Shown here: one piece after another, positions 1 through 43,825 of the stretch
Position numbering within the stretch: the first letter of the stretch is position 1
Layout: each line of letters begins with the position of its first letter
DNA from: a virus
Reading direction: 5' to 3' (one strand)
Virus record (IMG/VR): IMGVR_UViG_3300049855_000111
Location: 1 to 43,825 of that record
DNA: 43,825 nt
Position numbers and translations under genes: made by a program
Notes under the pieces: model-generated
The model's database searches: none
What the model was told of the DNA's origin: nothing
What the model saw: the letters and a program-made list of their open reading frames with translations, nothing else

Positions 1-1476
1 GCCCTAGGCAAAGTGATGAACACCTTCGTCAGCAAGCAGGGGCTGGACCCACGGGTGGCGGAAGCCTATCAGGCGTTCCGTCGCACTGGCCTGTACGAGT
101 CAGCCCTGAACAACGCCGACACGTCTCGCCTGTCCGTGGATGGTCTGGGGGCTTCTATGTCCATGCTGCGCAAGGCCGACACAGCCTCCCTGCTGTTCTA
201 CCGCGCAGGGGAGTTGTTCAACCGGCGTTACTCCTTCATCAAGGAGTTCGCTGCATGGCGCCAGGCCAACCCCAAGGCGCTGGTCGATGACAAAGCCATC
301 ATCGCCATCACCAAGGAGGCCAACAAGGACATGCTAGAACTGAACGCGGCCAACCGCGCATGGTGGCAAGGCGGTAATGGCACCAACGCCATCCGCCAGA
401 TTGCCGGTATGGCCACCCAGTTCCTCCAGGTGACCACCAAGACAGTGGAGCTGCTGGCCCCACATCAACTGTCTGGCCGGTCAGAGGTGTCCGGGTTCAC
501 AGCTGGCCAGAAGATGAGAATCTTCGGTGGGCAGATGTTCCTGTTTGGGGCTGCCGGTGTCCCGCTGGGCAACATGGCAGTGAACGGCATCCTGAACCTG
601 ACAGACAACGTGGAGACATCCAACCAACAGGCTCTGGCCATCAACCAAGGCTTCGTAGGCTGGACAGTGAACAACATGCTGGGCCTGGGGGATGACCCGA
701 CACAGCAGCTGGACATAGCGCAGCGTGTGGCCCTGGGTAACCAACTCACAGAGTTCCTGCGTGGGGTGATGACTGCGGATGACCCGCTCATCTATGCAGC
801 CCTGGGTCCGGCCGGGGGTACCACAGGCTCCCGTGTCATGGATGCAGCCAGAGAGCTGCGTATCCTGTACCTGGGCAGCAAGGCAGAGGGATATGAGCTG
901 AGCGGTGAGGACATTATCTTCGCCATCCGGGAGATTGGCGGGGTAACCTCAACGGGGAACAACCTCATCAAGTCCTACCTGATGCACAACATGAGCAAGA
1001 TTCTGGACCGCCGTCGTAACACTGTAGACGAGCGCCAGTACGACTTCGGCACCGAGATGGGGGTAGCCTTCGGGTTCCGTCCCAGCATCGAGACAACCAC
1101 CCGTATGGTGCAGGCAGCCAACCGCAAGTTCGACCAGATGGTGCTGGAAGCAGCGGACGTCCGGGTGAAGCTGATGCACAAGGCTATCTTCGAACACAGG
1201 ATGGACCCAGACAAAGTTGAGGCCATGGACAAAGCCATCCAGGTGATGGACGAGGCTATCGACAATGAGGAGATACGCCAGGCTGTACGTGACGAGGTGG
1301 ATAAACGTCTGTGGGAGACACCTAAATCAGCACAGGAGAAGGCAATCAACGACTGGCTGAAACGTGTAGTCGTGAGTAGAATGAGTGACGACGCCAGGAT
1401 TGACATGGGCTTGGGCTTCGGTGTAGCCGAGCAAGCCGTCACCCGACCCTTCACCGCAATCATGCAAGAGGAATAA
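1..1476 (+). CDS. Large internal virion (ejection) protein, C-terminal part
   Basis: The reading frame is open from base 1, so this is the C-terminal 491 residues of a longer protein. The first methionine in the window (base 13) is internal. The N-terminal part is the open frame at 40279-43825: the last four bases of the window (GCCC) equal the first four, and joining through them keeps the frame, giving about 1,672 residues. The segment is soluble-looking and alpha-helical, with a glycine-rich hydrophobic stretch around residues 165-200. By position between a gp14-like protein and a lysozyme-like gene, it matches the giant T7 gp16-type protein ejected into the cell to build the DNA channel. 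That role is inferred from size and context; no catalytic motif is seen. It ends 3 nt before the next start, behind an AAGAGGAA ribosome site. Confidence 0.75.
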   Translation, partial: ALGKVMNTFVSKQGLDPRVAEAYQAFRRTGLYESALNNADTSRLSVDGLGASMSMLRKADTASLLFYRAGELFNRRYSFIKEFAAWRQANPKALVDDKAIIAITKEANKDMLELNAANRAWWQGGNGTNAIRQIAGMATQFLQVTTKTVELLAPHQLSGRSEVSGFTAGQKMRIFGGQMFLFGAAGVPLGNMAVNGILNLTDNVETSNQQALAINQGFVGWTVNNMLGLGDDPTQQLDIAQRVALGNQLTEFLRGVMTADDPLIYAALGPAGGTTGSRVMDAARELRILYLGSKAEGYELSGEDIIFAIREIGGVTSTGNNLIKSYLMHNMSKILDRRRNTVDERQYDFGTEMGVAFGFRPSIETTTRMVQAANRKFDQMVLEAADVRVKLMHKAIFEHRMDPDKVEAMDKAIQVMDEAIDNEEIRQAVRDEVDKRLWETPKSAQEKAINDWLKRVVVSRMSDDARIDMGLGFGVAEQAVTRPFTAIMQEE

Positions 1477-1479
1477 CAG

Positions 1480-3237
1480 ATGGCCGGTCCCTTTTCAGTA
1501 GACCCCAACAGCGCACGTGAAGTAGCCTCCGCTCAGCAGAGCGGGGGTTCATCCGTAGTACCACGCTCCAGCCTTATCAGTGACGCCGCCAACCTACTTG
1601 GCCAGGTGGCTCCTGTGATAGAGCAGGTAGAGAAGCAGAAAGCCCAGGATGAGCTGAAGGGCAACCTCACCTCCATCACATCAGCCCTCAAGGCTGCCCG
1701 GTTCCCCAACGTACAGACCGAGCTGTTCACCGAGGAGGGGATGGTAAACCCTGCCAACAAAGCAGCCATCCGGGAACTCCAGAAGCTGGCCAACGCCAGC
1801 ATACAAGGCAAGCTGCCCCTTAACTTCGCCATTGAGCGCATGAACGTAGTCATCAACGAGGCTGTGACAGCTGCCCCGGAGTGGGCACCGGAGCTGAACC
1901 AGGTGGCCCGTGACCTGCTGGGCTTTAGCCCGCAGCAACGCATGGTGAACGAGCTGCTGTCAGCACCAGGTAAAGCTGGCCTCACAGCTGAGCAGAAGGG
2001 CGTGGAGCAGGCCAAGCAGGAAGCAGCCAAGCTGGGTATCTCTGTCGAGGAATGGCAGGGTCTGCAAATCCAGACAGCACGCGGTGCGCTGGAGAAACAG
2101 CAGATGACCAACCGCAAGTTGGCCAACGAGTACGACGCTAACGTCGCAGCACGCGATGTACAGCTCTCCTCCGGGGACCTGGCCATGCAGTTCATGGCAC
2201 ACATGCGTGAGCAACTGGCCAGCGGCGGTGTGCAGGACCCGCAACAAATCAAGGCTCTCATCACCGGTGCCTACAACCAGGAGCGTCAGCGTCTGATTGC
2301 CAACATGCCCACTGGTACTGACATCGGTGTGATGAACGCCAACCTGAAGGTGCTGGATGACCAGATGTCCAGCCTGATGTCCCTGGCGGATAACACCTCG
2401 GCCCTCACCTACCTCACCAACAACAACAAGGTGATACAGGAGATTGCCAAGAACGATGTGTACGCCCTGGAGCACGTCGGCCCCATCTTCGCAGTGGCTG
2501 GTTCCGAAGGTGGCATAGCCCTGATGAATGCCATCAACCGCTACAAGGACAACCCGGCAGCTCAGCGCCTGTTCAAGAAGAGTGGTCAAGGTGGTGCTGG
2601 CCTGTGGAACCTGGCCGACCAGCTGGCCGCTACCCGGCAAGCCCTGGGTCGGTACACGGAGAAGACCCCGGCCACGTCAGACCAGGACCGGGTGGCTGAT
2701 GTCACCACTGGTGCCGCCCTGCTGGAGCAGAAGGGGCTCAAGGGTACAGATGCAGTGCCGCTCATTGAGTGGGTGAGACAGTCAGGTGGAGATACAGTGT
2801 CCATCCTGAACCTGAAGCAGAACAAGCTGGTGTCCAACCTGTCCGCTGTGAAGGAGGCCCACCCAGCCATCATCAACATGTACCAGAGCGAGCTGTCCCG
2901 TCTCCAGATGGAGTACGACAGCCTGGCCCAGCAGGGCGCTGTACCGGCTGGTGGTGTAGTGGTGCAGGGCAACGTTATACAGGCTGGTAGCCAGCTCAGT
3001 GCACGGGATGACACGGGCCTGAGTGCCAAGTACAACTCCTGGGTGAAGAAGATGAACAACCTGACGGACTACGCCGCCAAGTACCAGTCCACCGGCGTCA
3101 TGCCTACCAGCATATTCGCTGGGGCAGGTCAACTGGTTGCCGACCTGAACACCCGTAAGGTGGAGATGCAGGCTGAGGCTGTGAAGACCCGCAAGGCTGT
3201 ACGCGGACCGGACGGTAAGCTGAAGTTTGAGGAGTGA
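1480..3237 (+). CDS. Putative internal virion (ejection) protein, T7 gp15-like position
   Basis: A 585-residue protein starting at ATG 1480 behind AAGAGGAA. It is rich in Ala, Gln and Leu, with long predicted helices and little hydrophobic sequence. It lies between the giant ejection protein and the lysozyme-like gene, which matches the second large core protein (T7 gp15-type) that leaves the capsid with the DNA. I recognise no domain, so the call rests on size, helical composition and position. Stop TGA 3235-3237 is followed by a new ribosome site for the next gene, so the ejection genes form one transcription unit. Confidence 0.6.
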   Translation: MAGPFSVDPNSAREVASAQQSGGSSVVPRSSLISDAANLLGQVAPVIEQVEKQKAQDELKGNLTSITSALKAARFPNVQTELFTEEGMVNPANKAAIRELQKLANASIQGKLPLNFAIERMNVVINEAVTAAPEWAPELNQVARDLLGFSPQQRMVNELLSAPGKAGLTAEQKGVEQAKQEAAKLGISVEEWQGLQIQTARGALEKQQMTNRKLANEYDANVAARDVQLSSGDLAMQFMAHMREQLASGGVQDPQQIKALITGAYNQERQRLIANMPTGTDIGVMNANLKVLDDQMSSLMSLADNTSALTYLTNNNKVIQEIAKNDVYALEHVGPIFAVAGSEGGIALMNAINRYKDNPAAQRLFKKSGQGGAGLWNLADQLAATRQALGRYTEKTPATSDQDRVADVTTGAALLEQKGLKGTDAVPLIEWVRQSGGDTVSILNLKQNKLVSNLSAVKEAHPAIINMYQSELSRLQMEYDSLAQQGAVPAGGVVVQGNVIQAGSQLSARDDTGLSAKYNSWVKKMNNLTDYAAKYQSTGVMPTSIFAGAGQLVADLNTRKVEMQAEAVKTRKAVRGPDGKLKFEE

Positions 3238-3250
3238 TAGGGAGCCTATT

Positions 3251-4030
3251 ATGAGAGTGACATACGGCGGGGTGGAGTACGAGATGCCTAGCGACTCCAC
3301 AGACGAAGAGGTGCTTGGCTTCCTGGATAACCTGGGAGCCAGCGATGTAGAAGCCGGGGCACCGGCAGTGGAGATGGGCCGGTTGTTCGAGACAGCCGAC
3401 CTGTCCGAGTTGGAGGGAGCCTTCACCATCGGTGAGGGGGAGCAATCAGCAGAGGTGAACTTTATGAAATTGAACCAGCAGCAGAAGCAGTTCGTGGACA
3501 AGATTCGTCAGCTGGAGACTGGGGGTTTGCAGAACCCCTTCATCCGTACCAAGGCCAAGGGCACGGGTTCCTCTGCGTATGGTCCGTACCAGATTACCAA
3601 GGGGTTGATACAGTCCACCCTCAAGGCCAGCCCTGACAAGTTCACCCCGGAGGAGCAGGCGTTGATGCAGGACTTGGCCAAGCGCCAGCAGATTGCCCTG
3701 GCTGTGGGTGGGAAGGACCGGGCTACGTATAGCCGGGGTGGGGCTAAGCAGGCACAGGGTGCAGCATGGGCCAAGCAGTATGGCTTTGACTCCGTGGATG
3801 CGTTCCTGTCAGCGTTCGACTACGGCGGGGATTATGGCTTGGGTGGGGATTCAGATTTCCAGATAGCTTATGAGAGCGTTGCCCATAAGATGCTGGTGGC
3901 CCAGCTGGAAGAGACAGGCGGTGATGCGCTCGAAGCAGCATCCCGCTGGCATGGTGGGACTGGGTGGAAGAGAGCAAGCTCCCGGCAGCACACTGACATC
4001 TACCGTCAGCGGTTCCAGAAGCTAGCATAA
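3251..4030 (+). CDS. Virion-associated lysozyme/transglycosylase-like protein
   Basis: 259 residues. ATG 3251 is chosen because TAGGGAG lies just upstream; a TTG at 3227 would extend it without a ribosome site. The core contains ETGG (about residues 92-95) followed by an SSAYGPYQI-type segment. That pattern is typical of lysozyme-fold transglycosylases, in which the glutamate is catalytic and the YGPYQI motif lines the active site. The N-terminal 70 residues are acidic and probably a separate module. There is no signal peptide. Being last in the ejection cluster it could be a virion enzyme that opens peptidoglycan during DNA entry. It is also the only muralytic enzyme visible, so it may double as endolysin. 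Fold confidence is good; the exact role is open. Confidence 0.7.
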   Translation: MRVTYGGVEYEMPSDSTDEEVLGFLDNLGASDVEAGAPAVEMGRLFETADLSELEGAFTIGEGEQSAEVNFMKLNQQQKQFVDKIRQLETGGLQNPFIRTKAKGTGSSAYGPYQITKGLIQSTLKASPDKFTPEEQALMQDLAKRQQIALAVGGKDRATYSRGGAKQAQGAAWAKQYGFDSVDAFLSAFDYGGDYGLGGDSDFQIAYESVAHKMLVAQLEETGGDALEAASRWHGGTGWKRASSRQHTDIYRQRFQKLA

Positions 4031-4037
4031 ATTAAAC

Positions 4038-4058
4038 GGCCCCGTGAGGGGCCTTTGT
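4038..4058 (+). terminator. Intrinsic terminator ending the rightward late/ejection unit
   Basis: GGCCCC (4038-4043), loop GTGA, GGGGCC (4048-4053), then TTTGTTTT on the + strand. It lies 8 nt after the lysozyme-like gene and before the convergent leftward genes. On the - strand the hairpin is followed by a poor T tract, so it mainly stops rightward transcription. Confidence 0.85.
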
Positions 4059-4066
4059 TTTACTGG

Positions 4067-4270
4067 CTACACCACACCACCGGTGATTATGAACCACAGC
4101 TTCTTGTGCAGCGGTAGGGTGTTGAAGTTTAGCAGCCGCGTCATTGCTTCTTCGTAGTCGTTCTCAGTGTCACACAACTCAGCGGCCAGGTAGCGTGCCC
4201 GCCCCTCGGCAAACTCCTTGTCCCGTCGCAGTTCTTTAACCCATCCGGGCTTGGGGCCTGGTTTTGCCAT
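4067..4270 (-). CDS. Small hypothetical protein, last gene of the leftward array
   Basis: 67 residues. Start ATG 4270 has AAGGAG upstream; a TTG at 4297 has none. The N-terminus is basic and proline/glycine-rich (AKPGPKPGW), followed by a charged helix and a short hydrophobic C-terminus (LWFIITGGVV). No family recognised. It is the most distal gene of the leftward transcript and converges on the ejection genes across the 4038 terminator. Confidence 0.6.
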   Translation of the reverse strand: MAKPGPKPGWVKELRRDKEFAEGRARYLAAELCDTENDYEEAMTRLLNFNTLPLHKKLWFIITGGVV

Positions 4271-4280
4271 GACTATCTCC

Positions 4281-4478
4281 TTAGTAGCTACGCTCAACGC
4301 TGTAAACAGCGGTGGCTATGCAGCCTGGCGTTGGTTTGAGCTGGTCTATGGGGACATCGTCCACAGTGACGCCAGCAGTGTTTCTCAGGTACACAGTGTT
4401 ATAGCCCGTGATGGCCAGCACAGTCCAGTACATCCCCCGGAATTCCACTGTGTCTTGTTCCTCATAGACGATTCTCAT
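4281..4478 (-). CDS. Small hypothetical protein
   Basis: 65 residues, ATG 4478. The start lies 2 nt after the stop of a 20-residue hydrophobic ORF, so translation is probably coupled; its own ribosome site is weak. The sequence is beta-strand-like with an SH3-like flavour (VEFRGMYWTVLAITGYNTVYL) at its core. Function unknown. Confidence 0.5.
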   Translation of the reverse strand: MRIVYEEQDTVEFRGMYWTVLAITGYNTVYLRNTAGVTVDDVPIDQLKPTPGCIATAVYSVERSY

Positions 4479-4480
4479 TG

Positions 4481-4543
4481 CTACATCAGGATGAGAATAA
4501 GCAGGGCCACGACAGTGACCACAAGCACGTCAGTAATGTCCAT
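4481..4543 (-). CDS. Tiny single-pass membrane peptide (20 residues)
   Basis: ATG 4543 to TAG 4481. The peptide begins MDITDV and is otherwise a run of V, L, A and I residues, i.e. one transmembrane helix. A strong AAGGGGG ribosome site precedes the ATG at the right distance, and the next gene starts 2 nt after the stop. These translation signals are the main support; the size prevents any homology argument. It could modulate lysis or a membrane process (inference). Confidence 0.45.
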   Translation of the reverse strand: MDITDVLVVTVVALLILILM

Positions 4544-4552
4544 TAAGCCCCC

Positions 4553-5014
4553 TTACAGTAAGTCGTCAAGGTTGGTTAGGTGAGCCAAGGGGATGTTAAA
4601 GTGCAGCGCTATCTGCTCATCAGGAGGCTGCGCCATAAACACCTTGGGGCTGTCATAACGCAAGCAGCCCTCACCGATGTACCCTTCCCGGTCTGGCACC
4701 TCGTCGGGCAACACAGCAACCAGTGCGGCGTTGCACTTTGCCCGCCAAGCTAGGAGCCTCTCGTACGCGTGGCGACGGATGCAGAAGCTGTTCCAGGCTT
4801 GTTGCCGGTCTGGGTAGGCAAAGCGGATACGGCTCTGCTTGAGCACGAACTTCTTGTCAATATGCTGCATATCCAGGGGTAGACGGGCTACATGCTCGGG
4901 CACAATCCAGTAGCCCTGCGCTGTCTCCTTCACTGCCACCCACCGCTCCTCCAGCACCATTATCCCGAAGCCATCGTAGCTGGTGTGATATCGGTAATGC
5001 ACGACACCGGTCAT
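4553..5014 (-). CDS. Hypothetical protein, 153 residues
   Basis: ATG 5014 has AAGAAGGAGAAGGT upstream and overlaps the previous stop as ATGA. A GTG at 5032 is rejected because it lies upstream of that ribosome site. The protein is mixed alpha/beta, soluble and tryptophan/tyrosine-rich, with a basic middle (residues ~70-95) and an acidic C-terminus ending NLDDLL. No family recognised. Confidence 0.6.
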   Translation of the reverse strand: MTGVVHYRYHTSYDGFGIMVLEERWVAVKETAQGYWIVPEHVARLPLDMQHIDKKFVLKQSRIRFAYPDRQQAWNSFCIRRHAYERLLAWRAKCNAALVAVLPDEVPDREGYIGEGCLRYDSPKVFMAQPPDEQIALHFNIPLAHLTNLDDLL

Positions 5015-5265
5015 ACCTTCTCCTTCTTGCACGGGGTGAGCCTGTCAGATTGAGGCAGCAGCTGGTAGTGCAGCCCATCCGCATAGCTGGGGGTGAGTGT
5101 TCCGGCGTCCATCCGCTCCACATACCGGTGGAACGTATCCTCCAGAGGTTCGTTGTATGTGCCGGTGTCAGCAGGCAGGTACAGCTCCAGGCGGCGGTAC
5201 AGCGTTACACCAACGCGCTTGTAGATGCACCCGTTGTACCCCAGGTAATCCTTTCTCATGAACAT
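5011..5265 (-). CDS. Small hypothetical protein, 84 residues
   Basis: ATG 5265 with AAGGAG five bases upstream. Its TGA overlaps the next ATG (ATGA). The N-terminal third is basic and aromatic (KDYLGYNGCIYKRVG) and looks like a small beta-barrel; the C-terminus ends in a lysine cluster. No recognised domain. Confidence 0.6.
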   Translation of the reverse strand: MFMRKDYLGYNGCIYKRVGVTLYRRLELYLPADTGTYNEPLEDTFHRYVERMDAGTLTPSYADGLHYQLLPQSDRLTPCKKEKV

Positions 5266-5274
5266 AAGTACTCC

Positions 5275-5346
5275 TTAACTGCCAAAGATAGCCAGGGCGA
5301 ACATCCCGATGATGGCCAGGTTGAACACCCAGTTGTTGATGGTCAT
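5275..5346 (-). CDS. Tiny single-pass membrane peptide (23 residues)
   Basis: ATG 5346 to TAA 5275, starting MTINNW and continuing as one hydrophobic helix (FNLAIIGMFALAIFG). Its ATG overlaps the stop of the upstream gene as ATGA, and the next gene's AAGGAG site follows directly. It fills an otherwise empty slot in an array with almost no gaps. Function unknown. Confidence 0.5.
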   Translation of the reverse strand: MTINNWVFNLAIIGMFALAIFGS

Positions 5347-5777
5347 ATGGCCTGCCAGTCTTCGACGGCACGGGCAGCAATGCTCAGACCGGAGGCAGCT
5401 TCGCCACACAGCTTGGCATCTGCCCCGTTCCCCTGCTCATCGCATATCCGGGCGATGTGCTCCAACTGTTTGGCCAGGTCACGGAGGTCCAGGTCATCCA
5501 CCCCGGCAGCCAGGGCACGCAGGATGCGTACAGCAGCCATCGCCCCCACCTGCGCCTCGTAGCGCACATGCCGGGCATCCCGCTTCATGGCCTGGATGTC
5601 TTCACCAAATGCCTTGGCGGCGGCCACAGCTGCATCCCGCTGGTCGTTGCTCTCAGCCACCAGCGTCTGGGCAAAGGCCAGCTGGCCCTTCAAAGCGGCT
5701 ACCTCTGCCACCAGTTCGTTGAACCGCTGGGTGAGTTCCGGCTCCGGCAACGATTCGGTAATTAAGGGTTCATGCAT
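5343..5777 (-). CDS. Coiled-coil hypothetical protein, 144 residues
   Basis: ATG 5777 is preceded by AAGGAG; the frame continues upstream without a better start. Residues ~20-70 form a long heptad-rich helix (NELVAEVAALKGQLAFAQ), and the rest is helical with Ala-rich segments. A soluble, probably oligomeric early protein. It overlaps its upstream neighbour by 8 nt. No family recognised. Confidence 0.6.
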   Translation of the reverse strand: MHEPLITESLPEPELTQRFNELVAEVAALKGQLAFAQTLVAESNDQRDAAVAAAKAFGEDIQAMKRDARHVRYEAQVGAMAAVRILRALAAGVDDLDLRDLAKQLEHIARICDEQGNGADAKLCGEAASGLSIAARAVEDWQAI

Positions 5778-5994
5778 TGCGCTCTCCTTGGTAATCCAGA
5801 CAGTAGTGTTTGTAGTTGTTGAACAGCTCACTGCCCGTGATGTATTCCTGTTCCCCGGCCTGTGTGCCGCTCGGTATACGCAGGGTGAGGCCGTCGTGCA
5901 CTGCCGACTTCTCGAACCCCACCACTGTTGAGTTGCTCACCATAGCCAGCAGTGTGGCCATCCCCACAATCCATGGGTGCTCACGCTTAGTCAT
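5770..5994 (-). CDS. Small hypothetical protein, possibly membrane-associated
   Basis: 74 residues from ATG 5994 (AAGGAG upstream). Residues ~8-24 are hydrophobic (WIVGMATLLAMVSNSTVVG) and could be a membrane or signal-anchor segment. The remainder is polar with a glycine/threonine-rich middle. It overlaps the genes on both sides by 8 nt. Function unknown. Confidence 0.55.
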   Translation of the reverse strand: MTKREHPWIVGMATLLAMVSNSTVVGFEKSAVHDGLTLRIPSGTQAGEQEYITGSELFNNYKHYCLDYQGERNA

Positions 5995-6460
5995 CCCGTC
6001 TCTCCTTCTCGGCAGCTTCCCCACGCAGAGCTGCATAGGCCACAGCATCTTCGTAGTTGTCACGCCTGAACTGCCCCTGCTGGCTACGTGCCAGCTTCAG
6101 CACTTCCATGAACAGCCAGCCCTGCTCCTCTGTCAGGGAATGCCCTGTCAGGGAGTTGAAGGCTGTCACAGTCTTGGCCATGCTACGCTCACCTGCTGGT
6201 GCGTCGTAGGTAGCGGCACGGTCAACCATATGACCCATGGCCATGGAGCAGTAGCCCGCTGCTGTTTGATACGCTACCTGCTGTTCTACAGGAGCAGGAC
6301 GAGCCTCGGCACCTTTTAGGTAACTGGGGTCATCAGCGCCAGAATTCTGCCAGTCGTCACCTGTGGTGCTCCAGTAGAACAGGCCCTCCGGCGCCTGCTT
6401 GTACCAGAGAGTGCCGCAGTAATGTGTGGTGCCTTCCGGGGCCTTGTTCCAATCAATCAT
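5987..6460 (-). CDS. DUF6378-like phage protein
   Basis: 157 residues, ATG 6460 with AAGGAG six bases upstream. Two modules: an N-terminal ~55-residue aromatic segment (MIDWNKAPEGTTHY) of a kind seen at the N-termini of unrelated phage proteins, and a C-terminal domain with FNSLTGHSLTEEQGWLFM, LKLARSQQG and DNYEDAVAYAAL. The second part is what I know as the phage DUF6378 family, of unknown function. The family match is from memory and would need a profile search. Confidence 0.65.
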   Translation of the reverse strand: MIDWNKAPEGTTHYCGTLWYKQAPEGLFYWSTTGDDWQNSGADDPSYLKGAEARPAPVEQQVAYQTAAGYCSMAMGHMVDRAATYDAPAGERSMAKTVTAFNSLTGHSLTEEQGWLFMEVLKLARSQQGQFRRDNYEDAVAYAALRGEAAEKERRDD

Positions 6461-6463
6461 CAC

Positions 6464-6976
6464 TCACTCCTTACCTGTCAGGTAGCTGGCCCAGTTGTCC
6501 CGGACGAATTGGGTGAATCCTTCGCTCGGGTTGTAGTCTGGGTAGTAGTCCGTACGGAAGACATCTATCACCTCATCTCCGTTCTCACAATCCAGGAAGG
6601 GGCCATTGGTGAGGCTGTCTGTGAGCAGGTACAGCAGGGCAATGCTTGGTGCCCGGCTCTCGCCCTGGTTGCAGTGCACCAGCACATCCAGGCCATCGTC
6701 CAGACCCCCACCAATCTCGTCGATAGCAGCATCAATCACTTCGCGGGGTATCCACTTTGCATCGTTGGGGTCAACGAGGTTGAGGATAACGTGGCGTGGG
6801 CGGTAGGCGACCAGGTACTCGGGGTCTTCCTTCGGTGCTCCACGCCCGGTGTAGCCCAGGGCTTGACGGTGCCAGGGTTCCTTCGCGGCGCTGATGACTT
6901 TCATCTTGGTGTTGGCTTTAGCTGCGTCGTAATCGTTCTGGCTGCCTACATACAGGCCAGGAATAACTTCAATCAT
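6464..6976 (-). CDS. Dual-specificity (tyrosine-type) protein phosphatase
   Basis: 170 residues from ATG 6976 (AAAGGAG upstream). The signature VHCNQGESRAPSIALLYL (about residues 107-124) contains the Cys-based phosphatase loop HCX5R, where Cys attacks phosphate and Arg binds it. The N-terminus (MIEVIPGLYVGSQNDYDAA) matches the usual start of dual-specificity phosphatases, and LNLVDPNDAKW could supply the general-acid aspartate. Expected reaction: hydrolysis of phospho-Tyr/Ser/Thr or another phosphoester in the cytoplasm. It sits among early accessory genes, so a role in altering host signalling or countering a kinase-based defence is plausible but inferred. It overlaps the upstream gene by 8 nt. 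Confidence 0.85.
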   Translation of the reverse strand: MIEVIPGLYVGSQNDYDAAKANTKMKVISAAKEPWHRQALGYTGRGAPKEDPEYLVAYRPRHVILNLVDPNDAKWIPREVIDAAIDEIGGGLDDGLDVLVHCNQGESRAPSIALLYLLTDSLTNGPFLDCENGDEVIDVFRTDYYPDYNPSEGFTQFVRDNWASYLTGKE

Positions 6977-7409
6977 GGGTGTCTCCTTTGATGCGTTCCC
7001 ATATGTACCCTGCATAAGGGCGTCCGGCGGCAATAGCACGCCACACTGAGCAGCGGGCATACCCTGCCGCTCCCATCTCCAGTCCTGAGTTGAACTCCAG
7101 GATGGGTAAATTACTACCTGCCACAGGGGTGGCACGGAATGGCTGGTTGGGGCGGCCCAAGCCAGCACCCTGCACGCTACGGATAATGCCGGTGACGAAC
7201 AGGCGTGGGGGTAGTTCCCCCTTCCCGAGGGGACCTGGGTGCCCAGTCCACCGGGATGTGTATCTTTTGGGGTTGCCCCGGATACGGAGCATTACCTGAG
7301 TGGCCCGTTCCTCGGTGAGTTGGAACTCCTTCATCACCTCAAGAATCGAGGCGCCCCGCTGGCGCCCCATAATCCACTCAGCCACCCTCAATGTAAGGGG
7401 ACTGGCCAT
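6969..7409 (-). CDS. Putative DNA-binding protein: helix-turn-helix plus NUMOD-like C-terminus
   Basis: 146 residues, ATG 7409 with GGAGGA upstream. Residues ~5-50 resemble a winged helix-turn-helix (RVAEWIMGRQRGASILEVMK). The C-terminal 40 residues (FNSGLEMGAAGYARCSVW ... AAGRPYAGYIWE) have the S...A...G...V...GRPY.GY.WE layout of NUMOD modules, small DNA-binding pieces usually fused to homing endonucleases. No nuclease motif is present here. It may be a regulator or the remnant of a homing enzyme. It starts one base inside the stop of the ParB-like gene (TAATG). Confidence 0.5.
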   Translation of the reverse strand: MASPLTLRVAEWIMGRQRGASILEVMKEFQLTEERATQVMLRIRGNPKRYTSRWTGHPGPLGKGELPPRLFVTGIIRSVQGAGLGRPNQPFRATPVAGSNLPILEFNSGLEMGAAGYARCSVWRAIAAGRPYAGYIWERIKGDTHD

Positions 7410-8263
7410 TATTCCTCCAAACCACAGTGGTCCTGGTACTCATCAATGATGGAGATGAGGTCCTTGGCATCTTCGATACCCAGTTTAAGACTCACCTCAC
7501 CATTGTCCTTGGCAAGTTGCTTGGCGTCGTAGGCGACGTTGAGCAGGATTTCCATGGCAGTGAGGCATTTGGCGTGGCTGAACTTCGACACACCGGGGGC
7601 CTTCTTACTGGTGGTGCCTTTGCGCTCCATGCGCCCTAGGTCAGCCATGATTTGCTCGTGGGCCTCTTCGGCACCGAACTTGCGGACGTACTCCGTCACC
7701 TGGGTGCCGGTGATACGGCCTTCCCGGATGAGGTCATGGGTGACAGGCAGAGCCATGGCGCACAGCAGGTAGTTCTCGATGGCCGTCTTGGAGCAGTGCT
7801 GCTCATCAGCCAGGTCCTGATTGGTCAGCTCTGCATCCATGGCCTTCATGGCGGACACAGCGAGTGAGCGCTCCAGGTAGGTGAACTCCTTGCGGCGGTC
7901 AGACTTCAGCATGAAGCTGTAGCGGTCATACGCATCGCGCAGACTGAGTAGCCGCACCTCAACTTTCAGGCCAGGCATCTCCTTGGCAGCCAGCAGGGCA
8001 CCATGAGTGCGGTGGCGGCCTTCCACCACAGCCAGTAACCCGGTCTCCAGCGGGGCGTTGAGCACCACGATGGGCTCCACAGGCTCACCGGCCAGGAAAG
8101 CTTGCTTGAAATACTGGATGTGTTCCTCGTCCAGCTTCTCCCGGATGTTCGGGATATGGTACGGGTCGAGCAGGGACGGGACGATGGAGAAGCCCGTGGA
8201 CTTGCTCATCTCCTCACCCTTGTGCTGCTCATAGAATGCGGTCATCGACAATGGTTTGGTCAT
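7409..8263 (-). CDS. ParB/Srx-fold protein with helix-turn-helix
   Basis: 284 residues. ATG 8263 is chosen for its AGGAG site; a GTG at 8290 lacks one. Residues ~30-115 look like a ParB N-terminal domain: a strand PIVVLNAPLE, then VVEGRHRTHGALLA, where GRHRT corresponds to the GxRR-type box. Residues ~150-200 contain a helix-turn-helix (TNQDLADEQHCSKTAIENYL). ParB-fold proteins bind DNA, and some hydrolyse CTP or act as nucleases. Without a ParA partner this is unlikely to be a plasmid-type partition system; regulation or DNA processing is more likely. The C-terminus is helical and acidic. Confidence 0.7.
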   Translation of the reverse strand: MTKPLSMTAFYEQHKGEEMSKSTGFSIVPSLLDPYHIPNIREKLDEEHIQYFKQAFLAGEPVEPIVVLNAPLETGLLAVVEGRHRTHGALLAAKEMPGLKVEVRLLSLRDAYDRYSFMLKSDRRKEFTYLERSLAVSAMKAMDAELTNQDLADEQHCSKTAIENYLLCAMALPVTHDLIREGRITGTQVTEYVRKFGAEEAHEQIMADLGRMERKGTTSKKAPGVSKFSHAKCLTAMEILLNVAYDAKQLAKDNGEVSLKLGIEDAKDLISIIDEYQDHCGLEE

Positions 8264-8265
8264 GG

Positions 8266-8589
8266 TTACATCTCCTGTCTTGGGAGGCACATGTAGGTGA
8301 CACCACCAGCGGTGATTTCCCCCTTGTTGGTGCAGCTGTCCTGTATGTATTCCAGCGCCGCTTTGACGGTGTGTGTCACACCCATATCGTAACCCTCCTG
8401 GCGCCCGGCGTAGCGGGCCTCCTCGGCGGCCTTGGCCACCAGTGGGGCCGGGTCAACCTGCTTGACCGACTTAACGCCGTCGGCGAACGCCTTGTCATGG
8501 GTAACCCAAACGAGCAGCGCCCCGAGCAGCACGAAGGCTACAGATAGGCTGAGCACGTCAGCTTTGGTAAATTCCTGTTCACTTGCCAT
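8266..8589 (-). CDS. Single-pass membrane protein, 107 residues
   Basis: ATG 8589 with AAGGAA upstream; the start overlaps the HNH gene by 11 nt. Residues ~12-30 form one transmembrane helix (SLSVAFVLLGALLVWVTH). The rest is a helical domain ending in a short segment with two cysteines (residues ~85 and ~101). The topology (short N-terminus, one helix, larger soluble part) is compatible with an inner-membrane accessory protein. Lysis function cannot be excluded, but no family is recognised. Confidence 0.6.
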   Translation of the reverse strand: MASEQEFTKADVLSLSVAFVLLGALLVWVTHDKAFADGVKSVKQVDPAPLVAKAAEEARYAGRQEGYDMGVTHTVKAALEYIQDSCTNKGEITAGGVTYMCLPRQEM

Positions 8590-9148
8590 TGTTCAGTTCC
8601 TTGAGTAGGTAATTGAGGTAGGTATCAGCACGGGCCTTGGCCGTAGTACCGACAGGTAAGTCCAGCAGTGTCAGCCATTCCCTCTGTCTGACCACTGCCA
8701 TCTTCTTGAACACCACCACCTTCTGTCTGACCTCTGCTTCCTCAATGGAGCAGTGATAGCGCTGACTGAGGGTGACCTTGGCGTGGCAGTTGTCCTTGCA
8801 CAGCAGCCGGATGTCGCTGAAGCCAACCACCATCAGACGCTGTAAAAAACCCTGCCAATCATCCACAGACAGGAAGCTGCCCGCTTGTACGATGTGGTCC
8901 ACCTCCATCTTGCTGCGAGGGAAATACAGGCCACACATCTCGCACTTGCACAGGGCTTTAGTCTGCTTGGACAGCTTGTCCGGGAGTTCACCCACCGGCA
9001 CCTTGTCGATGGGGACCACCCGTTCACGGACGTAGTTGTTCTTGATGGGGTGGCGGGACCACATGCGTCTACTCTGGCTACGCAGCCATTGGCAGAACGC
9101 CTTCTCATCCTTCCACACATCCGGTGCATCGTCCCAGGGCTTACCCAT
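8579..9148 (-). CDS. HNH endonuclease
   Basis: 189 residues, ATG 9148 (AAGGGA upstream). Zinc-ribbon cysteines CKCEMCG (residues ~67-73) precede KMEVDHIVQAG, the DH of the HNH/beta-beta-alpha-Me core, and IRLLCKDNCHAKVT supplies the final histidine. This arrangement cuts DNA using a metal bound by the HNH residues. It lies in the nucleic-acid section of the leftward array between dUTPase and the ParB-like gene. It could be a free-standing homing nuclease or a recombination/degradation enzyme; no interrupted gene was noticed. Confidence 0.85.
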   Translation of the reverse strand: MGKPWDDAPDVWKDEKAFCQWLRSQSRRMWSRHPIKNNYVRERVVPIDKVPVGELPDKLSKQTKALCKCEMCGLYFPRSKMEVDHIVQAGSFLSVDDWQGFLQRLMVVGFSDIRLLCKDNCHAKVTLSQRYHCSIEEAEVRQKVVVFKKMAVVRQREWLTLLDLPVGTTAKARADTYLNYLLKELNNGK

Positions 9149-9353
9149 TGGTGCGTCCCTTGGTTGGGGATGGGTAACTGGGGGCTTTCTTCTTGTCCCG
9201 GCGGGTGTAGCCCTGCTCCGGTGAGTGGTGCTCCTGCGGTGTCACTGCGGTGCAGTGGCCGCAGAGCCCATCCTTGTACAGGAACACAGGGCCATCATCA
9301 CAGGCGGGGCAGGTACTCCAGGATTTAATCTGGGTCTTGCTCATACTCGTCAT
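9141..9353 (-). CDS. Small zinc-ribbon protein
   Basis: 70 residues. ATG 9353 has AGAGG upstream; an internal ATG at 9344 has no ribosome site. CPAC (residues 15-18) and CGHC (31-34) form a likely zinc knuckle, followed by a basic Lys/Arg tail. Such small ribbons usually bind nucleic acid or protein. It overlaps the upstream gene by 29 nt and the HNH gene by 8 nt. Confidence 0.6.
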   Translation of the reverse strand: MTSMSKTQIKSWSTCPACDDGPVFLYKDGLCGHCTAVTPQEHHSPEQGYTRRDKKKAPSYPSPTKGRTNG

Positions 9354-9642
9354 CCGCCTCTGTCTCGGGGTTGAACAGGTCGATGGCCATACCGTTGTAC
9401 ATGACCTTGGTTACAAACCCAAAATGCTTAAAGTCGGTGAATCCGGCCAGGGCTAGCACGGGCTCCAGGTCACGCAACTCAAAGCTCAGGTGAAGCTGGC
9501 GATTGCGGTATATGACGATGTCGGCATCTTTCCGCTCACCCTCTTTGTAGAGGCAACCACCAGTGAGGGCGGGATAGAACCCTAATGGGCCGAGCACGGC
9601 GTACAACTTCTGGCACACAGCAGTTGCTTTTTTTATGTTCAT
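9325..9642 (-). CDS. Putative minimal nucleotidyltransferase-fold protein
   Basis: 105 residues. ATG 9642 overlaps the dUTPase stop (TGATG), with GAGGG upstream. It contains ALTGGCLYKEGERKDADIVI, i.e. the GG motif followed by hDADh, and a third acidic strand (MAIDLF, around residue 88). This is the layout of the Pol-beta-type nucleotidyltransferase superfamily, where the three aspartates bind metal and NTP. Members include minimal toxin-antitoxin transferases and phage enzymes. The protein is at the short end for a catalytic member, and the substrate is unknown. Family assignment is by motif only. Confidence 0.55.
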   Translation of the reverse strand: MNIKKATAVCQKLYAVLGPLGFYPALTGGCLYKEGERKDADIVIYRNRQLHLSFELRDLEPVLALAGFTDFKHFGFVTKVMYNGMAIDLFNPETEADDEYEQDPD

Positions 9643-10190
9643 CACACACCCTCGTCGTTGTTGCGCTCGTCAATCTGCTGGCATCCAGCCTCGTGCTTGG
9701 CCTCCCCCAGCACACCGCGAGTGGTAGCAGGCAGGTCTGTGCTGCCGAATCCACCAGCACCACGAGCTGTGGTGTCGCTGAACTCATCCACCACCTTAGC
9801 CCCGTAGAAGCTGGAGTAAGGCACCAGGATGAGCTGGGCACAGACGTAGCCACGCTTCATCTTGGAGTAGTCCCCAGAACCGATGGAGATATGCAGCTCT
9901 CCCCGGTAGTCGGAGTCGATGACACCGAGGGTGTTCCCCAAACGGAAGCCGTCCTTATGACCGGAGGATGACCGGGGGACGATGAGCCCCACCATGTTGG
10001 TTGGCACCCGTACCTTCAGGCCGGTGGGTATGAGGTCCTGGCACGGGTACGGATGCCCGGCAGTGTATAACGCGAGCGACGACTGCGCGTCACGGGTGAG
10101 CTTGAGGTCGAGACCGGCAGACCCCAAGGTCTTGGGCGCTATCTCGCTCTCGGTGTATAAGTCCTTGTCAAGGATGATTACTTCAATCAT
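9642..10190 (-). CDS. dut: dUTP diphosphatase (trimeric dUTPase)
   Basis: 182 residues from ATG 10190 (GGAGGAAGCC upstream). All five trimeric dUTPase motifs are visible: AGLDL (25-29), PRSSSGHKDG (72-81), GVIDSDYRGE (89-98), RGYVCAQLIL (113-122) and RGAGGFGST (143-151). It hydrolyses dUTP to dUMP and PPi, limiting uracil in phage DNA and feeding dTMP synthesis. The motif V loop, which closes over the active site of a neighbouring subunit, is intact. About 30 extra residues follow motif V, longer than in most homologues. An intrinsic terminator lies immediately upstream, so expression needs read-through or its own promoter. Confidence 0.95.
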   Translation of the reverse strand: MIEVIILDKDLYTESEIAPKTLGSAGLDLKLTRDAQSSLALYTAGHPYPCQDLIPTGLKVRVPTNMVGLIVPRSSSGHKDGFRLGNTLGVIDSDYRGELHISIGSGDYSKMKRGYVCAQLILVPYSSFYGAKVVDEFSDTTARGAGGFGSTDLPATTRGVLGEAKHEAGCQQIDERNNDEGV

Positions 10191-10213
10191 GGCTTCCTCC
10201 ACTTCTCGGGAAT

Positions 10214-10235
10214 AAAAAACCCCGCCGAAGCGGGG
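10214..10235 (-). terminator. Intrinsic terminator inside the leftward array (upstream of dUTPase)
   Basis: Read on the - strand: CCCCGC, loop TTCG, GCGGGG (10235-10220), then TTTTTT (10219-10214). A strong hairpin plus U tract between the small protein at 10260 and dut. Genes at 4-10 kb lie beyond it. Confidence 0.85.
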
Positions 10236-10259
10236 TCTGTGTCTACGAAGAAGCCAAAG

Positions 10260-10430
10260 TTACTTGGCGTTCTTGGCGTTACCCACGTTCAGCGCCAGCA
10301 AGTCCAGCACCTTACGTACCTGACTCAGCACTACGCCCAACTTCTCCGCTTTCGGCACGAGGGCCGCGACAGCAGAAGCAACACCGACTACGTTGGTGGC
10401 CAGCACCAGGATATCAACAATCTCAAACAT
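10260..10430 (-). CDS. Small hydrophobic protein, possible membrane protein
   Basis: 56 residues from ATG 10430, one base after the exonuclease stop, with GGGAG inside the end of that gene. Residues 1-30 are hydrophobic (EIVDILVLATNVVGVASAVA), followed by an amphipathic helix and a basic tail (NAKNAK). It is the last gene before the 10214 terminator. The size and pattern could suit a small holin or a membrane effector, but no family is recognised. Confidence 0.5.
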   Translation of the reverse strand: MFEIVDILVLATNVVGVASAVAALVPKAEKLGVVLSQVRKVLDLLALNVGNAKNAK

Positions 10431-10431
10431 A

Positions 10432-11412
10432 TTATGGCTCCCATTTGAACCGTGTTTCACGATAGCGACGAAGGAACAGCAGGTTTGCTGTCTCCTCCAG
10501 GATTTCCCACCACATCATGTGCTCTCCGTTGAGCCCGATGGTGCCTTGAGGGTAGGCCAGTCTGTATTGTTCTGCAACAAAATCCGCCATGTCACCCTCG
10601 GTGATAAACTGCGAGATTGCCGCTGTTGATTTGACTGGTCCCCACCCTGGTTTGCCCACCGTACCGGACAACCCCTTGATGTTGTCGGCCTTGTCTCCCA
10701 TCAGCATCTGAATATAGAGATTGCGGCAGGCTACGAGCTCTGACACAAACACTATACCATCCCCTATGTGACGCTTGTCTGGGTTCAGTTGCAGCCCGGC
10801 GATAGTGCGCAGGTCTTTATCGGGCGAGATGATGATGAACTCCCCCGGATTCTCACGTGCCAGACAGGCCACGCCATCATCTGCTTCCAGCCCTGCAAGT
10901 ACCTTTGCCCTGTACCGGGCCCTCAAGTGCTCCCGGATATGCTCATAAGCCAGAGGCTTCGTCATATTGTCCCGGTTGCCCTTGTACTTCTGGACGTTGG
11001 CGTCCTCGTTGCGCCAGAGGGTGCTGCCCTTGGTCAGATACCAGCGCAATTTGGTGGTGTGAGCAGCTGCCCGGATAGCCTTGGTACGCTGGCTGAGAAT
11101 CAACTCAGCCTTGTCGAACGGTTCCACCCAGTGGTACTCGTCAAACTCCAGCGCAGCCAGGAATTCCGGGTCCTGCTTCTTTTTCCACCTGTTCATCGTG
11201 TCACGCCCAGAACACTCGAACACTGAGGCGCCCTGTTCATCCACAGCCCAGCAGTCGCGGTGCTCTATGGCAAAGCCCGCCAGATACACCAGCATATCTG
11301 CGTCAACCAGCCCAGTGAGCTGGCTGCCCGATTTCATGTTGGGCCATGGCTTATTATTCAGTGGGCCGTAGGGCTCACCATCCTTGCGATAGGGGTGTGG
11401 ATTTACCAGCAT
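10432..11412 (-). CDS. 5'-3' exonuclease (FEN/RNase H-like)
   Basis: 326 residues, ATG 11412 with GGAG upstream. Conserved acidic motifs of the FEN/PIN-like 5' nuclease family are present: LVDADMLVYLAG (35-46), GLEADDGVA (174-182), SPDKDLRTI (196-204) and MGDKADNIKGLSG (238-250). The last leads into VGKPGWGP, the helix-hairpin-helix-type DNA-binding region. It removes RNA primers and flaps or degrades DNA from 5' ends during phage replication. It sits beside SSB and DNA polymerase in one transcription unit. About 30 residues before the first motif are non-conserved. Confidence 0.9.
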   Translation of the reverse strand: MLVNPHPYRKDGEPYGPLNNKPWPNMKSGSQLTGLVDADMLVYLAGFAIEHRDCWAVDEQGASVFECSGRDTMNRWKKKQDPEFLAALEFDEYHWVEPFDKAELILSQRTKAIRAAAHTTKLRWYLTKGSTLWRNEDANVQKYKGNRDNMTKPLAYEHIREHLRARYRAKVLAGLEADDGVACLARENPGEFIIISPDKDLRTIAGLQLNPDKRHIGDGIVFVSELVACRNLYIQMLMGDKADNIKGLSGTVGKPGWGPVKSTAAISQFITEGDMADFVAEQYRLAYPQGTIGLNGEHMMWWEILEETANLLFLRRYRETRFKWEP

Positions 11413-11414
11413 GG

Positions 11415-11663
11415 TTAAGCTCCGGCGTAGAAGTAGCCATTGATGGCGACAGCGAGCAGTAAGCGCACTGCTATGCTGCCTGCCTCCCACAGGATGCTGA
11501 CCCGGTAGGAGTACAGCAGCTCCTCCTCGTCAGCCTCACCCTCCATGAGGGCACTGAATATGTCCCAGCCCTCGCCGGTGGTCACACTCTGTTGCAGATT
11601 CCACGCATCTACTAGCGCATCGGCCAGGGCCAGCAGGGCCAGCAGTACCAGGATAGTCACCAT
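11415..11663 (-). CDS. Two-helix membrane protein, 82 residues
   Basis: ATG 11663 behind GGAGGA. Residues 2-19 are hydrophobic (VTILVLLALLALADALV) and residues ~57-78 form a second helix (AVRLLLAVAINGYFY), separated by an acidic loop (EGEADEEELL). Two membrane helices in about 80 residues resemble class II holins, but the gene sits in the replication module, not with a lysozyme. Role therefore uncertain. Confidence 0.55.
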   Translation of the reverse strand: MVTILVLLALLALADALVDAWNLQQSVTTGEGWDIFSALMEGEADEEELLYSYRVSILWEAGSIAVRLLLAVAINGYFYAGA

Positions 11664-11664
11664 G

Positions 11665-11826
11665 TTATTCCTCCTTCGGGGTGATAATGTGCTTGTTCCC
11701 ATCCACCACTACATGGTGGGTTTCCTCTGCCTTCTTCTTGACAATGAAGGCCAGCGCCTTCTCCATCGAGAAGAAGTGTTTGCGCTGCCCGTCACAGCCC
11801 ATGAACTCCTTAACAGCTTCAGGCAT
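11665..11826 (-). CDS. Small basic hypothetical protein
   Basis: 53 residues, ATG 11826 with AAGGGGG upstream. Soluble, with a lysine-rich middle (FIVKKKAEETHH) and a short strand-rich C-terminus. It overlaps the upstream coiled-coil gene by 8 nt. Nothing recognised. Confidence 0.55.
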   Translation of the reverse strand: MPEAVKEFMGCDGQRKHFFSMEKALAFIVKKKAEETHHVVVDGNKHIITPKEE

Positions 11827-12481
11827 CTTGTACCCCCTTACGGCGCAGCACCACCTCAAGGGTGTAGGGCGTGCCCTGTGCGTCTGTCTTCAGTTCGTCA
11901 TACACACCGTCAGTGAACAACAGGCGTGCAGCCTTGGACGATTCACGGCCCCGGATAACCACTACCACCTGCTTGTCCTCCATCAGGGGCATGACGTTTT
12001 CCTGCACCATCTTGGCCTTGAGCGCAGCGTTCTCAGCTTCCAGCTCAGCCAGCCGGGCATTGTTGGCGTCAGCCAGCAGCTTGGCTGCCTTGTCTGACTC
12101 GGCCTGCAACGCAGCCTTCACCGGGTCCTCCACCTTCTTGACCTGCTCAGTGAGTTCCTTGAGGCGAGCATCCAGCTTCCGTGTGGCATCCAGCCACGGG
12201 GCCTTGGCATCCTTATGCGCATTGGTCAGCGAGGTGCGCAGGGAGGAGCACTGCTTGGTGAACGCCTTCAGTTGCTCGTTGCCCTTGATGGTGGCAGCGA
12301 GAGCCGTCAACTTGTCACCAGTGGGCAGGGTCGCGTACTCATCCACAATCTGTGTGATGAGGGCAGTGCCAGCATTGGTGATGCTACCAAGTGACTTGCT
12401 CAGGTCCATGGCCGGGAGCAGCTCACCGCTCTGGGCCGGTACAGTAACATCCGTGGATTCGACTTTCTTTCTGGGTGCCAT
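11819..12481 (-). CDS. Coiled-coil early protein, 220 residues
   Basis: ATG 12481 with GGAGG upstream and an intrinsic terminator just before it. Residues ~75-170 are a continuous charged helix with heptads (LDARLKELTEQVKKVEDP, LAELEAENAALKAKM). The C-terminal 50 residues are strand-like (VVVVIRGRESSKAARLLF). Phage proteins of this shape occur near SSB and recombination genes, but I cannot name the family with certainty. Confidence 0.6.
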   Translation of the reverse strand: MAPRKKVESTDVTVPAQSGELLPAMDLSKSLGSITNAGTALITQIVDEYATLPTGDKLTALAATIKGNEQLKAFTKQCSSLRTSLTNAHKDAKAPWLDATRKLDARLKELTEQVKKVEDPVKAALQAESDKAAKLLADANNARLAELEAENAALKAKMVQENVMPLMEDKQVVVVIRGRESSKAARLLFTDGVYDELKTDAQGTPYTLEVVLRRKGVQDA

Positions 12482-12493
12482 GGGGCCTCCGAT

Positions 12494-12518
12494 AAAAAAG
12501 CCCCGCGTAGTGCGGGGC
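12494..12518 (-). terminator. Intrinsic terminator inside the leftward array (after the SSB gene)
   Basis: On the - strand GCCCCGC (12518-12512), loop ACTAC, GCGGGGC (12506-12500), then TTTTTT (12499-12494). It separates the SSB-like gene from the coiled-coil gene and exonuclease. Part of its surroundings also carries the GGAGG ribosome site of the next gene. Confidence 0.85.
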
Positions 12519-12538
12519 TATTGGGTTTAACGAGGGGG

Positions 12539-13333
12539 TTATTCGTCCTCGTTGTACTCGGGCAAGTCATCGCCGTCGTCGGCGTCCTGCTCCTGCGCTT
12601 GGCGCCCCTGGGCCTTACCGCCGCCCTTGGACGGGTTCATCACGGCAGTGGTCTCCTCTTGGAAGCGCTCAGTGATTTCGGCCAGTAGGTCCATCACAGC
12701 GTCGTACTGCTTGGCCTTGGCAGACGGGAGAGCCACGGCGCCATTGGTCAGCAGCACACCCAGCACAGCGATAGCCGAGTTGCGGGATGCCTGCAACTGG
12801 ATGGCCTTCTGCGTTATGATGTCCCGCTTTTCTTTGTCGGCCCAGTAGGCATCCTTGCCTGCGCCAGCTCCACCTCCCGCAGCAGGGCGTGCACTTCCTC
12901 CCTGAGCTGGGCGAGAGTTGCCTTGTGAGTGGCCACCGCCATCCCCACCACTGCGTCCCTGGCCTTGGCGTGAGCCGCCACCCTGTTGTCCGCCCTGAGA
13001 GCGACCGCCGCTGCCCTGGCCTCGGCCTTGGCTCTGGCCTCCACGGCCCTGTCCACCTCCGCGCTGGCCACCACCACGGCTATTGCCACCACCACCCCCA
13101 GCAGTAGGACCATTGCCGACAGCATTGATGATGTTAAAGGTATCCAGGTCCACATTGGCGTAGTCTCCATTCCAGCGGATGTAGAACTCCACCTCGGAGC
13201 CCTCGCCACACTTGGGCGGGAACTTGCCGAAGCCATACGATTCACCATTGATGGTGAGTTTCCAGAAGTCACCCTTGGCGCCAGAAGCGCAGTAGAACTC
13301 GTCGATAAAACCACTTACAAAATCATCACTCAT
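12539..13333 (-). CDS. SSB-like single-stranded DNA-binding protein with glycine-rich linker
   Basis: 264 residues, ATG 13333 with TGGAG upstream. Residues ~1-75 are beta-rich (FWKLTINGESYGFGKFPP, VEFYIRWNGDYANVDLDTF) and fit an OB fold. Residues ~80-160 are almost only Gly, Gln, Ser and Arg with RGG-type units. A helical segment of ~65 residues follows, then an acidic tail ending NEDE. OB fold, flexible linker and acidic tip is the architecture of replicative SSBs. The tail lacks the usual terminal aromatic residue. The gene lies between DNA polymerase and a terminator. The RGG linker is unusually long. Confidence 0.7.
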   Translation of the reverse strand: MSDDFVSGFIDEFYCASGAKGDFWKLTINGESYGFGKFPPKCGEGSEVEFYIRWNGDYANVDLDTFNIINAVGNGPTAGGGGGNSRGGGQRGGGQGRGGQSQGRGQGSGGRSQGGQQGGGSRQGQGRSGGDGGGHSQGNSRPAQGGSARPAAGGGAGAGKDAYWADKEKRDIITQKAIQLQASRNSAIAVLGVLLTNGAVALPSAKAKQYDAVMDLLAEITERFQEETTAVMNPSKGGGKAQGRQAQEQDADDGDDLPEYNEDE

Positions 13334-13334
13334 C

Positions 13335-15326
13335 TCATGTCTCCAGTGCTGTGTAGTCAACGCCCGCCATTTGGTACGGTGGCATCCTCATTACCTTACG
13401 CTCGGCGATGTAACAGTCCTTGCCCTTTGCTCCCCAGTGTGTGCCTGCGGCGAACCCCAGGCCCAGAGGCACATTGAACTTTAGACCATACACCAACTCA
13501 AGGTAGGCATAGACAGCATCTAGGAAAGCCCAGTTGCTGTATTCATAGAGCTGTTCCAGCTCCTCTTCCGGGGCCTCACTGACCACTGAGTCGTGGACCG
13601 TGTTGCTTAGGAACGCTTGCATATCTGCCATCAGGTGCCACAGGTAAGTGGCAGCCACCGGCACAATCTCTGCCGTGGCCAGGTTCTGCACCGGGTAGTT
13701 GCAGATACTGGGCCAGTCGGCATTGTACTCACCGCGTGACATCTTGCAGGCAGGGAAGTAGAAGTGCATCCCGGTGACATGCTTCATGCGCTTGTTACGC
13801 AGGCACGCTCCCTCGTTCTTCTTCTGCCAATCGCAGATGCCGGTGTACTTCTTGCGGAACGCTGCGTAGTAGGCCATCTGTGCATCATTGCCATACTGCC
13901 CACCGTACAGCGGCTTGAAGGTCTCCGACTTCGCATCAGTCCGCTGGTTATCAGTCACACCCTCCAGGCTCACGTTGTTCAGGACGTGGGCCGTGTACCG
14001 GTGGACGTCAAAGCCGTTAATGATTTCTTGACAGGCCACCTTGTCCTGCCCCAGGAAGGCTGCCACCCTGAACTCTATCTGTGCACCGTCCGCCTCAACC
14101 ACGTACCACCCCGGCTTACGGGAGGAGATGAGCTTCTTGTATGCACGAGGCATGTTCTGGAATTGGATTGACTTCGGCTTGGGGAACATGGCGAACTGAG
14201 TGGAGATACCAGTGGACGACAGGCGGTGGGTCACCGTCATGTTCTGGTTGAAGGATGCGTACATCGTGCAGTCCTCAACCTCGGTCACCACTGCATAGAA
14301 GTAGTCCAGGTTCTTACTCAGCGCCGAGCCCAGCTTACTGAACTGCTGCTTCAGCTCGATGAACTCCTTCTGTTTCTTCGTCTTCGGTGTCAGGTGTTTG
14401 AGTATGTCCTCTATCCCAGTTGGTCGCCACTCGACCCCCTTCTTTTTGGGCGGCTTGAACTTGAGCACATCATAGATGAACTCCGCCATCTGTGCGGGTG
14501 ACCGGGCATTACGGCCCTCAGTCATCACCAAGATACGGCGCTCCACATCTTCGAACGCGGCACGGGTGGATGTGTACTCCTCAATCACCCTCTCCTTGTC
14601 CAGATGCACACCCCTCCCCTCTATCTCGGCAAGCACCGGGGTGAAGATACAGCGCGTAAACAGCACACCCAGTACTTGCTCCTTCACCAGCCTCTCACGC
14701 ATACGGAGCCACAGTTGCTTCGTCATCAGGGTGTCTTCTACAGCCCGACGTTTGAGCAACGACTCCGGCATCAGGCTTGGACACACCCCATTCTCCATGC
14801 ACGTGGCGATGAACGCCCGCTTACCCCACTGGAGATACTGCTGGGCCAGGGTGTCCAGCTTGAGGGCACCACTCTTACCGCACTTGAGGTTGCCAGTGAG
14901 GACCATCTCGGCCAGCATGGTGTCGGCCACGAGCACCTTGCGCAAGTCCAGCCCGGCTCGGGCCAGCCATTGCAGGTCGAACTTGGCATTGTGCATGACC
15001 ACGAAGTCAGCCTCATAGCATCTCTGAATGAGGTCGTAGTGGTCGAACACTCCGCCGAAGTAGAAGGTGACATCGTCCGACTGCCCATGGGTCGCTGACA
15101 CACACACGGTGTCGTTATCACTCAGGAAGGCAGAGGGGGTGGCCTTCTTCCCACTACGCGGGGCCAGCTTAACCGTGGTCTCGAAGTCCAGCACCAGGTA
15201 GTTGTCTGACAGGTAGACGTTCGGGTCAGGGTCTTGCAGGAACCACGGCAGCTTGTCCTTGTACTCGGCGAGCACACGGAGGCAGCTTCGCCGTACCTTG
15301 TCAGAGCCTGTATTTAATCCGCTCAT
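13335..15326 (-). CDS. DNA polymerase I-family (family A) replicative polymerase with 3'-5' exonuclease
   Basis: 663 residues, ATG 15326. Exonuclease domain: DFET (47-50), MHNAKFDLQW (111-120) and an acidic third motif RAVEDTLMT (around D198). Polymerase domain: THRLSS (366-371), motif A EADGAQIEFR (411-420, catalytic D413), motif B R462/K466/F470/Y474-G, and motif C HDS (578-580). No 5'-nuclease domain is fused, consistent with a separate exonuclease at 10432. It replicates the phage genome with the primase and helicase encoded upstream. The start overlaps a small zinc-ribbon gene by 26 nt. All catalytic residues look intact, so proofreading is expected. Confidence 0.95.
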   Translation of the reverse strand: MSGLNTGSDKVRRSCLRVLAEYKDKLPWFLQDPDPNVYLSDNYLVLDFETTVKLAPRSGKKATPSAFLSDNDTVCVSATHGQSDDVTFYFGGVFDHYDLIQRCYEADFVVMHNAKFDLQWLARAGLDLRKVLVADTMLAEMVLTGNLKCGKSGALKLDTLAQQYLQWGKRAFIATCMENGVCPSLMPESLLKRRAVEDTLMTKQLWLRMRERLVKEQVLGVLFTRCIFTPVLAEIEGRGVHLDKERVIEEYTSTRAAFEDVERRILVMTEGRNARSPAQMAEFIYDVLKFKPPKKKGVEWRPTGIEDILKHLTPKTKKQKEFIELKQQFSKLGSALSKNLDYFYAVVTEVEDCTMYASFNQNMTVTHRLSSTGISTQFAMFPKPKSIQFQNMPRAYKKLISSRKPGWYVVEADGAQIEFRVAAFLGQDKVACQEIINGFDVHRYTAHVLNNVSLEGVTDNQRTDAKSETFKPLYGGQYGNDAQMAYYAAFRKKYTGICDWQKKNEGACLRNKRMKHVTGMHFYFPACKMSRGEYNADWPSICNYPVQNLATAEIVPVAATYLWHLMADMQAFLSNTVHDSVVSEAPEEELEQLYEYSNWAFLDAVYAYLELVYGLKFNVPLGLGFAAGTHWGAKGKDCYIAERKVMRMPPYQMAGVDYTALET

Positions 15327-15498
15327 GGTCAGTGAACCCCGTTGTGCTGTTGTACTGGAGCACCTTCGGTGCAGTCACAATGCGGGTGCAGGGTGCACCG
15401 CAGCAGGTGCAGGTGGCCGGGCTGTCTCGTTCATCCACCTTGCGCTGGATAACATAGGTCACGTCACACTGCCCACACTTGTAGTCATAGTTAGGCAT
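15301..15498 (-). CDS. FmdB-type small zinc-ribbon protein
   Basis: 65 residues, ATG 15498. It begins MPNYDYKCGQCDVTY, with a second pair CTCCGAPC around residues 30-37: the CxxC...CxxC layout of FmdB-like regulatory zinc ribbons. Probably binds nucleic acid or protein. Its end overlaps the DNA polymerase start by 26 nt, so the two are translated from the same message. Confidence 0.7.
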   Translation of the reverse strand: MPNYDYKCGQCDVTYVIQRKVDERDSPATCTCCGAPCTRIVTAPKVLQYNSTTGFTDHERIKYRL

Positions 15499-15898
15499 GA
15501 GGCACCCCCTGTGGCCAGGCCAGATGGAAGTGCCTGCCTCGTTCGAGCAACTTGGTTACCGTCTTGTCCCAGGGCCAGTCGGCACGGGCGTAGAAGGCGT
15601 CGTGGATTGTCTGCAACTCAGTGAGCAGACGAATCTTGTCGCGGCGCAGCTCGTTACTCTCGTCGGTGTCCAGTACCCCGGACTTCTGTAGAGCTGATTG
15701 AACAGGGGTATCCGCTGGGGTGTACCCTTCTACACTCCTGGTGTAGTAGCGCGGCTGGATTAAGCAGCCTACAGCGCAGGATGTACCGTCACGGCTCACG
15801 TACTGACACTCGAACATGTTGTCCACTGGTTGCTGACTCACCCTGCTCTGTGTGAACAGGTGAGTAACCACTCTGGTATAAATCTCTTGCAGGGTCAT
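15491..15898 (-). CDS. Conserved phage hypothetical protein (CAVGCLI type)
   Basis: 135 residues, ATG 15898 with AGGAG upstream. Contains SRDGTSCAVGCLIQPRYY (~35-52), a pattern seen in many small phage proteins of unknown function, then an acidic helix and a C-terminal FHLAW segment. The spaced cysteines could bind a metal or sit in an active site, but this is not established. Confidence 0.6.
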   Translation of the reverse strand: MTLQEIYTRVVTHLFTQSRVSQQPVDNMFECQYVSRDGTSCAVGCLIQPRYYTRSVEGYTPADTPVQSALQKSGVLDTDESNELRRDKIRLLTELQTIHDAFYARADWPWDKTVTKLLERGRHFHLAWPQGVPHA

Positions 15899-15907
15899 GG
15901 TGTTCTC

Positions 15908-16219
15908 CTAAAATTTCAGGTCATCGTCAAACCCATCCGGGGGTATGTCGTACTCATGTTTTGTGGCGGCGGCCCGCTTGCGCTCCTGGCACGTGGGGCA
16001 GGGACACAGGGGACCGTGGCCTATACCTGCCTGGTCATCCCACGGGGGGTTATCATCAGCAGTGGGCGGCACTATTGGGTGCGCCAGTAACTTCGCGGGG
16101 TAACCGGGTAGGTCGAGGCTGACAATGGTTCGGCCTTTCTCATCCACCAGCAGCCACCCCACAGGCTTGTAGCCCTGTTGTGTGTGGCGCATTAGCTTAT
16201 GTGTGCGCGTCTGTGTCAT
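15908..16219 (-). CDS. Small hypothetical protein with CxCxxC motif
   Basis: 103 residues. ATG 16219 overlaps the helicase stop (TGATG) and GGAGGACTG is upstream. The N-terminal half is a small beta domain (GYKPVGWLLVDEKGRTIVSL); CPCPTC at ~72-77 may bind zinc; the C-terminus is acidic (GFDDDLKF). Translational coupling to the helicase suggests a replication-related role (inference). Confidence 0.55.
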   Translation of the reverse strand: MTQTRTHKLMRHTQQGYKPVGWLLVDEKGRTIVSLDLPGYPAKLLAHPIVPPTADDNPPWDDQAGIGHGPLCPCPTCQERKRAAATKHEYDIPPDGFDDDLKF

Positions 16220-17415
16220 CAGTCCTCCAGTTTACTGAGCTGTTGGTTGAGCCGGATGCGGAAGCCGTCGTGTATACCGGATGCCTTGTTCTTGCACACC
16301 TGTATCCACCGCTCACCTGTGGCGAGCATGTCCTTGCTGGCACCCATACCAATCATGATGTCAACCTGTGCCTGTACCCCCACGTTGGAGTAGTACACGT
16401 CCTTGATTTCCAGCACTGCCTTGTTGATTGCCTTCTCATCTGCCTGAGCCACTGACACACCAAGTACCTTGGTCTTGTTGTACAGGATGCGCAGGGCATA
16501 GCACACCTGCTCCAGCTTCTCTGTCTTGCTCGGTTCCTTGGTGCCTATGTTCAGGTTAATGACTTGGTCAACGATGCAGACGTCCGGTTTAATCTCCTCG
16601 ACCAGCCGGACAATGTCATCCACGGAGCCAGGATAGAGCTGCACCATGTAGAAGTTGTCGAAGCCACGGCCCATGGCCCGCTTGTCTGCCTCATCCGGGT
16701 GACTCTCTATCTGCTTGCGCGTCAACCCAGAGAAGCGGTTGAGGCCACGGATATAGTTGCGCTCCTCTGGTCCCTCATTGGGGATGTAGAGGACGCGCTT
16801 ACCCTGACGACAGAACCCAAAGGCCATGTTGTAGGACAGGCAGGACTTGCCGACGTTCACCGGGGCATAGATGAGGATGTGGTCACCGGGGAGCACACCA
16901 TCCAGCAGCTCATTCAGTTGGTCAGGTAGGAACTTGAACTGGCTACCCTCTTTGAAGGGGGCCATCAAGTCGTTGGCATTCACCCGGTGCATGATGCGGT
17001 AGGTCTTACCACTACCGGCCTGCTCTACACCCAGGGTCTCAGTCTCGGTGTATTGCTTCATCAACTCACTGGCTTTCTCATAGTCACCCTTGTCCAGAGC
17101 AGCCCTTATCTCCAGCGAGATGTGTTCCATCACGTTGGCCTTGACGAACTCGACCACATTGGCCGGGCTCACCTTGGGTAGGTTCTCAAACACACGGGTG
17201 AATTGCTCCCTGTGTGCCGGGTGTCTGCGGCCCATGTCCTCCAGCACCAGCTGGCCGTCAGCACATGTGGCCCCATCGTCCGCCTTGTAGTAGCGGGCGA
17301 TACCCTTGAACACCTGCTTACCTAGCGTGGTGAGAGTCTTCTCCCCCTCCAGTTTGGTGACCACGTCGAAGGCTTTACGGGATTGCAGCGCCGCCGCTAA
17401 TACCTTCTCCTCCAT
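16219..17415 (-). CDS. Replicative DNA helicase (RecA-fold, T7 gp4/DnaB type)
   Basis: 398 residues, ATG 17415 with AAGGAG upstream. Walker A is APVNVGKS (184-191, first Gly replaced by Ala), Walker B DVCIVD (279-284). VLGVSVAQADEKAINK (~315-330) fits the sensor glutamine motif. The preceding linker helix (residues ~90-125) is like the ring-forming linker of hexameric helicases. Expected role: 5'-3' unwinding ahead of the phage polymerase. It follows the primase with a 41-nt overlap in another frame, so it looks like a two-gene version of T7 gp4. An AGSGKT at ~133-138 in the linker is not the real P-loop. Confidence 0.85.
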   Translation of the reverse strand: MEEKVLAAALQSRKAFDVVTKLEGEKTLTTLGKQVFKGIARYYKADDGATCADGQLVLEDMGRRHPAHREQFTRVFENLPKVSPANVVEFVKANVMEHISLEIRAALDKGDYEKASELMKQYTETETLGVEQAGSGKTYRIMHRVNANDLMAPFKEGSQFKFLPDQLNELLDGVLPGDHILIYAPVNVGKSCLSYNMAFGFCRQGKRVLYIPNEGPEERNYIRGLNRFSGLTRKQIESHPDEADKRAMGRGFDNFYMVQLYPGSVDDIVRLVEEIKPDVCIVDQVINLNIGTKEPSKTEKLEQVCYALRILYNKTKVLGVSVAQADEKAINKAVLEIKDVYYSNVGVQAQVDIMIGMGASKDMLATGERWIQVCKNKASGIHDGFRIRLNQQLSKLED

Positions 17416-18247
17416 AAATTCTCCTTATCGGTTGTATCACCTGCTGCATAAGCTGAGCAGGAGACAAATCTTTCGGGTCGTCACCAGCAAGGGGCACAAA
17501 GCTCACACTCTTAAACATAAGGGCGTGTTCTCGTACCATCTTGCGGGCAGTGTTGGTGGCATCGGCATCCAGCACAAAGACCAGATGCTGGACACCGGCC
17601 CTGAGTATGGCACGGATTGCCTCTTGGCCAACACTGGTCCCTGACAGGGCACATGCCGGGGTGAACTGGTTGACACGGAGCGCAGACCAGTAATCCTCCA
17701 GCACCACAAGCGTGTTGACCACGCCTCCCCAGGGTTTCATAAGACACGAGGGATTTATCCCCTCAAGGGTGGGGCGGAAGATTGCCCTGGCCTTGGGTTG
17801 TGCCCGGTGCTGCCTAAGCTGCACCTCTGGGTAGGTGCGGGCAATGTACCCCTCCATCCCCCTGTCTAGGCCGGTGATGGGCAGCAACACCCGCTCACTG
17901 TCCTCATCCCACATCACCCCGTTGATATACAGGTCCTCATCCTGTAGGTAGAAGCGACCACACAGGTACTCGGCCACGTCCTCGGGCACCTTCTCCGGTG
18001 TCAGGTAGGACCAGCCCGGCGCCACCTTGCGCAGCTTCTTACCGCTGTACTGCACAGCACCACCCACCTTACCCCGTAACCCACAGCTGTTGCGGTAGCA
18101 CTTATAGGCCAAGCCATCGGCGTCGGCCCATATCACCAGTGAGTTACCGGGACTGTTACAGGAGGGGCACTTCAGGTGGGCACTACGGTCACCCACCGTC
18201 AGGTCCATACCGAGCAGGGAGATTTCATCATCATACCTGCCTGCCAT
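17375..18247 (-). CDS. DNA primase (zinc finger plus TOPRIM)
   Basis: 290 residues, ATG 18247 with AAGGAG upstream. An N-terminal zinc finger (CPSC at 27-30, then CYRNSC around 50-55) reads the template. The TOPRIM core shows VVLEDYWSALRV (conserved Glu) and FVLDADAT (DxD metal site). It makes RNA primers for lagging-strand synthesis. It corresponds to the primase half of T7 gp4, but as a separate polypeptide ending 41 nt inside the helicase gene. Confidence 0.85.
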   Translation of the reverse strand: MAGRYDDEISLLGMDLTVGDRSAHLKCPSCNSPGNSLVIWADADGLAYKCYRNSCGLRGKVGGAVQYSGKKLRKVAPGWSYLTPEKVPEDVAEYLCGRFYLQDEDLYINGVMWDEDSERVLLPITGLDRGMEGYIARTYPEVQLRQHRAQPKARAIFRPTLEGINPSCLMKPWGGVVNTLVVLEDYWSALRVNQFTPACALSGTSVGQEAIRAILRAGVQHLVFVLDADATNTARKMVREHALMFKSVSFVPLAGDDPKDLSPAQLMQQVIQPIRRIYGGEGISGGAAIP

Positions 18248-18250
18248 GTG

Positions 18251-18829
18251 TTACTCCTTGCCCCAGTTACCTTTAAAAATCCATGGATGCGCGTGGTAAA
18301 ACTTCACGGCCAAGTCCCCGTCCATTTCCGCTAGGGTAACGGCGTCCATCACAGCCCATGCAGCGGGCGTGTGGCATTGGCAGCCCGCCCTAATATGTAG
18401 GTCGGTAATGGTAATGCAGTACGTTAGTCCCGTGATTACGACGGGTGTCCGCGCACATTGCTCCGTGACCGTGGCATTACCAGATACCCAGGCATTACCA
18501 TAGACCGTGGCATTACCATAGACCTTGGCATCACCAGATACCGTGGCATCACCAGATACCGTGGCATTACCAGATACCGTGGCATTACCATAGACCCAGG
18601 CATTACCATAGACCTTGGCATCACCAGATACCGTGGCATTACCAAATACCGTGGCATTACCAGATACCGTGGCATCACCATAGACCCAGGCATCACACTG
18701 CTGGATAAGGTTATGCTCCCCCTGTACCCAGCCCCCCAAATCCCCAGGGGCTACCCTAGCAAAGGCTATTAGGGCTCTGACTTGCCAGAGACCGTCAGCC
18801 CGCTGATTGACAAGCTCATACTTTTTCAT
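18251..18829 (-). CDS. YdcK-like hexapeptide-repeat (left-handed beta-helix) protein
   Basis: 192 residues, ATG 18829; the start overlaps the previous stop (ATGA). The N-terminus (MKKYELVNQRADGLWQVRAL, then PGDLGGWV) is the typical opening of the YdcK family. Residues ~45-120 are about 13 six-residue turns of the form V-S/Y-G-N/D-A, encoded by exact 18-nt units. A C-terminal domain of ~65 residues follows. Such turns stack into a triangular beta-helix, as in hexapeptide acyltransferases; here the repeats are very uniform and no catalytic histidine is obvious in them. Function in phage unknown. Confidence 0.75.
   Translation of the reverse strand: MKKYELVNQRADGLWQVRALIAFARVAPGDLGGWVQGEHNLIQQCDAWVYGDATVSGNATVFGNATVSGDAKVYGNAWVYGNATVSGNATVSGDATVSGDAKVYGNATVYGNAWVSGNATVTEQCARTPVVITGLTYCITITDLHIRAGCQCHTPAAWAVMDAVTLAEMDGDLAVKFYHAHPWIFKGNWGKE
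18471..18686. repeat. Tandem 18-nt repeat array, 12 units, coding
   Basis: Twelve consecutive units of exactly 18 nt (+ strand form GTGGCATTACCAGATACC with few variants at positions 1-2, 8 and 12-15), then a partial 13th to 18698. Each unit encodes one hexapeptide turn on the - strand, so loss or gain of units keeps the frame. Confidence 0.95.
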
Positions 18830-19125
18830 GCTGCACCCCCCAACTCTTCCAGCATCTTGAACGCTGCGGCTGCTGGCATGAACTTAGGCACCCGCACTAA
18901 CTGCGGGGTGTCAATCATTGCCCCGGCCTTGGTCAGGAACAACTCACCAGTGACAGCGTCCCGCTTGGGTAACCACTGGCGGGTGTGCCCATCATAGCAG
19001 TGGTACTTAATGCCCGTGCTATTGGGGTTGATGATGGCCTTGTGGTCAACGTGCTTACGCACTATTGCCAGGGCGTCTTCGAGGCGCTGTTTATACAGAG
19101 CCGGGGGCATGTGCTTTTGTGCCAT
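18826..19125 (-). CDS. Hypothetical protein, 99 residues
   Basis: ATG 19125 with GAGGTGAATC upstream. Basic N-terminal helix (PPALYKQRLEDALAIVRKHV), then a mixed middle with HCYDGHTRQWLPKRD and a C-terminal Ala-rich helix. Soluble; no recognised domain. Confidence 0.55.
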   Translation of the reverse strand: MAQKHMPPALYKQRLEDALAIVRKHVDHKAIINPNSTGIKYHCYDGHTRQWLPKRDAVTGELFLTKAGAMIDTPQLVRVPKFMPAAAAFKMLEELGGAA

Positions 19126-19133
19126 GATTCACC

Positions 19134-19466
19134 TCACTCAAAGTGGCGGAAGTAGCGGAGCAGGCCACGTGTGGTGACCCGTGTATCTGCAACATAGAAG
19201 GAGGACACACCGGCGGCTGGGTTGCTGTGGTGTGCTGTGTGCTGAGCCTTGACGATATTGTATATCGCCCACTCACTGCCCGAGTTGTTGCGCAGGGTGC
19301 CGGGGTGCATCACCTTGAATACCTTTGGCTCCAGACTACCGGGCACCCACTTGAGGTTGGGTTCCCACTTCAGCAACTTACCTGAGCTGGTGTACCCGGC
19401 GGGACGGAACTCAGCATCATACTGTTTGGTCAGCTTGCGCAAAGCCTTGGCTTTCTTTCCGTTCAT
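19134..19466 (-). CDS. Basic hypothetical protein, 110 residues
   Basis: ATG 19466 with GAGGTGACAC upstream. The N-terminal 15 residues are strongly basic (NGKKAKALRKLTKQY), suggesting nucleic-acid binding; the rest is mixed alpha/beta with a histidine-rich stretch (AQHTAHHSN). Early gene of unknown function. Confidence 0.6.
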   Translation of the reverse strand: MNGKKAKALRKLTKQYDAEFRPAGYTSSGKLLKWEPNLKWVPGSLEPKVFKVMHPGTLRNNSGSEWAIYNIVKAQHTAHHSNPAAGVSSFYVADTRVTTRGLLRYFRHFE

Positions 19467-19477
19467 GTGTCACCTCA

Positions 19478-19900
19478 TTACTTGCATTGGATGTAAACGC
19501 CGCCCATCTCAGGGGGCAGCAGGGTGTAATCATCTACCGGCTCATCGACAGAGCAGGTGATGGTGATGTCGTCATGCATACCGTAGTACGCCACCTCACC
19601 GGGTACCCGTAGCTCCAGCCCACCAGTACCAGACAGCTTACCGCCTCTCACCGTGACGTTTTCTACGACGTACACAGCGTGCTGTTGGTGGGCACGGGCC
19701 AGCCGGTAACATAGGTTCTTTTCATGGTCGGTCTTGAACCGAACCAAGAGGCTCTGCTCCTGCTCCCCGTTGTACTTACCCCTGGTGGGGGCTGCGTCAA
19801 GACCAAGCAACCTGGCTTGGGCTATCAGCATCTGGTTGGCTGCGATTGACTCAGGCTGGGTCATGCCCTGTGTGTAGGCGCTCAGCATAAGGATGTTCAT
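19478..19900 (-). CDS. Hypothetical protein, 140 residues
   Basis: ATG 19900 with AGGAGAACAGCC upstream, overlapping the previous stop (ATGA). N-terminal helix, then strand-rich halves (AVYVVENVTVRGGKL, GLELRVPGEVAYYG). It looks like a small all-beta domain. No family recognised. Confidence 0.6.
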   Translation of the reverse strand: MNILMLSAYTQGMTQPESIAANQMLIAQARLLGLDAAPTRGKYNGEQEQSLLVRFKTDHEKNLCYRLARAHQQHAVYVVENVTVRGGKLSGTGGLELRVPGEVAYYGMHDDITITCSVDEPVDDYTLLPPEMGGVYIQCK

Positions 19901-20097
19901 GGCTGTTCTCCTGCAATCATGGCCGCCAAGATACGATTCACCTTGAAGGCAGCCAGTGCTATTGATGGTTCTGGATGGTGCCTCTGGCCGGGGCCGGGAG
20001 GCAGTAGGTTGAGGGTGCTCAGGTCGTGGGGCATAACCTCCACAACCATGGCGCCCGGTAACCATGGCTTGTACTGGTCACGATAATGTCTGGGCAT
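19897..20097 (-). CDS. Small hypothetical protein, 66 residues
   Basis: ATG 20097 with TAGGAGATACC upstream. Basic aromatic N-terminus (PRHYRDQYKPWLPG), proline-rich middle, helical C-terminus. Coupled to the next gene by ATGA. Unknown. Confidence 0.55.
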   Translation of the reverse strand: MPRHYRDQYKPWLPGAMVVEVMPHDLSTLNLLPPGPGQRHHPEPSIALAAFKVNRILAAMIAGEQP

Positions 20098-20105
20098 GGT
20101 ATCTC

Positions 20106-20390
20106 CTACCTACAGAAGGACCGGGTGATGGCTGAGTAGTCGACGGGCTCATCCTCTACCGGTGGGAGGGCGTCAAAGCGCTGGTCTATATCTTGGTCGC
20201 TATGATTAACCAGCAACTTGAGTTCATACGGATACATGAGGACACAGCGGTTGGTGCTATCGAGCAACACAGTGATGCGGTCACCCGCAGCGCCGGGATG
20301 AACGGCAGTAACCACGCCGGTCTCCCCCACATCCACACCACCGTGGTTGGGCACCACTTCCACCCTGTCACCTACATCATACTGGAGCAT
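20106..20390 (-). CDS. SH3/KOW-like small protein, 94 residues
   Basis: ATG 20390 with GGGGGTGATGT upstream. Residues 1-60 (DVGDRVEVVPNHGG, GVVTAVHPGAAGDRITVLL, CVLMYPYELKLL) form the strand pattern of a small beta-barrel of KOW/SH3 type. The tail is acidic. Such domains often bind RNA polymerase, ribosome or RNA, but the partner is unknown. Confidence 0.6.
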   Translation of the reverse strand: MLQYDVGDRVEVVPNHGGVDVGETGVVTAVHPGAAGDRITVLLDSTNRCVLMYPYELKLLVNHSDQDIDQRFDALPPVEDEPVDYSAITRSFCR

Positions 20391-20703
20391 ACATCACCCC
20401 CTGTGCTATGTAGTTATCCCCGCGCAGCTTGGCTATGAGCACCAGACTGAGCCCTGCAATGGGCATCTGGGCTATATCCAAATGCTCCCTGATTTCCTTG
20501 AGATGCGTGGCCATCACCACGGCATCACTTGCCTGTTGGTAGTGGCCGAATATGCGGCCATCTGGCAGCTGCACATGCCATCGGTCGTCGCCAGTACCCA
20601 CGATGATGAAGGGGAACACATCCCCGGCACTATGCCCCCGGATACCTCCGTTGCTGGCTAAGTGGCCTGACGTAGCAGCCACGCCATGTGCTTGGTTTGT
20701 CAT
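20377..20703 (-). CDS. Hypothetical protein, 108 residues
   Basis: ATG 20703 overlaps the previous stop (ATGA), with CAGGGA upstream. Glycine-rich N-terminus, then a small beta domain (DVFPFIIVGTGDDRWHVQLP) and helices. Soluble; no known domain. Confidence 0.55.
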   Translation of the reverse strand: MTNQAHGVAATSGHLASNGGIRGHSAGDVFPFIIVGTGDDRWHVQLPDGRIFGHYQQASDAVVMATHLKEIREHLDIAQMPIAGLSLVLIAKLRGDNYIAQGVMYAPV

Positions 20704-21140
20704 GATGTTTGTCCCTGTTTGCGGGCCTTGCGTTCTTGATAAACACACACAGGGCACCGGCTGGTGGTGATGTCCTTTACTGCACACTCAGGGTGAACAG
20801 TGCAGGGGTCACAGGAGTAGAAGCGCAGCCCAGTAGCACGGGCATCAGCCTTGCTTGGCGCTACATTCTCGGGAGCACGCCAGCTACCGCGCCGTTTACG
20901 GGCGGCGTGGTCAGACGCCTCCATGATGGAGGTCAGCACCCACTCCCTGCCCCGGTTGTCGAACCGACGACACACGGAGGGGCCGTCCTTCAGGCTGTTC
21001 ATGAGTACGAGGGCAGCCATGGTTTGCTTGGGGTTGTGCCCACCACCCGACAGGTTAAGGCACACACGGGGTAACTCAACAGCCGTAACCTCTTGGCTAT
21101 GCTCAACCCCGTTCATCATTGTTGCGAGGTAGTAACGCAT
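20700..21140 (-). CDS. Hypothetical protein with C-terminal cysteine cluster, 146 residues
   Basis: ATG 21140 with AAAGGAG upstream. The C-terminal third has CDPC ... C ... CPVC (around residues 110-132), likely a zinc site, then a basic tail (YQERKARKQGQ). The middle is arginine/lysine-rich. A nucleic-acid-binding role is plausible. Confidence 0.55.
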   Translation of the reverse strand: MRYYLATMMNGVEHSQEVTAVELPRVCLNLSGGGHNPKQTMAALVLMNSLKDGPSVCRRFDNRGREWVLTSIMEASDHAARKRRGSWRAPENVAPSKADARATGLRFYSCDPCTVHPECAVKDITTSRCPVCVYQERKARKQGQTS

Positions 21141-21167
21141 CTGGTATCTCCTTTGGCTCCACCGCTA

Positions 21168-21506
21168 TCAATGCAGTGTGCGCTGTTCAGTTGGTTCGTG
21201 GGTGACTACCTCCACCTCTAACTCACGGATAAAGGTGCGGTCCAAGAGGAGGGAGTAGTCGAGTTCATAGAGCGCGTCAGACTTCTTGTCATACAGCTCA
21301 TGGTAGCGATGCACAAGGGCATCCGCCCACTCATCACCGTGTGCCTCGTACCCATGACGGGCTACAGTGGCATCCACTTCCGGCTTTGAGAAGAAGGCCA
21401 TACACTGGGCCTCCTCATCAAACACCCCATAGACAGGGGCCTCTTCGGCACCAGCCTGCTCTACCACCCCACTCCATATCTCCAGCATAAACTTATGGTC
21501 AGCCAT
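21168..21506 (-). CDS. Acidic hypothetical protein, 112 residues
   Basis: ATG 21506 with AAGGACAAAGCT upstream. Strongly acidic, mixed alpha/beta (YGVFDEEAQCMAFFSKPEVD). Small acidic early proteins are often inhibitors or DNA mimics, but that is speculation here. Confidence 0.55.
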   Translation of the reverse strand: MADHKFMLEIWSGVVEQAGAEEAPVYGVFDEEAQCMAFFSKPEVDATVARHGYEAHGDEWADALVHRYHELYDKKSDALYELDYSLLLDRTFIRELEVEVVTHEPTEQRTLH

Positions 21507-21526
21507 AGCTTTGTCCTTACAATGTG

Positions 21527-21805
21527 TTACAGATTCAGTGATGCCACCACAGCGGGGGGCACACCATCAAAGCGCAGATGCCCCCTTACCCAGCGGTATG
21601 TGTCCGGCGGGAGGTGGTCGTGTAGTAGGTGCAGGGTCCCCACATGGTAGAGGTTGTTCCAGTCCAGAACCAATGTCCCTCGCTCGGAACGGGAGCACAC
21701 CATGAGCACATCGAACAGGGTGATGTGGGATATTACGGCCCGTGGTTCCACCGGTAGGTGGTCGGCCAGCGATTGCAGCATGGCCAGCTTCAGGCAGGGT
21801 TTCAT
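21527..21805 (-). CDS. Hypothetical protein, 92 residues
   Basis: ATG 21805, with only a weak GTGGTG ribosome site. Its start lies 1 nt from the previous stop, suggesting coupling. Helical N-terminus, histidine-rich middle (YHVGTLHLLHDHLPPDTYRW). Unknown. Confidence 0.5.
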   Translation of the reverse strand: MKPCLKLAMLQSLADHLPVEPRAVISHITLFDVLMVCSRSERGTLVLDWNNLYHVGTLHLLHDHLPPDTYRWVRGHLRFDGVPPAVVASLNL

Positions 21806-21806
21806 G

Positions 21807-22076
21807 TCACACCACCACTATCACAGTGGTGGTGCCAGCGTCATGGGCTTGGGCATAGGATACCCGCAGGGCAGCACCGAGCGCCTTGAGTATCTTGTTC
21901 ATGTGGTTAGCCGTGGTTACGCTGTACCAGCCACACCAGTGGAGGTGCCACTCGCTGCCCTTGTGCTCGGCGATGATGTTACCGTGCAGGTAGTAGGCCC
22001 CGCCAAATGTGCTGGCGTTGTGGCAGGAGGCCTTCTCCCCGGCGACGAATGCATGGGCTACTTTGTCTACGCTCAT
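21807..22076 (-). CDS. Small conserved phage protein (LHGN...IA type), 89 residues
   Basis: ATG 22076 with GGAGGG upstream; longer versions starting near 22160 would run through a terminator. Contains VAGEKASCHNASTFGGAYYL, HGNIIAEH, and WYSVTTANHMNKILKAL, a layout common among short phage proteins of unknown function (I associate it with DUF8033, unverified). Ends in a run of valines. Confidence 0.6.
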   Translation of the reverse strand: MSVDKVAHAFVAGEKASCHNASTFGGAYYLHGNIIAEHKGSEWHLHWCGWYSVTTANHMNKILKALGAALRVSYAQAHDAGTTTVIVVV

Positions 22077-22138
22077 ATCAATACCCTCCAGTGAGAGTGA
22101 TAGTCCACTGTCCCGATACTGTTTCGACACAGTACCCC

Positions 22139-22168
22139 TAAACGAACAAGCCCCGCACATAGCGGGGC
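22139..22168 (-). terminator. Intrinsic terminator-like hairpin early in the leftward array
   Basis: On the - strand GCCCCGC (22168-22162), loop TATGT, GCGGGGC (22156-22150), then TTGTTCGTTT. The stem is strong, the T tract interrupted. It lies about 1.25 kb from the first gene of the array, in a 118-nt gap between genes. Confidence 0.65.
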
Positions 22169-22194
22169 CACCTGTTCAAACGAGCATGTGATTT

Positions 22195-22587
22195 TCATGG
22201 CCGCCTCCCCACACCGGATAGGCGCAGGTACATAGCGGTGATGCGCTCTGTGTTTGATGCCGACCGGCAGAAAGTGCACACCAGCTCGCGTGTCTTGGTC
22301 AGCACGTACTCTTTCGTGACAGCGTCATCGGCCATGATGATTGGACGTAGGTGGGCGCCCAGCTCCTCGGTCACCTCGTACACGAACACACCGGGCCAGC
22401 CTTCGTCCTGTTCTTCCAGTAGCATGGCCAGTATACCCTCCTCAGTCGTGACGATGTCGGCCCAGTCTGATAGCTCGTGGTACAGTTCCACACCGCCCTG
22501 ACCCCACGCCTTGATGAGGTCGTCAGTTACATTCAGGCCACATGTAAGGGCGGCGACGTTCACGCCCTTGTCATTTTCAATGTGCAT
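22195..22587 (-). CDS. Hypothetical early protein, 130 residues
   Basis: ATG 22587 with GGGGTGATACC upstream. Acidic, alpha/beta, with VCTFC around residues 103-107 and an acidic helix (LAMLLEEQDEGWPGVFVYEV). No family recognised. Confidence 0.55.
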   Translation of the reverse strand: MHIENDKGVNVAALTCGLNVTDDLIKAWGQGGVELYHELSDWADIVTTEEGILAMLLEEQDEGWPGVFVYEVTEELGAHLRPIIMADDAVTKEYVLTKTRELVCTFCRSASNTERITAMYLRLSGVGRRP

Positions 22588-22604
22588 GGTATCACCCCAG
22601 CAAG

Positions 22605-22742
22605 TTAGTTGGTGGCAGACTCGCGCCAGCAATGGGCAGCCTTGGTCATGCCGATACAGAATTGCCAGTGCTCAATCTCTCCATTGGCAAAGGCATCCAT
22701 CAAGTAACGCACGACGGCGTTGTACTTCTCACGATTAGTCAT
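22605..22742 (-). CDS. Small hypothetical early protein, 45 residues
   Basis: ATG 22742 overlaps the stop of the membrane-peptide gene (ATGA), which probably decides the start since the GGAG site is rather distant. Contains NREKYNAVVRYLMDAFANGE, HWQFCIGM and HCWRES, i.e. helical. Short but well placed. Confidence 0.5.
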   Translation of the reverse strand: MTNREKYNAVVRYLMDAFANGEIEHWQFCIGMTKAAHCWRESATN

Positions 22743-22852
22743 TTCTTGCCAAACTCCGGCCAGTAGAGGAACAGCACGACACCTAGTCCTGCCAGTAAGA
22801 GGCCGAGCCAGATTGCCCAGCACAATATGGAACCTACGGGGTCATTAAACAT
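22739..22852 (-). CDS. Single-pass membrane peptide, 37 residues
   Basis: ATG 22852 to TGA 22739, with GAGGTGAATC upstream. After MFNDPVGS a hydrophobic helix follows (ILCWAIWLGLLLAGLGVV), then LYWPEFGKK, so one transmembrane pass. It overlaps the first gene by 8 nt and the next gene by ATGA, filling an otherwise coding-free slot. Second gene of the early transcript; function unknown. Confidence 0.55.
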   Translation of the reverse strand: MFNDPVGSILCWAIWLGLLLAGLGVVLFLYWPEFGKK

Positions 22853-23414
22853 GATTCACCTCACCGGTACGGGCCGCTTCATCGGCGGCATACATGGCCT
22901 CGGCTGCGCCTTGTGTGGCAGCCTTCAGCAACTCTGGGCGGGCCAGTAACAGGGACAGCAAGTCACCTATGTTCTGGCCATCGTAGCCCTCTTTGGTCAG
23001 CTTCAAGCCGACACGTACAGCGTACTCTTCAGCGTTGAATTCCGCTGGCACTGTCTCTTTCTTGGCGAACAGGTCCGGCAACTTGGCCGCGACGTCGTCG
23101 ATAGTGGCGCATTGAGTGGCCCCTGCCAGCTCAAGCCCAAGGCGTGTCCGCAGTTGTTCGGCACGCTCACGCTTGTATTCATACTGCTCGTTGGTCTTGT
23201 TCCATACCAGCGGCAGATGTTTTAGCAGCCCTGACTTGAAGGCGCTCGGGGCGGCGCTATCGCGCACTGCCTTGACCTGCTCGGGCAGGTTATTACCCAT
23301 CACCAGTGACTGGTACACCACGTTGACGAACACCTCTTGCAGGCGGCTGTTATCGTTAGCGGCTGCGATGCTGGTCAGACGGGTTTTGAGGGTAGAGGCT
23401 GTATATTTTTCCAT
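22845..23414 (-). CDS. First gene of the leftward early transcript, 189 residues
   Basis: ATG 23414, with GGTGACC upstream; ATG 23426 is a possible alternative without a ribosome site. The sequence is helical (TASTLKTRLTSIAAANDN, REELKAAT-like Ala/Leu segments), basic in the middle (YEYKRERAEQLRTRLG) and acidic at the end. It lacks an N-terminal arginine-rich motif like lambda N. As the first gene after a ~400-nt structured leader it should be the earliest and most abundant protein; function unknown. Confidence 0.6.
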   Translation of the reverse strand: MEKYTASTLKTRLTSIAAANDNSRLQEVFVNVVYQSLVMGNNLPEQVKAVRDSAAPSAFKSGLLKHLPLVWNKTNEQYEYKRERAEQLRTRLGLELAGATQCATIDDVAAKLPDLFAKKETVPAEFNAEEYAVRVGLKLTKEGYDGQNIGDLLSLLLARPELLKAATQGAAEAMYAADEAARTGEVNHV

Positions 23415-23481
23415 GATGGTCACCATGTTTAGTTTGCTTGCTATCACCGCAAGCCAGTACGTAAGGGCGCCTATCGCCACA

Positions 23482-23510
23482 TACAATGAAGCCCGCAGTT
23501 ATACGGGCTT
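23482..23510 (-). promoter_or_regulatory. Leader hairpin near the first early gene
   Basis: On the - strand AAGCCCG, loop TATAACTG, CGGGCTT, followed by CATTG, not a T tract. A stable stem about 70-100 nt upstream of the first start codon; not a normal terminator, more likely a leader structure. Confidence 0.5.
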
Positions 23511-23656
23511 GATGTATGCCATCCCTGTGTAGTCGGGATGCCACTATCTACGTGTGGGGAGACGGAGTTTAACCGCTGTCCCTCTGGTCACGTTATGCCC
23601 CCTGTGTAAGAGGGGCAATCCATTGTTCCCGCCAAGCTGCTTGGTCTGGATAGCGC

Positions 23657-23691
23657 TGTGTGTCATGGGCCCCACGAGGGAGCAACACACA
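23657..23691 (-). promoter_or_regulatory. GU-rich segment and long leader hairpin (boxC-like position)
   Basis: Transcript reads TGTGTGT (23691-23685) pairing with ACACACA (23663-23657), with an inner TCCC/GGGG stem and TCGT loop. The GTGTGTTG strand lies about 30 nt after boxA, the place of the GU-rich boxC in rRNA leaders. Confidence 0.5.
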
Positions 23692-23718
23692 AGCCATCTG
23701 GCTCACTGACGGGTCACA

Positions 23719-23731
23719 TTGTTAAAGAGCG
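23719..23731 (-). promoter_or_regulatory. boxA antitermination element
   Basis: On the - strand CGCTCTTTAACAA. This contains the boxA consensus CGCTCTTTA exactly and matches the E. coli rRNA boxA (TGCTCTTTAACAA) at 12 of 13 positions. In RNA it is the binding site of host NusB-S10. It lies about 80-90 nt after the nearest candidate promoter, in an untranslated leader. Confidence 0.8.
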
Positions 23732-23733
23732 TT

Positions 23734-23748
23734 GATGCGTACTGCATC
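23734..23748 (-). promoter_or_regulatory. Hairpin just upstream of boxA (boxB-like)
   Basis: On the - strand GATGC (23748-23744), loop AGTAC, GCATC (23738-23734), two bases before boxA. Hairpin-then-boxA is the order of rRNA leaders; lambda nut sites have boxA first. Confidence 0.6.
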
Positions 23749-23818
23749 TGGATGAATCAACTTTAGTCAACGCTGCTGGCTTCAACAACTCCGACCACTT
23801 CCGGCGTCTGACCTATTT

Positions 23819-23847
23819 GTTATGGGCCTAAGCCACATCGCTGTTAA
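23819..23847 (-). promoter_or_regulatory. Candidate sigma70 promoter for the leftward early array
   Basis: TTAACA (-35, 23847-23842), spacer 17, CATAAC (-10, 23824-23819): 5/6 and 4/6 consensus. Predicted start about 23812, which places the boxB-like hairpin and boxA within the first 100 nt of RNA. Confidence 0.45.
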
Positions 23848-23873
23848 GCGGGTCACCATCTGTAGTCCGGCTT

Positions 23874-23902
23874 GTTATCTCTTTCCCTCACCGTTGATAC
23901 AA
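23874..23902 (-). promoter_or_regulatory. Second, weaker candidate leftward promoter
   Basis: TTGTAT (23902-23897), spacer 17, GATAAC (23879-23874): 3/6 and 4/6 consensus. It would start about 55 nt upstream of the first candidate and include the same leader. Confidence 0.25.
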
Positions 23903-24183
23903 GCATAACCCATGTTTGTGATTCATGTGGTCGGACCACTGTGTTTTCTAGCAACTTTATTTCATCCCCTGCTTGGTGTACTGGCATGACTGTTGCTATG
24001 CGGCTGCGGCAGTTCTACAGCGTGGACAGACCACTGGCTTGGTGGATGGGTGTGGCACATGGATTGCTTGGGGGCTCAGTGACTTGCAACTGTTGGGCCA
24101 ATGTTGGGGAGCGGACCACGGGTCCTGAGAGGTGTCCGGCCCTCTGTGTGCCTCCCACCATGGATATATGAAGAGGGGACATT

Positions 24184-24210
24184 ATGGTCCATGGCACGGA
24201 ACATAGATGA
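24184..24210 (+). other. Eight-codon mini-ORF resembling the start region of the first late gene
   Basis: ATG GTC CAT GGC ACG GAA CAT AGA TGA behind AAGAGGGGACATT. The upstream sequence and first codon (GGGGACATTATGG) match GGAGACATTATGG at 24765-24777 in 12 of 13 bases. Leader peptide or duplicated relic; expression unproven. Confidence 0.25.
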
Positions 24211-24211
24211 A

Positions 24212-24234
24212 GGGGGAGCAGGGGGGAGCGGGGG
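24212..24234 (+). repeat. G-run tract (5, 6 and 5 guanines)
   Basis: Three guanine runs (24212-24216, 24221-24226, 24230-24234) separated by AGCA and AGC, in the middle of the control region. Able to form G-quadruplex-like or stable purine structures; function unknown. Confidence 0.5.
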
Positions 24235-24382
24235 CCTCGTCTGACAGGTGCATCGCAACTCACGAATACGTGCAACGGTGGCGAGAATCCAGGGGGCCTA
24301 TGTGCTGAGAGTTGCCGGGTATGACCAAGAGGAGAGTGTCACGAAGACGGAGGAGTGCTTAGCTAAAACTTTGAAAAAGTTG

Positions 24383-24437
24383 CCTATATATAGGAAGTGG
24401 CTGCTCCGCCACTTCCGTAGGTATACTGCCTACTGTC
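24383..24437. repeat. Palindrome cluster: candidate operator or origin element
   Basis: A perfect 12-bp palindrome CCTATATATAGG (24383-24394), partly overlapped by GGAAGTGGC / GCCACTTCC (24393-24417, loop TGCTCC), then GTAGG / CCTAC (24417-24433). It is preceded by the AT-rich AAAACTTTGAAAAAGTT. Confidence 0.6.
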
Positions 24438-24593
24438 CCTCCCTCTGCCCTCTGCCGCCTCCCATGTCCTAGCCAAGTTCACCTTCGTGTTCCTCTCAGG
24501 ATGTCCTTGACTCGGCCCTGGCAAGAGGCCGAAGTCATAGGAAGTGACAAGGCATTATAGGGATAGTAAAAATTTCATGTAAAGTGAAAAGAA

Positions 24594-24619
24594 TTCATGG
24601 ATAGACCATGTTCCATGAA
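24594..24619. repeat. CATG-containing inverted repeats upstream of the late genes
   Basis: TTCATGG ... CCATGAA with an inner CATGG-ATAGA-CCATG, and another TTCATG about 20 bp to the left (24574-24579). Looks like paired protein-binding half-sites. Confidence 0.5.
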
Positions 24620-24669
24620 AGAAAGGAATAGTACCCGGAATACACTTTGTGAAACAAAGCCTTAGTGTT

Positions 24670-24697
24670 CTGACATGAATGGCCTAACAGCCATTAT
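24670..24697 (+). promoter_or_regulatory. Candidate late promoter with an internal operator
   Basis: CTGACA (-35, 24670-24675), spacer 16, CATTAT (-10, 24692-24697): 5/6 and 4/6. The spacer holds an inverted repeat AATGGC (24678-24683) / GCCATT (24690-24695). Another inverted repeat GGTATG-CTA-CATACC lies at 24713-24727. The first late gene starts at 24774. Confidence 0.4.
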
Positions 24698-24773
24698 GTC
24701 GAACAGAAAGCCGGTATGCTACATACCCCAGTATGCTATGCTGATGCTAAAGCAATCAGCCCAAGGAGACATT

Positions 24774-25169
24774 ATGGCCAAGAGAAAGTGGAAGGCTGTC
24801 ATCAAAGTACAGCCCATGGATTGGCAGGTGTTCGTCGTCAGACCAAGTAGCTTGGCTGACTTCCGTGACATGCTGCTGCATTGCGGGCAACATCCGGTTA
24901 CCGTAGCGGAGTGTCACCACGAGTGGGAGCAGTCCCTCAGTAGTGGTGGGGCGATGTTCACAGAGTGGAATGGTAACTACATCCTGGCCCTGCCAGACGC
25001 CTGGAACCACGAGCTGGTCTACCATGAGGCACTTCACTGCGCCATCAGGTTATGGGATGATGCAGGTGCAAGATTGAAACTCCCAGGTAATGAGGAAGTC
25101 CTCACCTACACCCAGGGGCACATCGTCAAGCTTCTCATCGAGAAGTTTTACAAGGACCAAATCAAATGA
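24774..25169 (+). CDS. HExxH metallopeptidase-like protein, first late gene
   Basis: 131 residues. ATG 24774 with AAGGAG at ideal spacing; an upstream ATG at 24675 would overlap the promoter region. HEALH (84-88) in the context ELVYHEALHCAIRLWDD, with acidic EE at 107-108, fits a zinc metallopeptidase active site. Small HExxH proteins are common near phage terminase genes and their substrate is unknown. Could process a virion protein or act on a host target. Ends in an ATGA overlap with the next gene. Confidence 0.6.
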   Translation: MAKRKWKAVIKVQPMDWQVFVVRPSSLADFRDMLLHCGQHPVTVAECHHEWEQSLSSGGAMFTEWNGNYILALPDAWNHELVYHEALHCAIRLWDDAGARLKLPGNEEVLTYTQGHIVKLLIEKFYKDQIK

Positions 25170-25453
25170 AATCTCAAGTGCAGACTATCGCAGCGACAGG
25201 ACCAGCCCAACCCATACACATGCGGGGTGGGGCCGACTCACCAATAAACGCTACCCTACAGGTAAGCATCACAGGCACAGCCAGTTACACGGTGGAGTTC
25301 ACCTGTGACGGCTCCACGTGGTTAACCCACCCTGACTCCCTGACGGCCCAGACCGTCTCTGATGTATTCACATTTGCCTTCCCTGTGGCGAGGGTGCGTG
25401 TCAATCCTAGCGCCCTAACGGGCACGCTCTTAGTAACATTGTTGGAGGTGTAA
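25166..25453 (+). CDS. Small beta-rich structural-type protein, 95 residues
   Basis: ATG 25166 overlaps the previous stop (ATGA). All-beta composition (NATLQVSITGTASYTVEFTC) with Thr/Val repeats, like small head or tail decoration proteins encoded near phage fibre genes. No charged catalytic residues. Role inferred from fold type and late position. Confidence 0.55.
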   Translation: MKSQVQTIAATGPAQPIHMRGGADSPINATLQVSITGTASYTVEFTCDGSTWLTHPDSLTAQTVSDVFTFAFPVARVRVNPSALTGTLLVTLLEV

Positions 25454-25454
25454 C

Positions 25455-25937
25455 ATGGGAAGTAATATCAGCGGTATTGGTGGGGGTTCCGGCGGAGGGG
25501 GCGGATACCCAACTGCTGCGGCAGCCGGGATACTAGCAGCGCGAGCCACGGGACAGACCTTTACTTACGTGGCAAACACACCACAAAAACTGACATTGAG
25601 CACTGTCACCTACGATGCTGCATCATATTACTCTACGGGTACAGGGCGCTACACCCCCACGGTGGCTGGGTATTATTTAGTGTATGGCGTTGTTAGCGCC
25701 CCGGAAGTAGCCAATGCTGCCGCGCTCGCTTACGTGTATAAAAATGGAGCTTCGTTTGCACTGGGCTCCGTTTTCCAGGGGAATGCCTTTGGTACGCTAT
25801 CCGCCGTTAGGGCACTCGTCTTTTTAAATGGGAGTACAGACTATGTAGAACTTTGGGGGTCCTGCAACGCTGCGGGTACTACCAACGTTAACGCCGGGAC
25901 TTTTATGCGCCTTGAGGTAAGTAGGGTGGCCGCGTAA
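25455..25937 (+). CDS. C1q-like trimeric fibre/spike tip protein, 160 residues
   Basis: ATG 25455 with TTGGAGGTGTAAC, a very strong ribosome site. A glycine-rich N-terminus (GIGGGSGGGGGYP) is followed by a jelly-roll of C1q/TNF type: YYSTGTGRYTPTVAGYYLVY, AYVYKNGASF, and a C-terminal FMRLEVSRVAA. In phages this fold forms trimeric tips of fibres or head spikes that may bind receptors. The base composition looks more AT-rich than neighbours, suggesting a recent exchange. Its position before the terminase is unusual for a fibre gene. Confidence 0.65.
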   Translation: MGSNISGIGGGSGGGGGYPTAAAAGILAARATGQTFTYVANTPQKLTLSTVTYDAASYYSTGTGRYTPTVAGYYLVYGVVSAPEVANAAALAYVYKNGASFALGSVFQGNAFGTLSAVRALVFLNGSTDYVELWGSCNAAGTTNVNAGTFMRLEVSRVAA

Positions 25938-26017
25938 GGTACAGTCCGGCACGCTATTGGTGGCATATAAACGGTTCAATGTCACCCAGATGATTTGGAG
26001 ATGTAAGGAGTTCAGCC

Positions 26018-26578
26018 ATGGAATACACAAGAGACTATATCAACAGCATCATCAAGAAGACCCGGAAGGGCGAGATGCCAATACCGGAGACCATGGACCG
26101 CGCTACAGCGGCCCTGTTCTGGGAGAACCGCCTTACCAGTAACGTTGAGGCTCGCGGACTCAAATCCATTTACAACCTATCCACCAAAGACCACAACGGC
26201 ACACTCAGCATGTACCTAATCTACATGCAGTGTGCGACTGAGTATGAGGCCGCCCTGGTGCTCCTCGGTTCACTCCAGCACTGGCGCAAGCTGTGCGAGT
26301 GCAAGTGGTTCGTCCCCCACGTAGAATCCTGGCGAGAAGATATGGCCATCCGAGACCAGGCTCTCGGTCGGGGTGCTATGATTGAGGGGGCATCAAAGGG
26401 CAACTATGCGGCTGGTAAAGCCCTGGTTACTCATACCAAAGTTCCCGGCAAGCGCGGTAGGCCAGCAGGCCCGCCGGAGCATCCGGTCGGTAAGCCAGTT
26501 GACACTGGCATCGCGTCCATCCTGGAAAGGGCGGAAGCACTGAAAGAGGGAATGAAGGGTGGACATAAGCTTAATTGA
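26018..26578 (+). CDS. Putative terminase small subunit
   Basis: 186 residues, ATG 26018 with TAAGGAG upstream. Helical, with LGRGAMIEGASKGNYAAGKA (~122-141) in the C-terminal half, a segment I associate with T7-type DNA maturase small subunits, and a basic Gly/Pro-rich tail (PGKRGRPAGPPEHP). It would recognise phage DNA and regulate the large subunit. It lies 200 nt upstream of terL with only one small gene between them, as in T7. The 80 nt before it hold no gene. Confidence 0.6.
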   Translation: MEYTRDYINSIIKKTRKGEMPIPETMDRATAALFWENRLTSNVEARGLKSIYNLSTKDHNGTLSMYLIYMQCATEYEAALVLLGSLQHWRKLCECKWFVPHVESWREDMAIRDQALGRGAMIEGASKGNYAAGKALVTHTKVPGKRGRPAGPPEHPVGKPVDTGIASILERAEALKEGMKGGHKLN

Positions 26579-26816
26579 CCTGGTGCAGTGGGCAGTGATA
26601 GGCCCCCTGGCCTGGTTCTGGAAAGAGATGAGAACTATGCAACAAGACCTCAACCACATCCGCTCGTCAAGACCAGCACGAGAGGAAATGGAAAAGTACG
26701 TGGCCCTGGCCCAGCGTCCGGCAGAAGTGATGCTAACGCAGGTCCTGGAACGGCTCTCCAACATAGAGACCAACCAGAGGGAGATAGCACGTGATAGAAG
26801 CCAAGGAAAAGAGTGA
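26559..26816 (+). CDS. Membrane-anchored coiled-coil protein, i-spanin-like position
   Basis: 85 residues from GTG 26559 (start uncertain; its ribosome site is poor and it overlaps the previous gene by 20 nt). Residues ~5-22 are a membrane segment (IDLVQWAVIGPLAWFW). Then comes a charged coiled coil (MEKYVALAQRPAEVML, VLERLSNIETNQREIA). N-terminal anchor plus coiled coil between small and large terminase matches the location and topology of T7 gp18.5 (i-spanin). It is shorter than typical spanins and no lipoprotein partner was found, so the call is tentative. Confidence 0.5.
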   Translation: MDISLIDLVQWAVIGPLAWFWKEMRTMQQDLNHIRSSRPAREEMEKYVALAQRPAEVMLTQVLERLSNIETNQREIARDRSQGKE

Positions 26817-28374
26817 CGGGTTGGATGAAGTGAGGGAGGCTTGTCGGGCCTCCCTTCGCTATTATGCCCACACGGTAGAACCTCACCGGGTGTATGGAGA
26901 CTGCCACGACGAGCTGTATGACTGGTGGCAGCAGTGTGAAGAGACCGGGGTCCTGAACACGCTGTGTCTCCTGCCGCGAGACCATCAGAAGTCTCACTGC
27001 ATTGCAGTGTGGTGCAGCTGGCAAATCATGCGCAACCCGGCAACCACCATCGTGTACGTGTCAGCCACAGCCGAGCTGGCGTCCCGGCAGCTGGACGACA
27101 TCAAGACAATCCTCACGTCGGACATCCATATGACCCTGTGGCCCTCCCTTGTCAACAAGGAAGAGGGCAAGCGCACTGCGTGGAACCTGTCAGAGATTTC
27201 TGTGGACCATCCACTGCGCAGGCAGGAAGGCGTGCGTGACCCCACCGTATCCATCTGTGGTATGACCACAGTCACCACCGGGTGGCACTGCAAAATCCTG
27301 GTGAAGGATGACGTGGTGGTCCCAGAGAATGCCTACACCAAGGAGGGCAGGTCCACGGTGGAGCGGAAGTGTTCCCAGTTTGCGTCCATCCTGACCACTG
27401 GGGGATTGGAGTGGGTAGTGGGCACCCGGTATCACGGTAACGACCACTACTCCAGTTTGATGAAAACCCAGTACGACATTTACGACGACCAGGGGGTGTT
27501 GGTGGAAACCAAACCCCTGTACGCGTCCATGATTCGAGTGGTGGAAGTGGACGGGAAGTTTCTGTGGCCCCGGCAGGTAAGACCTGATGGTGCCAAGTTT
27601 GGGTTTGACCTTAATGAGCTGGCAGTCAAGCGGGCCAAGTATAAGGACCGGCTCCAGTACAACGCCCAGTATTACCAGAACCCCAATGACCCGGAGGGGG
27701 ACAAAGTATCCTCCGGCATGTTCATGTACTACAGCCCAGCCAAGCTCCAGTACAAGGCCGGTAAGTGGTACTACCTGGGCCGGGAGCTGTCAGTGGTAGC
27801 CTGCTGCGACTTCGCCTACTCCATGGCGGCGCGTGCAGACTTTACCACCATCGCCGTGCTGGGGATGGACTGGGAAGGCAACGTCTACATCCTGGACCTG
27901 GTCCGGTTCAAGACGGTCATGGTGCAGGGCTACTACGATGTGCTCCGGCCCCTTCACCAGAAGTGGCGGTTCAAGTACGTCCGGGTTGAAGCTACGGCAG
28001 CGCAGGTGGTTCTGTGTAACGAGCTGCGGTTGAAGTTTGAGGCAGAGGGGCAGCATGTCAAGCTAGAGGACTTCCGCCCAACTAAGGCGCTCGGCGCCAA
28101 AGAGGAACGGATAGCGGCGGCCCTCAAGCCACTGTACAAGGAGAACAGAATGTACCATTACCGGGGCGGTGAGTGTGCTACCCTGGAGGCAGAAATCACA
28201 GAGGACCATCCGGCTCATGACGACGTCAAAGACGTGGTGGCCGGTGGGGTCAGTTACCCACGCCTGAAGCGGCCATACCGGCACGAGCGGGCAGGGGAGG
28301 ATGAGTGGGATGAGGACACGTCCAAGAAGCCTACGCACAAGGTCAACATCACCAGATTCGGAGCGAGTAGCTGA
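26791..28374 (+). CDS. terL: Terminase large subunit
   Basis: 527 residues. GTG 26791 behind AGGGAGATAGCAC is required, because no in-frame ATG precedes the ATPase domain. ATPase: a deviant Walker A LLPRDHQKSH (61-70) and Walker B KILVKDD (168-174). Nuclease: CCDFAYSMAARADF (D340 and D350), conserved E400 and HDD at 476-478, the acidic cluster of RNase H-type terminase nucleases. It drives ATP-powered DNA packaging into the prohead and cuts the concatemer. The PRDHQKS form resembles the PRGxxKS loop of T7-like and other podoviral terminases. It overlaps both neighbours by a few bases. Confidence 0.9.
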   Translation: MIEAKEKSDGLDEVREACRASLRYYAHTVEPHRVYGDCHDELYDWWQQCEETGVLNTLCLLPRDHQKSHCIAVWCSWQIMRNPATTIVYVSATAELASRQLDDIKTILTSDIHMTLWPSLVNKEEGKRTAWNLSEISVDHPLRRQEGVRDPTVSICGMTTVTTGWHCKILVKDDVVVPENAYTKEGRSTVERKCSQFASILTTGGLEWVVGTRYHGNDHYSSLMKTQYDIYDDQGVLVETKPLYASMIRVVEVDGKFLWPRQVRPDGAKFGFDLNELAVKRAKYKDRLQYNAQYYQNPNDPEGDKVSSGMFMYYSPAKLQYKAGKWYYLGRELSVVACCDFAYSMAARADFTTIAVLGMDWEGNVYILDLVRFKTVMVQGYYDVLRPLHQKWRFKYVRVEATAAQVVLCNELRLKFEAEGQHVKLEDFRPTKALGAKEERIAAALKPLYKENRMYHYRGGECATLEAEITEDHPAHDDVKDVVAGGVSYPRLKRPYRHERAGEDEWDEDTSKKPTHKVNITRFGASS

Positions 28375-30170
28375 TGATAACCAATAACGTCAATACCTTT
28401 ATGCGCGGTATAGGGGAAGAGGCCCAGCTGGTGGACCAGCTTGTTGCCATCTACACCTCAATGAAATCTGCTCGTAACGAGTGGGAAAGCGAATGTGACG
28501 AAGTGATGAAGTACGTCTTCGCCACTGACACCCGCCGTACTGTGCAGCCCATAGCGGACTTCAAGAACAGCACCACCATACCGAAGCTGGCTCAGGTCAG
28601 GAACAACATCATAACTTCATACGATGAGCATCTTTTTCCAAACACTGATTGGGTTCAGTGGCAGGCCGAGGATAGCCACTCCGTGTCAGAAGAGAAGGTG
28701 TCCCTGATTAAGGCGTACACCAAGACCAAGGCAGAGGACTCTGACCTTGAGGCTGTGATGAACCAGTTGGTGGTGGATTGGACTGACCGGGGCATCGCCT
28801 GCTGTGAGACCTACCACGTCAACGTAGTTGGTAAGGACAGCATGGGCAACCCTGTCCAGCAATACTCAGGGCCCCGCTGCCAGCGCCTGGACCCCTACGA
28901 TGTGGTTTACGACGTCACGGCGCCGACGCTTGAGGCAGCCACCAAGGTGGTGCGCTCCATGCACACCCTGGGTAGTCTGAAGAAGATGAGCATTGAGAAC
29001 CCGGAGATGTTGTCCCCGGAACAGTTCATGCTCATCAAGAAGCGGCGGCAGGAGCAACGGTCCTACGTAGTGGATGTCAATGGGAAGAACACGCGCCTGA
29101 CCGCGCAGCTAGTTAGGGCGGGTCATGGTGATACGATTAACACTGTGCTTAGTAACCAGTTTGAAATCCTGACGTTCTACGGGGACTTCTACGACGAGGA
29201 GAAGGACGAGCTGTACAGCAACCACCGTATCGTGGTTCTGGACCGGGCCATCATCCTGGAGAAGAAACCGGTGGAATCCCTTTCTGGTAAGCACGCTGTT
29301 CACATCGCCGTGTGGGAAACACGGGAGGGGACACTGGCCCCCATGGGCCCACTGGCTCGTATCATTGGGCTCCAGTACAAGCTGGATAAACTGGAGAACC
29401 TGCGTGCCGACAAGTTTGACTTGCTGGCAAACCCACCTCTGGTGATGGTGGGAGATGTCACTATTACCGGGGTCAAGGGGACACCGAACTGTGTGTATCA
29501 CGCAGAGGAGGGTGGGGATGTCCGCGAGATGGTCGAGTCTGCCATAGCGCTCCAAGCCGACACCCAGATTCAATTTACCCTGGCCCTGATGGATGAGCTT
29601 TCTGGCAACCCCAAGGAATCCATTGGTCAGCGCACCCCAGGCGAGAAGACGAAGTTTGAGGTCCAGCTGCTTGATGCCGGGCAGAACAAGACCTTCCGCA
29701 ACAAGGTCAAGAAGTTCGAGAAGGAGATTCTCAGTCCGGTACTCCAGGACTATCTGGAACAGGGCCGCCGGAATCTGGATGGCACTGACCTCATCCGTGT
29801 GCTGGATGACAAGCTGGGGGCCATTGACTTCCAGGACGTTACGCGGGATGACATCGCGGGCCGGGGCAAGATTCGTGCCAGGGGTTCTTCGGTGTTTGCG
29901 CAGAAGGCAAACGCCTTGCAGAACCTGGTGACCATAGTCGGCTCCCCGCTCGGGGCGGTGATGGCTCCGCACACCTCCGGCATCCGACTGACAAAGGCGG
30001 TAGAGGAGTTGGCAGACCTGAAGGGTTACGGGATATACTTGCAAGGTATCGGAATCCAGGAAGCGCAGCAGCTACAGCGGCTGACCGCTAAGTCCCAGGA
30101 CAAGACCGACGAGGTGAACCTGAACCAAGAGGATGTGACTAATGACGCAGAAACTGGCGAGCTTGAGTAA
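28374..30170 (+). CDS. Portal (head-tail connector) protein
   Basis: 598 residues; ATG 28374 overlaps the terL stop (TGATG). Size and position fit a podoviral portal. The TPGEKTKFEVQLLDAG motif (~420-435) and the long helical segment KVKKFEKEILSPVLQDYL (~445-462) are typical of portal crown/stem regions, and NTDWVQWQAE lies near the N-terminus. It forms the dodecameric ring through which DNA passes and on which the tail is built. The C-terminal tail is acidic. Confidence 0.85.
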   Translation: MITNNVNTFMRGIGEEAQLVDQLVAIYTSMKSARNEWESECDEVMKYVFATDTRRTVQPIADFKNSTTIPKLAQVRNNIITSYDEHLFPNTDWVQWQAEDSHSVSEEKVSLIKAYTKTKAEDSDLEAVMNQLVVDWTDRGIACCETYHVNVVGKDSMGNPVQQYSGPRCQRLDPYDVVYDVTAPTLEAATKVVRSMHTLGSLKKMSIENPEMLSPEQFMLIKKRRQEQRSYVVDVNGKNTRLTAQLVRAGHGDTINTVLSNQFEILTFYGDFYDEEKDELYSNHRIVVLDRAIILEKKPVESLSGKHAVHIAVWETREGTLAPMGPLARIIGLQYKLDKLENLRADKFDLLANPPLVMVGDVTITGVKGTPNCVYHAEEGGDVREMVESAIALQADTQIQFTLALMDELSGNPKESIGQRTPGEKTKFEVQLLDAGQNKTFRNKVKKFEKEILSPVLQDYLEQGRRNLDGTDLIRVLDDKLGAIDFQDVTRDDIAGRGKIRARGSSVFAQKANALQNLVTIVGSPLGAVMAPHTSGIRLTKAVEELADLKGYGIYLQGIGIQEAQQLQRLTAKSQDKTDEVNLNQEDVTNDAETGELE

Positions 30171-30405
30171 GCTGGTGGCGGGGATGGATGCAGAACAGAG
30201 GGCTCTCTGGAAGGAGAGCCTTTCCAATTCTGCCCCGGTCCTACGTGCGCTGGAAACCCTGATGACAAGTAAAATTAATGATGTCGAAAAGGATATGCGA
30301 TTGGATGCTGTATTAAAACAGGCGGACCCTGGAGCAGCTATGCTATCCTTACAGGCGAAGAAAGAGGCTTACCAAGAACTGGTGAGTCTTATAGTTGACA
30401 AGTAA
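30142..30405 (+). CDS. Small helical protein between portal and scaffold, 87 residues
   Basis: ATG 30142, overlapping the portal end by 29 nt, with AGAGGATGTG upstream. Entirely helical and charged (GMDAEQRALWKESLSNSAPV). Possibly an assembly cofactor, by position only. Confidence 0.55.
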   Translation: MTQKLASLSKLVAGMDAEQRALWKESLSNSAPVLRALETLMTSKINDVEKDMRLDAVLKQADPGAAMLSLQAKKEAYQELVSLIVDK

Positions 30406-30425
30406 CTTGGTAAAGGATAAGAATC

Positions 30426-31151
30426 ATGGCTGGAATGTTTGACCAAAACTCCCAACAACCGCAAGAGATTGACCCGGTGGCTGCGTTCGACGGCCTTGTA
30501 GGGGAAGGCAAGAAGTATGCCACCCCGCAGGAACTCGCAAAGGCTTACGCCCACGCAGACACACATCTGGCAGTGCTTGAAGCTGAGAACGCAAAGCTTC
30601 GTGAGCAGGCCAGCAAGGGCCAAACTGTAGCGGAGATTCTTGCGGAGCTTCAGAAACAGCAGGGTCAGCCGACACAGAAGCCTAACACCCAAGACCAGGG
30701 TGCTGGGGGTGCCACGCAACCTGACGTACAAAAGCTCGTAGAAGAGGCCCTCAAACGTGAGCTGTCTGCTCGACAAAGCCAGGACAACCAGCGTGTGGTG
30801 GAGAGCTACTTCAAAGAAAAGTTTGGAACCAAGGCTGGTGACATGTTCACCGCACTGGGTAAAGAACTCGGTATGGACCTGGAATCACTGTCCGCCACTA
30901 ACCCGGCAGCAGTGAAAGCACTGGTGGAAAAGATGACAGGAAACACACAACAGCCCGGTCAGTCCTTCAGTCTGCAATCAGGGGTCCGTCAACCTGGTTC
31001 CAGTGGGGCAGAGGCTAACGCCACGACCCGCTCTGGTATCCTTGCACTGGCTGAGAAAGAAGGTTGGTCCACGTCGAAGAAGTACGCAACGCTCCATGCC
31101 GCGTACAACAAGGCGCTGACCACCAACACAGTAAACGAGTTTAACCGTTAA
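30426..31151 (+). CDS. Scaffolding protein
   Basis: 241 residues, ATG 30426 with AAGGAT upstream. Gln/Ala/Glu-rich, helical and partly disordered (LEAENAKLREQASKGQT; QQGQPTQKPNTQDQGAGG), directly before the capsid gene. This is the usual character and place of a podoviral scaffold that shapes the prohead and then leaves. Confidence 0.8.
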   Translation: MAGMFDQNSQQPQEIDPVAAFDGLVGEGKKYATPQELAKAYAHADTHLAVLEAENAKLREQASKGQTVAEILAELQKQQGQPTQKPNTQDQGAGGATQPDVQKLVEEALKRELSARQSQDNQRVVESYFKEKFGTKAGDMFTALGKELGMDLESLSATNPAAVKALVEKMTGNTQQPGQSFSLQSGVRQPGSSGAEANATTRSGILALAEKEGWSTSKKYATLHAAYNKALTTNTVNEFNR

Positions 31152-31162
31152 GGAGTTATCAC

Positions 31163-32116
31163 ATGTCTGGTAACAACACTGGCAATACCCAGTCCCTGAT
31201 TCGTCAGGAACTCTATCAAGCAGAGCTTGAAGAGATTCTGCACGAGCGTCTGACTGGCACCCCGTTTGTACGGGACGTACCGTTCCCGGATGGCAACATC
31301 CTGACGATGCCGTCCATCTCCACTCCTACCGTGCGTGACCTGCCGGAAGGTGCCGAAATCACTTTCGATACCCTGGACTCTGGCCAGGTGTCGATTCGCC
31401 TGAACGCGCCCATAGTGTCCGGTAACAAGTTCACCACCGTTCTGCGGGAAGACTCGTTCTGGGCAAATGAGATGATTGCCTCTGTACCTGCTGAGCAGGC
31501 TCAAGCCATCATGGAGCGCTATGAGACTGACGTGTTTGCTCTGGCTAACCGCCAGTTCCTGGGCGCCAACAACGCCAACGTCATCAACGGTTTTGCCCAC
31601 CGCCGTGTGGCAACAGGTGCGAACCAGACCATGTCCCCCACCGACTTCTCCTATGCGAACTTGTCCCTCACCAAGGCCAAGATTCCTGAGATGGGCCGTG
31701 TGGCGTTCGTGGACCCCACTGTGGCGTACTGGCTGGAGAACTCCACCAACATCGTCAACGTGTCCAACAACCCCCGTTGGGAAGGGTTGATTGAAACCGG
31801 CATGGCCAAGGAGTTCCAATTCGTGCGGAACATCTTTGGCTTCGACGTGTTCACCACTAACTTCCTGGCTGATGCCAACGAAACTATCGGTGGCCGTACT
31901 ACCACTTCTGGTAAGGCGAACATCTTCCTGTCCATGGCCAACGACCGCTTGCTGCCGTTTGTGTCCAGCTGGAAGTCCCGCCCGCAGATGCGTGTACAAG
32001 AAAAGTTTGAGTTCGACAACGAACTCCGTGTTTACACCCGTGCCCGTTACGGCACCGGCCTCGTGCGTGATGAGAACCTCGTTGTCATCCTGTCCGATTC
32101 CGCCGTAGCCCTGTAA
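31163..32116 (+). CDS. Major capsid protein
   Basis: 317 residues, ATG 31163 with TAAGGAG upstream. Mixed alpha/beta with an N-terminal helix (LIRQELYQAELEEILHERL) and a strand-rich core, following the scaffold. Length and position fit an HK97-fold capsid of a podovirus; the C-terminal VYTRARYGTGLVRDENLVVI is typical of the A-domain end. The high proportion of preferred codons agrees with strong expression. Confidence 0.85.
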   Translation: MSGNNTGNTQSLIRQELYQAELEEILHERLTGTPFVRDVPFPDGNILTMPSISTPTVRDLPEGAEITFDTLDSGQVSIRLNAPIVSGNKFTTVLREDSFWANEMIASVPAEQAQAIMERYETDVFALANRQFLGANNANVINGFAHRRVATGANQTMSPTDFSYANLSLTKAKIPEMGRVAFVDPTVAYWLENSTNIVNVSNNPRWEGLIETGMAKEFQFVRNIFGFDVFTTNFLADANETIGGRTTTSGKANIFLSMANDRLLPFVSSWKSRPQMRVQEKFEFDNELRVYTRARYGTGLVRDENLVVILSDSAVAL

Positions 32117-32127
32117 GGAGCAATACC

Positions 32128-32652
32128 ATGCCCCGTGAAAGCATCACCTCCTCTGCCAATACTGGTGTGGCAAAGCGCCGTGCAGCGACGTACTACGGTC
32201 GTCGTCTGCATGAGCGTCAAGCCCTGGCCGTTTACAGTGGCGAGGATGGCAAGACGGTCTATGAGACCACCTTCAACTTCCAACAACTGGCTGACTTCAC
32301 CACCGGTGATAAGCTGTACAACTTCCTTCCGGCGGGCCACAAGGTCCTGTCGGCTCAGCTGATTATCCTCACCCCCTGGGTGGGTGGTACGTCTCTGACT
32401 GTCGGCACCTACAACGTCACCACTGGTGCGGTTGTTTCTGCGAACAGCCTGGTGACTGCTACTGAGGCGGCTGTAGCCAACCTGGTTGCCAACAAGTTCA
32501 TCAATGGCGCCGGTGCGCTGGTCGGCGGTGATGGCCTGGCCGCCAACTACAACATCAAGGCAGTGGCCGCCGGTACGTTCACTGCGGGTGAGGCAACTCT
32601 CCGCATTGAGATGCAAGCACCGATTGACCGCTTCAGCGTGTTGAACGGCTAA
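32128..32652 (+). CDS. Putative head decoration/structural protein, 174 residues
   Basis: ATG 32128 with TAAGGAG upstream, 11 nt after the capsid gene. Beta-rich, Thr/Val/Ala-rich (SLTVGTYNVTTGAVVSANSL), with a basic N-terminus. A strong terminator follows it. Decoration or head-fibre base is inferred from position and composition. Confidence 0.6.
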   Translation: MPRESITSSANTGVAKRRAATYYGRRLHERQALAVYSGEDGKTVYETTFNFQQLADFTTGDKLYNFLPAGHKVLSAQLIILTPWVGGTSLTVGTYNVTTGAVVSANSLVTATEAAVANLVANKFINGAGALVGGDGLAANYNIKAVAAGTFTAGEATLRIEMQAPIDRFSVLNG

Positions 32653-32659
32653 CGCAAGT

Positions 32660-32708
32660 ACAAGTTACTTGGTATACTCTGGGGAACCTTCGGGTTCCCT
32701 TTTCTTTT
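32660..32708 (+). terminator. Intrinsic terminator after head genes, with palindrome and -10-like sequence
   Basis: GGGAACC (32682-32688), TTCG, GGTTCCC (32693-32699), then TTTTCTTTT. A palindrome CAAGTTACTTG (32661-32671) and an extended -10-like TGGTATACT (32670-32678) sit just before it; no matching -35 box was seen. Confidence 0.85.
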
Positions 32709-32722
32709 GCTAGGAGATGACC

Positions 32723-33673
32723 ATGGTAGATGTAGTCCACAAGACACTCCCGCCCAGTGAGTGTCACGAGGCTCCCCAGATAGGGGCAGCCACCACAGGT
32801 GACGCCGGTAAGGTCGTGACCCCGTCCAGCGTAACTGCGGGGCTTGGCCTGCTGCGTAACCTCACCACAGCTGAAGTTCTGATGGAGCGCTACCGCGCCA
32901 CCACGGTGCTCAACAGCACTATCTTCGTGGAGACTCAGGGCAAAGAGGTACTGAGTATCGGCCCAGATACAGGCCAGGTAGTCAACGTTGAGCTCGGTGC
33001 CCCGAGTACGGCCAAGATACGCAGGGTGGTGATACGTCGTCAGTCCGCCGGTACAGGCGAATTGATTGTCGTGGCTCCAGGTGCAGCCACCATTGATGGG
33101 CAGGCGGCGCTCCACCTCAAGCGCCAGTATGAGACCGTAGAACTGGTCACCGATGGAGTTGAGTGGTGTGTGCTCACCACCAACATCCGACCGGCGGGCT
33201 ACCAGTTTGTGCGGGATTCCCAGTACACATCAGGTGCCCCCCTGGCCGTGACATCAGGCACCAGGACCAAAATAACCATCAACAACCTGGGTGCAGGACA
33301 GGAGGCCTACAAGGATGGGCGCTATGACCTGTGGGACCAGACCAACAATCGCCTGCTGTTCACCCGCCCCGGTGATGTGATGACCATCCGCATAGCCATC
33401 AGGGCTAAGATGGGGGCCTCCAACGGGTACTTTGACCTGGAGACCAGCTTCCCTTCACCAACTACAGGCACCAACCTCACCACTGAGGTGCTGGCCCGTG
33501 GCAGTGGGGTAGAGAATCGCTTCATTCGTGAATACAGCTTCTTCGTGGACGAGTTCTCCATGGCCCAGGGCTACATGGAGCTATGGGTGACGCCCAGCGT
33601 AAACATGGACTTCTTCAGTGCGTCACTGCTGGTATCAGTGAATAGCACAGCTGTGCTCGGGGGGAATGAATAA
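32723..33673 (+). CDS. Virion structural protein, probable tail or fibre component, 316 residues
   Basis: ATG 32723 is chosen because AGGAG is 7 nt upstream; ATG 32717 would lie on top of it. Beta-rich throughout. Residues ~85-160 (VVNVELGAPSTAKIRRVVIR) and the C-terminal ~130 residues (TKITINNLGAGQEA; YSFFVDEFSMAQGYMELW) look like two sandwich domains. No family recognised; tail position suggests a fibre or collar protein. Confidence 0.55.
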   Translation: MVDVVHKTLPPSECHEAPQIGAATTGDAGKVVTPSSVTAGLGLLRNLTTAEVLMERYRATTVLNSTIFVETQGKEVLSIGPDTGQVVNVELGAPSTAKIRRVVIRRQSAGTGELIVVAPGAATIDGQAALHLKRQYETVELVTDGVEWCVLTTNIRPAGYQFVRDSQYTSGAPLAVTSGTRTKITINNLGAGQEAYKDGRYDLWDQTNNRLLFTRPGDVMTIRIAIRAKMGASNGYFDLETSFPSPTTGTNLTTEVLARGSGVENRFIREYSFFVDEFSMAQGYMELWVTPSVNMDFFSASLLVSVNSTAVLGGNE

Positions 33674-35736
33674 TGGCAGTGGGAGCATGGGGAGGGGATT
33701 ACTTCAACGTTATCCGCTCCTGGATTACGGAGGCCAACCCAGCCAACTGGCCCGCAGAGGCGTGCGTGGACATCCTCAACATGGAGATACAGCCTGCTGG
33801 GGATGTACTGCGTCGTCTCGGGCTCACTGAGGAACTGACTGGAGGGGCGCTGGCTGTAACTGCCCCGACAGGGCAGGCCATCTCTGTGCACGTGTGGAAG
33901 GATGCCGGGGGTAGGGCCGGTAATGACCTGCTGCTCATACAGCGAGGCTTCGACGTGTATGCGTACGGTAACTCGCACCCCCTGTCTGCCTACTACGTCG
34001 GCATGGTCACCTTGCCCCAGGATGTGGTTGCTGTAGAGGGCTCAGCCTCGGTCATCTCTGTGGCCAGCATCAATGGTGATGCCATCATAGCGCACCCGCG
34101 CTGTGCGCCGCAGGCCCTGTCCATATCCGAAACGGGGCAGCTCAGCTTGACCAGGATTACGGTGGCTATACGGGTGCAGGAGTCCATCAGTAAGATGCCC
34201 ATCGCCTCCCGGCCTACTGGCCTGACGCACGAGTTTGAGTTCGACCTGCGTAATGCAGGTTGGCCCTATGTGGCTCAGTGCTCCACCACCCCCAAGGGTG
34301 AGGGGGCTACCAGAGCAGACCCGGTGGCTTACACCAAGACCAAGCTCGGCGTGTACCCCGCGCTGTCGGACCTGTTCTACACCTGCAAGACCCCCTCCGC
34401 CACAGAGGCGGTGGCCCTCGGCACCTACTCCCCGTGGGAGCTTGAGAAGCAGGAGTCGGGCAGCGGGTACTCAGTGTCTGGTAAGTTCATCACTGAGGCG
34501 TATGCCCTGAACACGGGAAACTTGATGACAACGGCCTACTCGCCTGTGCCTCCGTCAGCCAGTACTCAGGAGTTGTACAACCAGTTACAGGCACTGTTCC
34601 CAGGCAACACCCTGGTGTCTCTGGGCCAGGAGGGCGGGCCCATAACCACGGGGACCACCATCCGTTATACCAACGAACGCCCATCAGCCGTGGCTCACCT
34701 GAACGGTCGGGTGGTTTACGCCGGGCGGGATTACAACGGCGCCTACTGTCTGTTCTTCAGCCAGCTGGCAGTGGACAGGCTGGCCTATGGCAAGTGTCAC
34801 CAAGAGGCAGACCCCACCACTGAGGAGATAAACGACCTGGTGGATACTGATGGTGGCGTGATACGGGCGCCAGGTATGGGCGCTGTACTGCGGATGGTTG
34901 AGCTGAACTCCCAGCTGGTCATCTTCTCCACCACCGGCATCTGGGCAGTGGACGGAGGTGGTGCTGGTGACGGGTTCACCGGGAACAACTTCAGGGTGAC
35001 CCAGCTCAGCAAAGAGAGCTGCATTGCTCCGCTGTCCATTGTGGCTATGAGCAACGCCATCATGTTCTTCGGGGAGACAGGGATTCACTCCGTGGCTGTG
35101 GACTCAGCCAGCGGCGCGTCCAACGTGGAGAACATCACACTCACCACCATCCAGAGCTTCTACGATAACATCCCATTGGGGGCTCGTATAAATGCAGTTG
35201 GTGCAGCCGACCCGACTCAGGGTAGGATTGAGTGGACCATCGTCACAAACGATGAAAGCGAATACTACACCCTCATACTGGTGCTTGACTTACGCCAGGG
35301 GGGATGGAGGAAGCACCGTGTACCCTATGGGGACAACCGCATCCTGTTGCCTATCCCGCCGTTCGGGACCACCAGCTCGGGGGCAGGGGCCACCCTGATA
35401 AGTAACTTGGTCACCACTACAGGTAACCGCATAGTCACCCTGTCAGGAAACCCCATTGTGTACCAGACCAGCCAGGTCATCACGGACCCGGTGGACGCAG
35501 AGCGCCGGTTCCGCTACCTGTCATCCACCCAACTGGGGGCGGGGTTACGGATAACGGAGATGGCCACCACCACGTTTAAAGACTGGTATGGGATAGCGAC
35601 CATCCCCAGGGATGCCGCTGGCTATATTGAGTTTCCCTATATCTATAACAGCCTGGGTCCGGGAGGCACCAAGCGTGCGGCGAGGGCGTCAGCCCAATAT
35701 GTAAACGCCTTCACGCTACGTGGGAGGTTACTTTAG
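33673..35736 (+). CDS. Tail nozzle protein (T7 gp12-like)
   Basis: 687 residues; ATG 33673 overlaps the previous stop (TAATG). Size, beta-rich composition and repeated WT/YG-type strand motifs (TTGIWAVDGGGAG, SVAVDSASGASNVEN, VPYGDNRILLPIPP) fit the beta-propeller tail tubular protein B of podoviruses, which forms the tip of the tail tube. The N-terminus (FNVIRSWITEANPANWP) contains the NPANWP-like element typical of these proteins. Position in the tail module supports this. The sequence alone cannot show ring number. Confidence 0.7.
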   Translation: MAVGAWGGDYFNVIRSWITEANPANWPAEACVDILNMEIQPAGDVLRRLGLTEELTGGALAVTAPTGQAISVHVWKDAGGRAGNDLLLIQRGFDVYAYGNSHPLSAYYVGMVTLPQDVVAVEGSASVISVASINGDAIIAHPRCAPQALSISETGQLSLTRITVAIRVQESISKMPIASRPTGLTHEFEFDLRNAGWPYVAQCSTTPKGEGATRADPVAYTKTKLGVYPALSDLFYTCKTPSATEAVALGTYSPWELEKQESGSGYSVSGKFITEAYALNTGNLMTTAYSPVPPSASTQELYNQLQALFPGNTLVSLGQEGGPITTGTTIRYTNERPSAVAHLNGRVVYAGRDYNGAYCLFFSQLAVDRLAYGKCHQEADPTTEEINDLVDTDGGVIRAPGMGAVLRMVELNSQLVIFSTTGIWAVDGGGAGDGFTGNNFRVTQLSKESCIAPLSIVAMSNAIMFFGETGIHSVAVDSASGASNVENITLTTIQSFYDNIPLGARINAVGAADPTQGRIEWTIVTNDESEYYTLILVLDLRQGGWRKHRVPYGDNRILLPIPPFGTTSSGAGATLISNLVTTTGNRIVTLSGNPIVYQTSQVITDPVDAERRFRYLSSTQLGAGLRITEMATTTFKDWYGIATIPRDAAGYIEFPYIYNSLGPGGTKRAARASAQYVNAFTLRGRLL

Positions 35737-36145
35737 CTCGACAGTGACGAGCTTGCTGTATCCCATCATTGACTCAGAACCAGTAGTGCTGCTGACTAGA
35801 GGGACCCCCAGCGATATAGTGTCCCTGGAGATACCTATAGAAGGGGTGAGTGGGCTGTCATCCGGGGTGGTAAACGCGATGGAGCTGTTGGTGGTCCTGT
35901 CACCCACCAGTTACGCCACTGTGGAGGCAGTAGGGGGGCTGAGCACCGGGATAGTGGGGGGTATAGACTTAGTGGCAACCATAGTCTTTACCACCTCGGC
36001 TAACTTCGAATCCGTGGGGCGGCTGAGCACGGCCACAGTAGGTGGGCTGGACTTGGTAACTACGATTGTGTTTGTGGCGTACGCCAACGTTGAGGCTGTG
36101 GGCAAGTTGAGCACTGCCACAGTCGGGGCGATTACCTTAGTGTGA
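35720..36145 (+). CDS. 28-residue-repeat structural protein, 141 residues
   Basis: GTG 35720 overlaps the nozzle gene by 17 nt; the true start is uncertain because no ribosome site fits exactly. From residue 41 the protein consists of units of exactly 28 residues: EGVSGLSSGVVNAMELLVV..., EAVGGLSTGIVGGIDLVAT..., ESVGRLSTATVGGLDLVTT..., and a final 17-residue part EAVGKLSTATVGAITLV. Each unit alternates V/I/L strands with Gly/Ser/Thr turns, suggesting a beta-solenoid or beta-stack. Late, between tail genes. No family recognised. Confidence 0.55.
   Translation: MGGYFSSTVTSLLYPIIDSEPVVLLTRGTPSDIVSLEIPIEGVSGLSSGVVNAMELLVVLSPTSYATVEAVGGLSTGIVGGIDLVATIVFTTSANFESVGRLSTATVGGLDLVTTIVFVAYANVEAVGKLSTATVGAITLV
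35840..36142 (+). repeat. 84-nt coding repeat, about 3.6 units
   Basis: Units at 35840-35923, 35924-36007, 36008-36091 and 36092-36142, diverged at the DNA level but in exact register. Units two to four are the closest in protein sequence. Confidence 0.85.
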
Positions 36146-36152
36146 GGAAACT

Positions 36153-37121
36153 ATGAATATACAGGGTCTGGAGTGTGGGGTAGGTGGGTATTACACCTTT
36201 GAAATGAATGGGGTGCCTGTGTTTGAAGCACCATCAAAGAACCTAATCACCAATTTCGGGTGGGACAGGTTCATGAACTTGACTAACGTCAACGCCACGA
36301 CGGCGCAGATACAGCTGGGGACGTCCAACACCCCACCAGCAGTGACTGACACCGCCCTGGGGGCATTACTTGTCTCCCTAAACCACGGGGCCTCAAACAC
36401 CTCCGTTGCCACATCGGGCACCGACGCTGTGGGTACATACCGGGGACAGAGGATGTCGTTCAGCTTTGCCCAAGGGGCCGTGATAGGCAACCTGGCAGAG
36501 GTGGGGTACAAAGTGCAGGCTGCTGATGCCTCTCTGTCCAGCCGCAGCCTCATAAAGGATGGGCTGGGAAACCCGGCGGTAATCGTTGCAACAGCCATAG
36601 ACCAATTAACTGTCACCTATGAGCTGCGTTACTACCTCAACCGGACACTGAGCACCACGGGGTCCATCACGGTGGCCGGGACACCAACCACATGGACGTT
36701 GATGGCGGCGGCGGACGCCGTAGGCGTGACAGCAGACCTTAACGTATACGGGATGACACCTGTGCGGCTATTGGGCAACGCTACTGGACCGAACGAATCT
36801 TACGTTGTTGGCAATACCTTCAGCATGGGGGCTGTGGGAACCAACCCAAGTGGGACGCAGGTGGCTATAGGCTCGGCCATATCCCTGACGGGGGTGGTCG
36901 TGAACGTAGCGGCAGGCACTGTGACATCCACATTCACACTTGGGACTGGTGTTGGCAATACAGGCACTGGGATATTTGGGATGCGGCTAGCCTGGGTGTA
37001 TTCCAGTAACAACTTCGTCGCATCAATGGGGGTGATGAAGCTCAGCTTCTCCCCGGCGATACCCAAGGACAACACCAAGACGCTGGCTGTTACAATCACC
37101 GTCACCTATGTGAGGGTGTAA
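36153..37121 (+). CDS. Tail/fibre-type structural protein, 322 residues
   Basis: ATG 36153 with TGAGGAAACT upstream. Beta-rich with long Thr/Val/Gly stretches (GNTFSMGAVGTNPSGTQVAI). The start GGYYTFEMNGVPV followed by KNLITNFGWDRFM resembles N-terminal parts of phage tail-fibre or baseplate-type proteins. The C-terminal 100 residues are repeat-like beta. Receptor binding is possible but unproven. Confidence 0.55.
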   Translation: MNIQGLECGVGGYYTFEMNGVPVFEAPSKNLITNFGWDRFMNLTNVNATTAQIQLGTSNTPPAVTDTALGALLVSLNHGASNTSVATSGTDAVGTYRGQRMSFSFAQGAVIGNLAEVGYKVQAADASLSSRSLIKDGLGNPAVIVATAIDQLTVTYELRYYLNRTLSTTGSITVAGTPTTWTLMAAADAVGVTADLNVYGMTPVRLLGNATGPNESYVVGNTFSMGAVGTNPSGTQVAIGSAISLTGVVVNVAAGTVTSTFTLGTGVGNTGTGIFGMRLAWVYSSNNFVASMGVMKLSFSPAIPKDNTKTLAVTITVTYVRV

Positions 37122-37123
37122 CG

Positions 37124-37699
37124 ATGTTCCCACTACACACGTTCATCGACGCGGGGCCCACCTCCCCCTACTTGTGGGGAGGGGAAGTCCTCAGTGACGG
37201 GCTGGAATCCTGGGAGATGGGGGGAGTCGGTATATCCGACCCCTCTGGTGGTTTGATGTTCCAGTTGTGGCACGCAGAGCTGGACCTGGCCACGGGTACT
37301 GTACTTCTAGACGCCCCCAACACCCCGCAGTTTGTGCTGTACTCCGAAGCCGGTATAACCCAGATGGACTTCAGCTTTGACCAGAACATGAAGCCCTGCC
37401 TGGCCTTCACCCAGAACGGGGTGGCCAAGTTTTGGTGGTACAATGCGGTCAACTCCCAGTACGAGATAGTCGTGCTCACTGGAGCAATGACGCCCCTGGT
37501 GGTGCTCGATGATAAGAGACCAGTGGGGGTGAACAACAGTGACATAGTGCTGGTCTACCTGCGGGACGGCAGCCTTTACTGCCGGGACCAGCGTGACCGC
37601 TTCCTCATAGAGTATGACCTCAACATCCGCGGGATAAAACGCCTGGTACGCATGGGCTTCTCCACTGGGTTGAGAATACAGATACAGGTGATTGTATGA
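37124..37699 (+). CDS. Phage structural protein, 191 residues
   Basis: ATG 37124 with TGAGGGTGTAACG upstream. Contains SEAGITQMDFSFDQNMKPCL and VAKFWWYNA, then YEIVVLTG and DIVLVYLRDGSLYCRDQRDR, a layout I have seen in small virion proteins next to tail genes. Beta-propeller-like. Ends in an ATGA overlap. Confidence 0.55.
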   Translation: MFPLHTFIDAGPTSPYLWGGEVLSDGLESWEMGGVGISDPSGGLMFQLWHAELDLATGTVLLDAPNTPQFVLYSEAGITQMDFSFDQNMKPCLAFTQNGVAKFWWYNAVNSQYEIVVLTGAMTPLVVLDDKRPVGVNNSDIVLVYLRDGSLYCRDQRDRFLIEYDLNIRGIKRLVRMGFSTGLRIQIQVIV

Positions 37700-37980
37700 T
37701 TCCTTCAGATACAGTGAGTGTTGTACTGTCTGTGGCCTGGGACTGGTCCACCCAGTACGGGCCGGGGCAGGAGATGGCGAAGCTGGCTCCCACCACCTAC
37801 ACCAACGCGGGATACAGCAGCGCAGCCTACCCCCGTGATGTGATAGTGACTCGGGCACGCTTCAGAGGAACAGGCCGGGCTTTACAGCTCCGGTTTTCCA
37901 CATCCCCGGACAAGGACTTTGCCTTGGCTGGGTGGAGCATAGAGGGCATCGCCCGCGACAAGGCAGAGGGTGCAAAATGA
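37696..37980 (+). CDS. Small virion-type protein, 94 residues
   Basis: ATG 37696 overlaps the previous stop (ATGA) and its own stop overlaps the next ATG. Contains a Trp/Tyr-rich start and GRALQLRFSTSPDKDFALAG, a beta motif often seen in small podoviral tail proteins. Function unknown. Confidence 0.55.
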   Translation: MIPSDTVSVVLSVAWDWSTQYGPGQEMAKLAPTTYTNAGYSSAAYPRDVIVTRARFRGTGRALQLRFSTSPDKDFALAGWSIEGIARDKAEGAK

Positions 37981-38762
37981 AACGTTACACGTTACTGGAG
38001 ATGGTCAAGGCTGTGGGGGCGAGTATCACAGCCGACCAGATTAGCTCCCTTGGGGAGAGCGTCGAGGCCGAGGATATCGAGATGATTGTCCTGGAAGCGT
38101 TGGAGGACATCACCAACCGCCGTGAGTGGTCGTGGAGGCAGAACCAGATGCGCACTGGTACAGCCACAGGCAGTAGTACCTCCCGCACCACCCTGCTGCT
38201 TCCTACGGACTGCGACAGCCTGGAGCAGGTACGCTACCGGCAGGATATGACTGGGGCCACCACCCAGGAGTACGCTGAGCTGACCTACCTGTACCCCGAG
38301 CAGTTCCTGGAGCTGGTCAGAGTGAGGGACACCACCAACGCAAACGTGGTGACCATGAACCTGCCGACGGTGAACGTCCCCATCTACGTTTACAAGGACA
38401 GACCCCCCACCTATTACACACAGTTCGAACACGGTGCTATAGTGTGTGATGCCTATGACGAGGTAGTGGACCCAACGGGGTTGTCTGCGGGCCGGTCGAT
38501 GATGCGGGTGACGATAAACCTGGACACGTCCACCGCAGCGGGCAATGCTACTTGGGTACCGAACATACCCACCAAGTTCTTCACCTTGTGGGTACAGGAA
38601 GCCAAGGCAGCTGCGTCCAGCCAACTCCGGCAGATGCAGAACGCCAGGGCAGAGAGAGAAGCGAGAAGAACGTACATCCGCCTGCTGGCACTGGACGAGC
38701 AGGTAGACAAGGCGAGTGAACCGAGAGAGGTGAATTATGGCAGACAATATCGACATGGATGA
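37977..38762 (+). CDS. Tail tubular/head-tail adaptor protein (T7 gp11-like)
   Basis: 261 residues. ATG 37977 overlaps the previous stop (ATGA), with CAGAGGG upstream. N-terminal helices (ASITADQISSLGESVEAEDI), a central strand region (TTLLLPTDCDSLEQV) and a C-terminal helical bundle (QEAKAAASSQLRQMQNARAE) ending NYGRQYRHG. This matches the tail tubular protein A/adaptor that sits on the portal and receives the nozzle. In T7 it precedes gp12; here it follows it. Confidence 0.7.
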   Translation: MKRYTLLEMVKAVGASITADQISSLGESVEAEDIEMIVLEALEDITNRREWSWRQNQMRTGTATGSSTSRTTLLLPTDCDSLEQVRYRQDMTGATTQEYAELTYLYPEQFLELVRVRDTTNANVVTMNLPTVNVPIYVYKDRPPTYYTQFEHGAIVCDAYDEVVDPTGLSAGRSMMRVTINLDTSTAAGNATWVPNIPTKFFTLWVQEAKAAASSQLRQMQNARAEREARRTYIRLLALDEQVDKASEPREVNYGRQYRHG

Positions 38763-39222
38763 TTTCCCGGCAGACCTTGATGATGACGCGGCGCAGTACC
38801 AAGCACGTTGTGTGTTCCTGGGTAAGCACCCCAAGAACTACGACTTCTACCTGGAGCCGGGCCCCGGTAACCTGCGGATAATCCGGTGCCGGAGAGGGGA
38901 CAGATACCTGCCCACTCCAGAGGCACTGGCTGGGGCGTACACTGACTCCACCACAGCAGCCCGAGCGGTGACTACGTACATCGCCAACCGGGGTAAGCCC
39001 AACCCCCTGCCCATCAACGGCATTGTCCAGAAGGCTGATGTGAAGGATGAGCTGGACCTGGCGATTGAGCAGGACGTTGGAGGGGACGAGACGGAGCAGG
39101 AGCTCCCAGCACCACCGCCGGTCATTGACTTGACCGACCCTAACGCCAAGGCGCCTGATGATGTGGAGGAGTCCATAACCATCAGGACCAGACGGGCCGC
39201 AGCAGCAGCGAAGAAGAAATAA
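38737..39222 (+). CDS. Hypothetical acidic protein, 161 residues
   Basis: ATG 38737 with GAGGTGAATT upstream, overlapping the adaptor gene by 26 nt. Acidic termini, a central ~80-residue folded part (PKNYDFYLEPGPGNLRII) and a low-complexity C-terminus (RRAAAAAKKK). Possibly a structural or head-closure protein by position. A homopolymer of ten A follows the stop. Confidence 0.5.
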   Translation: MADNIDMDDFPADLDDDAAQYQARCVFLGKHPKNYDFYLEPGPGNLRIIRCRRGDRYLPTPEALAGAYTDSTTAARAVTTYIANRGKPNPLPINGIVQKADVKDELDLAIEQDVGGDETEQELPAPPPVIDLTDPNAKAPDDVEESITIRTRRAAAAAKKK

Positions 39223-39250
39223 AAAAAAAAGGCCCCGCTTCGTGTGGGGC
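39221..39250. terminator. Terminator-like hairpin with A10 tract, stronger on the - strand
   Basis: GCCCCGC (39232-39238), loop TTCGT, GTGGGGC (39244-39250). On the + strand the following T tract is weak (TTAAACTTT). On the - strand it is followed by ten T (the A10 at 39221-39230), so it should stop leftward antisense transcription strongly and rightward transcription weakly. Confidence 0.6.
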
Positions 39251-39335
39251 TTAAACTTTGAGGTTGACCAAGAGACTGTATCGACTACGAGCTGAAGTAT
39301 ATACTGCTTGTGGAGATAACTACAAGGAGAGTGAG

Positions 39336-39794
39336 ATGACCGCGACTATCGTCCGTGTGACCACCACTGATATGATTGCCATTGGCGCCCAGCTTACCCA
39401 GCAGCATTATGATGAGGTGCCCTTTGGCGTCAAAGGTTTACCGATGGAGCTGGACTGGGACACCTATAAGGCCATTGAGCGTGAGGGGTGCCTGCTGGGG
39501 CTGGCAGCCTTCGACGATGAAAGTAACTTGGTGGGGTATCTGGTGGTGGTGAGCACCCCACTGCTGCACCACAAAGGAAAATACATGGCTCAGACCGACT
39601 GTTTCTACATCCACCCGGCTTACAGAAAGCGGGGGATGTTTGAGCAGTTGCTGGCAGAAGCACAGAGCATATGCAGTGCTGCTGGCGTGGTGAGCTTCCG
39701 GGTAATTGTAAATACCAACTTCCCGCTACCGCAGGAAATGTTGAACGGGCTCGGCTATCGCGAAGCTGAGCGGCACTATGAGATGGAGTTTTAA
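39336..39794 (+). CDS. GNAT-type N-acetyltransferase
   Basis: 152 residues. ATG 39336 with AAGGAG upstream; upstream TTG starts lack a ribosome site. The GNAT fold is seen in strand GYLVVVSTPLL, DCFYIHPAYRKRGMFEQLL (the acetyl-CoA pyrophosphate loop R/Q-x-x-G-x-G/A, here RKRGMF) and the late strand SFRVIVNTNF. It would transfer acetyl from acetyl-CoA to an unknown amine. It sits inside the virion/ejection module after a hairpin and a -10-like TATACT at 39300-39305, so it is produced late and may be packaged (inference). Confidence 0.75.
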   Translation: MTATIVRVTTTDMIAIGAQLTQQHYDEVPFGVKGLPMELDWDTYKAIEREGCLLGLAAFDDESNLVGYLVVVSTPLLHHKGKYMAQTDCFYIHPAYRKRGMFEQLLAEAQSICSAAGVVSFRVIVNTNFPLPQEMLNGLGYREAERHYEMEF

Positions 39795-39796
39795 TC

Positions 39797-40279
39797 ATGG
39801 CAGCAGTAGCAGTCGTAGCGACAGTGTTCAGTGCAGTGTCTGGCTTTGTCGGGCAGAAGAAGCAGCAGAAGGCCATGCGCCAGGCTGCCAATGAGGAGCG
39901 CAAACAGCGTGACATAGCCAACAGGCAACAGGCCCTGGAGCGTCAGCGCAGTATACGCCAGAGCATCGCACAGGCCCGGGTGATGAGGGCACGGGCTATC
40001 CAGGCGGGTTACGCATCGGGTGGTGGGTTTGAGTCCAGTGGTGCAGCAGGTGCCGCCAGTGCTATGAGTGTGGATATGGCCACTGCCATCGGCTCATCCA
40101 ACACCCAATTCGGTGCGGCCACCGGCATAGCTGCATCACAGAACCAGCAGAGCGCGTTCATGCAACAGGCACAGGGCAATACGTTCACTGACCTGTCCCA
40201 GCTGGCTGGGGTGTTTGGCAATGCCTCTACCAATAGGGGCCTCTCTAACTTCTCTGGCATAGGCAAGGGGGGGAAATAA
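39797..40279 (+). CDS. Internal virion protein, T7 gp14-like
   Basis: 160 residues, ATG 39797 with ATGGAG upstream. A hydrophobic N-terminal segment (VAVVATVFSAVSGFVGQ) is followed by a Gln/Arg/Ala coiled coil (EERKQRDIANRQQALERQR) and a Gly/Ala/Ser-rich C-terminus. This is the character of gp14-type proteins that insert into the outer membrane during ejection. Its stop overlaps the next start (TAATG). Role by analogy. Confidence 0.7.
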   Translation: MAAVAVVATVFSAVSGFVGQKKQQKAMRQAANEERKQRDIANRQQALERQRSIRQSIAQARVMRARAIQAGYASGGGFESSGAAGAASAMSVDMATAIGSSNTQFGAATGIAASQNQQSAFMQQAQGNTFTDLSQLAGVFGNASTNRGLSNFSGIGKGGK

Positions 40280-43200
40280 TGGCTCTGACTCTGGAAGATT
40301 TCGACGGTACTCTCCCTGAAGAAGGGGACCAACAGAACCAACCGGGCACAGGGGATGCCGTGTTTGACGTCATGGCCATGGACAATGGCTCTGTTACTCA
40401 GACCAGCGGTAAGCACGACAGGGCTATGGCCGGTCAGGCAGCCATGATTGCCGGTGTCCCAGGAGACCCGGCTGTCCTGCACCAGGTGCTGATGAGTGAG
40501 GATACGCGGGGCAAGCGCCAGGAAGCTACTGATGCCCACTACATGCAGCAGCAGGCTGAGCTGCACGAGTACGTGAACACGGAGCTGCGTACCCCCGGCA
40601 CCGTGGCCCAGGACATCGCCAACACAGCCTACGTTGAAGGTCAGCGCATTGCTGCCCGGTCAACCAGCCCAGCAGCCAGTGAGCAGGCGTATGTGGAACA
40701 GGCAGCTCCCCGCGCTACATCCACCCTCCGGGATGAGGTGGCCTTTAATATGAAGGCATACAACGTCCTCCAGGACTTGGCAGAATCACAGGGCTGGATG
40801 GCTACGGCGGGGGACTTTGCCGGTATGGCTATCCCCCTGGCCTTGACCAAGGATACCTCCGACGCAGCTGACCTCATCAATGAGGACCCGCAGCTGGCAC
40901 GTCTGGCTGGCCCAGACCTGGAATCCATCGCCCTCAACTTCCAGGCACTGGATGCAGCCACCAAGGAGATGGTGTTCCCCCGCATTGTGGAGCTCATCAA
41001 GGAGTCCACCAAGACATCGTTCCTGGGGTTGGAATCTGAAGGCAACATCACGCAGGCTATCGGCCTGCTTTCGTCCTTTCTGGCCCCGGACGCCGGAGAG
41101 ACCATCGCAGGTAACCGCATCATAGACGTGGGTCTGTCCACCCTGGACCTCCCCGCCGGTAAGGCCGTGGGTATGTTGGGCAAGCTGGGCAAGATGACTG
41201 CTGGGGACCAAGTGGCCGTGGGTCGTGTACTCAAGGCAGCCACTGAGGAAGCCGTACGCAAAAACAACCCGGTGAACCTGGCCAAGCAGGCCGGTGACGA
41301 GACTGCGGCGGCTACCCACGCCACCACAGCACTGCGTGACCCCGAGCTAGCTGAGAGCATGAACATCTCCCAGGCTGATGCAGCTATGGCTGCCCTCCCA
41401 GTAGAGACCAGCAAGTGGATGTCAGGGGTGACAGAGGGTATGTCTGCGGCCATGGCCAAGCAGCTGGACATTGACATGCAGAGAGCTCTGGGCTTCTCCC
41501 GCTCCATGACCACTGAGCGCAACCTGCTGCAAGTGGGTGCCCTCAAGGACACTGACCGCAAGATGGCCGTAGGCAACTTCATGTCCAGGATGGAACGCAA
41601 GGGGGAGGACTACCTTACCCAGAACGTCCAGATGGAGAACCTGCGGGTAGTGGATGAGGCGGATGAGGGGTTCACCTACGAGTACACCCTGCGCCGTGGG
41701 GATGAGCCCGTCGTGAGCACCACCCCTGTGCGCGCTGTACCAGAGGATGCCCCCGGTGACACAGCAGTGGCTGACTCCATTGTCGCCAACACCAGAGTCA
41801 CCAAGACCAAGGCCGGGTCCACCCTCATCCAGGGTGACCCCGTGGTTATCCGTCAGGCCCTCAAGGATGCTGGCCTCCCACAGGGTGCTGTGAACAAATC
41901 CAAGGGTGAAACCTACGTCTCCCTGTCGGGCAAGCTGTACGACGATGTGGTGTCAGCAATCAGCAAGGCTAACGGCGTAGAACTGGGCACACCTACTGCT
42001 TCTGCCAGTCAGAAGGTGAAGGCACGGGCGGCTGCTGAAGAAGCCCGCCTGCGCGGGATTACAGAGGGGCAAGCACAGGTACAGGTAGCTGCGGCCACCC
42101 CGCAGTACCAGAAGATTACCGGCAAGGTGAAGTTCACCCTGAACGACATCACCGGCACCTACGATGCCACGGCTGATGCCCTCACTGAGAACCTGGCCAA
42201 GTCCTACGTCACGGCCCCCACCAACTGGGCCAAGGGCGATGCAGCCTTCGACTTCAACGAGGCTGTCACTGACTCCATCATCTCCTCAGACATAGGGGCT
42301 GGGGCGCAGTCTTTCGCTGACGACTTCCTCAGGTGGACAGTGGAGCCGCTGAAGGGGTTCACCAACACCAAAGCACGCGCCCGTCTGGACGCTGTGCTGC
42401 TGCACGGGGACGAGTACATCAACGAGAGTTCGGCCATCAAGGGCCGCACCTTCACACCGCAGGAACTGGCTGACGGGTTCGACATACCAGGGCACAAGGG
42501 CAAAGTCAGACTGACCAGCCCAGCCGAGGTGACCGCCTACTACCGCGCCCGGATGTTCGCGGATGCCATGTACCAGGTGGAGAACCACGCCATGCGCCGC
42601 CAGGCTGAACTGAACGGCCTGCGTGAAATCCGTATCGGGGATGACCTCACCCTGGGCAGGCCGTATGAGGACCGCAATGCCGCCGCTGCTGCTATGCGCC
42701 AGAAGCCAGGCTACGCCATCTTCGATGCGGAGACTCGGGAGATTGTGGACTTCTCTGAGGACCTGCTCACCCAGAAGTACGACAAGGGCTACAAGCTGGT
42801 GAACACCCGCCAGTCCTACAACACCACAGGTGGTGGTCTGGGGGATGAGGTGGGCACCCACGTAGACTTCGTGCTGGTCAAAGAGCCCGCCATACGTGAC
42901 CTGCCTGCCCAGCTGCTGCACTACAAGCACGGCTATGTGCCCAAGATGAACAAGATTGAGTACATGGTGAAGATGGGTGTGCGCATCAACAAGCCGGGGG
43001 AACCAGGCGCCGAGGGCACTATGGCCCTACGTGGCTTCAACTCACTGATGGATGCACAGCGCTTCCGCGATGAGCAGATAGCCAAGTACATTGCTGGCAA
43101 CCCTGACGTCACCTACGAACAGGCCGCTGCTCGCTTCACTATAGGTGGGGCAACAGAGGTAGGAGCGATGGAGCGCATCGAGAAGGGGCTGGGGGCTAGT

Positions 43201-43825
43201 GGTGGTATGTACACAGGGATGCGTAGCCAGAATGACCTGCTCTACGGGCTGGATGGGGAGCGCATGGCACGTGTCGGGGCACTGGAGGCGTTCCAACGCC
43301 AGACCGCCCACGTCGGTACTCTCTACTCCCGTAATGAGATGAGGCTGGCTCAGGAGAAACGCTGGCTTAACACTGTGCAGGAGCGCTTGCCGTCTGTGCG
43401 TATCACCGGGTTTGAGAGCACAGCCCTGCCGGACAACGCAGTGGGCAAAGCCCTGCAAAGGATGCGTCAGCAAATCAAGGAGTGGAACGGTATCCCAGAG
43501 GTGGAGGAAACCAGGATGCAGGCGGCCATTCAGTACCTGCACGACTGGATGCTCACCGGTGTGCGCAAGCTGGGCTTCCAGGGGAACGGTAGTTACCAGT
43601 CCCTCCAGTATCTGAAGCACTCCAACCCGGTCACCGCTGTCAAGGCTGCTGTGATGCACACCCTGCTGGGGGCACTCAACCCGGCGCAGCTCTACACCCA
43701 GGCATCTGCCGCGCTCATCGCAGGCAGCCGTCGCTTTGGTGTGAGCCTGACAGGGGAAGTGGCTGGTGACCTGCGTGCTGCTTTCACCTTCGGCATCCTG
43801 GACAACATCCGCAATGAAACAGCCC
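40279..43825 (+). CDS. Large internal virion (ejection) protein, N-terminal part, runs off the window
   Basis: ATG 40279 begins with MALTLEDFDG; 1,182 codons are open to the last base. The frame continues at base 1 if the repeated GCCC is counted once, giving about 1,672 residues in total. The protein is mostly helical and soluble, with long Ala/Gln/Glu-rich stretches. Hydrophobic or Gly/Ala stretches occur near residues ~170-190 and ~1110-1160. A transglycosylase motif is not seen in this portion, unlike T7 gp16; a separate lysozyme-like gene exists at 3251. Function as DNA-ejection channel protein is inferred from size and order. Confidence 0.75.
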   Translation, partial: MALTLEDFDGTLPEEGDQQNQPGTGDAVFDVMAMDNGSVTQTSGKHDRAMAGQAAMIAGVPGDPAVLHQVLMSEDTRGKRQEATDAHYMQQQAELHEYVNTELRTPGTVAQDIANTAYVEGQRIAARSTSPAASEQAYVEQAAPRATSTLRDEVAFNMKAYNVLQDLAESQGWMATAGDFAGMAIPLALTKDTSDAADLINEDPQLARLAGPDLESIALNFQALDAATKEMVFPRIVELIKESTKTSFLGLESEGNITQAIGLLSSFLAPDAGETIAGNRIIDVGLSTLDLPAGKAVGMLGKLGKMTAGDQVAVGRVLKAATEEAVRKNNPVNLAKQAGDETAAATHATTALRDPELAESMNISQADAAMAALPVETSKWMSGVTEGMSAAMAKQLDIDMQRALGFSRSMTTERNLLQVGALKDTDRKMAVGNFMSRMERKGEDYLTQNVQMENLRVVDEADEGFTYEYTLRRGDEPVVSTTPVRAVPEDAPGDTAVADSIVANTRVTKTKAGSTLIQGDPVVIRQALKDAGLPQGAVNKSKGETYVSLSGKLYDDVVSAISKANGVELGTPTASASQKVKARAAAEEARLRGITEGQAQVQVAAATPQYQKITGKVKFTLNDITGTYDATADALTENLAKSYVTAPTNWAKGDAAFDFNEAVTDSIISSDIGAGAQSFADDFLRWTVEPLKGFTNTKARARLDAVLLHGDEYINESSAIKGRTFTPQELADGFDIPGHKGKVRLTSPAEVTAYYRARMFADAMYQVENHAMRRQAELNGLREIRIGDDLTLGRPYEDRNAAAAAMRQKPGYAIFDAETREIVDFSEDLLTQKYDKGYKLVNTRQSYNTTGGGLGDEVGTHVDFVLVKEPAIRDLPAQLLHYKHGYVPKMNKIEYMVKMGVRINKPGEPGAEGTMALRGFNSLMDAQRFRDEQIAKYIAGNPDVTYEQAAARFTIGGATEVGAMERIEKGLGASGGMYTGMRSQNDLLYGLDGERMARVGALEAFQRQTAHVGTLYSRNEMRLAQEKRWLNTVQERLPSVRITGFESTALPDNAVGKALQRMRQQIKEWNGIPEVEETRMQAAIQYLHDWMLTGVRKLGFQGNGSYQSLQYLKHSNPVTAVKAAVMHTLLGALNPAQLYTQASAALIAGSRRFGVSLTGEVAGDLRAAFTFGILDNIRNETA

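Follow-up and report, generated by a model that had tools for sequence, protein, structure and literature searches.

Can a phage carry its early transcript forward with a signal that its host uses on ribosomal RNA operons? This question is raised by the leftward early leader of the window (the whole stretch of 43,825 nucleotides analysed here), for which the initial annotation had proposed a hairpin, a boxA and a GU-rich segment in the order of an rRNA leader, and a phage that borrows the Nus/rRNA antitermination machinery of its host. Judged from its sequence, the phage is a VpV262-like podophage of the Zobellviridae: PolA, terminase and the first early gene (gene 1) put it near Vibrio phage VpV262 and phages 1.077.O/1.070.O, and it shares with this family terminase, PolA and a gene order in which early and late blocks diverge. 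A terminase query against IMG/VR gave no matches, nor did near-identity and distant DNA searches of a phage collection with the leader and the genome. The features of the window to which we refer are the following.

24554 to 24583, minus strand: candidate early promoter TTTACA-18-TATAAT (11/12) from a consensus scan, ~0.8 kb upstream of boxA
23927 to 23939, no strand assigned: 13-bp palindrome GTGGTCGGACCAC upstream of boxA, a possible operator or binding site
23734 to 23748, minus strand: upstream hairpin GATGC(AGTAC)GCATC, 5 bp, ending 2 nt before the 13-base boxA and 3 nt before its GCTC core
23719 to 23731, minus strand: boxA CGCTCTTTAACAA, an exact match to the published GYTCTTTAANA, conserved in relatives
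23714 to 23718, minus strand: boxA 3' flank TGTGA (relatives, YGTGA/C or NYTGG; rRNA spacers, TYTGG)
23649 to 23698, minus strand: GU-rich long hairpin downstream of boxA (fold z = -1.65), not conserved in relatives, its membership of the element unsupported
23489 to 23510, minus strand: terminator-like hairpin AAGCCCGTATAACTGCGGGCTT + CATTGTATGT between boxA and gene 1, nine pairs and a weak U tract
22845 to 23414, minus strand: gene 1, the first early gene (189 aa), with homologues found only in VpV262, 1.077 and 1.070
4031 to 23414, minus strand: early/replication gene block (helicase, PolA, exonuclease, dUTPase, ParB-like and others), transcribed leftward

The boxA of the leftward early leader

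Read on the minus strand, the window has GATGC-AGTAC-GCATC at 23748-23734, then AA, then CGCTCTTTAACAA at 23731-23719, so that the hairpin, the 2-nt gap, the boxA coordinates and the exact consensus match of the initial annotation are borne out to the base. The gammaproteobacterial boxA consensus GYTCTTTAANA (PMC5725501) has its single match in the whole record here, in a non-coding stretch of 1.26 kb with the leftward early/replication block on one side and the rightward late block on the other. GCTCTTTAACA is likewise present in one copy in the record, and by simple arithmetic the chance of a 12-base exact match on the sense strand of the leader is ~1260/4^12 = 7.5e-5. The 3' flank of this boxA, which lies ~300 nt from gene 1, is only partly rRNA-like (AATGTGA versus AATYTGG of rRNA spacers), and the extended AATYTGG flank is seen in several relatives and in T7. 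An Rfam search of the window matched no family.

Folding of the 34 nt that precede boxA gives the upstream hairpin as the minimum-free-energy structure, and an equally good stem equally close to boxA occurs in 2.7% of shuffles. The GU-rich segment and its long hairpin, as a possible counterpart of boxC, fared worse: the fold of the 121-nt segment that contains them exceeds shuffles by just 1.65 sd, and no GU tract is seen when the leader sequences of the closest relatives are compared. Instead of boxC (UCUGUGUGGG) at 18-19 nt downstream, the window has a loose UGUGUG match at ~27 nt, for which the VpV262 and 1.077 leaders contain no equivalent. Since boxC serves 16S folding (PMC10250234), its lack does not exclude a function of boxA; we therefore speak of an rRNA-type boxA and not of a complete rrn leader. 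Of the proposed rRNA-leader order, the hairpin 5' of boxA stands, as it does in 19 of 32 units described below, and the GU-rich part is not supported.

The promoters found would place the start of the early transcript upstream of boxA, the best leftward match being TTTACA-18-TATAAT at 24583-24554, the best of three promoter-like leader sites where 1.5 are expected from shuffles. On its own strand the early block contains strong terminator-like hairpins at 22169-22149, 12519-12499 and 10238-10217, and its promoter-like sites are fewer than expected (4 versus 7.7 +- 2.5), all of these calls in the leader and in the block being consensus matches and not mapped ends. Terminator-like hairpins in leader and early block, together with few promoter-like sites, suggest that read-through might be needed. 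The palindrome core GGTCNGACC is restricted to the leader upstream of boxA, where the window has it once, VpV262 twice (453, 475) and phage 1.077 once (43524); the palindrome GTGGTCNGACCAC, present in these three phages, is perhaps an operator.

The homologues of gene 1 in VpV262, 1.077 and 1.070 (34-40% identity by tblastn) are each also the first gene past a boxA leader. Gene 1 itself has no Pfam or PHROG match, and its predicted structure has a mean pLDDT of 51.6. More generally, the first gene after the leader (~174-210 aa, no known function) belongs to one of two families, A1 and A2, and is a candidate partner of the leader. In a comparison of the window gene (in the A2 alignment) with those of eight other records (L213, L217, L221, L196, L211, L198, L205 and L354), A1 and A2 have in common just a weak W-N/D...F-KK stretch, and their union into a single family found no support (hhalign probability 0.8%). 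Elsewhere in the early block, the reading frame at 19478-20065 (minus strand) has a weak match, just under the cut-off, to S-adenosylmethionine lyase (PF23780, E 2.7e-6), a T3-like anti-restriction function.

Recurrence in related phages and beyond

The search for the same element in related phages, which the initial annotation had suggested, was successful. Among 29 records (28 comparison phages and the window), 26 of the 48 GYTCTTTAANA matches lie in sense early leaders, distributed over 16 records; with leader limits set by open reading frames once initial matches were known, these leaders make up 1.27% of strand-bases, so that 0.6 matches would be expected (~92-fold density; binomial p 1e-36, a value that ignores the relatedness between phages). 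Antisense matches in the early leaders of the 29 records number zero. Four of nine gene-1 leaders outside the matrix-building set also carry sites (6 versus 0.12 expected, 0 antisense), two of these four being close relatives of a training-set phage. VpV262 has GCTCTTTAACAACGTGA at 544, within a 0.9-kb leader ahead of ORF1, and phage 1.077 has it likewise ahead of its ORF1 homologue. At least two tandem copies are present in eight phages (CW02, KZY1_1938105, T5S1_444551, PA11, ICP2, 1.253.O, T2S1 and T2S2), with a spacing of usually 200-300 nt; several phages have 2-3 exact copies, up to four when near-matches are included. The leaders of GP100, the V. breoganii phages, VP41s3, P12053L, CRP-4, KZY1_1027853, T5S1_18163 and ctOsX contain no boxA, which is thus not essential to the family, and the alphaproteobacterial variant CTCTTTGACA was not found in Cobavirinae leaders. 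A search of IMG/VR with the pattern GCTCTTTAACAAYGTG gave 60 stretches, about chance by our own arithmetic, and was not used as evidence.

Two further placements were observed. In Klyazma, the annotated long terminal repeat (1-711) contains boxA, which is hence present at both genome ends. In PA11 (43587, 43897) and Pecta (49239), a boxA without an abutting hairpin stands ~45 nt before small ORFs, a suhB-like placement that is possibly a second usage.

The upstream hairpin recurs with boxA. Of 32 units from the window and its relatives, 19 (among them those of the window, VpV262 and 1.077) have a hairpin that closes 1-3 nt before boxA, compared with 5.6 in shuffles (maximum 10) and 2-9 at shifted positions. 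In a separate, non-redundant set of 63 viral sites chosen by boxA sequence alone, the figure is 23, against 10.3 in shuffles, and two shifted controls reach 18-19. Contiguous stems are over-represented upstream of rRNA spacer boxAs (22/69 at p<=0.05), which under the stricter 1-3-nt fold criterion are slightly enriched (21/69 versus 14.5). All 21 stem cells are paired in a Klebsiella phage trio, with one compensatory change, which is weak evidence from three sequences. Many relatives moreover have a strong sigma-70 promoter ~23-55 nt ahead of boxA; the 90 nt ahead of boxA hold a significant promoter in 13/32 units, versus 0/32 on the opposite strand and 5-7/32 at shifted positions. The CW02 unit illustrates this arrangement: TTGACA-17-TATAGT, then GAAGC(GATACA)GCTTC, then GTTCTTTAACAATCTGA. 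A large class of viral or prophage contigs (L381, L389, L397, L410, L437 and similar) reads AAGCGCCCTACAGGACGCTTa-GCTCTTTAACAATCTGG, with the hairpin ~1 nt before boxA.

The exact extended motif GYTCTTTAACAATYTGG, which is present in several leaders, points to an rRNA-type signal: 89 of its 121 matches in bacterial genomes adjoin 16S/23S genes. In IMG/VR it occurs in at least 120 stretches, none beside rRNA among the matches listed, and these include T7-like genomes that encode their own polymerase and carry the motif just past the early promoters. T7 itself has a single boxA at 813-823, on the sense strand of its early leader, downstream of the early promoters and upstream of gene 0.3. An exact rRNA-type boxA is likewise situated between early promoters and first gene in five T7-like contigs (L361, L388, L404, L386 and L439), two of which (L361 and L439) have a hairpin 3 nt before boxA; T7 has no abutting hairpin. 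We found no description of boxA in Zobellviridae or T7 leaders in the open-access literature searched; the specialist or subscription literature may have one.

What the boxA would do

The sequence, position, copy number and conservation of this boxA, the hairpin upstream and the promoter proximity in relatives are established, and NusB-S10 binding, read-through and an operon-wide effect are what its identity with the rRNA signal would predict. We consider it probable that an rRNA-type boxA heads the early transcript and that host Nus/rRNA machinery would give read-through independent of an N protein. Host RNA polymerase would start at the sigma-70 promoters of the leader; as the leader emerges, the small hairpin would fold and keep the adjacent boxA single-stranded for host NusB-S10, which with NusA, NusG, SuhB and probably S4 would modify the polymerase as on rRNA operons. 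No phage N protein would be required for the modified polymerase to pass terminators, both Rho-dependent and weak intrinsic ones, along the untranslated leader and the early operon of ~19 kb, and the repeated promoter-hairpin-boxA cassettes of many relatives would tag the transcripts from several promoters. In agreement with the initial annotation, no phage RNA polymerase was detected: T7-type polymerase (PF00940) was not found in the window, with T7 and three T7-like control records positive, and 0/23 window and Zobellviridae-type records matched in a search whose built-in control was silent. The proposed borrowing of host antitermination thus retains the rRNA-type boxA, the 5' hairpin, the early-leader conservation and the lack of a recognised N or polymerase, and its GU-rich part is not supported. 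Several observations speak against it: the nearest strong promoter of the window is ~0.8 kb upstream and not directly before boxA, the TGTGA flank is unlike rRNA TYTGG, boxC is missing, and some Zobellviridae do without boxA. Because rRNA itself is intrinsically Rho-resistant and Nus complexes can repress, for example at suhB (PMC5725501), a boxA need not mean antitermination.

An unlikely alternative is a lambda-type nut site, in which a phage N-like protein that has escaped recognition reads boxA plus a boxB. In its favour, lambdoid nut sites also contain a boxA, hairpins lie on one side of boxA or the other in many units, no function is known for gene 1 and the majority of the early proteins, and N proteins are short, fast-diverging and hard to recognise by sequence. 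However, one N would have to read every boxB of a phage, and tandem units within a phage match each other in boxA and ~5 nt (18/19 pairs at >=10/12), while their flanks, up- or downstream, agree in 1/19 pairs, which equals the shuffle level. There is no boxB common to these tandem units, which is not the outcome expected of a single N that has to read each boxB. In the relatives, hairpins downstream of boxA occur no more often than at shifted control positions, so that a downstream hairpin as boxB was rejected. Among the early ORFs no arginine-rich N-like product was recognised, as the initial annotation had stated; the short arginine-rich ORFs that were found mostly resemble out-of-frame readings of coding sequence.

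The preferred host-machinery reading also has to be weighed against repression, which we regard as quite improbable here: a Nus complex on boxA would repress translation of the first gene and promote Rho termination, providing feedback on or delay of early genes. E. coli suhB is the precedent, where repression still works when an insert of up to 100 nt separates boxA from the ribosome site (PMC5725501), and the PA11 and Pecta sites stand close to their ORFs; the distance from boxA to gene 1 in the window is larger, ~300 nt, and several phages have 2-3 boxAs distant from genes, often one per promoter. Very improbable, in our estimation, is a Nus sponge, in which abundant leader RNA would titrate NusB-S10 off host rRNA and shut down ribosome synthesis. 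Multiple boxAs near strong promoters would yield much boxA RNA, and NusB-S10 alone binds it with high affinity (PMC5725501), but a sponge would work without a place at the start of the early operon and without a fresh boxA after each promoter, and many phages have a single copy. That boxA-like letters are conserved by chance or for reasons unrelated to Nus factors, as the roughly chance-level matching of a slightly different 16-mer in IMG/VR (by our own arithmetic) might suggest, is scarcely credible in view of the leader and strand restriction, the copy number, the out-of-sample recurrence and the hairpin placement.

Wider meaning and comparison with known systems

The Nus-boxA complexes described so far belong to rRNA, to lambdoid phages and to a small number of cellular genes. 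Tentatively, and with somewhat less confidence than for the window itself, we suggest that promoter-hairpin-boxA cassettes may form an 'rrn-mimic' module that is widespread among lytic phages (Zobellviridae, the T7 group and others). Such a module would put the ribosomal antitermination complex on early transcripts, and would thereby give processivity without N and compete with rRNA for Nus factors. If true, lytic phages of Vibrio, Salinivibrio, Klebsiella, Erwinia, Pseudomonas and E. coli (T7) mark their early transcripts with a ribosomal signal, which would explain how host polymerase transcribes long early operons past terminators in polymerase-less T7-supergroup phages and would connect the takeover of the host by phage with ribosome synthesis. 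The idea can be tested directly with T7 and nusB or suhB mutants of E. coli K-12, and the role of the rrn boxB becomes testable as well, since the hairpin-then-boxA layout recurs in phages.

The HK022 put RNA is a polymerase-bound antiterminator that works without phage protein, Nus factors or boxA; it resembles the element of the window as an N-independent phage leader element and differs in having no boxA and no need of Nus factors. The suhB 5' UTR shares a boxA outside rRNA with the consensus GYTCTTTAANA (PMC5725501), but suhB boxA represses, and that of the window lies ~300 nt from the first gene, beyond the 100 nt from a ribosome-binding site up to which this type of control has been tested. 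With lambda nut (boxA-boxB with N) the window has in common a boxA in a phage early leader and, as we infer, host Nus factors; it differs in a hairpin that is 5' and not 3' of boxA, in hairpins that vary within one phage, where nut sites of one phage have an identical boxB 3' of each boxA, and in the lack of a recognised N-like protein. The T7-group early leader is similar as that of a lytic podophage with host-polymerase early promoters and one sense boxA, whereas T7 encodes its own polymerase and its boxA lacks the abutting hairpin present in some of its relatives. The gammaproteobacterial rRNA leader has the order boxB-boxA-boxC after P2, a boxA that is necessary and sufficient for factor recruitment and a boxB that is unexplained (PMC10250234). 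The phage element shares with this leader (rrnTAC) the exact boxA, the hairpin just 5' of it, the lack of a cognate N, the position at the transcript head after promoters and, in several relatives of the window, the extended AATYTGG flank; unlike the rRNA leader, it heads a protein-coding early operon without boxC or a leader-trailer helix, and relatives carry it in promoter-linked tandem units.
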